DNA from: Romanomermis culicivorax
Lineage: Eukaryota > Nematoda > Enoplea > Mermithida > Mermithidae
Length of the DNA stretch: 64,000 nt
Direction: 5' to 3'
NCBI GenBank assembly: GCA_963922205.1
Contig: CAWUHX010000139.1
Location: 434,001 to 498,000 of the forward strand
This document shows, in pieces, positions 1 to 64,000 of this stretch (positions are counted from its first letter, which is position 1; each line of letters opens with the position of its first letter). The notes under the pieces are model-generated. The model saw only the letters and a list, made by a program, of their open reading frames with translations, was not told the DNA's origin and did not search any database. Position numbers and translations under genes: made by a program.

Positions 1-2031
1 CTACAAAAGTTGTTGAAATTTGTTATATCTGTCTGTTAAAGCTTTCTCATGTGTTTATCATATTGGCAAAAATTATTCATGAAGGATACCTTATCATCTG
101 CTTATTAGTGAAAGGTGTTATGTTCATGATTCTTTGCTTACTGAATTTCCCCATCAACAACCCTTCTACATGATTTCAGCTGCTATTTGATTTTCCAGAA
201 TATTTTTTACTTGATAATCCATTCTGTGCTCATTATTTTTTCAGAATTTCCTTGATGAAATTTTTTTTTGTCCAAGTCATCAGATTCCTTGGATTCAAAG
301 CTAACTTCAAGCAACAGTTAATAAAGTTAATATCATGGAATTAACCTCTTTTACATGGCAGCATCTCGACGTGAAGAATTCTGCCAGTACACAGAATTCA
401 CAACCTCCACTCTATCCTAGTGAATGCTACCATTTACAACTCGAATGCTGCCAGTCACTGTGGTAGGGGAATGCTGCCAGTGATTTTATCATCTTGAGTT
501 TGCTGCCATGAAGAAGTAAGTTTTGACAGATATGGATGCTGATTTGGTTTTTGCAACTAGATATTTCTTTTTCACTGGGTACACTAGGGTGAGGATGCCC
601 CCTCCCTGTTTGCCAATTATCCCCAAGCGAATTTTTTCTATAGGTGTTTGAAGCTTCAATTACCCTAGCCAAATGCACAAAATGATGACCAAGTGTTATA
701 TTTAGACAGTGTATGCTACTGTGAAAATTTTAAAAATGCATTGTATGAGGTTCCTCAATAAAGACTCTTCACCCAGTCACTCATAATACCACGAAGATAT
801 ATACCAGACAGGGAGAGAAGTGATCCTGCACTTAATGATATTATTCTGACACTTAGTGCTGTAGTTCTGGCACATAGTCAGTATTCTGACACTTGATAAA
901 ATTATTCTGACACATAGTTCTATATTAATCAATTCCAATTTGAACTGTTTCGTTATGAAAATGGTAACATGAGAGAAATTCTTGATCAGTGTAAATTTCG
1001 AATAGGTTCATTTGAGTTAACGAACTGTTTAGGGACACAATCATATTTTCGATAGGATCAGTTTATTTTCACCAATATTTCAATTATTTCCATGGTACAC
1101 AAAAAACACAAGAAAAGTAAATGTGTCCACAATTTTTTCTGTAGCAAAGTGGTGAAAGAATTTCTTCCATCTCCATTTATACCTGCTCCATGCAGGTATA
1201 AATTTGAGGAATGAAATTACAATTCTTATTCCAGACATAGTATATTTTACTTTCTGTTATAATTTTATTCCTTAAATTTATTGATAAATACTTCTGCCTC
1301 ATTTTATACTGGAATTCCTTCATGAGATAGCACTATTCATGTTTCATTCATCTGAGCTTAAGACCACCTTCAAATTTTCGACCATCTGCAAATCTATTAT
1401 CGAGCTCTCTGTTCTTGAAATATGTGATGCAGAATTTCATGAGGAATCCGAATTTGCAAGTTTTTTTGTAAAATCAATTGAGCAAGTTATTCCAGTTTGA
1501 ATGCTAATTTTCATGTTATTACATGGCAGCATTAACAACATGCTTCTGGTAGCATTCATGACAAGTTTAGGTTCAATTTAGACAATAAAAATGCACTGAG
1601 CCTTTTGGAGGAACTTTTTCACATAAATGGCTGCACTTAGAAGAAGGTTTTAATTACTTGGTTACAGTAAGACTATAGTATGCCCTACAGTATGGAATTG
1701 ATTCAATTTGACAATTGATGTGATATTTTATATCATGTTGTTTTAATCTTGATGAGATAAGTACTTTTCTCAGAAACAACTTTTCTTAAAATATGGTTTG
1801 TACATGAGAACCTTTTTTCTGGGGCCCACCTATTCATGAATTTTAATGAAGCTCACTCTGTGCTATCCTGGTAACAAAGGGAAAGTTGAGACAAAAATGG
1901 GGGTTTTCTTATTTTGTACTTTTTTAGTCTTTTTCCTGGAGTTCCATCATGAGCTGTAAATTGTATCATGGAGGTAAGTTTGTATATATTCAAATTCTTA
2001 TATATTTGACCACCCATTACACATTGTACAG
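1..2031. other. AT-rich non-coding stretch
   Basis: No convincing gene is visible. The short frames here have no recognisable motif. The only local structure is a short degenerate tandem repeat at 820-915, listed separately. The stretch could be intron or intergenic DNA upstream of the candidate exon at 2032. Confidence 0.4.
820..915. repeat. Short degenerate tandem repeat (TTCTGACACTTAGT-like)
   Basis: A unit resembling TATTCTGACACTTAGT occurs four times with variants: ATTCTGACACTTAGT, TTCTGGCACATAGT, ATTCTGACACTTGAT and ATTCTGACACATAGT. Spacing is roughly 20-28 bases. No function is evident. Confidence 0.45.
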
Positions 2032-2104
2032 GCCCATAATTCTGAAGAAGCCAATCAAGTCAAAGAAGCTATTGCCAGAAGCCTTGGATTTGCTATAGAG
2101 ACAG
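2032..2104 (+). CDS. Candidate internal exon of an unrecognised host gene
   Basis: A 73-base open segment is bounded by an AG acceptor (ACATTGTACAG) and a good donor (ACAG|GTTAGT). In the frame starting at the first base it encodes 24 codons with a protein-like composition, including EEANQVKEAIARSLGF, and no stop. The length (24 codons plus one base) fits a spliced internal exon. I do not recognise the protein. The call rests only on the splice signals and the composition of the peptide; no neighbouring exon was found, so it may be chance. Confidence 0.3.
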
Positions 2105-2879
2105 GTTAGTGAGCATTGATGCAAGCTTCATTTGTGTGTCCACATAGGGTCTGAACATAAACTTGCAAGCTTCATCAATTATCAGCTTCAGCATGTGCTG
2201 ATATTGGGAATGATCTGAAAAATCTTATGGATGGGCATGATTTCTGACTGACAGTACAAGATTCTGACACAAGTTTCTAAAGTGACTAATACCAGAAATC
2301 CTGTTCTAAAAGTCCAGTCAAACCAGTTCTGGTTCTGTTTTTTAAACATGTGCAGTTTTTAGAGGCCTATTCAGCAGTGTAAACGCCTTTGGTGCATGAC
2401 TGACAGTTCAAAAGTTATTAGAGAACAAATAGTTCAATGTCTTTTTCATGTTTATAGTTGTGCACTCTGTTGCAATTGTACAAGAAACCCTGTTAAAACT
2501 AGTCAATTCAACTGATTCTGATCTTTTTATCACTAGTGGAGTTTTAGATTCTTTATTGAATGGCGTAAAGCTTTTGCTCAGACAGCTTTTAGTTTTTTAA
2601 TTATTAGGCGCCAAAAAGCCCACTTTATGTTTCTACAGTAATCAATACCCTTGGGTGAATTTTATTCCTGTACACAAAACAGTAAAGCATAATAATTATT
2701 TCAGAATAGCTGCAGCTACAGAAGCATGGATGAATGGCTCACATAATCGAGAAAGTAGTACATAGTCATGAGAGCCATTGCTTTGAACAGTAAGAATTGT
2801 TTCATTGTGAAATATATCATTCTAGTGTTCAAATGACTAAAAACAAGCTCACCATGAAAAACATTTATAAAAAGGATAG

Positions 2880-3109
2880 GTTGGGTAACCCCCACTTACC
2901 TATGTGGTATAATAGGAAAACTAAAAAGTCGGGTCAATTTCCTAGTTGAACAAGGGTAAAATCGCAAGTAAAACATCAGGTTTAAGATGGGTAAAATCGC
3001 CAGTGAAATAGTAGGTAAAAGGCTGGTGAAGGGAGGATTAAACTTGCATTAGATTATTTTACTCTAACCTTACTTTTATTTTAGGGGTGTTCTGTGATTT
3101 GGGCCTTAA
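2880..3109. mobile_element. Possible TTAA-type MITE (copy 1)
   Basis: The segment contains repeated GGTAAAATCGC-like motifs and ends with CTGTGATTTGGGCCTTAA. The reverse complement of that end, TTAAGGCCCAAATCACAG, nearly matches the start of a similar repeat-rich segment at 60203 (TTAAGGCCCAAATTACAG). An end of this kind next to TTAA suggests a piggyBac-like non-autonomous element. The left end is not clear. Confidence 0.3.
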
Positions 3110-5639
3110 AGAGCAAAAAAGGTAATAGTACTTTTTGGCAATCTTTAACAAATAGTTAGCGAATTCTGACATTTATGTACGATTTTTTTTTCATCAATTT
3201 CCATTTCTTCTCTTTTTTCTTCTATACTATTATCCTCTATTTTTTCCATGTTTTCTCATTCATCTTTCCATGTAGTGTGCTTGTTGATTGTTTATATTCA
3301 ATGATGATGATAGAATGTCATCTGTGATAAATAATTCTAAAGTGTACAAAAAGTGACGTAATCCATCAATACAGCTTGTAATCCAGCATGCAAGCTGAAA
3401 CATGGATTACAGGTAACAGAAATAAGGAATCTGTGGATTCCATATCTCTGCAATCTGTGACCTGTAATTTTGTTTTTCCAGTTGTGTATTGGATAACCAT
3501 AATTTGCTTATTATATCCCAGAATTTGCCAAAACATGTTAACAAGTAGAATTTGAGGTAATCTATCAGCAGCAGACCTTGTGAAATCTGAAACAAGAAAT
3601 CGTCAAAAGAAAAACAGGTAGAAATAGACAGAAATAAAATGAGAAACTAATAAGAGTTGCTTCAGCCAAAGTAGCAATGCAGCATATAATGTAATGCCAA
3701 AACAAGCAATGGCATAAGAATTTACAGAAAAAATTTTTGGACACTGAAAAACTTAAGTCAGGCTCGCTTGATTAATGCAACAAGCAAATTTGCAGAAGAA
3801 CTCAGTTTTGACAAAAAAAAATTCTGCTGTCAAAATGAAAAAGAGGAGGCAGTCGAAACTTGCATTTTTTCTTTGTCCTGTGTGCCAGAAGTACATCGAT
3901 CATGTCCATGATCATTTCTACTATCATGAAGATCATGGGGAAAGTTGTACGCCCTGTACAAAGCCAAGATGCAACTGAAAAAAAGACAGGGGAGAACAAT
4001 GCATTGCATGGAGATTTGTCCAGTGTCAACTGATGATTTGGATGAGGATGGTCACCCAGACCACTTGAAAGCACCCATGTGAGTGGCTGGCTTATACAAA
4101 AAGTGTTGTCAGTGACCGTTGTTGAGAATGGCATGATGAGGATGAAGGCATCAACTTGGAGTGTATCTCCAACAAGGCAACAACTGATTTTTATCAGTGC
4201 CATATATTCTTTGCTGTTCAATTTCTTTGTAGCAAAGAAAAAGCAGAGCTGAATGCCGCTGATTTTGCCTACAGTAGTAGCATGTGATCTCTAATGGGAA
4301 TTTCTTTGATTATCGATTGTTCTATGAAAAAAATTGAACTATTTGTCCATTTGCATTACTTTCGTAGTAATTCGAGATTTACTATGTAGGCTTTGAAGAC
4401 AACTTGGCAGCATATATAAGATCAATATATGCCATATCGAAACATTATACATTGTGTTCTAAGAATTGTTGGGCCCTTTGGACATTTATTAGCTGGCTTA
4501 TCTATAAGGCTGACTTCGACGAAGAACAGTCAAGGAAAACTTTTACAATGTTTAATGAGGCCAAACTGGGCAAGTGGAGCTCACAATAACATTCCCTGGG
4601 TGAATGTATTGATCAGCAGGGATTCTTTGGATGGTGACAAAGTCATGTAATTTCTTTCTCCATGCTGTTAATTGACATCACTTTATAACCAGCTTTATAC
4701 CGGGGTAATGGCTTGAAACTTTTTCCTGTTCAGATTTTGTTGTGCAAGAATATTGATTTTACTGCCGGCATTGTATAGGACTTGTTTAGAATTCGGACAA
4801 AGCCATGAAATGTGTGAAAAGTCTGAAAGCATCTGATTTTTCAAAGAATTATTGCAATTTTATTCTGAACTACATAATAATTTGATTGCTGTTTTCCAAT
4901 GCAGCATGGCCTGGAATGATTTACAAGGCCAGAATGGTAAACATGCACTCTTCTAAGTATGGTAATGAAGTTTACCATTTAATCAAAGTGCCTAATGCTT
5001 AAAATCGCTTGATAAATGCCATGGTAATGTCATTGAAGGATTATTCTTTATTTTGTGACTACCAAGAAGTGCACAGAGTTGTGGCATTAGATGATGGAAA
5101 TATTGAAGATCGACAATGAGATGCATCAACTTTATTGAGGCAATATGTATAAGTATGTAAGCAATTAATCTGGTATTAGTCTCATTACAAAATGACTACC
5201 TGTATCTTGTGCATATATCAAGTGGGTTAATGGAAAATTTAAATCTGAATCTTGGTTAAAACTATAATAATCCTCTACTTTGAAGGTTTCTAGTGGCCTC
5301 AAACCTTTGCTTGCCTATGAAATATGTGGACCTAGTTGTACCAGCTTGTCAAAAGGAACCCTGTTTGCTTCTTGTATTTTTGTACTATGCACTTTGTTTC
5401 CATATCATTAGATTTAGTATTTTTGTAACCCAGTTAGAATATCAACCTTTGTAGCATTCCTACAGGTTATTGTCTATCTAGTTTTGTTCTATCATGTATC
5501 ACAAGTACAGTAATCTTAATAAGTAGTGAAGTGAAATATATTCCATATTTTGTCAGTATTATCAGCAGTGTTTCTATGCTTGGGGCTTGGCCTAATTTGT
5601 GCTTGATGTATTTTTCTAATCTCATTGAGCTGTAAAGTC
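3110..5639. other. AT-rich stretch without a recognised gene
   Basis: Nothing can be assigned with confidence. A small plus-strand frame at 3775-3978 has a zinc-finger-like arrangement (CPVC, then HVHDHF, then a later C-x2-C) but is only 67 codons and matches nothing I know. Overlapping frames at 4404-4650 have no motif. The stretch ends at a promoter-like segment of the retroelement remnant that follows. Confidence 0.35.
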
Positions 5640-5830
5640 ATGCAACTTTTTTTGTATATAAGCCTGTGTTATCTTCTGTAAGTCAATTCAGTATTGTTTA
5701 ATATTATTTCCTGGTCAATAAAAAGTAAGTCGTTTAGGACTTGTCATTAGAATTTATCTTTTGACAAGAATCCCAGTTACAATTGAAGCTTGGGCCGTGA
5801 CTAATTTGGGGGGTCATCTGGGAAAGGGAG
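5640..5830 (+). promoter_or_regulatory. Probable 5' LTR end and primer-binding region of copy A
   Basis: In order along the plus strand: a TATA-like box (GTATATAAGCC, about 5655), an AATAAA signal (about 5719), then a TGGGGGGTCATCTGGGAA segment starting at 5807. That segment resembles a primer-binding site for tRNA-Pro as known in some retroviruses (about 14 of 18 positions by eye). The order TATA, polyA signal, primer site is that of an LTR end followed by a leader, and gag remains begin about 560 bases downstream. The LTR start and exact LTR end were not found. Confidence 0.35.
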
Positions 5831-6389
5831 GAAAGAAAGGAAGGAATTCCGAAGTTAGATAGCAGATTGTTTTTTTCGGACCTGAGTGTCAGAAAACATT
5901 GATTAAGTTTGAAGGTTGATGAAGCTAGGCGTTAGTCATTGATCAAAGGGTCTCAGACAAAAGTCAGATCACAAGTGTCCAAGGAACAGGACAGTTAGTC
6001 AGAAGTTAGATTAAGTGGCTTTAAGGAACCTCCCACAAGGTAAAGGGTTGGTTACCTGATGGGTTAAGTTAGTGATGCAACACTGAACTCCTCAGATAGA
6101 TTTGAGCCTTTGTGTGCTCTTTAGTCAAGTCAAGTGATGAGTCTCACTTAAGGACAGTACTCGGTAGATAGATTTGAGCAAGTATATGCTCAGTTGACTA
6201 AATATAGTCATAAGATTTTTTGGAAGGCAGATACATAGGTTGAGCTTGAGTTAAGCACTTTGAGTTGTTTTTAAGTCCATCCAAGTTAGATTTGGATAAT
6301 CTGGATTCATTATCCAAACGTAGACAGTCTTTAGTTTCAGAAGAATTTCCGAACATAATTGACCAGGCAAAGCATGAACTAAGCACCCC

Positions 6390-7300
6390 CAGACAGATGA
6401 GAAGTAACACTAGAGATATAGTAGAAGAAGCAAAAGCTCTGTAACGGACAGTTAAGGAAGCTTCTGAAAACATTGCTGCTCCTATAGCAGATAGGCAAGA
6501 GCAGTTGAGTTTGGAAGTTGAACAGAGTCAAGATACTCAGAATTTAGAGTTAAGAAATTCCCTAATGAGGTTTAATTCAATGATGGCATTCAGGCCACTA
6601 GTACCTTTTTCAGGTTCTTTTGGAGAATGATTGAGTGATTGGGTAGATAGATTCCAGCAGTTCATGACTCTGCAAGGAACAGGTTATTTTGATAATACTC
6701 ACAAGGTTGCATTTTTGGAATCAAACCTGATTGGGTGCATTGGCATCATTCCATGAGTTAAGAAAGGATGGTGGTATTCAGAACACATATAATGGGTTAG
6801 TTGCAGTGTTCAAAGAAATGTACCCAGAGGGTCATGATAGTGACGTCCATTAGCAGCTCATCCATGACAGAAAACAAAAACAGACAGAAAGCCTAATGGA
6901 GTACCTGAATAAATTGAGAAAAATGTCTAGATCAGCATATCCTACACTAAGAGAGTATGCTACAAACTTGATCCTTAAACAAATTTTTATCAGAGGTCTT
7001 CAGTCAAATATCTGTGAATGGCTAAAATACAGGGATTTTCCTTCATTGAGAGAAGCAGCTAAGGCAGCTAGGTTTGCTGAATCTCAGATCTTTCGGAAGA
7101 TCTACAAGTGTTACCTCATCAAAATATCGTTTCTTCAGGCAATCAAAACGGGGAAATGGACAATCTGCAAGAAGAGTTGCATGATTTGCATCAACTAATT
7201 GTACAAAAACATGGTAAAAAGAGTGATCAGCCACAATGTTTATGGTGCAAAGGCTAAAGTCATGTAACCACTGATTGCAAAAGCAGATTGAATGGACCAC
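6390..7300 (+). pseudogene. gag: Gag remnant of copy A (Ty3/Gypsy-like)
   Basis: Translation across frames gives a Gag that aligns along its length with the Gag of the intact element at 52579-56223. Shared blocks are the capsid-like run FMTLQGTGYFDNTHKVAFLE, an ERK/DRKQKQTES region, the YPTLREYATNLILKQIF block and the KYRDFPSLREAA block. At 7222-7290 a CCHC knuckle follows (CLWC, then SHVTTDC). The gene is broken by in-frame stops (for example after FGE near 6630, near 6852, and inside the zinc knuckle) and by frameshifts near 6735 and 7100. The N-terminal part (about 6390-6600) looks coiled-coil-rich, as in the intact copy. It cannot make a full protein; capsid assembly would have been its ancestral role. 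Confidence 0.85.
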
Positions 7301-7340
7301 CTAGAGACCAGAGAGTAAGAAGTTTGAAAGTAAGCTTACC

Positions 7341-8530
7341 ATGCATGCACACAGGAGAGGTCAGACAGTTTTCAGTGCAAGGGAGAAACCTTCTAGTGGA
7401 TCCTCTAAGAAATTGAATCAAATCAATTCCAATCAGTTGGATTATGATGATGAACTTTTGACTATGTCAAATCAACAAGAAGAGCAAACAACTAGTGAGT
7501 GCTATATTATAGATGGAGAAAAATGTCTTGTTACAAAAATGGAGGACAACAGCAATGTCAAGCCCTTATTTAGCTTCCAGCTAGGAGGAAAAGATGAAAA
7601 GCCATGGGAGGAGCTTCCAATTCTGCCCTTGCCACCCAAGGAGGCAATGGGCCCCCACAAAAATATGGACGAGTACATAGAAAGATTAAATGAACTTGAA
7701 TTGACTTGGTTTTTCAAGGGGGATCAGCCAGTATTGGAGTACAAACCCTACAACCAAGGTGAAACAAAAAGTCTTTGGCTAGGGAATGCATCAGAGTAAG
7801 CAGCCAACTCTAGACAAGAGGAAGAAGTGATTGACTTTGATTTGGAACAGTTTCATCAAAATTATTCTGAAGAACAGGAGGCAATATTGGCAGACAAAAA
7901 CTCGGAGGAGTTACTGTTGAGACTCGAGGGATTTGTTCCTGGTAGTTTTGAAAGATTCAGCAGTTTTCCAAACAGCAGTAGAGTGGATAGTTATAATGAT
8001 TTGATTGATTTCAACTTGGAAGAATTCTTCAATGGCTACAACAATGAAGGTAAAGGCAATGAAAAGTTTTTGAAAGATTGTGAGAATAATACACTGAAAA
8101 GGAGTTTTAAACGTGATTTTGATGACCATGATAGCAGGACAGTAAGAGGATAAATTAACTATTTACATGCAGAAAGAAAAGTGTGCTTTTGCAATGCACA
8201 TTGTTAAGTACATGATGATGAGCCAGAGCCAACAGTGAGGAGCTTATCGAGCTTCATACCGAGCAAGGGAAAAGTGATACCCAGTGAGAAATCAATTAAA
8301 AGACACAAAACAATGAAAGGTGTGAGGGTCCAGGAAAGTTCCAGCTCAGAAGAGAAAAGTGATGAAGATGAGCTAGAAAACCCGGCACTAATAAGTAAAA
8401 GGATGATACTAAATGCCATATATTTACTTGTATGGACTTGTATTGTATTTTTACAGGCAGTATCATGGGCAAAGAAGCCTGAAAGATTAGTGACAATAGT
8501 TGTAGCAATTATCATATTTTTTTAAAATAA
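7341..8530 (+). pseudogene. Acidic linker between Gag and Env-like domain, copy A
   Basis: Three consecutive plus-strand frames (7341-7799, 7827-8153, 8235-8525) encode an acidic, Pro-containing segment. It ends in two hydrophobic stretches near 8400-8525. It occupies the place of the Pro-rich linker of the intact element, which also ends in a hydrophobic, signal-like segment just before the glycoprotein-like domain. A PLPPKEA motif near 7630 recurs as PLPSKEA in copy C, and an LEGFVPGSFE motif near 7925 resembles LNGYVPGCFD on the minus strand near 31650. The function is unknown; the terminal hydrophobic part is inferred to act as a signal or anchor. Confidence 0.55.
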
Positions 8531-8534
8531 AAAA

Positions 8535-10198
8535 TGCTTTGGATATCAAATCTGTGGTGTGTCTAAGAGTGGTCATGCTTTGGATATTCCCAAGACAGTG
8601 GAATGCCTATGAAAGAGGAAAGAATATCATTTAGAGCAGATGTGAGTATTTATGTTCCAAGAACTGAACCTCTGCAAGCGACAGCATACAAATGTTTTGT
8701 CAGGAATAGGAAGATTTGCATTTTCACTGGATTCTTTGGTTCAAAAGGGGTTTTGAATGATGAGACATTAATTGAGTCAATTAGAAAAGAAGCTTCTGAA
8801 CAGCTTTCTGAACAAAAAACAATGGAAATGAAAAACTCATTAAAATCTCTGAAGGATTTTGGAGTACAAACAAGTCACTTGAGGTGAACTACAAATGGTG
8901 TTGTGCAGAAGCATGCCAGGATGTTAGCAATTTCATGATTGAGGAAGGACAGATAGCCTCATTCAATGGACACAAAATTAGTACTGACCTTGGTGCTCTG
9001 GGTGGCTGCCATGCCATTGATGGCAGCTGTGAGGCACATCATAGTGTAATCCTTTGCTATGCTGCTGAGTTTCAGGCTGTGTGCCCAGTAGTCCACAAAG
9101 GAAAATACACATCAATATTGAGCAACAAGCATGTTATAGTTGATGAGTTAGAGGCAGCTTTGGAATTGAAAAATTCCTACCCCTACTGCCAAAATCAGTT
9201 CACAAATGCTCTGTGGACAAGCCAGGGAATAGTCCTGAAAATACATGGGAAGAAATACAAAGTAATTCCCAAACCCTATTCAATGAGACAGTCAGAAAAT
9301 TTTGGTGATTATGATGCAACATATGTGAAACTAAACTATTTGGAATACAAAATAATCGGGTTAGAAAATGATAATTTCGGACAAACTTGGATGGAACTGT
9401 GCCATCAGATACAAAGGTATCTAGAGTTTATACATGTAGATGCAACGTTAAGTGTCAGATCACTATTGCAGTGAAATAATATTACAACAGAGTTCACAGG
9501 AGAAGTTTTGACAGTACAGCCCTGTCCGCAAGTAAACATAAGTAAAATTTATGACACCTATAAAGTGGGTAATGTGTGTTATAAATATTTGCCTGTGCAT
9601 TTTGATGGTAAACTTTTGTTTGAAGTACCTGGTACAGTAGACATGATAAAAGATAGTCCAGTAATAGACTGTCATCATCAAATGGCAGATATTTTTAAAG
9701 ATAAGGCAGGCTTTAAAACAAAAACGGCACTATAATGTTAGTATGGTTCTGATTGAACTACTTTAAAGAGGATAGTCAAAACTTTTTCAGTTGAACAGTC
9801 CAGCAATATTCCATGATCAACTAGGAAATTTCCCAATGGCATTTTCATCCTCAAAGCATTATGTACACAAAATGCAAGAAACAGAAGGGGTAGTTGAAAA
9901 TGTAGTGAATTATGAAGCAGATATGTCATTACAGCCAGGTACTTTGTATGAGACACCCTCTGGGATAGGTGCTGGCATAGAAAAAAGTGCCATAGGCGCA
10001 GGGTCAGTGCTAGAAAATGTGATTAATGCAGAGAGGCAGAATATGAAAGAAGGATTGAATACTTCACTAAAGGGACTGATTCAATTGATTTTCAATGCAT
10101 TTGTTGTTGCATTAGTTCTGATAATCATTGGATTCATATTATACTCGGTGATCATTAATATATGCCAGAACAGTGGTTCATATTTAGAACCATAAATT
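8535..10198 (+). pseudogene. env: Env-like glycoprotein remnant of copy A
   Basis: The pieces at 8540-8600, 8603-8887, 8884-9474, 9508-9735 and 9791-10195 align in order with residues about 606-1150 of the intact Gag-Env frame. Shared landmarks are SGHALDIPK, YKCFVRNRKIC with GFFGSKG, YKWCC, a DLGALGGC block, the KLNYLEYKI block, EFTGEVLTVQPC, the IDCHHQM block and AIFHDQLG. A Gly-rich pre-membrane segment and a hydrophobic segment (about 10085-10150) follow. Frame changes and stops break it into at least five parts. It encodes a Cys-rich ectodomain and membrane anchor lying between gag and protease, as in the intact copy. Which glycoprotein class it belongs to is not settled. Confidence 0.8.
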
Positions 10199-10239
10199 TA
10201 AATCGTGCACAAAGCTTATGTTGAAGCTTTGGAAATGCA

Positions 10240-10852
10240 TTGTTAAGATTAAGTCAAATTAGAGCTAGACAGGAAAGAAGAAATAGGAGAACTACATCCA
10301 ATATAAATGATGATCAAAAGGAAGTAGAGTTGACAGAACTTGCTTCCACAAGTAGAGACATAGGAAATAGTGGTGCTTTAATGCTAGTTGATTCAACGAG
10401 ATGTCTTAGAACTCCTCATGTGATGATAATCATCAATGATTATGATTATACCTTGGAAACTAGTGCATTGATCGACACAGGGGCAGTTTTTTCATTGATC
10501 AATGATGATATCATGAGCAGGTTGCCAGGAGTGAAAATTGGTGAAACAACACTTAAACCAATCCCAGCTAACAGTACTCAAATACCAGTTGAAGGTTGTG
10601 CCTTCCTAACAGTCAGATGTGGAGATGTAATAGACCGTGAACATGTATATTCAAAAAAAATGTTCTGCTGATGTCATTTTCGGTACAAATTTTCTGAATA
10701 GATTTAAAAATTTTCAATTTAATTGGGCAGACTCGACAGTGATCTTCAACAAAGAAAGAATATATTGTTGTGGAATGGTATATAATACACCAATAAATAT
10801 AGGCGAACTGTACAAGGCTATGTGTCAGAAATTTATAGCAATACTGCTGTGA
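10240..10852 (+). pseudogene. Retroviral-type aspartic protease of copy A
   Basis: The frame at 10240-10671 starts with a basic segment (LRLSQIRARQERR) that matches the cytoplasmic tail of the Env-like domain in other copies (LLELANRR, LLEASNKR). It runs without a stop into a protease with an intact catalytic ALIDTGAVFSLI motif. A frameshift at a run of eight A residues near 10650 moves the rest (SADVIFGTNFLNRF) into another frame (10637-10852). In this copy no stop codon separates the tail-like segment from the protease, unlike copies D and H. Confidence 0.8.
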
Positions 10853-11250
10853 TCATATTTGAACCTAATGCATTAAACAAAACACATTTTGCAAGATCTG
10901 TTAGTGAAGTTCATAATTGACTGATCCCTCAATAGCTTATGAAGCCCAACAATTTTGATGTATAATTGTATAAGGGTCAAATGATTGGACACATAAAAGT
11001 GTATGATAGTCAGTATGATCAAGATGTAAAAGATAGATGTTGGAATAACTTCATTAATAAGCAAAAATGGATAGAACAAAATGCAAAATAGGTGGCCTTT
11101 CACTGAGGGAGAAGAGGGAGATGGTAAACCTCCTGGTTCAATATCCAGATTTATAGGGAAAGAATTAGTTTGGTAGAGCATAAAATTGAAACAAGTTGTT
11201 AGAGAATGAAGTAATTCGACTAAGCATATCTCCATGGTCAACTAATGTAA
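10853..11250 (+). pseudogene. Protease-RT spacer and RT start remnant, copy A
   Basis: Short pieces in shifting frames resemble the region from the protease to the first RT block of the intact element, ending in SISPWSTNV near 11225-11248 (compare SNSPWCTNT in the intact copy). Homology then stops abruptly and a different repeat starts near 11255, so the copy is truncated here. Support is weak outside the last block. Confidence 0.35.
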
Positions 11251-11254
11251 AGTC

Positions 11255-11510
11255 ACGTGCCAACTTGCCCAATGTCACATGATTCACATCATGTTTTTGC
11301 TTTATGCTTTTCGCCACTTTCTGTTTTACTGTCACTTACTTTTAATTTTGCATTTCGTTTATTATATTTTTACATGCATTCTTTATGTACTTTTTGCCCC
11401 TCGTTTCTGTTTCATTTTGTGCTTTCATTCCATAGCGTTTTGTTATTTTTCCGTTGTGCATGTAGACTATGGTATGCAAGGATGGTTGTTTTTTTCTATT
11501 TGAAACAAAA
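11255..11510 (+). repeat. Dispersed repeat, inverted partner at 21590-21800
   Basis: The start of this segment, with core CCCAATGTCACATGATTCAC and then CATCATGTT, matches the reverse complement of 21740-21775 (CCCCAATGTCACGTGATCCA, then AATCATGTT). A T-rich tail follows in both, with ACATGCATT and TTTCGTTTCT elements in the same order. It encodes nothing recognisable. It may be an end or LTR piece of an unidentified element. Confidence 0.45.
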
Positions 11511-11699
11511 TGTGAGGCTGCGAGTTCAAAATGAAACCTCACAGCCAAAGTTTAAGTGGGTGAAAAGGATCTATTCTGAGTAAAAATGTGTGACACTGGC
11601 AATTTACAAGTTCATTTTTTTATGTTTGTAATGACTATGTCCCAATCATCAGTAACCAGGCAAATTTTAGTCTGATGGTGTCAATACTCGGGACAATTT

Positions 11700-13520
11700 A
11701 TGCAGAATCTTAATGTCTAACACGAATATCATAAGCAAAATTGTGACTCATTCATGTTCTTCAATCTGCCTTTGTTTTTTCCCTTTACCTGTTTTTGAAT
11801 TCCTATTTTTTTCTTTCTTCTTTCTTCTTTCTTGTTTAAATTCTTATTCTATATTGTTTTTGATTTTTTTAATAATTTTCGTTTTCATTTATTTTCTTTT
11901 ATATTTTTCCTATGTTCAATCTTTTTATTTCTTTCTTGCTTTTGATACATTCCAAATTTGTCATTAGAAAGATAGTAAAGAACACGATAGAGTCACATGT
12001 AGAATCATTGTGATGCTTTGTAATGCACTTGATTGATCTCCAGAGATCCCGATAAAAAATGACAAGAAACGAAGCTCCAAAAGGAAAATACATATGAAAC
12101 CAGAAAATAAAAGAAAAAAGACAATGTAAAAAAAGAATAAAAAAAAAGCAGAGGAGACAGGGTGAAGTAAAAATCATCTTTCTATCTTCCTTTATGCTTC
12201 ACATGATATATGGTAACTTAATGGGGGAAATGTCTAGATTTATATTATATAACATGTCATGGAGTTGCCTCCAAACCTCAAACCTACAGAAGGTATAAGT
12301 ACCAGTGACGAATTAATGAGGCAGGGCGCATTGCTCTAGGGCGATTTGTGTTGGGGGGGGAAATTGTCTGGAGGCGAATTACTGGGTGTGAATTGTCATA
12401 CAAACATCAAAAATTATGAGAAAATTTTAATGCAACCTCACAGGTCGAGCTGAGTATAATCTCCACATCGAACATGGGATAATCCTGATGACATCGGTCT
12501 TATACCAAACTTGAGATATTAGACATGCTAGTATCCTGAAACTTAGGTGATCATCCTTTTGCTGGAGATTATCTTGATCTCGAGCTTAAACCCATTTAGT
12601 GCAACTAGACCCTGGCTACAATCATTGGGCACCATCAGCAGATGGTCAACAGAGAAAACATACAAAACAGTATTTAAAAGACTCCTGATTCAGCAGAGCG
12701 CATAAAATAATATATAGGCCCTATATAACATTGATACGATTGCAGATTTTTCCACATCTGCACACTTTTTGTGTGCAGATTTAGCTCACACAGTTGATTT
12801 AGTACTAAGAAGACATTGTGCTGTAACTTTTTCTCTTAAAAACTGAACTGGATTTTATGTGCCTACTTTCCACAGTGGATTCCTGTTTTACGGACACTAA
12901 ATTCAATGACAAAGGAGCAATTCAGCTGGAAGTGCACATTTGTGGAATGACGGATATGGGGGTACATACCCTCCTGTGTTTTGAAATTGAAAAACTTTCC
13001 ATGTGAAAAAAATCTTTGGCCAACTTTATTGAATTTTTGTTTTAAAAATCGTCAAAAACCTGGGCTCTACCCTCTGTACCCTCCCCAAAATTTTGCAACT
13101 GCACATGTATAGTTTTGGAAGATGTGTAGATGCACTCAGCTGTAGAAAATACTTTTTTACAGACAAGGCAAATTTTTAAATGCGAAGGAATGAAAATCCA
13201 ATAATAAAAAACTGATTTTTTAAATTCTTGCCCAAGTTCCCAAAAACCTAGTCCACCCCTTTTTCTGGCTTGGCAACTATCTTAACAAGTATTTTCTTTT
13301 TTCTTCCACATAGAGGCATTTTCTAATGGACTATTCCACCACCTTTTCTGTTGGCCTTGACCATGCATAGAAGCCTTCATTGAAACACATTGAAGTTTTA
13401 ACTTTGGTCATCTTCATATCAAAGAAACAATAAAAAATATTCTTACAGCTATGAATTCTCACTCGGTAAAAGTAAAAAGTGTCTCAGCTACATGGCACTT
13501 AAAAACATTGAGAACAAACT
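11700..13520. other. Low-complexity and non-coding stretch
   Basis: At 11760-11960 the plus strand is strongly pyrimidine-rich with TTTCTTCTTTC runs. At 12070-12150 it is purine-rich. A G-run occurs at about 12352-12360. The remainder to 13520 shows no gene or motif I can support. Confidence 0.4.
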
Positions 13521-13525
13521 GTTAA

Positions 13526-14260
13526 GTGGCCATATCCATTGAATGCCTCATAATCAAAAACCTCTCAACCCAAAACATCACAGAAATATCTTTGTTCACG
13601 TCCAAAAATATTTTTTTTGTAAAGTGACTGTGTCTATTGTATTCTCCATGGTCGAAAGCCAAATCCACCAAAATATTGCAGAAATATATTTATGCACACT
13701 AGGGATTTCTTTGTCAAGAGTGATCGCATCCATTGAATTTCTCTGCGGTCAAAAACCCCTTCCACCACAAAAATATGCTTGTTTACATCAGGGAAGATTC
13801 GAAGTAACCACATTCGTTGGACTCACAATACTCGATAACCCCTTCCCCGAAAAGACCACAGAAATAAGCTTGTTCTACATGCAGGATAATTTTTTTGTGT
13901 ACAGTGACCTCGTCCATAGAATTCCCCATGATTGAAAACCATTTCCATCAAAAAATCGTGGAAATTAGTTCACATAAAGGATAATTCTTTATGTAAAATG
14001 ATCCATTAAATTCCCCATTTTGTGAAAAGCCCCAAACCATTTTTAACACTGTGGGATTGTGTCCATTAGATATGACATGGTTGAAACTCCCTCTACCCGG
14101 AAAGTTTCAAAAATCGTCGATTTTACACAAAAATTACTTTTTTCCTGAATAATCGCCCAAAAAATATTTTCACACAGTGAGGGTATGCCCATATTTGACG
14201 TGGTCAAAAACTCTTTTTCCCAAAAAAAATGCAAAAATTGTTGGTTTTTACCTAAAAAAT
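13526..14260. repeat. Old tandem array, unit about 80-100 bp
   Basis: Diverged units begin near 13526, 13621, 13719, 13800, 13901, 13990, 14049 and 14175. Each has the order: AGTGAC-like start, CCATTGAATTCCCCATG-like block, GTCGAAAACCCC, CTTCCACC, an A-rich part with CACAGAAAT, then a T-rich end. Similar single units recur near 14741 and 14826 (AAAGTGACTGGGTGCATTGA). The array is too diverged for function to be inferred; it is probably an ancient satellite. Confidence 0.5.
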
Positions 14261-15640
14261 TTTCTCATGAAAAATCCCTCAAAAAATTTCTGGTGGATAC
14301 AAGGGCAGAACCAAGATGGAGCCGAAATGAAGCAGGTACATCCCTAATGGTAACCCACCTAGTATTACTCATATGGGTCACTACATCTGTTTCACCAAAA
14401 AAAGATTTCTTCAAACCCAAACGGAGTGGATTTTTTTGAATATTGGTCACTAATATAATTTGACTAAATCAATATAATCTTCAAAAAATAAAAAAAGCGT
14501 TTCGAGTAGTGGACACCTGACAGATGCACAGGCAAAAGTATCAAGGTCCAGGGACACACACCCATTGAGGAATCTGTGGAAACTTGGGGCCCTAAAAAGG
14601 ACGATTTTTGCATGCTTTTAGCATTCCACCATGCCTGATTTACATATAAAGTCACAATGAACTTTGCCATCCCCATGTTTGCCCAAATGAAGAATATCAT
14701 GCAAAGAAATGCTTGACCGTTTTAACAATTTATGCTGTAGGGGTTTCCATTGGATTACCCATTACCCATTTGATCAAAAATTCGGGGGGATAAGTTTTTT
14801 CACACTCAGAAATGTTTTTTTGTGTAAAGTGACTGGGTGCATTGAATTACTCATAATCGAAAACCCTGTCACACTTAAAGCGGTACAGGTTCAATTGAAA
14901 CTGCAGAGCATTCTGACACTGCACTGCATTATACTGGAAAATTTTTTTATTCGCAGCCGGTAATTGTGGAATATAGGTTTTTTCCGGGAGTATTGATCAG
15001 GATATAATTGAATTGAGGCCGTTTTTTCCAAAAAGAAAAAATGCAATCTGAGGGACACCTGGTAGATGCATGAGTGAAGTATTGAGGTCAGGAATGCTAT
15101 ACACAATGTGGGGCATGTTGAAACTAAAAGCCCAAAGAAAAGAAGTTTTATTCATGTTTTTGAGCGCCATTGAGCATCATTTATAGATAGAGGTCAAAGG
15201 ACCACATGCACCCCATAGTTTCTCCATAAGCCCAAAAATATGAATAAAACCCAAGGTTCCAGCTCTTAGCATTTTGGCTCTAGAGGAGCAATGTGAACTT
15301 GGGTGTCCAAGTATATTACAGGTTGTTGCTACTGCTAATCAAACTTTAGAAAGTGCACCTAAACTTTTGCGCCACACTGCATATATTTGTACTTTCAGGC
15401 ATTTTATCCGAATAATTGTAGAAAGCAATTCAAAGCTTTTCCGAACCATTGATGGAGGAAAAACGTTCTCGAAGAGCCTAAAATCATGTGCCTTGAGTTA
15501 TCGAATGTTTGAGAAGCCTCCAGAAGCAGGATTTTGCAAAAGCTTCTTCCTTAGAAGCTCACCCCTAGAAACAGTGGTGTTACTATGGTCAATTTTATTA
15601 TCCAAGACAACTGTACAAATGTGGTTTGTAAGTGTTCACA
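14260..15640. other. Non-coding stretch with scattered repeat units
   Basis: Apart from diverged units of the preceding array near 14741-14880 there is no gene I can support. A long plus-strand frame (15274-15969) overlaps the antisense side of the gag remnant that follows and has no motif, so it is not called. Confidence 0.35.
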
Positions 15641-17080
15641 AATTTTCTCAAATCCGGCCTGATAGGCATTCTCAGATTTCTTATTCGTCGCTGTCGGATG
15701 AGATCAGTTCCTGGCTGGGGAAGTTGATGACCAACTCTCTGCATGGGTGGATTTCCCGGAGGAAGCCAACCTTTGGCATTCCTCTGCATTGGACTCCTGG
15801 GAAGAATAACCAGTATATTGGTAGTCATTCTCATCCCTATTTGCCATATTGTGCTGCAGGGAGACAGTTGATTGGTGCACTCGCACTTGACAACAATGAA
15901 GGCATGGCCTATCACATCCGTTCATGGGGTGAGCAGGTATACGACAAAAATAACAGCGGCCACCATTAGCTGCATTGTTACTGGGGGTGGCACTGGCAGG
16001 ATGCTGGGCCAGACAATCGGCGTCACTATGTGTACACAGTCCATGGAAGGAGCATGTTTGAAGGTGTCCTCCCGATGAGCCTTGCTCCACAGACTGATTT
16101 GGTGTCAACAGTTGTGGAGGCGGCATCTACTGGATTGGCACTGGTGCACGTTTCTGGGCTGTAAGCTTCGCTACATAGGCTTTTAGCCTGGCTATTTCCT
16201 GCTTTAAGCAGCGGACCTCATTGGCGGAGGATGCGGACGTTTGAGCATTGCTCTGATGACCATTGGCCCTTCGATTTGGCATATCGGGATTATATCAGGC
16301 AGGTTTTGGTTCTGAAGAGAAAAGGGCATTAGATGGTGTGGTGTACCAAATCTCTTCCCAATAGATTTGGAATTCTGCATAACAGGCTGCCTTGAGAGCC
16401 TCTTCAGGAGTTTTAAACTCCCTAAACTTGACACTATCTCAGAGGACCTGTTTCAATACCGGCAGTAACATAGGTTTGATGATAGAATCTCTGACTGGAT
16501 ATGCTATCCTAGACAATCTCTTGAGGTGCTCAAGGTAGACTATTGTGGACTCAGTTGGCTTCTGCAGGTGATCTTGGATCAGCTGCTGATGCAGATCAGA
16601 ATCACACCCTACTGAAAAGTCTTTCCATAGAAAAGCCAGGAACTCTTAGTAGCGGGTAGGTTGTGGAGTGCCACTGCTATAGTACCAGTAGGAGGCAAGA
16701 GCAGGACCCGTAAGGCAGGACTCCAAAAAGGTGACTTTATATGCATGATCCGTTTTGCTTACACCCTGGAGTGTAAAGAACCGAGTAAGATGTAACATAA
16801 AATCCATGATGGACTCACCAAAAGCACCTGAACAGGTTGGAGGGGCCATAATGCTGGACAGGGGAGGGTGCCTCCGACCATTCATGACCTCTAACTTTTG
16901 GTTGAGTGGTCCAAGGGCATTCTCAAATTCTGTCTGGACCTTGTTCTCGATCTGTGAATGGAGGTCAGTTTCCTACTTCATGTCTGAGGATTTGTCTTAC
17001 CGTATCGTGGTTAGAACTGACATTCTTGCCCCTGAAGCAATTATTTCAAATTGAATAGAGAGTGGCTCACTGGTCTGTAC
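15640..17080 (-). pseudogene. gag: Gag remnant of copy B
   Basis: Read on the minus strand from about 17080 downward, the translation matches Ty3/Gypsy-like Gag of the same family. The order is: a short coiled N-terminal part, a capsid-like block with FFTLQGVSKTDHAYKVTFLE (16646-16885), HQQLIQDHLQK with YPVRDSIIKPML, an EALKAACYAEFQI block (16204-16434), then a CCHC knuckle CYFCRIPAHPMNGC followed at once by a second, CLHC-type knuckle (about 15860-15935). Stops near 16650, 16445 and 16285 and several frame changes break it. No env, protease or RT follows; homology ends near 15640. The GC-richer DNA upstream in its orientation (17080-21200) may include its leader and LTR, but I could not define LTR borders. 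Confidence 0.75.
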
Positions 17081-18860
17081 AGGCTGGGTACTCAGAGGGC
17101 AGGAATGAGAAGGTGTCTCTATTGTGTAAAGTGAAAGTGAGTACTACTTTTTTGAATTTGCAGTGAATGGGCGCCTGAATTTGAATAATGCTCAGGCAAT
17201 GGCATTTGTGATGGGAACTTGGTTCAGCTTAAGACTAGCAACCATGATATGGAGCTAGAATGGGAACAACGTTGTAGTAGGCAAGACCCAACAAAGTACA
17301 TCAGGGTGATGCAGAAGGGAATTTATCTGGTCACCCATGATGGGTATAGGCATGGTCTGATACATGGGGGATTTGATCCCGATGGAAAGGATGTAGAGTT
17401 GGGGCCTGGATCCGACAATGTGAATAGCAAAAAAGAGAGAGAGATGGGGGTTCCCCTGCCGAAAAAATGAGGAGATGGAGAAACCCGCTCAGAAGGGATT
17501 GGAGGTTCGACTGTTCGTGCTAGTTTACAAACCTTGGGGCGAGGCGGACTCATGGCTGACAAAATTCTACTCACCAGGAGTAGTGCATAAAGTTGCTTAG
17601 GGTGAAAATAATGAGGACAACTGAAAGTGAAGTTGAAAGGGAGCAATAAATAGGGACAAAGCTAATTTGCAAACCCAGTTACACAAAGGGGTAGTGCACT
17701 TAAACAATGGGCCTCACTCACCAGGAGCAATTGGAATCTCTGTATTGTGTGATGGAATATACAGCAGGTTCCGTGCTGGATGACATTTGCTAGTAAGTTA
17801 CAGCTGTGTGAAAAACGGGAGCTTGCATTCTGTACAGAATGGACACTCTCCAGGAGTATTACATACAGCTGGTGGCGGGGTTGCTGATCACTGAGATACA
17901 ATGAGGCTCCCAGGTCACACAGTGGAAGAGAGAGAGCAGGGGTACCAGGGGTGCTATTCTGACACACTCAGTCAGTTAAGAGGTATTTACTTTGGATGTT
18001 TTGAGGGCCCACCGGAAAACATCTAAGGGATCATGGGTACAAGGCGTCCCGGGCTGAATTATTGAGTGTAGATAACTGAAGCGAACCCAGTTATGCATTG
18101 AGGTGTACTCAACACCGTCACTGAGGCAGACTCAACAGGCCTAATATATTACATGACTGAACCGGGTAGACCATGGAGGTGGACTCTGGGTCAGTGGCAA
18201 CTCTAGCATGGGCATCATTAAGCCAGTTAAGGAAGGCATTCAAGTTAATAAAATATGATAGGGGGTCCTATACACTCTAGGCCCAACCAGAGGCTGTGCC
18301 AGGATCCCTAGAGAACCACTACCGTGGGGACACTAAAGAAGATCTATGTATGACAGCTCAGTGAGATGAAAGAAATGAGTGAATTTAGATAAGAAATTTA
18401 CAAGAAGGCTGCTGAACCCTTGCAGACATCAGAGGCAGGCAGTACTTACTGCAAGTGCCCGCCATTTACATAAGTCAAGCAACCAACCCAGCTGAGGCCG
18501 AGTGTAACTCGTTCAAACCTGCAGTTAAAGCTTGAAGGTAGCCACATCCTGATCAACAGTGCCGCTACCCGGGCGGACAATTTGTATTATGGGCTAGAGA
18601 GCATCTCAGGTGGTGTATGCGTGTTGACTGATGTTTCCCAGGCATCAACCCCATACACAGACCAACCCTTTGCTGACGTCAAAAGGTAGGGGTATGAACC
18701 AACACATGACCTTGGTGCTGACTGCAGGTGCCTGGGATATGAGTGCCCAAGTAACATGTCACAGTTGTGGATGCCAGGAGTAAGTGCCTAAGGCCAGCAG
18801 ACTCCTACAGTAAAACATTGCTGGTGCAGACCTCAATTCCTGCTGCAGAAACATGATACA
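17080..18860. other. GC-richer non-coding stretch upstream of copy B gag
   Basis: No gene is supported. Base composition is less AT-rich than the flanks. Its place, 5' of the minus-strand gag remnant, suggests leader or LTR sequence of copy B. A first GCTGACGTCA element occurs near 18672, ahead of the regular array. Confidence 0.35.
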
Positions 18861-19320
18861 TTGTCATTGCCAACGTCAGCAATAGGGCCCTGAAGCCAAC
18901 TACCTGTATATGGTAACATGTGATGTTGCTGTTGCTGACGTCACAGGTGGAACCAAAGGTCCAATACCCTAAATCAATGACATGAGATGCAGTTGTTGCA
19001 GATGTCAGATGTGGGATCTGTAAGACCTGTGCATCTCTGAATAATGACAGGTTGTGTCACTATTGCTGATGTCACAGATGGGGTGCGTAAGACCAGACAA
19101 TCTTGCTGCAACAACGTGAGCTTCAGCTGTTGGAGACGTCAGGGGTTAGTACTGCATGAGTACCAACCCAAAAACAACAACACCTAATGTTGCCATTGCT
19201 GACGTTAGGAGTAGGACCTGGAGGGCCACCCACCTCTTAAAGCAACAGCAGGTGAAGTGGCTGTTGCGAACGTCAGTGGTTGCATCCAGCGCCTGATGTT
19301 GTTGTTGCTGACGTCTAAGA
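18860..19320. repeat. Tandem array, period about 66 bp, with TGACGTCA-like cores
   Basis: A core like TTGCTGACGTCA recurs with its ACGTC (or ATGTC/ACGTT) at 18873, 18938, 19002, 19069, 19136, 19202, 19270 and 19311. Spacings are 65, 64, 67, 67, 66, 68 and 41 bases. Between cores the units share ATGTTGC-type upstream and GG-CCTG-type downstream blocks. TGACGTCA is the palindromic site bound by CREB/ATF-type bZIP proteins. A role as an LTR enhancer is inference only. Confidence 0.6.
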
Positions 19321-19975
19321 GAATGACCCCTAAAGTCAACGGCTCCAATGCAACAACCAGAAAATAGAAAAGAACAGACCTTACAGTAAGCGAAAATGAA
19401 AAAGAGAGAGATTTACGTAAGGGTGTTATACTGTAGTCGTGGTGTGAGAAAAATGGAAATTTTTTTTCTTTTTTTAGAAACAACCACCCAGCTGAGGGAA
19501 AAATAATACAGAGGAAAAATAACAAAAAAAGGAGAAAATAAGAGATTTGTACATACATGTGTTAAAGGTGTAAACAGTTTTCTTTATTTTAATGACCGGA
19601 GAAGTGAGCAACTCTGACAGTTTCCAGGGAAATATTAAAATGAGTGAGAACAATACTGTACACAATTAACAGATCACAAATACATATGACGTCCAGAATC
19701 ATACATGGAGGTTGTAATGTATCATGGGGGCATGGACCACCAACATTCAGGAGGCCGTCAAGCCCTAGAAGTGTGATCCCAGTACCCCCATATGGGTATA
19801 CTGTAGTTAGAGTACAGGTATGGACACAGATGTACTGTAACGGAATCCACCCTGAGGGGTACAGTATACCACCCAAAATGAAGAGGAGCAAACAGAAGAA
19901 AAAAATGAGGGAAATTACAACATAGAAGAAGTATGTAGGTGACAAGAGATTACTTAGAGGAGGAATCAGAATACT
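19320..19975. other. Non-coding stretch between two tandem arrays
   Basis: There are T-rich and A-rich parts. Minus-strand frames here (for example 19205-19558 and 19589-20092) are hydrophobic but have no motif and overlap repeats, so no gene is called. Confidence 0.35.
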
Positions 19976-20132
19976 CGATATATAACTCGACCCTGGGGCT
20001 CGACCCTGAGGGAAACTTGACTCTGAGGGACAAATAACTCGACTCTGGGGCAAATACCTAGACTCTGATGGAAACTCGACTCTGTGGGACAAATAACTCG
20101 ACTCTGGAGCAAATAACTCGACTCTGAGTGAA
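19975..20132. repeat. Tandem array of ACTCGACTCTGAGG-like units
   Basis: About nine imperfect units of 17-22 bases contain CTCGACTCTG or CTCGACCCTG followed by GGGA or GGGGCAAATA, for example AACTCGACTCTGGGGCAAA. They lie head to tail. Related but weaker CTCGA/TTAAGGG elements continue to about 20480. Confidence 0.6.
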
Positions 20133-21450
20133 TTTATTACTCATAGAGGTGATACACACACATGATGTAATTGTTTACACATATAGATCACAGTTAGATC
20201 ACTTGTAAGGGCCATTTCTGTCTAACAGTTATAAAACTCGATTTTAAGGGAAAATTCAGGCTTAAAGTGGCAATATTCAGAAATAAGAGCCATTTCCCGA
20301 CTCAAAAGGCAGTATACTCGAGTTAACAGGGGTTTCAGACTTATTGGATGGCTAGTACCCGATTTTAAGGGGGCTTGTCCAACTTAAAAAATGGGATTTC
20401 GACCCAACCTGGGGGCGGTTCTGACCCAAGGGTAAATTTTCTGCACCTAAGGGTCAGCTGCCAGGCTTAAGGTCGATTTTCCAGCCCCACCATGACATAC
20501 TATTGGGGTAATCCAGTGTGGCGTCAGGTGAAGACCAGTGTTTTCCAGTCACATTGATGGTAAACCATGTCGGTTTGACCCTATCACAGTGAGTAATAGG
20601 CTATGACTCCTGATGGACACAGGCTTTTTCCATTAGTTGGGGGCCTAACCTGGGGAGTACTGGCTATAGGAAGACCTATAGGATACTCTGGTGCTGTCCT
20701 GGGGTCTTGCTATAGGGTAATGGACAACGCCACCAGATTAGGTGTGACAATCCCAGAGTCCTGCTCAGTGAGACTGGGGACAAGGTCAACCCTAAAATGA
20801 CCTGAGTTGTGGAACCCGATTATGAACTGGACAGTCTCTTTTTAGCCCAAACCCGAGAGGTGAGAGCCCTACCTATCTGGGGAGACCAGGCAAAATGACT
20901 TAAGAAAGGTTCTACAAAAATATCACACAATAACAATAATCCCCTGGGAAGACTCACCTAGTCCTGTTCCTCAAAGGGGTCGCCGAAACGGGCGGCAGGT
21001 CCCTGGGAACTTTTGGTTTCCTGGCAAGGAATGGGGATGCAATCCACTCAGTTCTCCAGCAATGGGTGTTAGTGATCGCAAGGCGATTCTCGACTATTTT
21101 CTAATAATTGGGTGCATTCAGGAACTTGGCACGGATGAGGGACAAGTAGGGTAGGTAGAAAAGGTGGGGAATGCTATAAAGAAAAAGAATATTCAAATCA
21201 ATTTAAATTAGGGAAAGGTGGCCAATGCTGACAACAATTCAGAGGCAGGAATTAACCCAGAATGAGGCAAACAAAATGAGCGAAAATTTAAGGCTACTGC
21301 ACCAGCTTGGGTGGAGTTTCTCGGTGTCCAATCTATTTTCTGCAGCTAGACGCGATGCAGAAGATGCTTATGAGCACATAGACATTTTCTGCTCACAGGC
21401 ATTTAGCATTGGGGCCCACTGCAGTGCCTATGCTAAGCATATGAGCATCT
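20133..21450. other. Non-coding stretch with weak repeat traces
   Basis: ACTCGATTTTAAGGG-like elements near 20235, 20310 and 20355 look like decayed units of the preceding array. No gene is supported. The frames at 20603-20800 and 21225-21458 have no recognisable feature. Confidence 0.35.
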
Positions 21451-21589
21451 TTAGCTAAACTTCTTAGCTAGTCGTTTTTGCGTAACAAAAACGATGCTAA
21501 TTTTTGTCATAAGAGGTGCATGGAATGCAACAAAAATAGCTATGTGCCTGTGAAGCACATTTTGGCGGGAGTTTATAGCTAAAGGGTGT

Positions 21590-21800
21590 ACTGCAGCCTG
21601 CCTGCATAAAAAAATAGAAACGAAACATAAAATGCATGAAAAATATAAAAAGGAACATAAAATGCATGTGCAAAACAATAATAAACAAAACAAACGGAAA
21701 ATGGATGAATTGTAAAACAAAACGTGAAGAAAGACAAAATATCAACATGATTTGGATCACGTGACATTGGGGAAATTGAGTGGCACTTGACAAAAGGAAG
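21590..21800 (-). repeat. Dispersed repeat, inverted partner of 11255-11510
   Basis: The reverse complement carries CCCCAATGTCACGTGATCCA, then a long T-rich tail with ACATGCATTTTATG and TTTCGTTTCT. It is collinear with the plus strand at 11255-11430. It lies directly upstream of the copy C retroelement remnant, as its partner lies directly downstream of copy A. Confidence 0.45.
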
Positions 21801-21961
21801 CAACATGCCATCACATCCTTCTTTCTGTAGGTTCCTTACTCAAGGTACAAAATGCTGTATTCATTCAATTCAACTGTAAGTCATTCTGGAACTGACAAAT
21901 TTCAAAGTTTAACAGCCAATGGTTCACATATCACTGAAAGCACAGGCTTAAAAGTGACAAT

Positions 21962-22243
21962 TGCCAGATGAAAAATTGTTACATTTGTAGGAAAATAGGC
22001 CATCTGGCAAGCTCCTGTACCAAACATGGACAATTGGGGCATGAAGTGACCGATTGTAAGGCCTTGAAACCAGGTAACCACAGAAATTTCTATAATAGGG
22101 ATAGCCCAGATATGCCAACACCATGTAGTAGAGAAGGAAAACATTCAAATTTTTTGGACATGGATGATGATATTTTTATGCAGGAAAGTATTCCATTGAG
22201 ATACAATGTTATCGAGATAGAAGAGAGAAATGAAAAAGCTTAG
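21962..22243 (+). pseudogene. gag: Gag zinc-knuckle part of copy C
   Basis: An open frame begins with the CCHC knuckle CYICRKIGHLASSC, followed by a second, imperfect one (HGQLGHEVTDC). It then becomes acidic (LDMDDDIF), as the intact element does after its knuckles (LMDIDDPAFY). The capsid part is absent; upstream DNA is a different repeat, so this copy is 5' truncated. The knuckles would bind nucleic acid in Gag. Confidence 0.75.
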
Positions 22244-23085
22244 AGCATAGAAACCGTGCATACTGATGGTATAGAAGAAACCAAGGGAGTTTCATTGGAA
22301 GATAGAAGTGAAGAAAATTGGATACTTGGTGGGAAAGAAGTAGAAGGGAGTCATCCAGAATATTCTTGTAATTTTCCTCTACCATCCAAAGAGGCACTGG
22401 AAAAATGTGACACCTCCATGAACTAATTGACAATTTTAATAATTTGGATGTAATATGGAAAATCAAGGACCAGCATGTACAGTTGGAGTGCAAAAGTAAA
22501 GATAAGATAGAACTAAATGAGCTACCTAAGTTATAGAAGTTAAATGGTTCTGTGGAAGGAAGTTTTAGAATATTCTCATGGAAACAAGAACCAATTTTTG
22601 ATGACTTTGAACTAAATAACATCATCTGCAGAATCAGCTATAAATTTTGAACTAAAGAACATCATTGGAAGAATCAGCGGAAAATTGAAAGAACCCCATA
22701 AAAAACGAGGATATACTTTTCAGTGCAGAAGAAACCCAAAAATATCAAGGGATGCCTGGTATAAAAATAGTTATGTACATTTTGATAGTCCACGTGGTAC
22801 TGTGACACAAGAGTGTATGTGTGATACATGTTTTATACACTTTGCTACCCGAAAATGTGTGGCATTACGATGAAAATGGTTGCCAGATCTGCCAATGAAG
22901 TTCACTATCAAAGATATGAGACACTTGTATGGGGAATCAGAAAACAATTCTGAGGAAGAAAGGGAGGGCGGTGAAGTTGATCATGCGGATAAAAGTACAC
23001 ACATTATTGCTCATGATATATAGAAATTTGTTATTAATGTTATTCAGGTGACTCCAAGTGAGCCCTATCACATTATATTAATGAT
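22244..23085 (+). pseudogene. Acidic linker region of copy C
   Basis: The translation shifts between frames and contains PLPSKEA (compare PLPPKEA in copy A) and a Glu/Asp-rich end (near 22920-22990). A hydrophobic run follows (about 23060-23115) in the place of the signal-like segment. The evidence is positional plus short motifs. Confidence 0.45.
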
Positions 23086-23870
23086 ATTTACGGTATTGTT
23101 GTTAATAAAAATGGGATATGGAGAGCATCAATATCAAATCTTAGGATCATCTAAAAGTGGTCATGCTATTGAGTCACCTAAATATGTGGAATGCAGGTTA
23201 CCAATAAAGGGAGAAGCAAAACCTCATTGCAAAAACATTAGTATAAGCTTACAAATGCTTCACAAGAGAAAGAAACATTTATATTTTAACAACTTTCTTT
23301 AGTCCAAAAAGCGTCATAAATGACAATGTGAGAGTAGATGCTAAGACATGTGAGGCAGCCTATGTTAGCAAAAGATGACGAGGTAACATTTTAGTTGGAA
23401 AATCATCAGGTGTGTGGACTACCAATTTGACATTAAAAGTAGATTATAAATGGCACTATACGGATATGTGTCAAAGAATGACAAATTTTCTGATAGAGGA
23501 AGGAAAAATAGCTATGTGGAATCCTCACACATTGGTTACTGACCTGGGAGACATAGATAACTGCAAATCCATGTCCAGCATTTTTAACAGTCATGATGGT
23601 ATTATTTTATGGGATAATAAAAATTTTAACAATATCTGCCCTGTAGAAGAACCTAAGTCAGCAAATGAGATTCCAAAATTGAGAAATAATAGAAGTACAA
23701 TAAGTAGAAATCAAGAAATTTAAGATTAGTGCATGACTATCATTATATAGCTTTGAGTCAACTTATCCATGAATCAAAAGACAATTCACAATACATTGAA
23801 CAGCAGGATGCAGATGTAGACAAAATGGTACGTCTTAGCAGTAAGGCTGGTGGAACTGGATGTTGAACCA
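23086..23870 (+). pseudogene. env: Env-like N-terminal half of copy C
   Basis: After a hydrophobic segment the translation gives SSKSGHAIESPKYVEC (compare SLSGHSVSIPKLVSC in the intact element). The frame at 23412-23723 gives LTLKVDYKWHYTDMC, FLIEEGKIAMW, VTDLGDIDNCK, IILWDNKNFNNICP. All are collinear with residues about 610-790 of the intact copy. Stops and frame changes interrupt it near 23300 and 23380. Homology fades after about 23870, before the membrane anchor. Confidence 0.7.
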
Positions 23871-24599
23871 TGAAAATCAAAACATTTGTTGATACTTTGG
23901 GTCTTTGTTTATTCTACTACCACCTGGATCGTTGGCATGATGTTCATTGTCTGAATCTGATAGCACAATGTCTGAAGCTCTGCTGCTACTATTCGACATT
24001 AGATGAATGAAAATTTGGTATTGCTAGTTCTAGTTCAGACTACTCATTTATTGAATAGGAGGAATGTGAACTGAAAGATATTTTTTTCTTACAAAACAGC
24101 TGATTGCAGTCTCAGTAGGGAAGAAGGTGATGGTTTTACAAATATGGAAATGATTGTGGTGCCAGCCTAAGCTATGCCACATGCCATCATTCATCTTTTG
24201 GACCAAATGGTTAGATTTTGAGACACGATTATAAACACTCCTATGAGAAATCAGAATCTGAATGTTGTTAATCAGTCTATGCTTTCAGCAGTTTGATTTT
24301 TGTCAGCAAATCTGTAAATTTTGCACACATGTATCCCACCTCAGGCAAATATGTTCCAATTGTGCAAAGTACGAGTCCCCATTTATTCTATATTTATCTC
24401 CAGAGGCTTCAGGGAAGAAAGATAAAGATTTCTGATTCTTTTCAGGGTTACTTGTCTGCTTCCTTGTGTCTGACTGTCATTTCATTCAGTTCTGCTTCCA
24501 ATTTGAACTAAAAATAAGTTTTATTTTTTGTGTCTTATAATAATATAACTAATACAATCAATAGGAATAGCTCTTTTTGAGTAGCAATTCTGGATCTAT

Positions 24600-24680
24600 C
24601 CAATCTAGATATGTATCAATTCATATCAGACTCTTGTTGGGAAGTGGTTCTGATGTGAATCGATACTTATCTAGATTGAA
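24600..24680. repeat. Inverted repeat with arms of about 32 bp (hairpin)
   Basis: The left arm (24600-24631) contains CAATCTAGATATGTATCAAT and TCATATCAGA. The right arm (about 24648-24679) contains TCTGATGTGAAT, CGATACTTAT and CTAGATTG. The arms pair with about four mismatches around a loop of about 16 bases. It may be a small palindromic element or one end of an unrecognised transposon. Confidence 0.6.
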
Positions 24681-26519
24681 CTTTTTTTATGAATCAATTT
24701 AATCAGGCATCGAAACTGAAAAGTTGACCCAGTTGATTTGTGTTCGAATCCTTCAGAATTGATCTTTATCATTCTTCAGCCTTTTGACTACCTACATCAA
24801 TATCTTGTTTGTGTTTGTTGAACAGCAGGACAGTTACCATATATTATGGCAAACTAAACAGACTCTGGTATTGTACAGACCATGCAAGTGAATTGGTACA
24901 GACCAGGTAAGCAAAAAATGATGGCTATGGGACAAATTCCCAAAGGAAAATTGTAATTAGCATACTTTACAGCAAGCAAATTATAGAGGATCCAAACCCA
25001 AGGCTCTTTCAAAAATATCAGAATTCTGTCAAATAGTGCTCGGGAAAAATGTGTCAGAACTCATGGAATAAGGCCCTAAGATTTTGTTTTTAGCTTCTTT
25101 CAAGCATTCTCTTTCATATCCAACCAAATTTTAAACTTCTCTCCCAAGAAAATATCAGGATTTTTACACAAAATGTCATCAAAATCTTCCAAATAATAGA
25201 TTTACATGGGGAAGAATAGGGTGTAAACCCCTGACCATTTGCCATTTTCTCTTCAGCTTTTTTTCAGTTTTCTTAAAAGTTGTCCCATTTGTCTCTCAAC
25301 TTTGTCCATTATTTTATTCACCTTTTGTTGCTTTAATTTTTGAAACTTTTTTACTAATAATATTTGCTCCCCTCTTTCCCACATTAATTCACCCATTATC
25401 TTCTGTTCCCACAGTGCGGCCTTTGCTTGCTCTATAATTACCACATTCAGGGATTCATCCACCGTTCACTGCATAGTTTCAAGGATGGCCGGAGTGGCTA
25501 CATCCTGAATATGTCACCTTCTTCAATCTTTTTATTTCTTTTCACACTTTCAGTTCAATGTCCATCTTTGCTTCTATTTGGCATTAGTCAGCATAAGTCA
25601 TGAATTTCATGATAAATAATTCATTTCTATTTGCGGAAAAATTTTTTCAAAAGATGAAAAATCAGATGTTTGCCCAATCTGATTCATCTTATCCCCTGCA
25701 TCCAAATATGCATTCTAATTGGTGTCCTTGATTGAATGTACAAATTTCATCCATGTTGGCCATTCGTTTTTTAAAATCTTCTTTGCTCAATTCCAACATC
25801 AATGATCTTGATTTCGATTGTCGTAAGGGTTGCTTTAGTATTCCTAATTTCGGCTTTTGCAAATTTTTCATAAATCTTTGTCTGCCAAGCTGAACAAGTC
25901 ACCCATGTTGTGATAATTGGTCGGTATACTGTAGCTCCAGTTCTCTGAAGATCCCTAACTTAGTCTTACCCCTGACACTAACTAGGTGAGACAGTAGTAT
26001 CTAGCCAAAGACAGTGACGGAAACAAAATTGTTATTATTGAAAAACAAACAAAACACAGGTTAGAAGGATACAATGGGTGCCACAACTGGCTTACTGTCA
26101 AAGTCCATGCTGAGACCCCCAGACACCTGGAAAACTCCTCACTGCTCCCACACCACCTACTGACCTACAAAAAACAATACATATTTCTGACAAAACCAAG
26201 GTAAGCTGATAAACAGGACTCACTGTCCAAGAAACTACACCCTAGTACTGCAAAGTGGACATTGAAAGTAACCACAGATGGTGTAGGTTGCCAGAGAGTA
26301 TTTGTATGATAGAAAAAATGCATCAAAGACCCCTCTAGAGGGAAAACTGGTATTTACCAACAAAGTAAATATTGTGAATGAATACAAATGGCAAATAGTG
26401 CCAAACAACAACTTAACACAGTTATGCAAAACATTCTTGTCCATTTTTAGTTTTTTGTACCAAAAATAGTAAAACACAGACCTTTTTGAAAGATTTGTTT
26501 ACCTAATGGAAAGTGAACC

Positions 26520-26620
26520 CCCATCAGCAACAAACAACTTTAGAAATAGAAATGATAAGGAATAGAGGACCAAAGGTCAGAGGAATTGACCCTCTGACAA
26601 AAGCTGGGTGCAGAAAAAGC
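26520..26620 (-). repeat. Dispersed repeat shared with 58415-58515
   Basis: GAGGACCAAAGGTCAGAGGA followed by ATTGACCCTCTGACA (about 26564-26600) is the reverse complement of TGTCAGAGGGTCAAT then TCCTCTGACCTTTGGTCCTC near 58423-58459, almost without mismatch over about 36 bases. The core is partly palindromic. Flanks match weakly (a TGTTTACnTAA-like stretch). Confidence 0.5.
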
Positions 26621-26966
26621 ACTGAGTTCTCATGCTCAAAGACAACTTTTCAACATTAGGTTATTTATTTTTTTTCATCCTGTGCTTTTCAACTGGTGCC
26701 TTCCTGTCAGATGTTTCATGCATAGGGTCCTGCAAAGGATTGAATTTTTGTACAACTATCACACTGAACCTTATGCTGGACATATCTGTGCCACATGGCT
26801 TTATTCTATTTTATTTCTTGAGATTAATTAATTTATTCTGGATATGAGGCTTTAGGTAATATATGGTAATATATTCTCCCCATTGTTCAATAATGTTGGT
26901 AAAAATGGTTTTGTGTAAACATCACACATTACAATTCAATGCATTTTTTGATTGTATTAAAAAGCA

Positions 26967-27163
26967 GGGCTGAACCTCTCATGGATAATCTAGTTTCACA
27001 ATTACAATCAAAGAGATCAGTTTTGAACCATCCATTAAATGAAAAGAAATTTGTATGCATAGACCATATGGAACAGTTATCTACTTCTGCAAAATTTTGG
27101 ATGAGCTTTGCATTATATGTGGTAATTTTCCTGTTCATGTTGGCTGTGAATATATACTGTTAA
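26967..27163 (+). CDS. Candidate last exon encoding a C-terminal membrane anchor
   Basis: Downstream of a possible acceptor (TATTAAAAAGCAG) a frame runs 65 codons to TAA. It has a polar first part and ends in one strongly hydrophobic segment of about 21 residues (FWMSFALYVVIFLFMLAVNIY) just before the stop. That layout is typical of a tail-anchored protein. The protein is not recognised, the acceptor lacks a strong pyrimidine tract, and no upstream exon was found. It could be chance or a transposon remnant. Confidence 0.2.
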
Positions 27164-27839
27164 TCTATGAGGGGGAAAGATAACTAATCCAACGTTTTTT
27201 AATTTGATATTTTCAATCTTCACTGAGATGAGGAAAGGCAGAAATGTGTATAACCTTTCAATCATTAAAGCCTTTGTTTTCCTGACTGACTGTCAAGCTT
27301 TTTTAGTAATTTTAGGTGCCTGGGCCTCTGAAAATGTAGAAATGGCTCTCTATGGATCCTGGAGCCACTTGGCTCCAAAACTTTAATTATAATCTAATGG
27401 CATCACACAATGTTTCACTAGCCTATTTCTCGATAATAAATTTTTGGTTCCCAAAATTTAAATTTGGCTCCTAGAAATTTAGGCCTAGGAGCCATTTGGC
27501 TCATGACTTTCAAACCAAAAAGAGAGCTTAAAAAGTGAAATCCAAAGTATCTATTTCTTCCTATGATATTCTTATCTGGGTAATTGCTTTAGTGAAATAG
27601 TGGGGCACCTATTTATTTTACTGCAGGATTTTGGTCCTGGCAAGATTGTACTGATGATAATCTTTAAGCCAGGCAAATGATTATGAATTTCAATAATTAT
27701 CTTCGTCACCAGATCCAGCATCTATAAAAGTAGTCAAGACCAGGGTAGTAGGTATGATGATGATATTGAGGTTCTAGATAAGTGGTATGAAGATGATCAG
27801 ATAGGTGGGTGTTTCGAGCAGCAATCAGGTGTATTATTT
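27164..27839. other. Non-coding stretch
   Basis: Contains palindrome-like GGAGCCACTTGGCTCC near 27360 and a related AGGAGCCATTTGGCTCA near 27489. No gene is seen. It ends where the Polinton polymerase remnant becomes recognisable. Confidence 0.35.
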
Positions 27840-29066
27840 GATGCATCAGAATTTTATTATATAAACAAACCTGTAGTGCAGAGAGTAAGGAGGTTCGGAA
27901 CAGAAGGCTTGGCGAGACAATTCTACTTGCGCAATCTTGAAAATTGCCAAAATTTATACAAACATATACTTGGGACAACTTTGCCAGGTGCTCTTGTTGA
28001 TGCAACCTATTTTCATTTTAACCTAAATGAGCCAACTTATGCGCATTTTCATCCATGGAAAAATATGACTGGTCAAGTTATTCTTGATGGATTTGAGCGT
28101 GTTTTGAAGTCAAACAAAGAAATCAATCTTGAAGACCCTGACACAGTGATTGATATTGTTATTGTCACAGCACCATCAGGTTCAGGCAATCACAATAGAT
28201 AAAAATATTTTGTTCATCATGATTCACTAAATAGAGGGCATAGTGGTTGTTTCTTCACCATAAATAACAAGGATAATAAACTGTTCCTCGCAAGAGCTGT
28301 TGTTGTTGCAATTGCAAAGCTAAATAAGCACAACCAAGAATATCAGTGGAACACCATATACACAAAAAATCTTCATCCTTGTACTCTCCAAACTAGAAAA
28401 TCTCATCAGCTGATGGCTCGAGAAGGACTACAGAACCACAAGGGGCCTTGTGGTAATCAAGAGTTGAATATGATACAAGACATGATACCCAAGTATAGGT
28501 TCAAAGTTTTTAGCAACAATGCTTATTGTGCCGTGATATTTGAAGGTATTTATAATCTTAAATTTTGCCAAGTTGAAAAGAAAGATTTTTTCCACTTTTA
28601 AGGTAAAAACAGTGATGCTGAAAAAGTCATCCTCCTATACAACCATGATGATCATTTTACAGTTATCACATTGATGGCTGCATTTTTCATGTGTGGTTAC
28701 TAGTGCCCAGATTGCAATGTAGCATATAATGATAGGACAACTCATCAATGCATCGACAAATGTTCATCTTGTTATCATCAACCCCATGCAAGGAAAGTAG
28801 AATTTCCCATAGTAAAGGGTGTAATCGTTTCTTTAGAAATGAATGTTGCTATCAGAAGCATCTGCGCAAGTATGGGCATCAGGCACCTAGTACCAGCTCT
28901 ACAGTAGAGACTGTTGACCAGTCTGGTACTGATATTGGAGTGTCAATTTGCAACAGGATTAAAAAATGTGAAAAATGCTGGAAGCAAGGCAGCCAGGCAC
29001 ACATACATATGCACAAATGTGGTTACTTTAAGTGTCATACTTGTGATGAAGAGGTGCTCCAAGAAG

Positions 29067-29122
29067 GTAATTTGCTAGAATAGAATACAATGATAATTCC
29101 CACAATTCACTTTATATTTCAG
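29067..29122 (+). other. Short intron in the Polinton polymerase
   Basis: This 56-base segment has donor GAAG|GTAATT and acceptor TATATTTCAG|GCC. It holds a stop codon. Its removal joins EEVLQE to GHLCYMK, which suits the end of the zinc region in this family. Confidence 0.5.
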
Positions 29123-29591
29123 GCCATTTATGCTATATGAAAAATGTTGATCAAGAAAATGAAGAGGGTAACAGTAGTGATCATGCTGATGATGCTGAAG
29201 ATGATGAATATGAGAGTAGTGCTATAAAAATTACACAAACCCTAACAACAGGGCAAATGATATTGAAACTATACAACAGTTTGTCTTTTTTGACTTTGAG
29301 ACAACACAACAGATGGTTGTCCAGGAAACCAAGTTGGGGCAGTAGCTATTGCACATGCCAAGTTTGTGAATTGCTCATACCATTTGTGATGACTGCAGAC
29401 ACTGAGACTTTGAAGCTCAGTGCAGAAGATGTTTACCGGCAGCGCAAATCTCAAAAGCTTTTGCCAATTTATGTTTAAACCTAAAATGGAAAATACATTT
29501 GCTATTGGTCATAATGCAAAAGGATTTGATGCACACTTCCTCTTGCGTCACCTGTATAACAAAGGCATTGCCCCTAAAGTTGTGACTGAAG

Positions 29592-29645
29592 GTGAGCTAC
29601 AGTAGAAACTATAATTACAGTGTTTGAGAGTAGTATATTTTATAG
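29592..29645 (+). other. Short intron in the Polinton polymerase
   Basis: This 54-base segment has donor GAAG|GTGAGC and acceptor TATTTTATAG|GAT. It holds stops in the coding frame. Its removal joins VVTEG to LQVISLSVGN in phase. Confidence 0.5.
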
Positions 29646-29898
29646 GATTGCAGGTAATTTCCTTGTCAGTTGGCAATATAAAGATAATTGATTCCTTAAA
29701 TTTTTTGCCAATGACACTGTCAGCACTACTCAAAGCTTTTGGAATAGAGGAATCAGCCAAAGGATTCCCCCCCCTTTTTTTGATAGGTTGAAAAACTGGA
29801 ACTATATTGGTTCAGAGGCATTCTACTATGCTCCATCTAGTATGAAACCCATTGCCAATGGCAACTTTACACATTTTTACAAGAACCAAATTAGGAAG

Positions 29899-29961
29899 GT
29901 AAGAGCATTTTTACATTTTATTAAAGTATTAAAACAAACAAACATGTTGTATTTTATGAAG
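29899..29961 (+). other. Short intron in the Polinton polymerase
   Basis: This 63-base segment has donor GAAG|GTAAGA (a strong match) and acceptor TTTTATGAAG|GTA. It is a multiple of three and has no stop in frame. The residues it would add (rich in Phe, Lys and Leu) have no counterpart in the family as I know it, so an intron is the better reading. Confidence 0.4.
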
Positions 29962-30527
29962 GTATTCAACATCCAAGAAGAATTAATGAAGTATTGGAAT
30001 AGCCATGTAGATGTTTTGCTGGAAGACAGAATGAAATTCAGAGATGTCTTTGTCACCAAGACCACCATGGATCCTTTTGCAAAATCACTGACAATAGCTG
30101 GTGCATGTAATCGTGTATTTAGAAAGTTATTTTCGGAGACAGAAACTATGGGTCTCATACCCTGATATGGATACCATGGAAGAGTCTGCTAAATCTCTGT
30201 GGTTGACATGGCTAAGTAAAAAGAATAATATCCATATTCAACATGCAAACAATGGTAGAGACGTAGGCATTGGGCCCTACAGAATGGATAGTAAATGTGG
30301 CAACATTTTCTATGAGTTTTAGGGGTGCTACTGGCATGGGTGTCTAAAGTGCATTCTTGATCCAAACAAGATAATCACTGATGGTAGGACAAATGCACAG
30401 GAGCATGGGCTTCAAGTTGTAGAGCTTCAGGAGTGTGAACTTGCTGACATGCTACAGAATGATGCAAATATGAGGAAACTGTTTGCTTTATGTACTAGAT
30501 ATGTCCAACCATTGAATGCACGACATA

Positions 30528-30579
30528 GTAAGATGACAAAAAATTAATACAATATGCATAATCTTCAGATATTTTTAAG
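30528..30579 (+). other. Short intron in the Polinton polymerase
   Basis: This 52-base segment has donor CATA|GTAAGA and acceptor TATTTTTAAG|CAT. It holds a TAA in the coding frame. Its removal joins PLNARH to TFYGRRTNGVK, a conserved block just ahead of motif A. Confidence 0.5.
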
Positions 30580-31559
30580 CATTTTATGGTAGACGTACAA
30601 ATGGTGTAAAATAGTACCATAATGTCAAAGGAAATGAGCAGGTGGGGTACATTGATGTATGTAGCCTGTACCCATACACTAACAAATGTAAAGTGTACCC
30701 TTCTGGCCATCCAAAAATAATTACTGATGGATTTGATCCCATTACAAAAGAGAACAATCTATATGAAGGTCTTGTTAAATGCATTGCGGTGTTTAGAAAC
30801 AATTTTTACCATCCTGTTTGCCATTCCAACATGGTGGTGGATTACTGTTTCCACTTTGCAAAAACTGTGCAAAAGTGCAGAGGACTGAATCTTGTAATCA
30901 CGATGGATCAGAAAGGGCTCTGCGTTGATCAATGATTTGCAGCAGTATTGCCCTACCACCTTTATTTCTGAATTTGTGAGTTGTAGTCCAAAAACTATGC
31001 ATATGTTGTTTCCTGCTCTCTCAATAATCAGAATTCATTGGTTACCAAAGTACATGGAGTAACACTCACAAAAATCGCCAGCCAGCAGGTTAATTTCAAC
31101 AGCTTGAAGAATATGGTCCATTTATTTGTCAAAGGGAGAGCTCGACAAGAGATAAAGGTAGTTTCAAATCATATTGGAAGGAAAAGTGAGGGACATAAAA
31201 TTATCATGCATAATGAATTTTGTATGTTGGTGTAAATGAATTGAAATAATTAAGTCTTGCAAGTTACAAGAAAATTAGGACAATTGTAAACCCACCATAT
31301 GAAAAAAATTTACTACACTCGCACAGCTTTTTCTTTTATATGCAGCTTTTTAACCAGTCATTTCAATGAATTCATTTATCAGTGGCAACAACCCCGACTA
31401 GTGACTGAATGATCAAGGATGGAATCCGCATACAAATGCCTGCCTGGGCTAGACTCAAACAAAAACTTGTTGACACAGTCACAACAAAAACGTTATGCCC
31501 AGCATAATTTTGTTTAATCTTTTCAAAAGAAGCCAGTGGCTCAGCAAAAAGTCAATGAA

Positions 31560-31940
31560 TGTGCAATGGCATATCATCATCCTTGTCACTACAGCTTGAT
31601 TCAGATTCCCAAGAATCTGGTTTCACATTGTCAAAACAACCAGGTACATATCCATTTAATTGAATCTCAGGAGCATATGGTTTGATCCCAGTTCATTAGT
31701 AGTAAAATCAGGAGCCTCAAGTTTTTGCTGATCATAAATTGATTGAGCTTCATCAGGACACAAACTTATACAAATGTTCTCAACAGTCTTGCCAAGATAT
31801 TCATTTACAACAATAAAATCTGACTTGTTCACAACATGATTAACATAATTCATAAGATCAACAGGTTTCAAATGATCAGTTTTCAAATGCAAATTTTGGG
31901 CAAATTTGTTATCGAATTCAAAATCAACATCATGGTTCAA
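31560..31940 (-). pseudogene. Possible linker remnant of a Copy-A-like retroelement
   Basis: On the minus strand, the motif LNGYVPGCFDNV (near 31640) resembles LEGFVPGSFERF of the copy A linker. It is preceded by a 94-codon acidic frame (31656-31940) in a different phase. There is no neighbouring gag or env. The match is short, so this is tentative. Confidence 0.25.
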
Positions 31941-33400
31941 TGTGAATCAGACAAGAAAAGCCAATTTAGTGATCCTGTCAAACACATTCTCAGACTTTCC
32001 ATAATTTTTAACAAAAATGTCAAGATTTACATCAATATCTTTATCAACAACAAAATTGACAGGTTCCAAACTCTATGAAGCTTTTTCCCAATCAAAACAA
32101 TGTGGTTTTTTATTTTCTACAGTATTATCTGAGAAGAAATTTCAAATTCAAGTTGAGGAATAGCAACTACAGGTGCTTGAACAAATAACAAATTTTCATC
32201 ATTAGGGCGGCTCTACAACTCTTTTGGTACTTTTAGCATGTGATCATTACAAAAAAGAGACTGGGTCCCATTTTTTTGGCATCTTTCCAAAATTCCATGA
32301 TCATCAAAATTTTTTATCAGTCAAGTGTGTATGATTGCATGTGTCCCATTACCACTACTGCCATATTTGCAAACGTCTCTTTTTCGGAGGGATAAATGGG
32401 ACTGGATGAATTTCTTTTGTTCACTAATTTATCTAATCAGCTCAAATCAGAACTATAGAAGAGGGTTCCATAGATGGCGTCATAGAGTCAACATATAATA
32501 TTCTTGACCCCAAACTTCATCTCACCCCAACATACAGCCAAAATGGTAAGAGCTGAAACCTAAGAATTTTCTATAGTTTCAGGCATATGGGCACACTATG
32601 GGGCGCCTGTTTTCTTTTCACCTCTATCTGCATGTGGTGCTCACTGGGGCGCCAATACTGCTTTCACCAATTTTTTGCCAGCATTTTTGATAATGGGTGC
32701 AAATTGTAGGAGTTTTCCTTTATATATGTTTCACAGGCTTCATTTCAGTCCCTGCATCTATTTTCTTGTTCATTTCTAATTGCAGTGCTATGTGTGAGCA
32801 GAATTAAAGCATCAATATAAATTTCTCAATTAGTGTATTTAAAAAGCAGCATAGTAGAGAGGACAATGGATCGCTATATCCAAACGTATGTCTTTAAACA
32901 ACTTTTTACATAATGGAGTAGGAGATTGATTTTCTTTTGTTTTGGATTAGGATTCTTTTTCTTCTCATAGCTGTCAACTCTAGAGATGTTCTCTTCTGAA
33001 AGGCAGTTTTCCCTTCACTTTTATATATTTTCAATGATTTCATTTCTGTTTATATGAATTCTGCAAATTTTTCTCTACCATGTTTAGTCTGAGGATAATT
33101 GCCAATTGAAAAATTAGATGCAAAATTCCATAACTTAGCCTGTTTCTAGGCAAAACATGTTATTTTGGGAAGGCAGCAGTACAAAAACTATTTGCTTGGC
33201 TGGTGGTGGCATCTTTCAAGTACAATAAAATGTGCAAATAAGGGTCTGTTTATTCTTTAACCTGAACAACCATCCACAGCTGATGGGTGTCAGGGGATGT
33301 GGCTAGAGTCTCCACTCAAGAATTTGATGGGAGCACAAATCTGAAAGGATTAATACCTAAATACCTCTTGAGAATCTTGGAAACAAATGCTTACTCCTTA
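31941..33400. other. AT-rich stretch without a recognised gene
   Basis: No supported coding sequence. It lies between the Polinton polymerase remnant and the inserted Harbinger element and could be decayed Polinton DNA. Confidence 0.35.
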
Positions 33401-33617
33401 GGGCCATATTCTCGAAAGCGGGATAGACTAACCTAGGGATAAACTTGGGTAATCCTCGGGGCAAGTCTGGGAAAATGAAAAGATTTTTCACATGATCCTA
33501 TTCTCGAATGTGAGACAGAACAAACTTGGGATAAACGTGAGAGAAAGATTCAAAATTTATCCTACTCTTCCAACCTTTGATTGAGGCAGGTACAAGTCTG
33601 GGTTTTCTAGCTTCATT

Positions 33618-35312
33618 ATGGATTTGATTAATTTTTTTGATGATGTGGAAAATGGAGAAGTGGAAATTGATAATCTGTTTTGGATTAACCACCAGTTTGT
33701 GAATAGAACTAATCCTTTCAAATTTTACAATGACTTTGAATTTTACCCTCGATATCGATTTTCTGAAATTTCCGGCTGACAACTAATTGATATGCTAAGT
33801 GACAGATTAGACCAACCTACGCAATGAAGCAACGCCCTGCAACCAGCCAATCAAGTAAGTTGACTTGTAATATCTTTAATTTTCAACAAAACAAAAGTAG
33901 GTAGAATAATGCATGACATTTTTTTAAATTTATTTATAATTTATAAACTTGTGAAATTTCCATTTCCTGGATGGGATTCATAAAAACTGCTTGAGTTAGC
34001 TCCTTGCTGCTGCTCATTTTGCATCTTCTGCGACAAATGTTCGTAATATAAAGTTTTAGCTTGAGATGCCCTGATTTCTGGTTCCAAAGCTTGCATTCTG
34101 TTTTCGAACAAACTTGTCATTTGGTACTTCTTTGTCCAACAATGCCATTTTTCTTTCATGTTCTTCTGTGATAAAACTATCTTTAATCTTCAAAATTTGT
34201 TCCGTGGCTTTATTTTGGCTGGATGGAATGTTGTTGCAGCATGCTTTTTTTAACCTCGGCTCCACAACTTGCTGCATTACTTCATCATCGTCTTTCGAAT
34301 TTTCAAGCTGAGATCCCTGTTGTTGGTTTTCATTCTTCTCGATGTTTCCATCTGAAAATTTCAAAATGTACTCTATAGCTGTTTAATATTAGGTGTAAAG
34401 TAACTTACCAGTACCCTCAACTAAAATTGAGTTATCATCGAATTCGTTGTCAATCCTTTCAAACTGAGCAGGAATAAGCTCACATATTTTCTTCACAAGC
34501 TCCGGTGATCTGGCCCAGGTGGACCTCCACCTGTTGCTATTCGAGATTTTTTGAACTCTGCAACCTTCGCTTTTGCCTACTGTAAAACAATATTTTTTTA
34601 GGTTATGGCTATGTTGCATCATCTCACTTCTGGAAACTATCAAAGAAAAGTCGGAGATATACAAGGAATCAGTCGACCTGCACTTTGTGAATTGTTTCAC
34701 AAAGTCGTCCAAAAAATAGCTGCTATGATGCCGAATTATATCAAATTTCGGACTCAGGAAGAGTATGACAAGATTCAATGAGGTTTTCATGCAAAAAGAG
34801 GTTTGCCTGGTGTCGTTCCCACAATGGATGGGACTCATATTAAAATCATTCGACCCAGTGGAAACGATAGTGAACTTTACTGGAACCAAAAAGGACTTTT
34901 CTCAATCAATGTCCAATTAGTTTGTGATGATCAGCTCAAAATCAGAAATATTGTGGCCAACTGGAAAGGAAGTACCCACGATTATCAGATCTCCAATGAA
35001 TCGTACTCGAAAGAAAAATTTGAAACTTTGCCTCCAAATTTGCATTTAATTGGTGACTGAGGATATCCCTAATTACGACATTTGATGACACCTCTGGCTA
35101 ACCCAGTGAGCCAAGCTGATAAAAGATATAATTATGCTCAGTCATCAACTCGAATGGTTATTGAGCAGCTAAATGGAATTTTAAAAAGGCGATTTCCTTG
35201 TCTGGGATCAGATTCGAAGCTTCGTTTCACTCCAAAGAAATTTGGACGCATTATCGTAGCTTGTGCAGTGTTGCATAATTTCTGTATTATGATGCTAGAG
35301 GCGGAAAAATAG
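33618..35312 (+). pseudogene. Harbinger transposase (two exons, interrupted)
   Basis: Exon 1 (33618-33854) starts MDLINFFDDVENGE and contains NPFKFYNDFEFYPRYRF, typical of Harbinger transposase N-termini. It ends at donor CAA|GTAAGT. Exon 2 starts after TTTTTTTAG at 34602 in the same phase and has a DNA-binding-like block (TSGNYQRKVGDIQGISRPAL). The catalytic region follows: D in MDGTHI (about 34830), D in LIGD (about 35055) and E in MVIEQLNGILKRRFP (about 35160). All three acidic residues are visible. Stops occur twice in exon 1 and at about 34778, 35058 and 35070, the last two right after the second D, so the protein is not made whole. The intron (about 750 bases) contains exons of the opposite-strand gene. 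Confidence 0.85.
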
Positions 35313-35703
35313 AAATAATGCCCCATAAGCGGAAGTTATGGAAAATTATAACAGAAACAAAGAAATAATTTTTGAACCAAATATTCAAGGAAACGCGATT
35401 GAAAATTACTTCACATGACACTACGATCGTCGAAATGTTACGAATGTTATTGTTAAAATAAAAATGATAAAATGTTACTTTTTTAAGCAATTTCCACTTT
35501 GCTTCCAAATTTTGAATCGGTCGGTTAACTGAATTTGAATCTTTCCTAAATACTTCTGCAATATTCTTCCAAGCTTTCTTTTTTGCACCATTCAAAACTG
35601 TGTCAGTTCGTTTGTTTTCCAAAATGATAATTTGTTGAGCAACACATTCAATCAGTAAATAAGTTTCCTCCGTTGAAAAAGTAGTTTCTCTCTTTGTAGA
35701 CAT
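33941..35703 (-). pseudogene. Harbinger Myb/SANT-like DNA-binding protein (three exons)
   Basis: Exon 1 (about 35703-35482) encodes a Myb/SANT-like domain: TEETYLLIECVAQQ, KKKAWKNIAEVF, NLEAKWKLLKK, ending at donor AAA|GTAACA. Exon 2 (about 34580-34414) encodes SNRWRSTWARSPELVKKI and ends at a GTAAGT-like donor. Exon 3 (about 34362-33941) is Gln/Glu-rich and coiled-coil-like (HERKMALLDKE, later LYYEHLSQKMQNEQQQG). A frameshift near 34110-34150 splits exon 3 between two frames. In this superfamily the Myb-like protein helps the transposase reach the nucleus and bind the ends. The exons sit inside the introns of the plus-strand transposase, and vice versa. Confidence 0.75.
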
Positions 35704-35867
35704 GTTAAAAACGGACTATTCAATAATAAAAAATGCGAAATTATGTGCTTACTGATTTCGTATATATGTTAAATTTTTGTCCCGGATGCTAAAAATAGAT
35801 TTTTCGTGTGTTTATCTCTGGGTTCGCTTCCCCATGCTTGCTCCTCGTTCGAGAATATGAGCATGGG

Positions 35868-37315
35868 TTAACAGTGGGAAAAGCGAGGGACAAAGTAAGG
35901 ACGGGAAAAGGCTGGCAAAAACTCGAGATTCCTGTCCCGAGTTGCTGACAAAAACTCAAGATTCCTGTCCCGAGACTTCCTTTCATAACCAGAAAGTCAG
36001 TCAACCAGATAGGGAGGATTCTTTGCATATCAACTAAATTTTATAGGTTTTTTTTCTGAGCCAGCAGCAATACATGTAACCTAAATAACAAATCAAGCAG
36101 TGTGAAACATACAGTTCTTAACACTCCAACCAGAAAGTACGTATTTGAAAATCCAACAGACTTTAGCAGTAGATGTACAGACTTTTGCAGAAATCTAAAA
36201 TTTCGTTTTTCAATCACTAATGTGTCTACAATACACGGTTCACACTCATTGTTTCTAGTTTGTTGTAGCCCTTGCATTCGGCTAATATTGAGAATATTTG
36301 TGAAATATTGTATCTCATTCTTCCAGAGTATAAATATGTCCTTTTAAAATTTTTTTTTAGTCCCATGTTTTCATGGCATTCTACACATACAGGTAATCAA
36401 CGTAAATGTTGACTACATTCAGCTCTCTTCACTGCTCATGGACTGATTTAATTACTTCATATTGAACAATAGCATCAAACATTACAAAGAATCACAGCAT
36501 TCATAGGGGGAGTTAAGCAACCTATGCAGCAATCTTTTGGACATGAAATTAGTTTGAAAGTATGGCCATTTAACATTTTTCTCTGTAGACTTTTCATTGT
36601 GCATTCAAATGGTTCTAGAATCACTGGACTTGCTGTCATTCATGCATCATATTTAGATTTGCCATTTTATTTGCTATGTACACTGTAATACTTGAAGCAT
36701 ATTGGACATTTTTCTTCTTTCGTTTCATCCATTCTTCCTTCGATCCTTCATCCCTTCATTTTTCTTTCCTTGGTTCTGTGCTTCCTGTAAAGCTCACAAG
36801 ACATGAAGAGCAAGTGTTTGCATCATTTTTCCTGAATTGTCAAAGGTGAAAGGACAGATAAAACACCATACAAAATTCAGACTTTTGTATTTTAAAGCAC
36901 TCGAAAATGAATGTTCATAACAATTATTCCTGGATAGAAACTCTGAAATAACATTCTGGGAGGACATTTTGAGTCACTATCCTCTGTGAATGCAGAAGTT
37001 CATGCAGAAAAATTTTCACATCCCTAGAAAAAAAAATCTTCATTATTCATGAAACACTGACTGTTAACAGTTTTTAAATAAGGCAAAGTAATTCAAATGA
37101 TGAAAACTATTGAGAGTTAATTAATAACTGGGGGTAAATATGCTAACAGCCAAATCTAATAAATAATATTGATGATCAGCTTTGCATGGCTCAGAGTGCT
37201 GAAAATTTTGAGATTTTGACAGTTTAAGGGTCACCAAAATGCATTTTCATGGTTCACAATATTTTATGTGATGAGAACTACAGGTTGATTTTTTTCTCAT
37301 AAGACATCATTCAGT
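35868..37315. other. Non-coding stretch with a short duplicated segment
   Basis: Just after the Harbinger element, AACTCGAGATTCCTGTCCCG and AACTCAAGATTCCTGTCCCG stand in direct repeat about 32 bases apart (35922-35972). No gene is seen to 37315. Confidence 0.4.
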
Positions 37316-37514
37316 AGACAAAATAGTGCTACAAGCTGATGCTGGAACAGAATTTTTAAATAAACAGTGCCAAAAGTTCTTAAAGAATGAGTACATTAAA
37401 TTTTTCACAACCAGAAGTGAAATGAAGTCAAGTATAGTGAAAAGAATGAGGACGACTTCAAAACCAAAAATGTGGAAATATTTTACATACAAAAATACAT
37501 ATGAATACTTGTAA
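37316..37514 (+). pseudogene. Polinton-type integrase fragment
   Basis: A frame of about 65 codons reads LQADAGTEFLNKQCQKFL, then IKFFTTRSEMKSSIVKR and KMWKYFTYKNTYEYL. This matches the middle of the retroviral-like integrases carried by Polinton/Maverick elements: the second catalytic Asp in ADAGTEF, then the region of the catalytic Glu, here SIVKR where the family has Glu in place of Lys. The start and end of the enzyme are missing. It lies 6 kb downstream of the Polinton polymerase remnant on the same strand, with the Harbinger element inserted between, so both may derive from one Polinton. Confidence 0.6.
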
Positions 37515-38399
37515 ATTTCAAACTCCCCTGTTCAACATTATGATAATTTGTTTCATTGACCTATTGGTGTCCTGTAGTTGTTCCTGCCTCATGGTCACCT
37601 TTGTGGTCCTTTTATCATCTTACTATTGTTAGTTCTTGAATTGATGAAAATATGATGGATCATAAAATATGTAGATGTATATGTAAATTCTGACATTTTT
37701 CGACTTTACAAAGTAAGAAAGGTACCTGGGATTTCTCTGATATTTGTGAGTGATTCAATTGGCCATACTCAAAATGTACTCATTGGTTATTTTATTTTTC
37801 ATTGTGGCTTTATGCCTGTTGCACAAATTTCGTGATACATGTGACTGTATGGGTAGTGGTGCGAAGACAATCTGCTCCAATGAAATTGAACTTTTGATTC
37901 AGCTGTAGTAGGAGACTGGTCAATGAGAAAATATCTTCTGAAATAAAAACTATGAAAATGACATTTACAGATATATAACACCAAATTGAAACAATCAATT
38001 TTAGATGCCCTAGAACGTTTTTTGCCAAATATTAGATCTATGGATCAGAAAATCTATCAACAACATTTCAGCACCAATAAGAGCATCCAAAGAATTTTGT
38101 TGATTTTGCCTTGGTTGTTCCGTTTCATGTTTAGAGTTACATATTTTGGATACTAGATGACATCTAACTTCTCCCAGGCATATACCTCAATAGAGCTTTC
38201 CAGGGTACTGCATTGCATTAGTTAATTCAACACGAATTTGTTACTTATAATTCTGCTCAATGATGCTGCTAGATGTACATTCTTGTTTTCAAAAATTTTT
38301 GGCTCAAAAATATTTTCAACTCTGTCAGCTAGAGTATAACACTGTTTGGGTATGGATGCTGAAATCACATGTTATGATCTCCAGCAAAATTCAAGATTA
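37515..38399. other. AT-rich non-coding stretch
   Basis: Nothing recognisable on either strand. It ends at the protease remnant of copy D. Confidence 0.35.
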
Positions 38400-38800
38400 T
38401 TATCAAGAATAACAGTATTTCGATGGGATAGAAAAGACTATGCAGCATACCTTCACAAGGCATAGGTTGCTTTCTAAATTTCACATGAGATAATTCCCAA
38501 TTGAATTCAGTTGTTGGAAATGTTGGTAGGAAATTTGTGCCTAGGATAACATCAGAAGTACAGTTTTCCTGAATGTGGACTTGAATTGTCTCACTGACGT
38601 CATGGGCAGAGACTATAACAATAGCTCAACTGTGGAGGTCTATTCTAGCCCCACTGGCAGCTATAAGACATGCATTTGTTGGATGTATCTTTAGATTGGG
38701 GAGCATTCCCAAAATTTTTACATCCGTTCAGGTGTAAACTGCACCAGTATTAATCAAAGCTTTAGCTATGACACAGTTATTGATCAGAAAAATAGCATGA
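38400..38800 (-). pseudogene. Aspartic protease of copy D
   Basis: Read on the minus strand, the translation gives ALINTGAVYT (Asn where the catalytic Asp belongs, codons near 38760-38740), a stop soon after, then VSETIQVHIQENCTSDVILG and TNFL, then HVKFRKQPMPCEG. The order matches the intact protease (ETIMVHVQKDCTADILLGKNFL, QVKFGNVILPCDG). It follows the Env-like tail directly and in the same frame, separated only by one UAA at 38896-38898. Confidence 0.75.
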
Positions 38801-38895
38801 GGTGTAGGTTCTGGTGGAAAATCAATACTAGCACAATTTTCCTCTTCTATGTTTACATGATCAGTTTTATTATTGAACTGTATACTGTGATTTTG

Positions 38896-40130
38896 TTATT
38901 GTTTGACAAATTTTAATTTTAGCTTAGGTTGGTTTTTCCTCTTATTGGATGCTTCCAATAATGTATGTAATGAATAGCTAGATTTGGGAGATTCATTTGG
39001 TGGCAAAACAGTTGCAGGATTTTGTCTTCTCCATTTGATATGCCTTAAGAAAAGAACATAGGCAAAATATACAAGAATAAAAATTACGCACAGGAGGATC
39101 AGAATATTATGTAAAGGTGGAGCTTTGACCAAACTACCAAATGAGGTGGATAAAATATCACCTTCAGTTTTAAGTACATCTTCAAAGGATTGCCCAATTC
39201 CTTGAAGTGTTGTTTTGATTCTTTTTTGGTTCCACAAAGCACATTATAGACAGAATTAGGATCAAGTGAATTAGCAGAAGTATAGTTAACTACATTATTC
39301 AATATTGATTCCTATTTGTGTGTTTTGAATAGGTACTGATGTAAAAACACAAAATTTGTGGATGTCATGAAAAATTGATATTTTAATGAACTGGAACATT
39401 TCATGTTGGCCCCGCTACAAAGGTTGAATGGGCACATAAGTGACCTAAATAAGTCCTGTTTGAGTGACTCATTGCTCTTTTTATTAAAAATGACCACTGG
39501 TTGATGGGTACAGTCAACTTTTGGACTGAAATCATTCAGATCAGAACTGCCTGGGATAACAAACATCGTTTGGTTTCCTAGGAAACTTGGCAGATATTTG
39601 TAGCATGATGAATTAAATTTATAATTTTCATAGATCTTATCCATTTTTACCGGCTTGCAAGGCCATACAGTAAGGACTTCACTTGTGAAATCTGCTATTG
39701 CATCTTGCGTTTGCAATGAAGCAGGTATGTCATGAATAGGATCGAAGACAAGTAATTGCCAAATAATGTCCAAGTGCTTTTGGGCATATGGGCACATTTC
39801 AAGACAGATGTAGCAAAAATTATCAATTTTTCTCTGCACCAAAGCATCATGAATTTCAGGACTATTTTGATAACCCGACTTGAGGGCCTTTTGAATTTGG
39901 TCAATAATGATATAGCTGCTGCTGATTTTAGCTTGATAGGGGCTTTTGAACAATACTAGACAGAAATGTGAAAAAATAGTTTGGTTTCAAATTACGGTAC
40001 TTTCATGATTTACACATTCACTAGCATTGGGCACACATCCACCTAAATCTTCTAAGTCACTGCTTAGTAGCACACCATCCCATGATGCAACTTGATCTTG
40101 TTCTGTGGGAAAATTGTCAATTATGTCTGA
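38896..40130 (-). pseudogene. env: Env-like glycoprotein of copy D
   Basis: On the minus strand from about 40130 downward: VASWDGVLLSSDLEDLGGC (matching IASWNGKSMTGTLGDLGSC of the intact copy), a frame at 39953-39312 with AQKHLDIIWQLL, EVLTVWPCKPV, SCYKYLPSF and VDCTHQPV, then 39302-39100 with NNVVNYTSANSLDPNSVYNV, and 39237-38896 with a hydrophobic membrane segment (NILILLCVIFILVYFAYVLF) and a tail containing LLEASNKRKNQPK. Frame changes and stops break it, for example near 40000 and 39300. The order is that of an ectodomain, membrane anchor and cytoplasmic tail leading into protease, as in the intact element. Confidence 0.8.
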
Positions 40131-40144
40131 AATGCAGCACAAAA

Positions 40145-40720
40145 TAAAGGCAAGTCTAAAACCTATCGAAGTGCATGGATCATTTGAACTTTTGGCAGTA
40201 GACTGCATGGATCCACTGACCCAAACTGAAAATGGTAATCGATTCATAATGGTATTTATAGATCACTTCACAAAATAGTTGGAAGCATTTGCTACAATAA
40301 ACATCATTGCCTGATGCTCCAAGAATATTACAATTCAACAGAGGCACAGACCTCATGTCTAGACTCATGAAAGGAATTACAAAATTGATGAATTTTACTA
40401 AAGTGCATACTAGGCCATACTATCCCATAGCAAATGGTGGAGTAGATCCTTCTAACCAAACAATAGCAACACAGATTTGAATGTATGTGGATAAGAACCA
40501 TAATGGCTAGAATAAACATTTGCCCTATGCCATTTTCACAGCAAATATACACTCAAATAGCAGCACAAAGCATAGTCCTTTTGAAGTTGTCTTTGGTCCA
40601 AGACCTGTTTTGCAAATTAATCATTATCCGTCATCATATCCAAACGATGTGGCTGATTATCATCTAGAAGCGAAAAATCATTTCATTAATGCTTTGAAAT
40701 TTTTTATGGTTCTCACTTGA
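40145..40720 (+). pseudogene. Integrase core fragment (copy E)
   Basis: The plus-strand translation begins with SFELLAVDCMDPLTQTENGN, then RFIMVFIDHFTK, then after frame changes YYPIANGGVD, NQTIATQI and the C-terminal region FTANIHSNSSTKHSPFEVVFG. All are collinear with the intact integrase (residues about 860-1050). The first catalytic Asp is visible; the DRGTD block is degraded and the position of the catalytic Glu reads Asp. It is head-on against the minus-strand env remnant of copy D. Confidence 0.8.
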
Positions 40721-41457
40721 TTACATTATTCATGGCTTTGATGATTTTGCACATTGAATATAAAGATTGATACTTTGAGAACAGTTTCATAACATTTTTT
40801 GTTGCACCTCCAACCCAAGATTTTATTGCTCGATTGATATGAATATCACATAAATCATGCAAAAATTGCACTTTGTTCAAGCTCATTTCATTTTCTAAAG
40901 CAGCGAAAATATTGTACATTAAGCCAATTATCTGTTCTTCTCCTTTTGTACAGGATGTTTCTATAAAAGTAATGAGATTCTTTTGCATAGGGGCAATGAG
41001 GAGATTTTTACGATGTTTCTGACTCATTTTGTGCTTGCTGAATGTGGAATCAATTTTGAGCTATCCCAATCATTCCTGGAATTCAATTTATTTCACATAT
41101 TGAACATTTTGACTTATTCTCACCAAGTTCAATTAACCAAGGAAACTATTTACTCCATTCATTTTGGAAAGTTCATCGAGTGCTCCCTGGGGTCACCCAC
41201 ATCAGCATTTCTGGCAGAAGCTAATATTGAACTTGAATTATCAGCATTGTTCTCATCAGCAGTATGATGCAAATAAGCTTAACTGCCAATGTCCATAAAA
41301 TTATTATTTTGATGATAGTTGTAGCAGCAGAATCTAAATCTTCCATCTGATAATCTATATTCTCAGATTCAGTTGGTTCTAAATCAATAATTCCAATTTC
41401 ATGCATGTGATTTGAGGAAGAATGAGGTTTCTTGAAATAATCAGTAATTTTCATCAT
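40713..41457 (-). pseudogene. Possible Env N-terminal remnant upstream of copy D
   Basis: A minus-strand frame (41457-41221) goes from an acidic part to a hydrophobic run (TTIIKIIILWTLAVKLICII), resembling the linker-to-signal transition of other copies. A second frame (41027-40713) is helical-looking with one LHDLC motif. Sequence similarity to the intact Env-like domain is weak. If right, the integrase fragment at 40145-40720 interrupts one older env. Confidence 0.2.
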
Positions 41458-42119
41458 ATTTATGGTTCTAAAAAATGATAGATAAAAACAAGGAGCTAAA
41501 AGTTAAAATAATGCATCTCCAGTTGTGATATTTAGCAGAAGAGGTCAAAGAAGTTGTGTCAATAGCACAACAAAATTTTCCTATTTAAATGTACTGAAAA
41601 CTTTATTTTTAATGACATTAATTTTTTTCCATAGTTTGATAATTTTGCTGCTCAAAAATTTAATAATTTGATTTGGACAATGATTCAGAAGGAAATCTCT
41701 ACTATTTATTGACAACATTAAATGTTGATATCTTCAACATTCAAGATAATGTGGATTGATTGAAAAATAATCTTAATATTCTGATTACATGAATACATTT
41801 CTCAGAGAGTCACTTTAATTGATCATTAATGTTTTATTCAATTTCAATACATTTCTCAGAGAGTCACTTCAATTGATCATTAATGTTTTAATTTTCATGA
41901 TGATGATAAATATTGTCACCCATGGAGGATACCTTCATTTCATGTGGCTAATTCAATGCAAAGCACTTTATTATTAATGCCCTTGGGCATTGAGCCAGTG
42001 TTCGACCAGAGAATGAGCATGATCAGATCAAGATGAGCAAATTACAACAAAAGGTAATCATTTGTGTAGGAGACAGACCAAGAAATTTCTGAACCCCACA
42101 CTTTAAAGTAGAAAAAAAT
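41458..42119. other. AT-rich non-coding stretch
   Basis: Holds the 54-base direct repeat at 41792-41893 and nothing else I can support. Confidence 0.35.
41792..41893. repeat. Direct repeat, period 54 bp, two units
   Basis: AATACATTTCTCAGAGAGTC, then ACTTYAATTGATCATTAATG, then TTTTA, occurs from 41792 and again from 41846 with a single mismatch over about 45 bases. Confidence 0.65.
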
Positions 42120-42385
42120 AATGAAATAATGGTTACTGCTTTAAGGGACACTGGTGCAGTGTTCTCACTAATTGATCATGACATATTCAAAAAATTATCT
42201 CATATTAAAAGCTATGGAACAGAGTTAAAACCTATAGCTGCAAATGTTGATAGAATACCACTCCTAGGAGCAACCATTGTTTCCATGAGGATAGGAAGTG
42301 CAAAAATGACTATTCATTTATATACAAAAAATTTACAGGAGATATAATATTGGGTGTGAATTTCTTGAACAGATTCTAAAACCTG
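42120..42385 (+). pseudogene. Aspartic protease of copy F
   Basis: The frame reads VTALRDTGAVFSLIDHDIF (catalytic DTG intact) and ends in a truncated ITIH/IHLYTKNLQ block. After a frame change ILGVNFLNRF follows. It is collinear with the intact protease. Upstream DNA is not env-like, so this copy starts at or just before the protease. Confidence 0.8.
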
Positions 42386-42599
42386 ATTTTCTGTTAGGAT
42401 ACATGTTGCACAATGTACAATGACAATTAGTGTGTATGATCATTGAGAGTGACATACAATTCACCAAAAGAGAGAGGGCTGAGTGCCTTGGATAGTGAAA
42501 TTTGTGTGGAGCTAAGGACAATAACACAAACATGAGTACCTATATCAGCATTGTATTAAAAATCAGAATGTGTAAAATTTGAACCAGCTCCTCTGCCAT

Positions 42600-43995
42600 G
42601 CAAAGATACAATTCATTTTGTTTGTAGTATAAGTTCAGTGGAAAAGTGTGGGATACCAGTGTAATGAATTAATACAGCCTACTTTCATGTAAAGTGTATG
42701 TGAATATGGCAGTTGGATGGAACAATAGATGCAGCAAAATGGATTTGGAAAAACATTGCCTCACCAACACTTGTCAATGATGCTGGGAAGACAGAGGTCA
42801 TTCATTTATTATCAAGATATATGAACATTTATGCAAAGAGAAACAAACACAGTGGAAAAACATACCTAATCTAGCATGAAATCAAGAAAGGAGTTTTTTG
42901 AAATTTGAAATTTCCCAATTTTAAGTTTCCATTTCAAACATCAACAAAAGAGAAGATTCATCACAAACAAAATAATGGAATTGGAAAATAAGAAAGTAAT
43001 AAAGAAGGGCATATTCCAATGGGCTACAATTGTAGTCCTAGTACAAAATAATGATAAGGTTATTGATTATGCATTGATTTTAGGGGATTAAATGAGGAAG
43101 GCTAAAGCATATTTCACCATACCAACCAGAAGATGAAAAAGACAAAGATAAAACTGCTTCATGGACACCAATTGAACTATACGAATTTAAGTATTTGCCT
43201 TTTGGACAGTACAATGCACCATCACTTTTCGAAGAGTGATGGACATTTTGTTATCTGGACATCAATGGAGAACTTGCCTTGTGTACCCAGATGAAATTTA
43301 AATTTGGTTGAATAGAGTGAAGAAATGTAACATCTGGTAGAAATCTTGGATCATCTACAGGAGGAAGGTCTGAAATTCAGACTGAACAAATGCAATTTTT
43401 TTAAATGGAGATAGCCTATCTTAGCTATATAATATAAAATGGCATTTGGTCAGATTATACAAAAATCAAAGCAATCCAAAACTTATAAACACCAAGAGGT
43501 CAAAAAAGGTCAAGTTGATTTTGGGCCTTATATTGTATTATAGACGAATAATCCCACATTGTGCTGAACCATATCAACCTCTCACGAAATTTTCAAAGAA
43601 GAAGGAAAAATTATACTGAGTGAAGAGCAGCAAAAAGCTTGTGATTTACTAGAAAAACAAGTAATGAATCCAGCAATTCTAGAACATTCTGATTGCAAAA
43701 CCTTTCATTTATCAAACTGATGCTCCAATCATAGAATGAGAGCTGTGCTAAATCAGTCGGACAGTCAGAATAAAGATCACTCAATAGCATTTGTTAGCAG
43801 ATCATTGAAATCTGCTGAAACAAATTGCCCAATAATAGAGGTCAGAGTTGAAACTGATTGTACAGAAGTTAAAGCTGTTTTGAAAAAAATAAAATGCATC
43901 TGCAAAGTTGAACATACAACCCAAACATGAGGGAAACAATAAACATGCTGATGTACTTCCCAGTTTATCAAACTCAACTGCTGAGTCAATCTTTA
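42600..43995 (+). pseudogene. RT and RNase H remnants of copy F
   Basis: Fragments in all three frames follow the order of the intact pol. RT start: IMELENKKVIKKGIFQWAT (near 42975). Palm: FAFWTVQCTITF-like and a degraded YLDD motif as LVYPDEI (about 43275). Thumb/connection: ILGLILYYRRIIPHCAE (about 43515). RNase H: a YQTDAPI-like first-Asp motif (near 43715), IAFVSRSLKSAETNCPIIEV, and NNKHADVLPSLSN (about 43935-43975). Numerous stops show long decay. Confidence 0.75.
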
Positions 43996-44039
43996 ACATT
44001 GAATTGGATCAAGTAACACATCCCTAAATTAATTAAGTG

Positions 44040-44845
44040 CATTACAAAGAAACTGTGAATCTAAGTGAAAAGCAAAAAGATGAGGTACTTGTTAAAAAAA
44101 CGAAAATTATATTGAAAATTTAAAACATAAGTTAATCAGGTGAATATATTGTATGGAATAATATTTTTTAGAAAAATATCATGGGACTGAAAAAATAGTG
44201 GTACCAAAAGAACCACAAATACTCCTCATCGAGACACATCATCATGATGAATTTCCAGGGCATATGAGTGCAAGGAACAAAATATAAATGATATCTATAG
44301 GCTGTTCTTTATAAAATGCTTCCAAGTAGAAAAGTGACACAAATCAGTTCTGTTAACAAAATCGTTTACAAGGAGCTCTTACTGTAAAATTTTACACTCG
44401 AAAAATCCCTAAAAGTTGGAACACAATGCTGACAAATTTTCAGTTCACTATGATATATAGTTCAGTAGAAAATCCTGAAAATCTGAAATACTACTTGCTT
44501 TCCATTATTTAGAAGTATTTCAAGAAAAACAGACTATAGGAAATATTATTGAGATAACTTACAAAAATATGTCAGTGTGATTGGTGCCAAAAAATGTCTT
44601 TGGGACACAAGATTTAACTTTTCTAAAACTCATAACAGTCTCAGGACCATATAAATACTAGTTGTAGACTGTATGCACACAATATGTCATGGTTTTTATT
44701 GACCATTTTACTAAATATATTGAAGCTTCTACAACATCAATTACAATGGCTGATACAATAGCAAGATTATTTGTTCAGCAAATAGTATGCACACATGGTG
44801 CACCACAAATATTACAATCAGATAGGGGCAGTGATACCCCATCAA
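44040..44845 (+). pseudogene. Integrase remnant of copy F, 3' truncated
   Basis: A zinc-domain piece (ETHHHDEFPGHMSARNK, about 44230-44280) is followed after degraded sequence by VMVFIDHFTKYIEAST, MADTIARLFVQQIVC, THGAPQILQSDRGSD (about 44690-44836). This is collinear with the intact integrase up to the second catalytic Asp. Homology stops at about 44845 and unrelated repeat sequence starts. Confidence 0.75.
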
Positions 44846-44936
44846 AATTTAGGGGAAACAGTTGAACTCTTTGACACCCAGTAGGTGCAGTTTTCATTCA
44901 GAGAAAACTGATTTTGAAGGAATAGACATCTTCCCT

Positions 44937-45520
44937 GAAGATTAGAGTAATTATTCTCGCTGTGTCTGCCAGCATTATAGGGGGGGGCAGGTGATGGCAA
45001 GGTGTTGGCCCAGCATACATATAAAAATGCAAAAAAATAAGTGCAATTTCTTGCTTTAATGATTTTTTTTAAATGTATGTGCCACATAGGACCATAGATT
45101 TGTAATAGCCATTATCAAATGTTTGAGCGAAAAATCCCACAGTAAAACCTTTGTGCAAATACCTTTTGGGAAGGTACTTGTTTCTGCTATTTTCAATTTA
45201 CAATCATTTTGTAAATTTGTTCGAAATTTTGAAATTTTCATGTCAAGATAATAATTTTGTGTAATCAAGTTTTTGATTGATTTTGTCTTCTTCTTTTCCT
45301 GCAGCGTCAAATGTAGCCCAAGCTGCACAGAAAGCCAAAGCTAAAACAACAGATGATGCTTATGACGAATTCATGAAAGAAATGAAGGACATGATGTGAA
45401 ATTCAGAAAAAAACATCTACCCTAAAGATTAGAGTAATTATTCTCCCTGTGTCTGCCAGCATTGTAGAGGAGGGGCAGGTGATGGCAAGGTGTTGGCCCA
45501 GCATACCCATAAAAATACAT
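44937..45520. repeat. 95 bp direct repeats flanking a candidate exon
   Basis: GAAGATTAGAGTAATTATTC through GGTGTTGGCCCAGCATACAT (44937-45022) recurs from 45424 to about 45512 with few differences (AAAGATTAGAGTAATTATTC through GGTGTTGGCCCAGCATACCC). Period is about 487 bases. The candidate terminal exon at 45305 lies between them. Confidence 0.65.
45305..45399 (+). CDS. Candidate last exon of an unrecognised host gene
   Basis: A strong acceptor (TTTTGTCTTCTTCTTTTCCTGCAG, pyrimidine-rich) precedes a 95-base open segment ending in TGA. In phase it encodes Ala/Lys-rich residues then DDAYDEFMKEMKDMM and stop. The composition is protein-like, and a short acidic-amphipathic C-terminus of this kind is typical of some RNA-processing proteins, but I cannot name the gene. 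No upstream exon was found. Of the host-exon candidates this has the best splice signal. Confidence 0.4.
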
Positions 45521-45721
45521 ATAATTCTTCAGTAAAACAGTTTTGGTTTTTATTGTCCGAAACCTGAGGAGTTTATCTATTTTTCAGATTTTCACAAGAC
45601 ATTGTTAATATAAAATTGTTGATAATTCCAAGCTTAGCGAACAAGTCCTGATAATTGCACCTTCTTTGAGGGCAGACTGTCCAAATGATGTTTTCAAGGT
45701 GATCCTTCACCTCACCAAAAA

Positions 45722-45860
45722 GTGTTTTTTCAACATCAGCAACAATCAATACAATGCTTATTTTGTAATTGTCATGGCCCTAAAACAAGGATATGCCAAT
45801 CTCCTTGCAAATACTGTGTTCTCACAAGCCACAAAGTAGGAATTGCTTCAGAAATTAATA
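45722..45860 (+). pseudogene. Gag zinc-knuckle fragment (copy G)
   Basis: The frame reads CLFCNCHGPKTRICQSPCKYC, then VLTSHKVGIAS. The spacing resembles two adjoining CCHC knuckles of the intact element (the SPCIHC, SQTGH part). The final Cys of the second knuckle is lost. No other gag part is recognisable nearby. Confidence 0.4.
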
Positions 45861-47659
45861 GGGGCCACGACCTTTCCAGGAAAGGAACCATCTCCTTGAG
45901 TTGTAGAAGTGCATGGATTTCCATCAGACCAATGATCTCAACAGTGAGATCCAACATATAACATTTGGATAAACAATATAGTCCAATAATTTGCACATAC
46001 AATATTTTGTACTCATTGGAAGAAAATTTCCCCTGGCTGCAATGCATTTTCTGCAAGAAATGGTACCACTGTTAGGGTTTAATAATTGTGACTGAAAAAG
46101 ATGATCATAAAAAATGACAGTGCACCCTTGGAAATGCCTAAATGGCAAAGAAAATATTGAAAAAAAACGTTGATTTACTGAATTATGCAATGAAAAAAGA
46201 CAGAACTGTAGGCATACAAAGAAATCAATAAAATTTGGATGTGGAGGCACAAATGCCAAATTTGAACAAAGTTTTGATTAACTAAAAATAGATTACTCAG
46301 CTTAATGTAGTGAAACCTCCATAGGTGAAAAGTCCCACTATGGTAGGCCAAATGATCTATATGGTAAACTAATTAACCACAATCAAACTCCTACAATTTT
46401 GGTGCTCAAAAGCATTTTTTTGTCTCAAATAAAATTATGGCCTTCCAAATGTTTTCCAAGTTGCAAATTTTTCAGGAGTCAACATAGGTTAAAGTGAGTG
46501 ATAGCATCAACTTGGATATAGAGTCTTCACTTTTAAATAGCTTGGTGAAACATCTGCCTCAGCCTGCATAAATTGCAATAGTTCATGTAACAGAAAACAG
46601 GCAATAAACCCCACTCAATGGTCTGATCACTGGAGCTACAGCTAGAAGATTTTTTACTGTAATGGTTGGAGCTGAATTTTGTGGTAGATTATATGGCACC
46701 AATCCCTCCAATTTTAAGCACTTTCACATTTCATATATGTTTAAATCAATACTAGTACAGTCACAGTACTATCTACACTTTGTTCTTCAAACTTGTCATG
46801 GACTTGAAAAACGTTGATGTCAGCATTGAAATCTTGAGGTGAGTTTTTGACAGCAAGTGTCCAGGCAAAGCAGATTGCAGCTAAGGAGCAGGATGGAAAC
46901 AGTTTTAGGTGAGCACTATCAGTCAATGGTCAATGCTGATGGTAGGGATCCAGCCGATGATTTGCTGAAACCAGTGTGAGCCTCTGAATCAATGCAGGGT
47001 ATGTTCCTGCATGGTGTAGGTCATGCAGCTTTTTGTCTAGTCTCCAGCAACTTCCTGACTGGTCAGAGGCCCGGTGAGTTCCTTGAACTAGAAGACCTCT
47101 GTTTGCTTGACCTAGAAGACCTCTGGAAAGCGAAAAAGTTGCTGTTCATAACACCTAAAGGTCTGGTTCCAATGAGTGAATATGGTTAGGAACATACAAC
47201 TAATTTGGGGTGAATCATGTCCTCATTGATCCTAAAATTGAATGGGTTTTTCTCACCCCTTTTTCAGCATCCAAACCACAATTTTAAACTTATTGGCATT
47301 GGCATTAGAATAATTGATACCCCCTGGGTATGACGTTTTGCTGCAGGCGATTTTGTCACTGCCACTATCCAAATCAAACTGAAAGGAGTTGACAGTTATT
47401 GACAACATTTGATCTATTTGCTAAAAGTATTGATAAATTCTTTTCCCACAGAAATTAAGGAAGTAGGTAGGAAAGTGAGAATGGCTTTTTTAAGGTGAAA
47501 TTTCAATCAGCTAAAGAAAAGGATCAAGAAATAATTGTGGACAAAATTCTGAGTGAAACAAATGAGATTAAGAAAGTAGACTTAGTTCATGGGTTCTGTA
47601 GACAACAATAATTATTTTATTGAAACTTCAGCAGAATCATATCATACACATTTAAGCAC
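45861..47659. other. Stretch without a recognised gene
   Basis: Short frames only, for example 46741-46926 and 46992-47189, without motif support. A tandem CTAGAAGACCTCTG element occurs near 47089 and 47111. Confidence 0.35.
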
Positions 47660-47765
47660 AATTACTTTCTGGTTTTGTTGGATCAATGCATGATGCAAAG
47701 TTTGTAGTCAATTCCTGTCATTTTAACACATTGGGTAATGACACTTCAGTCCATAGTCCAAATAA
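47660..47765 (+). pseudogene. Possible DDE transposase scrap
   Basis: One plus-strand frame reads GFVGSMHDAKFVVNSCHF, resembling the block following the first catalytic Asp in PIF/Harbinger-type transposases (small residues, then HDA, then a Ser). It is too short to classify, and its flanks have no further motif. Confidence 0.2.
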
Positions 47766-48072
47766 ACAGAGGGTAGTGAGAAATGATAGAAATTGAAACA
47801 TTTTAGCAAAAAATGCAGCTTTTTTAGAATCTTGAAGATGCTTCTTTATAGCTACCATCATAGTCCCAATACATGTTTTTGGCTGCCCATCAAGTGGTAC
47901 AACAAACATATGTGCTAACATCTCGAAACTGTAGCAAATGCAGGTGGTGATTACAGAGTTTTCTTCTATCATTCTAGTTGATTGACTGACCAAGACAGAA
48001 TTTCACTGCTGGTATGCAAAAAGATATGTGTTATGGCTAGGAAATTGAAAACAGGCTTTTCAATTTTGACAT

Positions 48073-48962
48073 TGTAACGACCAGATTTCTGTGAGGTACT
48101 TTACTTGGACCAATCGGTCGATACGGCGGGGTAAATAACGGGACGGGGGCGCGGGCGTACGATTACAACACAACAACGGGTAATCGACGGTCGCTTGAAC
48201 GTCGACAAAATAAAATGGGGGCGGCGCGGTTGCTTGCAAATAACAAAATACACGACACGGTTTAATTGCTTTCGAAGATGGTTGCTTGCAAATGCGGGCG
48301 CGGGGGCAAAATAAAAACGATACAAGAATAAGAATGAAAAAAATCATGCTTTGCTTTTTCTTTTATACGGCGATTTTGGCCACTCCCTGGGCGCTGCGGG
48401 AGGTCGAGCTTCTGTCCATTTTCTTCCGCCAATCGTCGTTTCTGGCTACGCTTTTTATGCTTTCTTAATAACGCCTCTCTAACGCTTTTCTGGTACCGTA
48501 TGCTTTCTGTGCTTCACTTGCTTTCTACGGTGGGCTTGGCCACACCTCTGTGCTTCTGTGCATGCTTCCTGTATCGGTTTCTCTGTATACACATGTTTTG
48601 TGGGGCCGCCGCTACTGTTACACTTGAGACTACTGTACAGCGGGGCTTCTACGTATTTTACTGTGTGCAGGTGTTGTTTACGATTTTTACGGGGGATTAC
48701 GGTAGCTGTGGAATGTGTAGTTTAGTGTGGGTTCTAGGGGAACAGCTGCCGTTTGTGCAAATTAATTAGGGCATCTTAATTGGGCTACCGGGGTGTGAAC
48801 GGATCAAAATAAAGTACTTCACGTAATTTTGTAGGAATGTTTGGGTGTGAATCCCAGACATCCTTGAGACGATAAAATGTGAAAATAAAATAATATCTAA
48901 TAAATGTCTATTACATACAGTATGCTACATATTTACAGTACTGCTTTAGCAGGTACGTTACA
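48073..48962 (-). repeat. 3' LTR of copy H
   Basis: 890 bp, begins TGTAACGACC and ends GGTACGTTACA (plus-strand reading), with a 7 bp perfect terminal inverted repeat. In the element's orientation it has a TATAAAAG box (48367-48360) and an ATTAAA polyadenylation-like signal (48266-48261). Ten of the eleven differences from the other LTR are transitions. Confidence 0.95.
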
Positions 48963-48978
48963 TTTCCCTCCTTCCGGA
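48963..48978 (-). promoter_or_regulatory. Polypurine tract of copy H
   Basis: On the minus strand the 16 bases directly before the 3' LTR read TCCGGAAGGAGGGAAA, nearly all purine, and abut TGTAACG. This is the expected plus-strand primer of reverse transcription. A similar AAGGAGGGGAA precedes the putative LTR of copy I at 62204. Confidence 0.8.
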
Positions 48979-48993
48979 GTTGAACGTCCTCGT

Positions 48994-51900
48994 TCAAGGC
49001 TTTCGAGGTTGAGGAGGGGTGGGGGTAGATTCGTTAGCTGCTTTCCGAGGGTAGAAAGGGGTTGTTTCGTTTACATGCACCGTAAATGTAATATTCTTAT
49101 GGGGGTGTTTGAGTGTAACGTTAGGGTACATGAAATTTGTAACTGTATAGGGCCCGCTCTGGCGAGGGAGGAATTTGGGAGTCAGCCCTTGTTTACACGA
49201 ATGATTTTTGTAGAGAATAAGATCACCTGCCTTGTAATCTATGTTTTGAGCATGCTTGTTATACTGACGGGTGTAGTGGGCTTGGGCTTTTTGCAAACTT
49301 TTCTGCACGGTTGAGAGCGCTTCTGAGAAATGCGATTTTACACGAAGGGCGTAATCGTCTAAATCAACCATGTAGGACGTGGGGAAAAAGTTTAAGGCTG
49401 CGTCTGACGGCAGATTAGCTTGCCTACCGTGAAGTAATTCAAATGGGGGATACGAAGTGCTATCATTTTTATGAATGTTGATCGAAAAAACAGCATACGG
49501 GAGATAAGTATCCCAATCAGTGTGATTTGAATTGATGTACATGCGGATACGGGTGGCTAGGGTTTGGTTGCAACGCTTAACTTCTCCATTGGCAATGGGA
49601 TGGTATGGGGTAGTATGAATTTTCTGAGTATTGCATAAACTGGTGATCCGTGAGAAAAGATCAGATACGAAATCGGTGCCACGATCACAATGGATGATTT
49701 TTGGGGACCCATGACGACAAACAATTTTGGTTACGAATAACTTGGCAATAGTGGCTGCGGTGATGTCAGGGGTCGGGAATGCCTCTACATACTTTGTGAA
49801 ATAATCGATGAAAACGACAATGAATCGGTTGCCGTCTTCAGTGAGGGGTAACGGTCCCATGCAATCAACACCAACTCTATCAAAGGGGCCAGTCGGCTGA
49901 ATTGGTACCAGGTTTGCATGCACTTTGTGTCTAAGAGCTTTCTGTGTCTGGCATGGGTGGCAAGTTTTGCAGTAACGTTTGATATCATGGCTCATCTGGG
50001 GCAAAAAGTATTTTTGTCTGAGCAAGTGTAAAGTTTTCCGGGCCGCAAAATGACCTGTGAATTTGCTGTCATGATGTGAGGCGATGAGATGCTGGACTTG
50101 CGACTTGGGAATGTATAGTTTTGCCTGTTTGTCGACTATACGGAAGAGAATGTTTTGATGCACTGCGAATTTGATCAGGGTAAGGGGGTGTTTTTGGGCG
50201 ATTTTTGCTAAGATACTTTTGACAGTTGGGTCAGTGCGTTGGAGTTCGGCAAAATTTTTCTGTTGCTCTTCTTGTTCAGTTGCTTCGGCTTCCAAAACTG
50301 AATTGATAGTTGATATTTCGGGGCGGGTTTCTAATTGCTCAATATCAAAGGATTGCTTTGCTGTCTGTGAGGGGAATCGAGAAACTGCATCTGCATTGCG
50401 GTTAGCAGTGCCTTTCTTAGGTCGAATGTCGAGTTGAATACCAGAGAGGGCTAATCCCCAACGGGCAATGCGAGGGGACGGGTTTTCCTTTTGTAAGACT
50501 GCCTGAACTGCTGTGTGGTCAGTGTGTACAATGACATGTTGCTGGAAAAGATAGGGGCGGAAATACTTGACAAATTCGACTACTGCAAGGGTTTCCAATT
50601 CAGTGATCGGATAGTTGCGTTCTGCGGGCTTCAATGTGCAGCTCCCAAAGGCAATGGGGCGATCCTGACCTTTACTATCGAGCTGACTGAGAATGGCGCC
50701 GATTCCGAGTTTTGAGGCGTCAGTTTGCAGAATAAACGGTTTTGTGAAATCTGGGTGCTGCAGTATTGGGGCCTGAATGAGTAATTCTTTTAGCTTAGTG
50801 AATGCATTTTGCTGTTTGGGGCCCCAGGAAAATTCGGAATTCTTTTTGAGTAGCGATGTGAGTGGGCTAGAAACTTGAGAGCAATTTGGGATGAATCTGC
50901 GATAATATGAGGGTAGGCCAAGGAATGACTTAACTTCTTTTGAGGTTTTGGGTGTGGGTATGTCATAGATGGCCTGTACCTTATGGGGATCTGGTGAAAT
51001 GCCTTGCTGAGAAATGACGTGGCCTAAGTATTGGACTTGGGGCTGGCAGAATTTGCATTTTTGTATGTTTAGCTTGAGGCCTGCTTGTGAGAATCGGGCA
51101 AGAATAGTGTCTAAACGTTCCAGCATTTGGGCATGGGAGTCTGCGAATACTAAAACATCGTCGAGATATACAAGGCATGTGTTCCATTGCAGACCCGAAA
51201 GAATAACATCCATTAACCTTTGGAATGTGGCTGGGGCATTGGTGAGTCCATTGGGGAGGTAATTGAATTGATACTGGCCGGCTGAGCAATTAAAGGCCGT
51301 TTTTTCTCTGTCTGCTTGTGCTATGGGAATGGAATAGTATGCATTCGATTGGTCAAGGGACGTAAAATATTTCATTCCCCGGAGGGTGTCTAGAATTTCG
51401 TCTATACGGGGCAAGGGGTAGGTATCTTTTTTGGTGACTTTGTTGAGGCCTCTAAAATCAATGCATAAACGATGGCCTCCATCTTTTTTGGGGACTAGAA
51501 CTGTATTGGTACACCATGGAGAATTGCTTTGGCTTATGACACCTGCTGCTGCGAGTTGCTCAACTTCTGCTTGTATGATTTGCTTTTCTTTTGGGGAAGT
51601 CCGATAAAGTTGTCTACGTACGGGTTGGGAGCCATTGGTGTCAATTGTATGCGAAACGAGGGTGGTTCTACCTACATCCATTTTGGATTTAGCATATAAT
51701 GTAGGGTACTTCGATAGGGCGCGTAGGATTTGCATTTTCTCGGTTTCTGTGAGGTCACTGGAGGTCAAATTGACGTTTTCTTTTAACCATGTGAATGTAT
51801 CAAAACGGTTGGGCTGGTTTTGCGTTGAAGGGGTTAGATTAGCGGGAGCATTTTGTTTTGGGATGTAACATGAGACTGTACCAATGCATGTTCCAGGATA

Positions 51901-52464
51901 AAGAATTTGGGCTGTTTCTTGTGTGTTTAAGACGGATATGCGTATGCGACTGTTTTGATTTTCAGAGATGCAAGCTGCGAAATGGACTTTAGAGTTCTGT
52001 TTGGGTTTCGGGGTGAATTCAAGCTGTTTGACCTGTAAGTACGATTTGGGCAAGGGGACAGTAAATTCCGTTACTGTACAGTGTGGTAATTCTAATTTCT
52101 CGTCTAGATAAGTTCCACCACGAGTTGAAAGAGGGCTATATTCTAGGCCATCACAGGGTAGTATAACATTGCCAAATTTGACCTGTGATTTTTGATTGTT
52201 GATAGTGTATTCCGAAAAACGACTGAGAAAGTTTTTGCCTAGAAGGATGTCTGCTGTGCAATCTTTTTGAACATGGACCATGATTGTTTCCTGGATTGTT
52301 TGGGCAGTCACTGTGACAAAAGTGGTCCCTACAAAGTGAATTGGAAGATTATTTGCTGCTTTTGCTTGGACTAGCGGGGGTTTCATGTCTAATTGTAAAA
52401 GTTGCGCGACTCGGGAATCAATGAGTGAGTAAACTGCATCAGTGTCAATCATGCCTTTTGTCAT
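48994..52464 (-). CDS. pol: Pol of copy H: protease, RT, RNase H, integrase
   Basis: 1156 codons from the first ATG; the frame is open upstream to the UGA at 52581, so the real N-terminus is probably 38 residues earlier or in a readthrough product. Domains: protease (1-110) with MIDTDAVYSLID, where the family has DTG, so residue 9 is Asp instead of Gly, followed by ILLGKNFL; RT (about 300-480) with TSLDQSNAYYSI (D371) and YLDD (433-436), intact; RNase H (about 575-695) with D582, E622, D649, D692, intact; integrase with zinc residues (H798, H805, C832, C835) and D867, D927, but Lys at 963, exactly 36 residues after D927 where the catalytic Glu belongs; GPY motif at 1104-1106; no chromodomain. 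It would copy and insert the element's DNA. RT and RNase H look competent; protease and integrase do not. Confidence 0.93.
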   Translation of the reverse strand: MTKGMIDTDAVYSLIDSRVAQLLQLDMKPPLVQAKAANNLPIHFVGTTFVTVTAQTIQETIMVHVQKDCTADILLGKNFLSRFSEYTINNQKSQVKFGNVILPCDGLEYSPLSTRGGTYLDEKLELPHCTVTEFTVPLPKSYLQVKQLEFTPKPKQNSKVHFAACISENQNSRIRISVLNTQETAQILYPGTCIGTVSCYIPKQNAPANLTPSTQNQPNRFDTFTWLKENVNLTSSDLTETEKMQILRALSKYPTLYAKSKMDVGRTTLVSHTIDTNGSQPVRRQLYRTSPKEKQIIQAEVEQLAAAGVISQSNSPWCTNTVLVPKKDGGHRLCIDFRGLNKVTKKDTYPLPRIDEILDTLRGMKYFTSLDQSNAYYSIPIAQADREKTAFNCSAGQYQFNYLPNGLTNAPATFQRLMDVILSGLQWNTCLVYLDDVLVFADSHAQMLERLDTILARFSQAGLKLNIQKCKFCQPQVQYLGHVISQQGISPDPHKVQAIYDIPTPKTSKEVKSFLGLPSYYRRFIPNCSQVSSPLTSLLKKNSEFSWGPKQQNAFTKLKELLIQAPILQHPDFTKPFILQTDASKLGIGAILSQLDSKGQDRPIAFGSCTLKPAERNYPITELETLAVVEFVKYFRPYLFQQHVIVHTDHTAVQAVLQKENPSPRIARWGLALSGIQLDIRPKKGTANRNADAVSRFPSQTAKQSFDIEQLETRPEISTINSVLEAEATEQEEQQKNFAELQRTDPTVKSILAKIAQKHPLTLIKFAVHQNILFRIVDKQAKLYIPKSQVQHLIASHHDSKFTGHFAARKTLHLLRQKYFLPQMSHDIKRYCKTCHPCQTQKALRHKVHANLVPIQPTGPFDRVGVDCMGPLPLTEDGNRFIVVFIDYFTKYVEAFPTPDITAATIAKLFVTKIVCRHGSPKIIHCDRGTDFVSDLFSRITSLCNTQKIHTTPYHPIANGEVKRCNQTLATRIRMYINSNHTDWDTYLPYAVFSINIHKNDSTSYPPFELLHGRQANLPSDAALNFFPTSYMVDLDDYALRVKSHFSEALSTVQKSLQKAQAHYTRQYNKHAQNIDYKAGDLILYKNHSCKQGLTPKFLPRQSGPYTVTNFMYPNVTLKHPHKNITFTVHVNETTPFYPRKAANESTPTPPQPRKP

Positions 52465-52578
52465 TAATTTGCCGTTAAGTGTGATTGGAATATGAGGGGT
52501 ATGTTTCTCAGGTACATTTTGGGGTGGCTTATTTGATGCAGATTGGTGAATTTGATTAATGAGTTCGATTGCAGGAGT

Positions 52579-52581
52579 TCA
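52579..52581 (-). other. In-phase UGA between Gag-Env and Pol
   Basis: The Gag-Env frame ends DIDTP then UGA. The following 38 codons to the first ATG of pol are open in the same phase (114 bases, no other stop), starting TPAIELINQ. Context on the coding strand is CCC UGA ACU. Pol could therefore be made by stop-codon readthrough, a known route in gammaretroviruses (there UAG). It may also be a recent nonsense change. Confidence 0.75.
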
Positions 52582-54474
52582 GGGGGTATCAATATCGACA
52601 AGGACGTATTTCTGCTGTGTTTGTGCCCCACGACGATTAGCTAATTCTAAGAGAGCATGGCCGAATGATGGGGGAATGGTCTCATGTAAATGTCTGTTGT
52701 TTGATGGTATTTCGTATGCATGTTCGGTTGTGGCATGATGCTTTGGAGAGGGGAAATATTTTCGAAGAACGAGAAACGAATAAATGATGCCTGCAATAAC
52801 TACAGTAATAATGGCGAGATTGATAATGATTTGCAGGGGTCCTTTGAGTAAATTGTTTAAGCCGTCCGTGAGACTTTGGGTGGTACCGGTTATTACATGT
52901 TCTATGCCTTGACCAGCGCCAGAGAGTGTATCTCCGAGTGCTTGACCAGTGCCTGAGATCATGTTGTAAACTGTATCGGAATTGAGAGACATTTGGGCGG
53001 TGTAATTGACGAGTTTTTTGACAATGAATTCGAGTGTGTGAGTTTTGTAAATGTATTGTTTCAAAAAGAGTAAGTTGGTTGAAATAGTTGCAAGTTGATC
53101 ATGAAAAATGGCGGGTGTGTTAAAATGGAAAAGGGAGAAATTTTGGTTCCAGACGATTTCTAAAGGTAAATTTGTGACATGCGGGGATCCTGTTTCACTG
53201 ACCCATGTATTATTCTGTTTGTAAAGGGCTACATGCATGTGATGGCAGTCAATGGTTTGTGAAAAAGGGGTCAAATCGTTGCCTCCTGGGTTTGAAAACA
53301 TGAGTTCCGTTCCTACGAGAATGGGTAAAAGTTTGTAGCATGTTTGGTTGATTTTGTGGTTGTAAAAGACTTTGGATGCGTTTACCTGCTTGCAGGGCCA
53401 GACTGTGAGGGGTTCTCCTGTGAATTCCGCTGTTATGTCTGTTCGCTGTAGGAATGCACGTGCTCCAAGGGTTGCATCAAGACGTAAAATTTGCCATATG
53501 AGATCAAGGTGACGCTGTGCCTGTCTGCATAATTCATTCCATACATTTTTGAAATTTTGAATTTCGAATTCCTGTATTTTGTCTGCTAGATAATTTAGTT
53601 TTGCATTAATGGGTTCAAAATCATCAAAATCGTATAATGTAGTATGAGTTTCGTTGGTTTTTGGGGTTAAAAATGCGTTACGATGTGGGGTGCTTTTGTC
53701 TAATTGTACGATAATGCCTTGTTCGGTTAGAATGCTATCTTGGATTTCTGGGCAATTGGGGTTCGAAAAAACTGTATTTTTAACCGAGAATGCACCTTGT
53801 AGTTCTTCTATTATCATGTGTGTTTGCGTGAGTTTGATGGGATGTGTATTTTTGTATTCGAAAGGGCATAAGTTTTCAAATGCTGTTTCGTTCCAGATAA
53901 TGGATCCGTCGGCTGTGACACAATGACCTGATGTCGGTTTGCATGACCCTAGGTCGCCTAATGTACCTGTCATAGATTTTCCATTCCAAGATGCTATTTG
54001 TCCTATTTCTATGATGATGTTAGTGACCGAGGTACAATGGTCTGTACAACACCATGTGTATTCTACGCTTAGGGAGTTATTTGTTGACCAAAATCCTGGT
54101 TGGGTTTCGTATAATTTTTGACCGTTGTGTTCTTTGTCTATAACCATTGCCTTACAAACATGTTGGGTTAGATTTTGCATTTCGGTTTGGTCGAAGACAA
54201 TACCTTTTGATCCAAAAAATCCTGTATTAGTACAAATTTTGCGTTTGCGAACACTGCATTTGTATGCGTCTGTAATGTGGGGCTTAGTGGAGGGGATATA
54301 GATTTTTCCGAATGTTTGTACGGGTTTGTCTACTGTGGAAGGGGGCATGCATGATACAAGTTTTGGTATGCTGACTGAGTGACCGCTCAATGAAGTTCCA
54401 CACATCTGAAATTGGGCACTACACGATGTGGGGATTATTATACATAAAAATAAACAATACAATGGCCAATGTAG
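52579..54474 (-). other. Env-like domain within the Gag-Env frame
   Basis: This is the membrane glycoprotein-like part (residues 584-1214). Conserved blocks recur in copies A, C and D: SGHSVSIPK, YKCSVRKRKIC with GFFGSKG, YTWCC, TLGDLGSC, AKLNYLADKI, RHLDLIWQIL, EFTGEPLTVWPC, CYKLLP, IDCHHMHV, AIFHDQLA, a Gly-rich segment, an anchor and LLELANRR. Conservation of Cys-containing blocks across decayed copies indicates it was under selection as a protein. A receptor-binding or fusion role is inferred from layout only. Confidence 0.75.
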
Positions 54475-56223
54475 TGTTTTAGTGGAGGCGGCGGGGTACT
54501 GTGTTTTTTCGCTCTGCTCGATTTGGCGTGGCGGTTTTTGGTGTTGTCGTTTTGCGGTTTTGCGCTGGGGGGGTGGCCGGTTTGAAATCTGAACATTCTG
54601 TAAAACTTTAGAAGTTGAATTATGGGATGGGGTTTGGACTTGCTTACTTGCGGGGGTCGGTAGCAATGTTTGGCGGGGGCGGAATTGGTAGGGTTCGGGG
54701 GTCAGGCCGTGTAAGAGGGACAATAAGTTGCGACCTGTTTTCGACGGGGTTTCGGGGGTGGTGGGCGGCGTTGTGTCTTGCTTTCGGGGGATCTTGTAGC
54801 CTACGGGGATGGTGGGCCGCGATTTTTCGATTTTTGCGGCTTCAGGCGTGGGGGGTGGGGACATGGCGCACCAATCGGGTACGTCCAGATCAAGGACGTA
54901 TTCGTCACTACGGCGGTGGGTGTTGGGCATGATAGTTCCTAAAGTAGTCTGAGGGCCGTTAGTTATGGCGGGTAATTTTGAGTAAAATGCGGGGTCATCA
55001 ATGTCCATGAGGGGTTGGGGTTGCCTGTACTCAATGCAAGTTTGAATATTACGACTCTGCTGATTCGGGCAATACCTGCTTGTATGACCTCTCTGCTTGC
55101 ATATAAAACACTGAAAATTGGAGTAGGGTTTTGAAGGGCAGTTATCTGATCTATGTCCTGTTTGGGAGCAGTGGATGCATGGGCTTTTACAATCACGCGT
55201 ACTGTGATTATTACGGAAACAGATTTCACATGATTTTCGGGTGCCTACTGATTTACAATTACGAGCTACGTGTCCTATTTGTCCACACTGGAAGCATGTG
55301 GGTTGCCTGGGGGTGGTATTGTTCCTGTAAGCATTATTCCTGCTGAAAGTGTTGTTACTGAAATTGTTGTAGCTACTTTGTTGTGGGGGTTGAGGTTTTT
55401 GTTTGATCTGCAACTGTAAATCTTTTACTTGTTGTTCTAACTGATGCAAAAGATCCTGTTGGTCTGTGTTTTTGGTGAGGGAAAAGATGGGTTCGGGTTT
55501 TGGGGGTATGAAGGGAAGGGCGTTAGACTTTAACTCATTTCTAAGAATTTGCTGTTCAATGTAAGCTGCTTTGTCTGACATTTCTTTTAGAGTTGCGAAC
55601 CTTCTATACTTGATTGCTTCCCTGATTTCGTTTTGCATGCCTTCTACAAAGAGGGGTTTTATGATCATTTCTCGTGCGTCTGTGTTAAAGTTAGGGTAGG
55701 CGAGGGTTGCGAGATGTTCTAGATCAAATAAGAATTCTGTTACTGTTTCTGATCGCTTTTGTTTTCTTTCGCGTAGGAATTGTTGATGTAGCTCATTATC
55801 TCTATTGTTTGGGAAAAATGCCTGTAATGCGACTTTATACTGTTCGTATGTGTGGGGAGGGTTTTCGGAATTTGCTAAACTTTTGAACTTTGCTAACGCG
55901 GCTCCTCCTAAATGAATTTCTAAACATGCCAACTTTAACTGTACGTCTGTATCTTTCATGCCTTGGAGTGCCATGAATTGTTCTAATCTTTTGTTCCATT
56001 CACCAAAATGTTGGGTCACGCCGCCCGTGAATACTGTAGGTTTCGCGTAGAAATTGTTTGCCATGTTATTACGAATGTTTGCTGTTCTTAGATCGTCTAT
56101 TAGGGTAGGGTTTACTGTATTCTGATTCAATTGTGTGCGTAGGGTACGTAAATGTTCTGAAAATAAATCGTTTATCTGTTCTCTAACGATTTCTCCTAAA
56201 TGATCTTGCGTTTGGTGGGTCAT
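52579..56223 (-). CDS. gag-env: Gag-linker-Env-like fusion protein of copy H
   Basis: 1214 codons. Residues 1-235: helical capsid-like Gag (FMALQGMKDTDVQLKLACLE, ERKQKRSETVTEF). Residues 310-385: four CCHC knuckles (310-323, 332-345, 349-362, 372-385). 400-580: Pro/Thr/basic linker. 587-603: hydrophobic, signal-like, ending SCSAQ. 604-1130: ectodomain with many Cys and about nine N-x-S/T sites. 1080-1128: Gly-rich repeats (GTGQALGDTLSGAGQGI). 1130-1152: membrane segment. 1153-1214: cytoplasmic tail with LLELANRR. The glycoprotein part is Env-like by layout; the Gly-rich pre-membrane region recalls class III fusion proteins, but this is inference. The ATG at 56223 is the first in frame, yet the frame is open 111 codons further upstream. 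Fusion of Gag to an Env-like domain ahead of pol is unusual. Confidence 0.9.
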   Translation of the reverse strand: MTHQTQDHLGEIVREQINDLFSEHLRTLRTQLNQNTVNPTLIDDLRTANIRNNMANNFYAKPTVFTGGVTQHFGEWNKRLEQFMALQGMKDTDVQLKLACLEIHLGGAALAKFKSLANSENPPHTYEQYKVALQAFFPNNRDNELHQQFLRERKQKRSETVTEFLFDLEHLATLAYPNFNTDAREMIIKPLFVEGMQNEIREAIKYRRFATLKEMSDKAAYIEQQILRNELKSNALPFIPPKPEPIFSLTKNTDQQDLLHQLEQQVKDLQLQIKQKPQPPQQSSYNNFSNNTFSRNNAYRNNTTPRQPTCFQCGQIGHVARNCKSVGTRKSCEICFRNNHSTRDCKSPCIHCSQTGHRSDNCPSKPYSNFQCFICKQRGHTSRYCPNQQSRNIQTCIEYRQPQPLMDIDDPAFYSKLPAITNGPQTTLGTIMPNTHRRSDEYVLDLDVPDWCAMSPPPTPEAAKIEKSRPTIPVGYKIPRKQDTTPPTTPETPSKTGRNLLSLLHGLTPEPYQFRPRQTLLPTPASKQVQTPSHNSTSKVLQNVQISNRPPPQRKTAKRQHQKPPRQIEQSEKTQYPAASTKTLHWPLYCLFLCIIIPTSCSAQFQMCGTSLSGHSVSIPKLVSCMPPSTVDKPVQTFGKIYIPSTKPHITDAYKCSVRKRKICTNTGFFGSKGIVFDQTEMQNLTQHVCKAMVIDKEHNGQKLYETQPGFWSTNNSLSVEYTWCCTDHCTSVTNIIIEIGQIASWNGKSMTGTLGDLGSCKPTSGHCVTADGSIIWNETAFENLCPFEYKNTHPIKLTQTHMIIEELQGAFSVKNTVFSNPNCPEIQDSILTEQGIIVQLDKSTPHRNAFLTPKTNETHTTLYDFDDFEPINAKLNYLADKIQEFEIQNFKNVWNELCRQAQRHLDLIWQILRLDATLGARAFLQRTDITAEFTGEPLTVWPCKQVNASKVFYNHKINQTCYKLLPILVGTELMFSNPGGNDLTPFSQTIDCHHMHVALYKQNNTWVSETGSPHVTNLPLEIVWNQNFSLFHFNTPAIFHDQLATISTNLLFLKQYIYKTHTLEFIVKKLVNYTAQMSLNSDTVYNMISGTGQALGDTLSGAGQGIEHVITGTTQSLTDGLNNLLKGPLQIIINLAIITVVIAGIIYSFLVLRKYFPSPKHHATTEHAYEIPSNNRHLHETIPPSFGHALLELANRRGAQTQQKYVLVDIDTP

Positions 56224-56556
56224 TCTTGGTTTACGATGGGATTTCTGCTTAAATGCTTCAATTTTTGCTTCACGCTGTATTCGTTTAAATGTATCGCTTA
56301 ATGTCTCGTTGGAGGGGATTTCCAGTTTGCTTTCTACGAATACTGTCTTACTGTAGGAAATGATTACTGCTGTATTATCTAATGCTTCTAAATGCCCGGA
56401 TAAGAGTACACCTAACTGGGGGCAGGGAGTTCCACTGGTTAACGTAACGGTACGGTCACCAAAATATGTAACGACCAGATTTCTGTGACGTACTTTACTT
56501 GGACCAATCGGTCGATACGGCGGGGTAAATAACGGGACGGGGGCGCGGGCGTACGA
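56224..56556 (-). other. Open frame upstream of the gag ATG, reaching into the 5' LTR
   Basis: In the gag phase there is no stop from 56556 (after a UAA at 56559-56557 in the LTR) to the ATG at 56223: 111 codons, with no ATG. The part in the leader looks protein-like (SDTFKRIQREAKIEAFKQKS next to the ATG). Initiation at a non-AUG codon, or joining by splicing, would extend Gag N-terminally. A different frame of the LTR (56741-56439) encodes 100 codons from an ATG close to the expected transcription start. Confidence 0.4.
56444..56461 (-). promoter_or_regulatory. Putative primer-binding site of copy H
   Basis: On the minus strand, five bases after the LTR end, TGGTGACCGTACCGTTAC begins with TGG, the complement of a tRNA CCA end. 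The first eight bases resemble a tRNA-Trp 3' end as I recall it, but the match does not extend, so the primer is not identified. Confidence 0.35.
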
Positions 56557-57356
56557 TTACAACACAACAACGGGTAATCGACGGTCGCTTGAACATCGAC
56601 AAAATAAAACGGGGGCGGCGCGGTTGCTTGCAAATAACAAAATACACGACATGGTTTAATTGCTTTCGAAGACGGTTGCTTGCAAATGTGGGCACGGGGG
56701 CAAAATAAAAACGATACAAGAATAAGAATGAAAAAAATCACGCTTTGCTTTTTCTTTTATACGGCGATTTTGGCCACTCCCTGGGCGCTGCGGGAGGTCG
56801 AGCTTCTGTCCATTTTCTTCCGCCAATCGTCGTTTCCGGCTACGCTTTTTATGCTTTCTTAATAACGCCTCTCTAACGCTTTTCTGGTACCGTATGCTTT
56901 CTGTGCTTCACTTGCTTTCTACGGTGGGCTTGGCCACACCTCTGTGCTTCTGTGCATGCTTCCTGTATCGGTTTCTCTGTATACACATGTTTTGTGGGGC
57001 CGCCGCTACTGTTACACTTGAGACTACTGTACGGCGGGGCTTCTACGTATTTTACTGTGTGCAGGTGTTGTTTACGATTTTTACGGGGGATTATGGTAGC
57101 TGTGGAATGTGTAGTTTAGTGTGGGTTCTAGGGGAACAGCTGCCGTTTGTGCAAATTAATTAGGGCATCTTAATTGGGCTACCGGGGTGTGAACGGATCA
57201 AAATAAAGTACTTCACGTAATTTTGTAGGAATGTTTGGGTGTGAATCCCAGACATCCTTGAGACGATAAAATGTGAAAATAAAATAATATCTAATAAATG
57301 TCTATTACATACAGTATGCTACATATTTACAGTACTGCTTTAGCAGGTACGTTACA
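56467..57356 (-). repeat. 5' LTR of copy H
   Basis: 890 bp, same ends as the other LTR. In transcription order: U3 from 57356, TATAAAAG at 56761-56754, expected start near 56735-56725, ATTAAA at 56660-56655, U5 to 56467. The TATA box and polyadenylation-like signal are about 95 bases apart, giving a short R region. Confidence 0.95.
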
Positions 57357-57360
57357 ACAT

Positions 57361-60202
57361 TCTTCATAGCTATTTGACTAACTTGATGAATATTTACTGT
57401 GTCTTTATCGCCCAGCAAACCAATGGTTTTTTTAACCCTAAATCAGCCATGCAGTCAAAAAAAAATTTCGGTGCTTCTGATTTTCATCATGTATGTAGCT
57501 GCTCATTGTTTTTGTGGTCTTAAAATCTCAATAGCTGTAGAGAATTCTTTGCCTGACATCCCTGAACAAGTAAAAACAATTTAAAATTATAATAACTTAA
57601 AACATCTGTAGAAAGTGAGACATAAAACAGTTCACCAGTACATGTATTTGAAAGTTGGGGCTGATGTACTACACTAACAGATTTCGTACATCATTTTTGT
57701 CATATGGAGCTCATTTCATGGAAAAGTACACCAGGATAGGATGCATGTGCCAAATTTACATATTCATAAATTTTACACATTTGTATAGTTGAATGAGCAC
57801 AACTTAACCACAATGAACCTCTTGAAAATTTGTTTCCAGAATTCTTTTCCTTTACTTCATGCATTTACAAATGTTGAAAAAATTTAGATGAACAGGATCA
57901 TTTATGATGATCTCATTCTGTTTGACTTTTTTGTTGTATGTTTTGCTGGCTCTAGTAGATTTGTTGAGATTCAGATAGCAATGATGAGAATATGCTGGTA
58001 AGAATTATAATTAGGTAGAGGAGTCATTCCATTAATAATTAATCGAAAGTATCACAGGGTTCATGACATCATAGCAGTTTGAAAGTAGAATGCTGAGTAG
58101 GGGTAGGAGGAATACGAGGGTATAAAGTATATCTCTGGAAGTCTAAGTGAAGGCAGCATGACGTCAATATTGCCCTCAATTATGGGGTTATTTACACTTC
58201 TGCATTTCAGCTCAATGATTAATGTTGTACTAAACTGTTTCACCATGCTACAGTAAGATGATAAGAAGTAGTTTGACTTTTTCTGATGTTCAAGATTTTT
58301 TGAAAGTCTTACATGGGGTAAAGCAAATTCCCTGGTTGCAGTGCAGAAATTGATGACAATCCTGTTGTAAAAGGACATTAGTGGAAAAAATATTTCAGAA
58401 TAGTGATCATTCATTATTCTATCTGTCAGAGGGTCAATTCCTCTGACCTTTGGTCCTCTAATTATCACATTTTTATTTTCTAGAGAAGTGTTTCCATTTA
58501 TTATTAAGTAAACAAACAGATAAAATGGTTTGTGTCACAGATTTTTTGGCTCCTAAAACAAATAAATGGTCATGCAAGTTGATGTCAGGCACGCCGCCAT
58601 GCAGTTCAGTCATTATTGCAAGATTTATTATTATTATTGAAACGTCTTTTTTTGCTCTTGTCGTCCTGTCTTGTGGAGGGGACGTTTTTTTCAATTTAGG
58701 CAGTGACTAGGGAAGGAGCTTGGGCGTCCTCGCCGATTACGATTATTGTGTATCGTTGTTTTCACGTCTCGTGGGTTTTTACATTTGAGAGCCGATGCAC
58801 CTGAGGATTTTTGATGCCGCCCTTTTGATCAAGAGGCTTAGTGAGTTGTTGTTTGGAGACAGGTAGATCTGTCTCGTCTTTTGAGGAGTTTCAGCTTAGG
58901 CCGCGTGTTGAGATATCCTAAAGTCCCTGTGGCTCTGTGTGCAGGGGTGAAGAAAAGGATCTGCAAGGCAGGGAGTAGTTAGGCGGCTGTGTTCACATGT
59001 TTGGAAATTTGCATACTCGTTTTCTATTGACCCTCACTGTTGTATTTCATTGCACTTTTCGTTTTGCTCATAATGAATCTCTTCGTACATCTCAACTAGT
59101 TACAGTAGGAGCATAGTTAGTACCGGGTTAGCGTCAGGGGCCGTACCAGATTGGATCTCCCAAGAACCGCAGCCAGGTAGCCGAGGGCATACAAGCACCC
59201 AATACAACATGTCAAAGGATCTTGGAAAACAATTATGCAAGCAGTGACCACCAAAAGAATGATGGGAAGTTGGTCAGGTTTTTCTGGGTATACTTTTTCA
59301 TCTATTCATTTTTACATTACAGCATAAATGTAGCTTCTTTGGTTTGTAATTTACCAAGCTCTACCCACTCATACAGCCAAATTATCATTCCTCCATGGAG
59401 TAAAAATGGCAGCACAACAATGCCATCACACTATCAGTAATGACATTGTTTTTTGAACATGTTTCAATTTTTTAATTTTTTATATCCCACTAGTTTATAA
59501 TTCCTGATTTTCAGCTGATGTTTTTTGTTTTCAAAAAATGGGAGAAACAATTATTTGTTGCCAAAAATGAAATTCACTCAGAACTCTAAATTTCCACTAA
59601 CAGAGTATAGTACATCTTGCTACTTGTGACTTATACCTGCTGCTTGTTACTTATTTGTTGAAGGATCCTATTCTTTCCCAATTAGTGATTTTCTCATTCT
59701 CTAGTACTTTGCTCAAATATGTTTTGAATATGATAATTAGAGAATGAACAGGATCTTTCTTTTCTTTGTTCATATCAATTATTTTATCAATAGATACGTG
59801 GCATACAATTTCATTTGTAGAAACATCCTTTTTTTATATCTGCCAATTCCACATATGCAAGTGTATTCAGCATGGAAAAGCTGATATTTGATTTAACCTG
59901 CAAAAAAACTATGTTTCTCATACTCCTAATGCTCTGCATGTTTTTTTAACCAAATTGAAATTTCCTTTACCATTTAAAAATTCTGGGAAATATCATTATC
60001 AAGATTCATATGTGCAAACCTAATATACAGTATTAAACAATGTGTTCTAAAAAACAAAAATAGAACAGGCTCAACTTTCCTTCTATCCAGCTATCCATAA
60101 AGTGAAAATATGCAACTTTCCCAGTGAAACATATATGTTTCAGGTTAACAAGCTATTTTAACATTGAACAGAATTTATCACTTTTTGCATTGTCACTCAG
60201 AC
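57361..60202. other. AT-rich stretch without a recognised gene
   Basis: This is the flank of the copy H insertion. A GC-richer part at 58520-59200 contains no coding motif. The dispersed repeat at 58415-58515 is listed separately. Confidence 0.35.
58415..58515 (+). repeat. Dispersed repeat shared with 26520-26620 (inverted)
   Basis: TGTCAGAGGGTCAATTCCTC then TGACCTTTGGTCCTC (58425-58459) matches the reverse complement of 26564-26600. GAGGGTCAATTCCTCTGACC gives a partial palindrome. Confidence 0.5.
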
Positions 60203-60460
60203 GTTAAGGCCCAAATTACAGAAAGTGGGTTGAACATGGGGTAAGTGTAGAAATAAAATGGCCCGTAAGTTTGAAGGTAAATAAAACTCGAGTAAAATCT
60301 CAGGTTATAGCCAAGAAAAGTTCAACTAAAATTATGGGTAAAATTACTGGTAAAAGTCAGGTAGAATCAGCAAAAATTTTTTTTATCATCAATTTTATCC
60401 AACTCGAGATTGCTGAAAGAGGGTAAAGTAAAAGTCAGGTAGAGCACACAGAGGGGTGCA
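60203..60460. mobile_element. Possible TTAA-type MITE (copy 2)
   Basis: Begins TTAAGGCCCAAATTACAGAA, the inverted form of the right end at 3109. It contains repeated GGTAAAATTACTGGTAAAAG and AAAGTCAGGTAGA motifs like those of 2880-3010. The second end was not found. Confidence 0.3.
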
Positions 60461-60544
60461 AGGCAGTGGTGGGCTGCAACAGTGAATATAGCCACAGGGC
60501 TTTTGGCCTAAAAGTCATTGTTTTCCCATTTATTTTTCACAAAA

Positions 60545-60640
60545 AAACAAAAAAAAATATTCCAAATTACAACGTTACAAAAAAATCACAAATTACAAAA
60601 ATACAAAAAAATCACAAATTACAAAAAAATCTTTTCTTAA
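60545..60640. repeat. A-rich tandem repeat (AAATTACAAAAAAATCAC)
   Basis: AAATTACAAAAAAATCAC-like units of about 18 bases occur four times between 60560 and 60635. Low-complexity repeat. Confidence 0.55.
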
Positions 60641-61535
60641 TTGTTGCGTGCTTTAAATCTTTATTTGTTTTTCATACCTCCCATGGCAAGAAGTGGCATG
60701 TACAAAAATTTATTTTTCACTTAATCTCGGTTTGAAATCTCATCTTATTTTTTCTTTTTGTTTTTTTTTGCTCAATCGACAAAGCTGGGATTTGATTTTT
60801 TTGTGACACTTGTGCTAATGTACATAATATGTAAATGATTTATTTTTTATAGAAAATTTTGAGGGGGGTAGTGTTGGGAAGGTGGCAAAGACTTCATGGT
60901 GAAACACGCAACCAGTATGAGATAGACAGATATATGTTCTGTCTCCAGTATCAATCCCATGGTCCAAAATGAAAGGTCATGGGAAGGTGGGCAACCGAAG
61001 ACCCTCAGCCTTGGTGCAGGTCAAAGTGGATTCAGTGGAATGCTAGTAAAGTCAAGCTGACATGGAGTCGTCAATCCCTGGGCGTCCAGACCAAGAGGTA
61101 GCAAACCTGGACAGCCTTGTGGACATTCCAGTGTGCCTGTAGAAAGACTTGAGGTTAGAAGGTTGTTATTTGAAATGCTTTCCACAAGGGGATAAGAATG
61201 ACCAAAAAGGTTCAGAAAACTGTGTTGACTGTATTTAATCCTGAAAAATTCCGAAATTGTCTTCACAGCATATTATGGATCTTTTAAACTTTGTGTTGGT
61301 CAGTTCCAAGGCTGGAGGGATGTTGGGGATGGACATAGTCTATCTCCAGGTTGGGAAGAAATAGGGAAAGTCATCACAATTTGTGTCTATGCAAATTTGC
61401 ATACACACCATGCATAAAAGGTCCAGTTTTTTATGTTTTTGTTTATTCTTGTATTTGTTCTTTGTCAAAGAGAAAATCCATGGGCCTGACTGGCCAAATT
61501 ATCATTAATATTGATTTTATGTTTGTATTTTTGGA
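60640..61535. other. Non-coding stretch
   Basis: No supported gene. The sequence becomes integrase-related at about 61540. Confidence 0.35.
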
Positions 61536-61539
61536 TCAC

Positions 61540-62178
61540 TGAATCATTTAATACCCAAAAAGTTCACACAACGCCGTACCACCCCATTGCCAATGGGAAG
61601 TGGAACACTAACTAAACCCTCGCTGCCATAAATTCAAAACATACTGATTAAAATGTGTATTTAACCTTTGTGGTTTTTGCCATCAATATTCACAAAAATG
61701 ATAGCACCGCCTACCCCCCATTAGAATTACTACATGGCCCACAAGCCAATTTGATATCTGACCCAGCCCTCAATTTCCTCCCCACCACCTATATGGTGGA
61801 TCTTGATGACTTTGCACTTCGAGTGAAATTTCACTTCACAGATGCTCTCTCCACAGTTCAGAAAAACTTACAAAAAGTGCAGAACCAATAGGCAACTCAG
61901 TACAACAAAAACACACATAAAATTCAATACAAGCCAGGCGATTTTGTTTTATACAAAAATCACTCTCGCAAACAAGGTTCAACACTCAAATTTTTGCTCC
62001 GCCACAATGGTCCTCATACAGTCATTAGGTTCTTGTACCCTAATGTCACACTGGAACCTTGGCTCAAAAATATGGCCTTTACCATTTATGTAAATGAGAC
62101 AACACCTTTCCACCCAAGGGTAACTAGTACCGAAGAAATCCGAGATGCCACTATTCAACAAAACCCCCTTGAATGAGG
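61540..62178 (+). pseudogene. Integrase C-terminal remnant of copy I
   Basis: The translation gives NTQKVHTTPYHPIANG (61550-61600), then VVFAINIHKNDSTAYPPLEL, LLHGPQANLISDPALNFLP, MVDLDDFALRVKFHF, then after a stop NQ and a frame change, YKPGDFVLYKNHSRKQ-like, LLRHNGPHTV and VTLEP with VNETTPFHPR. This is the closest relative of the intact pol here (most residues identical around INIHKNDST and MVDLDD). Only the region from the catalytic-Glu block to the end of pol remains; that block is itself disrupted (GKWNTN, then stop). Confidence 0.88.
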
Positions 62179-62191
62179 TCCTTCAACTTCA

Positions 62192-62203
62192 CAAGGAGGG
62201 GAA
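62192..62203 (+). promoter_or_regulatory. Polypurine tract of copy I
   Basis: CAAGGAGGGGAA directly precedes the TG start of the putative 3' LTR, in the same position relative to the end of pol as in copy H. Confidence 0.55.
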
Positions 62204-63009
62204 TGTAAGATGGGTGATAACACATTAGTGTAAACTCATAATGTACAACATGTATATCCGATTACTGTATATACTTTTATTTGTGATGTATTTTCTCAGG
62301 AATGTCTGGGTTCCCCCATATTGACACTCTTGTACATTCTTTTGAAGTGTTCTGTTTTTGATGTTCCTGCACCCCAAAAACTACATTGACCCAACTGGAA
62401 ATCATTACAATCCATACATCAAAACCTCGCTCCCATAACCCACTCGAGGCACTTGAAACACACCTTTCCCATAGATACAGTATTCCCCGAAAATTCAACA
62501 CCTGTCCTGCAATAAAATGTAGAAACTGCAACCCAGACACCAGTCTCAAGTAGAACAGTAATGACCATTACATTACAGAAGCACATACACACTAGTTAGT
62601 GAGAAGGAAGCACGTAGGCATGGCTAAGCCTACAATGAACCTGAGGCCCAAGCAGAGAAGCTAAGCATAAAACAAAAAGGGGTGGTAAAGCACAAGAAAG
62701 CCTAGAGGTGTGGTTAAGCAAACATACAGTATATGGAAGTGCCTAAAACAAAGAGCGACCATTGGTTAGGAGAAGAATTTCAGAAGCCCACTAAGGGTGT
62801 GGTCAAAAGGAAGGGGTACAAAAGAAAGAATAGTGAAAATATTCTGTTTTATTGCACTCTCGAATTCATGTGTGAAGGCTTGACTCATGTATTTTTGCGA
62901 AATAGAAACATTCGTTATCGTCGATGCTAAGCATAGAGCCATTGGCGACCTTATTTTCAATTGAATTGCCGTTTTCATTGTCATAGCTATTTGTTATGTT
63001 ATCACCCCA
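62204..63009 (+). repeat. Putative 3' LTR of copy I
   Basis: Starts TGTAAGATGGGTGATAACA after the polypurine tract and ends TGTTATCACCCCA, giving an inverted repeat GGGTGATAACA/TGTTATCACCC at or near the ends. The length would be 806 bp, close to the 890 bp LTR of copy H, but sequences differ. No second copy of this LTR is in the window. Confidence 0.5.
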
Positions 63010-64000
63010 GGGGCCTCTTGGACTGTGTAAATTCAACAAGTTAAAGTATCATAAGAATTAGAGTGAGATCCAACCAATTCCCTCATTTGCGTGTTACAAA
63101 CATATTAAAAACTGAAATAAAAGTTAAAAGTAAAAAGTTTTCACAAATTAAACTTAAAAAACAGAGAGAAAGGAAAAATGTAGAAAAAATAATTGAATAA
63201 AAAAAATGAAAAAATAGAAAGAATTAATATAGAAAACCAGAAAAATGATAGAAGTGAAAAATAAAAAATAAACATGAAAAACACAAATAAAAAGTAAAAA
63301 AAGTGAAAAAAAAATTTAATATAAAGAAGAAGTAAAAAATAGAAATATATTGAATATTAAGAGAGAAAAATAAAAGATAGAAGATTTAAATATTGAAACG
63401 ATTCAAATATTAAAATCAAAAATATGAGGAAAATTAAAAATACAAAAAATTAAATAAAAATAGAAATAATAGATAAAAGCAGAACAACTTTAAAACATGT
63501 AATATAAAAAAGAGAAATAGAAGATGAAAGTAGGAAGAAGTTGGAAAAAAATTTAACATAAAACTAAAAAACAGAACAAAAAAGTAAAAATATAAAAATT
63601 TGAATATAATGAAACAGAAATGAAAATAAAAGTAAAAAAAGAAGAAAGCTCGGATATAAAAAAGACAAATTAAGTATGAAATTAAAGACAGAAAATTAAA
63701 TACAAAAAAGAGAAGAAAAGAAAAAATTTTAAAAAAATATAAAGAAACAGAAACAAACAATAAAGTTAAAAAATCAAATTTAAATTACAGAAAAAAATTA
63801 AATATAAGAAAATCAGAAATAAATGATAAAAGTAAAAAAATAATGGAAATGAGACATTTGTGTCATGTGGCACAAGATGCCAAAACGATTTGTGCTAATG
63901 GCACAAATTTTTTTCTGCTAGAAATATAGTAAAACTTTTAAAAGGTTTTAACCCAAAAAGGTTGGAACAAACATACTTGAAACAGCATTTTAATACACAT
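63010..64000. repeat. A/G-rich low-complexity block
   Basis: From about 63110 to 63850 the plus strand is almost only A, G and T with very few C, built of AAAAATAGAAATAAAAG-like strings. No stable unit length is evident. The long minus-strand frame here (Phe/Leu/Tyr-rich) is a product of the base composition, not a gene. Confidence 0.6.

What the first reader, a model, noticed from the sequence alone, without database searches (positions are those of the whole stretch)
48073..57356. Intact retroelement with an Env-like glycoprotein between Gag and Pol
Seen: one 1214-codon frame contains capsid-like Gag, four zinc knuckles, a linker, a signal-like segment, a Cys-rich ectodomain with sequons, a membrane anchor and a tail, followed in phase by protease-RT-RNase H-integrase. 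Known: in retroviruses and Ty3/Gypsy errantiviruses, env lies 3' of pol and is made from a spliced RNA. Inference: a distinct retrovirus-like lineage that places env upstream of protease and makes Gag and Env as one chain.
Basis: partly seen in the sequence, partly recalled or inferred. Interest (0 to 1): 0.9.

Follow-up and report, generated by a model that had tools for sequence, protein, structure and literature searches.

The report
Retroelement with envelope inside Gag-Pol
A virus-like mobile element carries its envelope (cell-entry) gene between its capsid and enzyme genes instead of at the end, and distant relatives do the same, which points to a little-noticed way of building a retrovirus-like particle.

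Summary
On the minus strand, 48073-57356 is an LTR element (890-bp LTRs, 98.8% identical; ATGT duplication). ORF1 (52579-56223, 1214 aa) encodes Gag, four CCHC knuckles, a linker, a signal-like segment, a Cys-rich ectodomain, an anchor and a tail; after a TGA, in the same phase, come protease-RT-RNase H-integrase, ending 31 nt before the 3' LTR. The ectodomain is a class III (gB-like) fusion glycoprotein of Monjiviricetes type (PF24664, E 1.3e-18; Foldseek to gB, E 5e-15, low-confidence model). The order recurs: in 4 of 4 database relatives holding both Env and protease, Env lies directly upstream in one open frame; in 2 of 2 holding Gag and Env they are fused; two decayed, divergent copies in this window also have env before protease. 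Pol is Ty3/Gypsy-type; the window and five relatives form one RT clade (SH-aLRT 100). "Intact" is doubtful: four relatives are open where this copy has TGA, and its protease triad is DTD. Inferred mechanism: a Gag-Env-Pol polyprotein whose two membrane crossings put Env outside and Gag and Pol inside. Ten searches of an open-licence paper library listed nothing equivalent.

The parts
56467..57356 (-). 5' LTR (890 bp)
   Evidence: 98.8% identical to the 3' LTR
48073..48962 (-). 3' LTR (890 bp)
57357..57360 (-). target-site duplication ATGT, 5' side
48069..48072 (-). target-site duplication ATGT, 3' side
56443..56461 (-). candidate primer-binding site, starts TGG five bases after the 5' LTR; tRNA not identified
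   Evidence: sequence
48963..48976 (-). polypurine-rich tract before the 3' LTR
   Evidence: sequence
52579..56223 (-). ORF1, Gag-Env, 1214 aa, ends in TGA
55564..55935 (-). Gag capsid-like region (residues 97-220)
   Evidence: Retrotrans_gag E 1.3e-4, 22.6 bits, just under the cut-off of 24.1; Ty3_capsid E 1.3e-3, 18.7 bits, well under 29.1; homologous to the N-terminal parts of P0003, P0004 and P0008
55069..55296 (-). four CCHC zinc knuckles (residues 310-385)
54412..54477 (-). signal-like hydrophobic segment (residues 583-604), preceded by a K/R-rich stretch
   Evidence: hydropathy; sequence
52843..54417 (-). Env ectodomain, class III fusion glycoprotein (residues 603-1127)
   Evidence: PF24664 E 1.3e-18; fold match to gB; homologues
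52768..52836 (-). membrane anchor (residues 1130-1152)
   Evidence: hydropathy
52582..52767 (-). Env cytoplasmic tail
   Evidence: sequence
52579..52581 (-). in-phase TGA between Env tail and Pol
48994..52578 (-). ORF2, Pol: PR-RT-RNase H-integrase
6547..11088 (+). decayed copy B of a divergent family: Gag 6547-7108, Env 8490-10231, PR 10405-11088, same order; frames broken
   Evidence: separate tblastn pieces
38437..40172 (-). decayed copy D: Env 40172-39168, then PR 38853-38437
   Evidence: separate tblastn pieces
23075..23648 (+). Env fragment C
   Evidence: tblastn

Best explanation
It is a Ty3/Gypsy-type LTR retroelement of a lineage that took up a class III (Monjiviricetes/gB-like) fusion glycoprotein between Gag and protease and expresses gag-env-pol as one reading frame. 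Shown by sequence: gene order, frame continuity, homology; fold by prediction. Inferred: the ribosome makes Gag and the linker in the cytosol; the internal hydrophobic segment then opens translocation, so the ectodomain enters the ER lumen and is glycosylated; the anchor stops transfer and the tail, with Pol where it is fused, stays in the cytosol. Two crossings leave Gag and Pol on one side of the membrane and Env on the other. Signal peptidase and the element's protease would then free the parts, so Gag, Pol and Env reach one membrane site without a spliced env message, and the particle could enter another cell by class III fusion. In this copy the TGA and the altered protease triad are probably decay.
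Against: No RNA, protein or particle data. In the window Env and Pol are separated by TGA, and no RNA fold that could favour read-through was found (z +1.42). P0004 stops after the Env tail, so 4 of 6 chains that reach that junction are open, not all. P0011 begins just before the ectodomain with no signal segment or Gag on its chain. Charge bias around the two segments is weak in the window (net +2 before the first, 0 after the second). The Env model is low in confidence (mean pLDDT 58.0, pTM 0.37; 58.9 with eight sequences), and Env alone had no PDB sequence match at E up to 10. The search method favours long fused chains. P0008-type elements seem to do without an ectodomain. The host genome could not be searched.
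Confidence: 0.72

Rival explanations
1. Same gene order, but Env is made from a spliced subgenomic RNA as in retroviruses; the open frame across gag-env-pol is incidental.
For: Classical env-bearing retroviruses and errantiviruses splice env (recalled). In-frame Met codons lie between knuckles and signal segment, for example residue 406. P0011's chain begins at an ATG just before the ectodomain.
Against: Frame continuity would not be needed, yet Gag-Env is open in 3 of 3 chains and Env-PR in 4 of 6, at 31-41% Env identity to the window. The chains were found as open frames, so this count is biased towards open ones.
Confidence: 0.15
2. Env is an intron-like module: unspliced RNA gives Gag-Env, and splicing out env gives Gag-Pol, so the TGA after env is functional.
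For: TGA sits right after the tail in this copy; P0008 is a Gag-Pol chain lacking the ectodomain, from a source (lgn) whose contigs may include transcripts (recalled, not checked).
Against: P0003, P0006, P0010 and P0011 are open through env into protease with no need for splicing.
Confidence: 0.07
3. TGA is a regulated read-through signal that sets the Gag-Env to Gag-Env-Pol ratio, as the stop between gag and pol does in murine leukaemia virus (recalled).
For: Same phase on both sides; both frames are otherwise open although the LTRs differ at 11 of 890 sites.
Against: Four relatives are open from Env into protease, and copy B is open from tail to protease although broken elsewhere; no supporting RNA structure; the protease triad is also altered.
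Confidence: 0.2
4. Chance nesting or assembly artefact: an env-bearing insertion inside a gag-pol element.
For: The window is rich in broken retroelements.
Against: Same order in separate database proteins from several sources, with homologous Gag, Env and Pol.
Confidence: 0.01

Closest known systems
Ty3/Gypsy elements (Metaviridae)
   Same: Pol domain order, CCHC Gag, TG...CA LTR ends, 4-bp duplication; Ty3 Pol is the best PDB match
   Different: env inserted between gag and protease
Errantiviruses (gypsy-type, env-bearing Metaviridae)
   Same: Ty3/Gypsy Pol plus a viral fusion glycoprotein
   Different: their env is 3' of pol and made from a spliced RNA (recalled), of likely baculovirus origin (PMC12440569, passage); here env is 5' of pol, in frame and class III
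Anakin, BEL/Pao elements with a chuvirus glycoprotein (PMC7642597, passages)
   Same: LTR element with a Jingchuvirales-type glycoprotein, modelled there on type B glycoproteins
   Different: BEL/Pao Pol; the passages seen do not state where the glycoprotein lies within the element
Bdelloid TelKA elements (PMC5408684, passages)
   Same: LTR element with a fusion protein captured from negative-strand RNA viruses
   Different: paramyxovirus class I protein as ORF3 downstream of pol

Membership tests
Metaviridae (Ty3/Gypsy) | Pol order PR-RT-RH-IN | tested here: met
Metaviridae (Ty3/Gypsy) | RT closest to Ty3-type | tested here: met
   Ty3 Gag-Pol E 2.7e-122; next other names 'Enzymatic polyprotein' E 3.9e-59 (caulimovirus-type, recalled) and Pr125Pol E 7e-41 (retroviral, recalled)
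Metaviridae (Ty3/Gypsy) | LTRs with TG...CA ends and 4-6 bp target duplication | tested here: met
Metaviridae (Ty3/Gypsy) | tRNA primer-binding site | tested here: inconclusive
   TGG-starting candidate; tRNA not identified; ARAGORN found no tRNA gene in the window
Errantivirus | env 3' of pol | tested here: not met
   31 nt between pol stop and 3' LTR
Errantivirus | baculovirus F-type Env | tested here: not met
   the domain matches class III glycoproteins instead (PF24664; gB); no F-type family was listed
Retroviridae | second (acquired) RNase H domain | tested here: not met
   only the RT-adjacent RNase H region 584-711 is listed
Anakin (BEL/Pao + chuvirus glycoprotein) | BEL/Pao Pol | tested here: not met
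   Ty3-type Pol
Class III viral fusion glycoprotein | gB-like fold | tested here: met
Class III viral fusion glycoprotein | membrane fusion activity | not testable with these tools
   needs a cell assay

The most novel reading that the evidence does not exclude
An old, widely spread lineage of reverse-transcribing elements encodes its fusion glycoprotein inside the Gag-Pol polyprotein, and uses that protein's two membrane crossings to hold Gag and Pol at the membrane: a third route to an enveloped retro-particle, beside spliced env and loss of env.
Probability: 0.5. Interest if true: 0.9.

Novelty: new variant of a known kind. Interest (0 to 1): 0.76.

Why it matters
Retroviruses and env-bearing LTR elements are known by gag-pol-env with env at the end and expressed separately (recalled). 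A lineage that builds Env into the middle of the polyprotein, apparently kept through deep divergence, would show that this order is not forced. It would raise a testable question (how one chain is delivered to both sides of a membrane and cut) and give a case of a Ty3/Gypsy element holding a fusogen like those of negative-strand RNA viruses. One 2023 survey of arthropod genomes reported no clear capture of Jingchuvirales glycoproteins by Gypsy or Copia elements (PMC10084718, passages).

Tried and rejected
Rejected: chance frame, nested insertion or assembly join (relatives); host or non-membrane protein for the middle domain (of the 4 PDB sequence matches one was a glutamate receptor, at E 1); [quoted passage not shown] PMC12440569, abstract and passages); structured read-through signal.

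Led nowhere: phage tblastn (no match); PDB sequence search with Env alone (none at E up to 10); viral-contig scans with Env and Pol, none; genome contigs with Env, none, and with Pol 7 loci, of which 0 of 7 had an Env match and 2 of 7 had weak Gag matches. The tree for the Pols of P0003 and P0006 rests on 132 columns; holding 8 rows as one clade was not rejected (p-AU 0.978), which does not prove it, and a stray non-RT row (P0001) entered that tree through my loose cut-off. An earlier version kept only 7 rows and ended in an error. The first Pfam and PDB calls (8, 9) failed on my wrong coordinates. Rfam and tRNA scans of the window were empty. The second Env model was not searched against libraries. 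Paper searches: 10 of 10 used; I saw listings only, capped at 20 rows, plus passages of four papers (abstract too for PMC12440569). The library holds only open-licence PMC papers, so this is not proof of absence.

Full report
What is there. Window 48073-57356 is one LTR element read on the minus strand. Its LTRs are 890 bp each with 11 substitutions between them, TG...CA ends and a 4-bp duplication ATGT. A TGG-starting primer-binding candidate follows the 5' LTR after five bases, and a purine-rich run precedes the 3' LTR. ORF1 (1214 aa) and ORF2 lie in one phase, separated by a TGA at 52579-52581. The pol stop is 31 nt from the 3' LTR, so there is no room for a 3' env.

ORF2. PR, RT, RNase H and integrase are in Ty3/Gypsy order. 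Ty3 is the best PDB match (E 2.7e-122), ahead of an 'Enzymatic polyprotein' (E 3.9e-59; caulimovirus-type, recalled) and retroviral chains. The protease motif reads DTD; 6 of 6 relatives with the motif read DTG or DSG.

Relatives. Searching with the Env part of ORF1 gave 2 proteins of 5712 candidates: P0003 (Gag-CCHC-Env-PR-RT, one 1500-aa chain) and P0004 (Gag-Env, 1186 aa). Their Gag rests on similarity to the window's Gag (23% and 25% identity, E 2e-12 and 7e-16, composition correction off); Pfam's Gag match is below cut-off in P0003 and absent in P0004. The Env profile, with shorter lengths allowed, gave 3 of 3164: P0005 (fragment), P0006 (Env-PR-RT, one chain) and P0007 from the nematode Romanomermis culicivorax, 52% identical over 44% of Env. 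A Pol search gave 3711 hits at E up to 1e-30 among 7987 scored candidates; of the 120 listed, 2 (P0010, P0011) carry PF24664, ranking 3rd and 4th. My Env profile over all 127 proteins held found 8 with E up to 1e-3, three of which had built it. So of 7 Env relatives, 4 hold protease, and in 4 of 4 Env is directly upstream in the same frame; 2 hold Gag, and in 2 of 2 it is directly upstream. None of the 4 that reach Pol has Env after it; the other 3 cannot tell. The search favours long fused chains, which biases these counts.

Clade. In a tree of 66 RT-RNase H rows, chosen from 117 usable, the window groups with P0008, P0009, P0010, P0011 and P0015 (SH-aLRT 100; quick method, no bootstrap; order within the six not resolved). 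RT-RNase H identity to the window is 58-64% within this set and 40% for P0012; other listed hits reach at most 50%, over about half of the query. P0008, the nearest by path, has Gag with four knuckles and Pol but no recognisable ectodomain; two hydrophobic stretches remain between them. P0009 has an anchor-like segment before protease and is cut off upstream of it; P0015 is a fragment; P0011's chain starts just before the ectodomain, with no signal segment. P0003 and P0006 have more distant Pols; whether they belong to the same clade is open.

The window's other copies. With the main element masked, tblastn finds copy B on the plus strand, Gag 6547-7108, Env 8490-10231, PR 10405-11088 (best pieces 43%, 36% and 28% identical to a query), with broken frames, and copy D on the minus strand, Env 40172-39168 then PR 38853-38437; plus lone Gag, Env and Pol pieces. 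All three copies with both Env and PR, main included, have Env first. At this divergence B and D are separate families, not duplicates of the main copy.

How it most likely works. Frame continuity at different sequence depths argues for a polyprotein. A cytosolic Gag, an internal signal segment, a lumenal ectodomain, an anchor and a cytosolic Pol form a consistent two-crossing topology; the charge bias around the segments is weak. The remaining steps (signal-peptidase cut, protease release, assembly, fusion) are inferred from known class III proteins and LTR elements, not shown. For this copy, TGA plus an altered protease triad, with four relatives open there, reads most simply as decay; regulated read-through is the rival, and no RNA structure supports it (z +1.42).

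Known or new. Env capture by LTR elements is known, including from negative-strand RNA viruses (PMC7642597 and PMC5408684, passages). PMC10084718 (passages) reports Gypsy fragments next to Jingchuvirales glycoproteins in insects but no clear capture. None of 10 paper searches listed env between gag and pol. Most subscription papers are not in the library, nor is bioRxiv as a collection.

Limits.

Noticed in passing
P0008, nearest Pol relative: Gag-Pol chain of 1903 aa with no recognisable Env ectodomain but two hydrophobic stretches between zinc knuckles and protease: env loss, or a spliced form.
   Followed up: partly
window 30615-30932 (+): Fragment resembling DNA polymerase B of the organellar and viral type (PF03175, E 0.0023, below cut-off), possibly a Polinton-like remnant.
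   Followed up: partly
window 34782-35057 (+): Transposase fragment (PF13359 DDE_Tnp_4, E 6.9e-14), Harbinger-type by recall.
   Followed up: partly
window 61457-62234 (+): Integrase end of a relative of the main element (58.6% aa identity; 68% nt identity over 706 columns).
   Followed up: partly
window 44918-45519: Direct repeat of about 115 bp, two copies 487 bp apart, about 90% identical.
   Followed up: no
P0005 and P0006: Retroelement proteins with Env filed under bacterial metagenome-assembled genomes (Gammaproteobacteria, Desulfobacteraceae), probably contamination by eukaryotic DNA.
   Followed up: no
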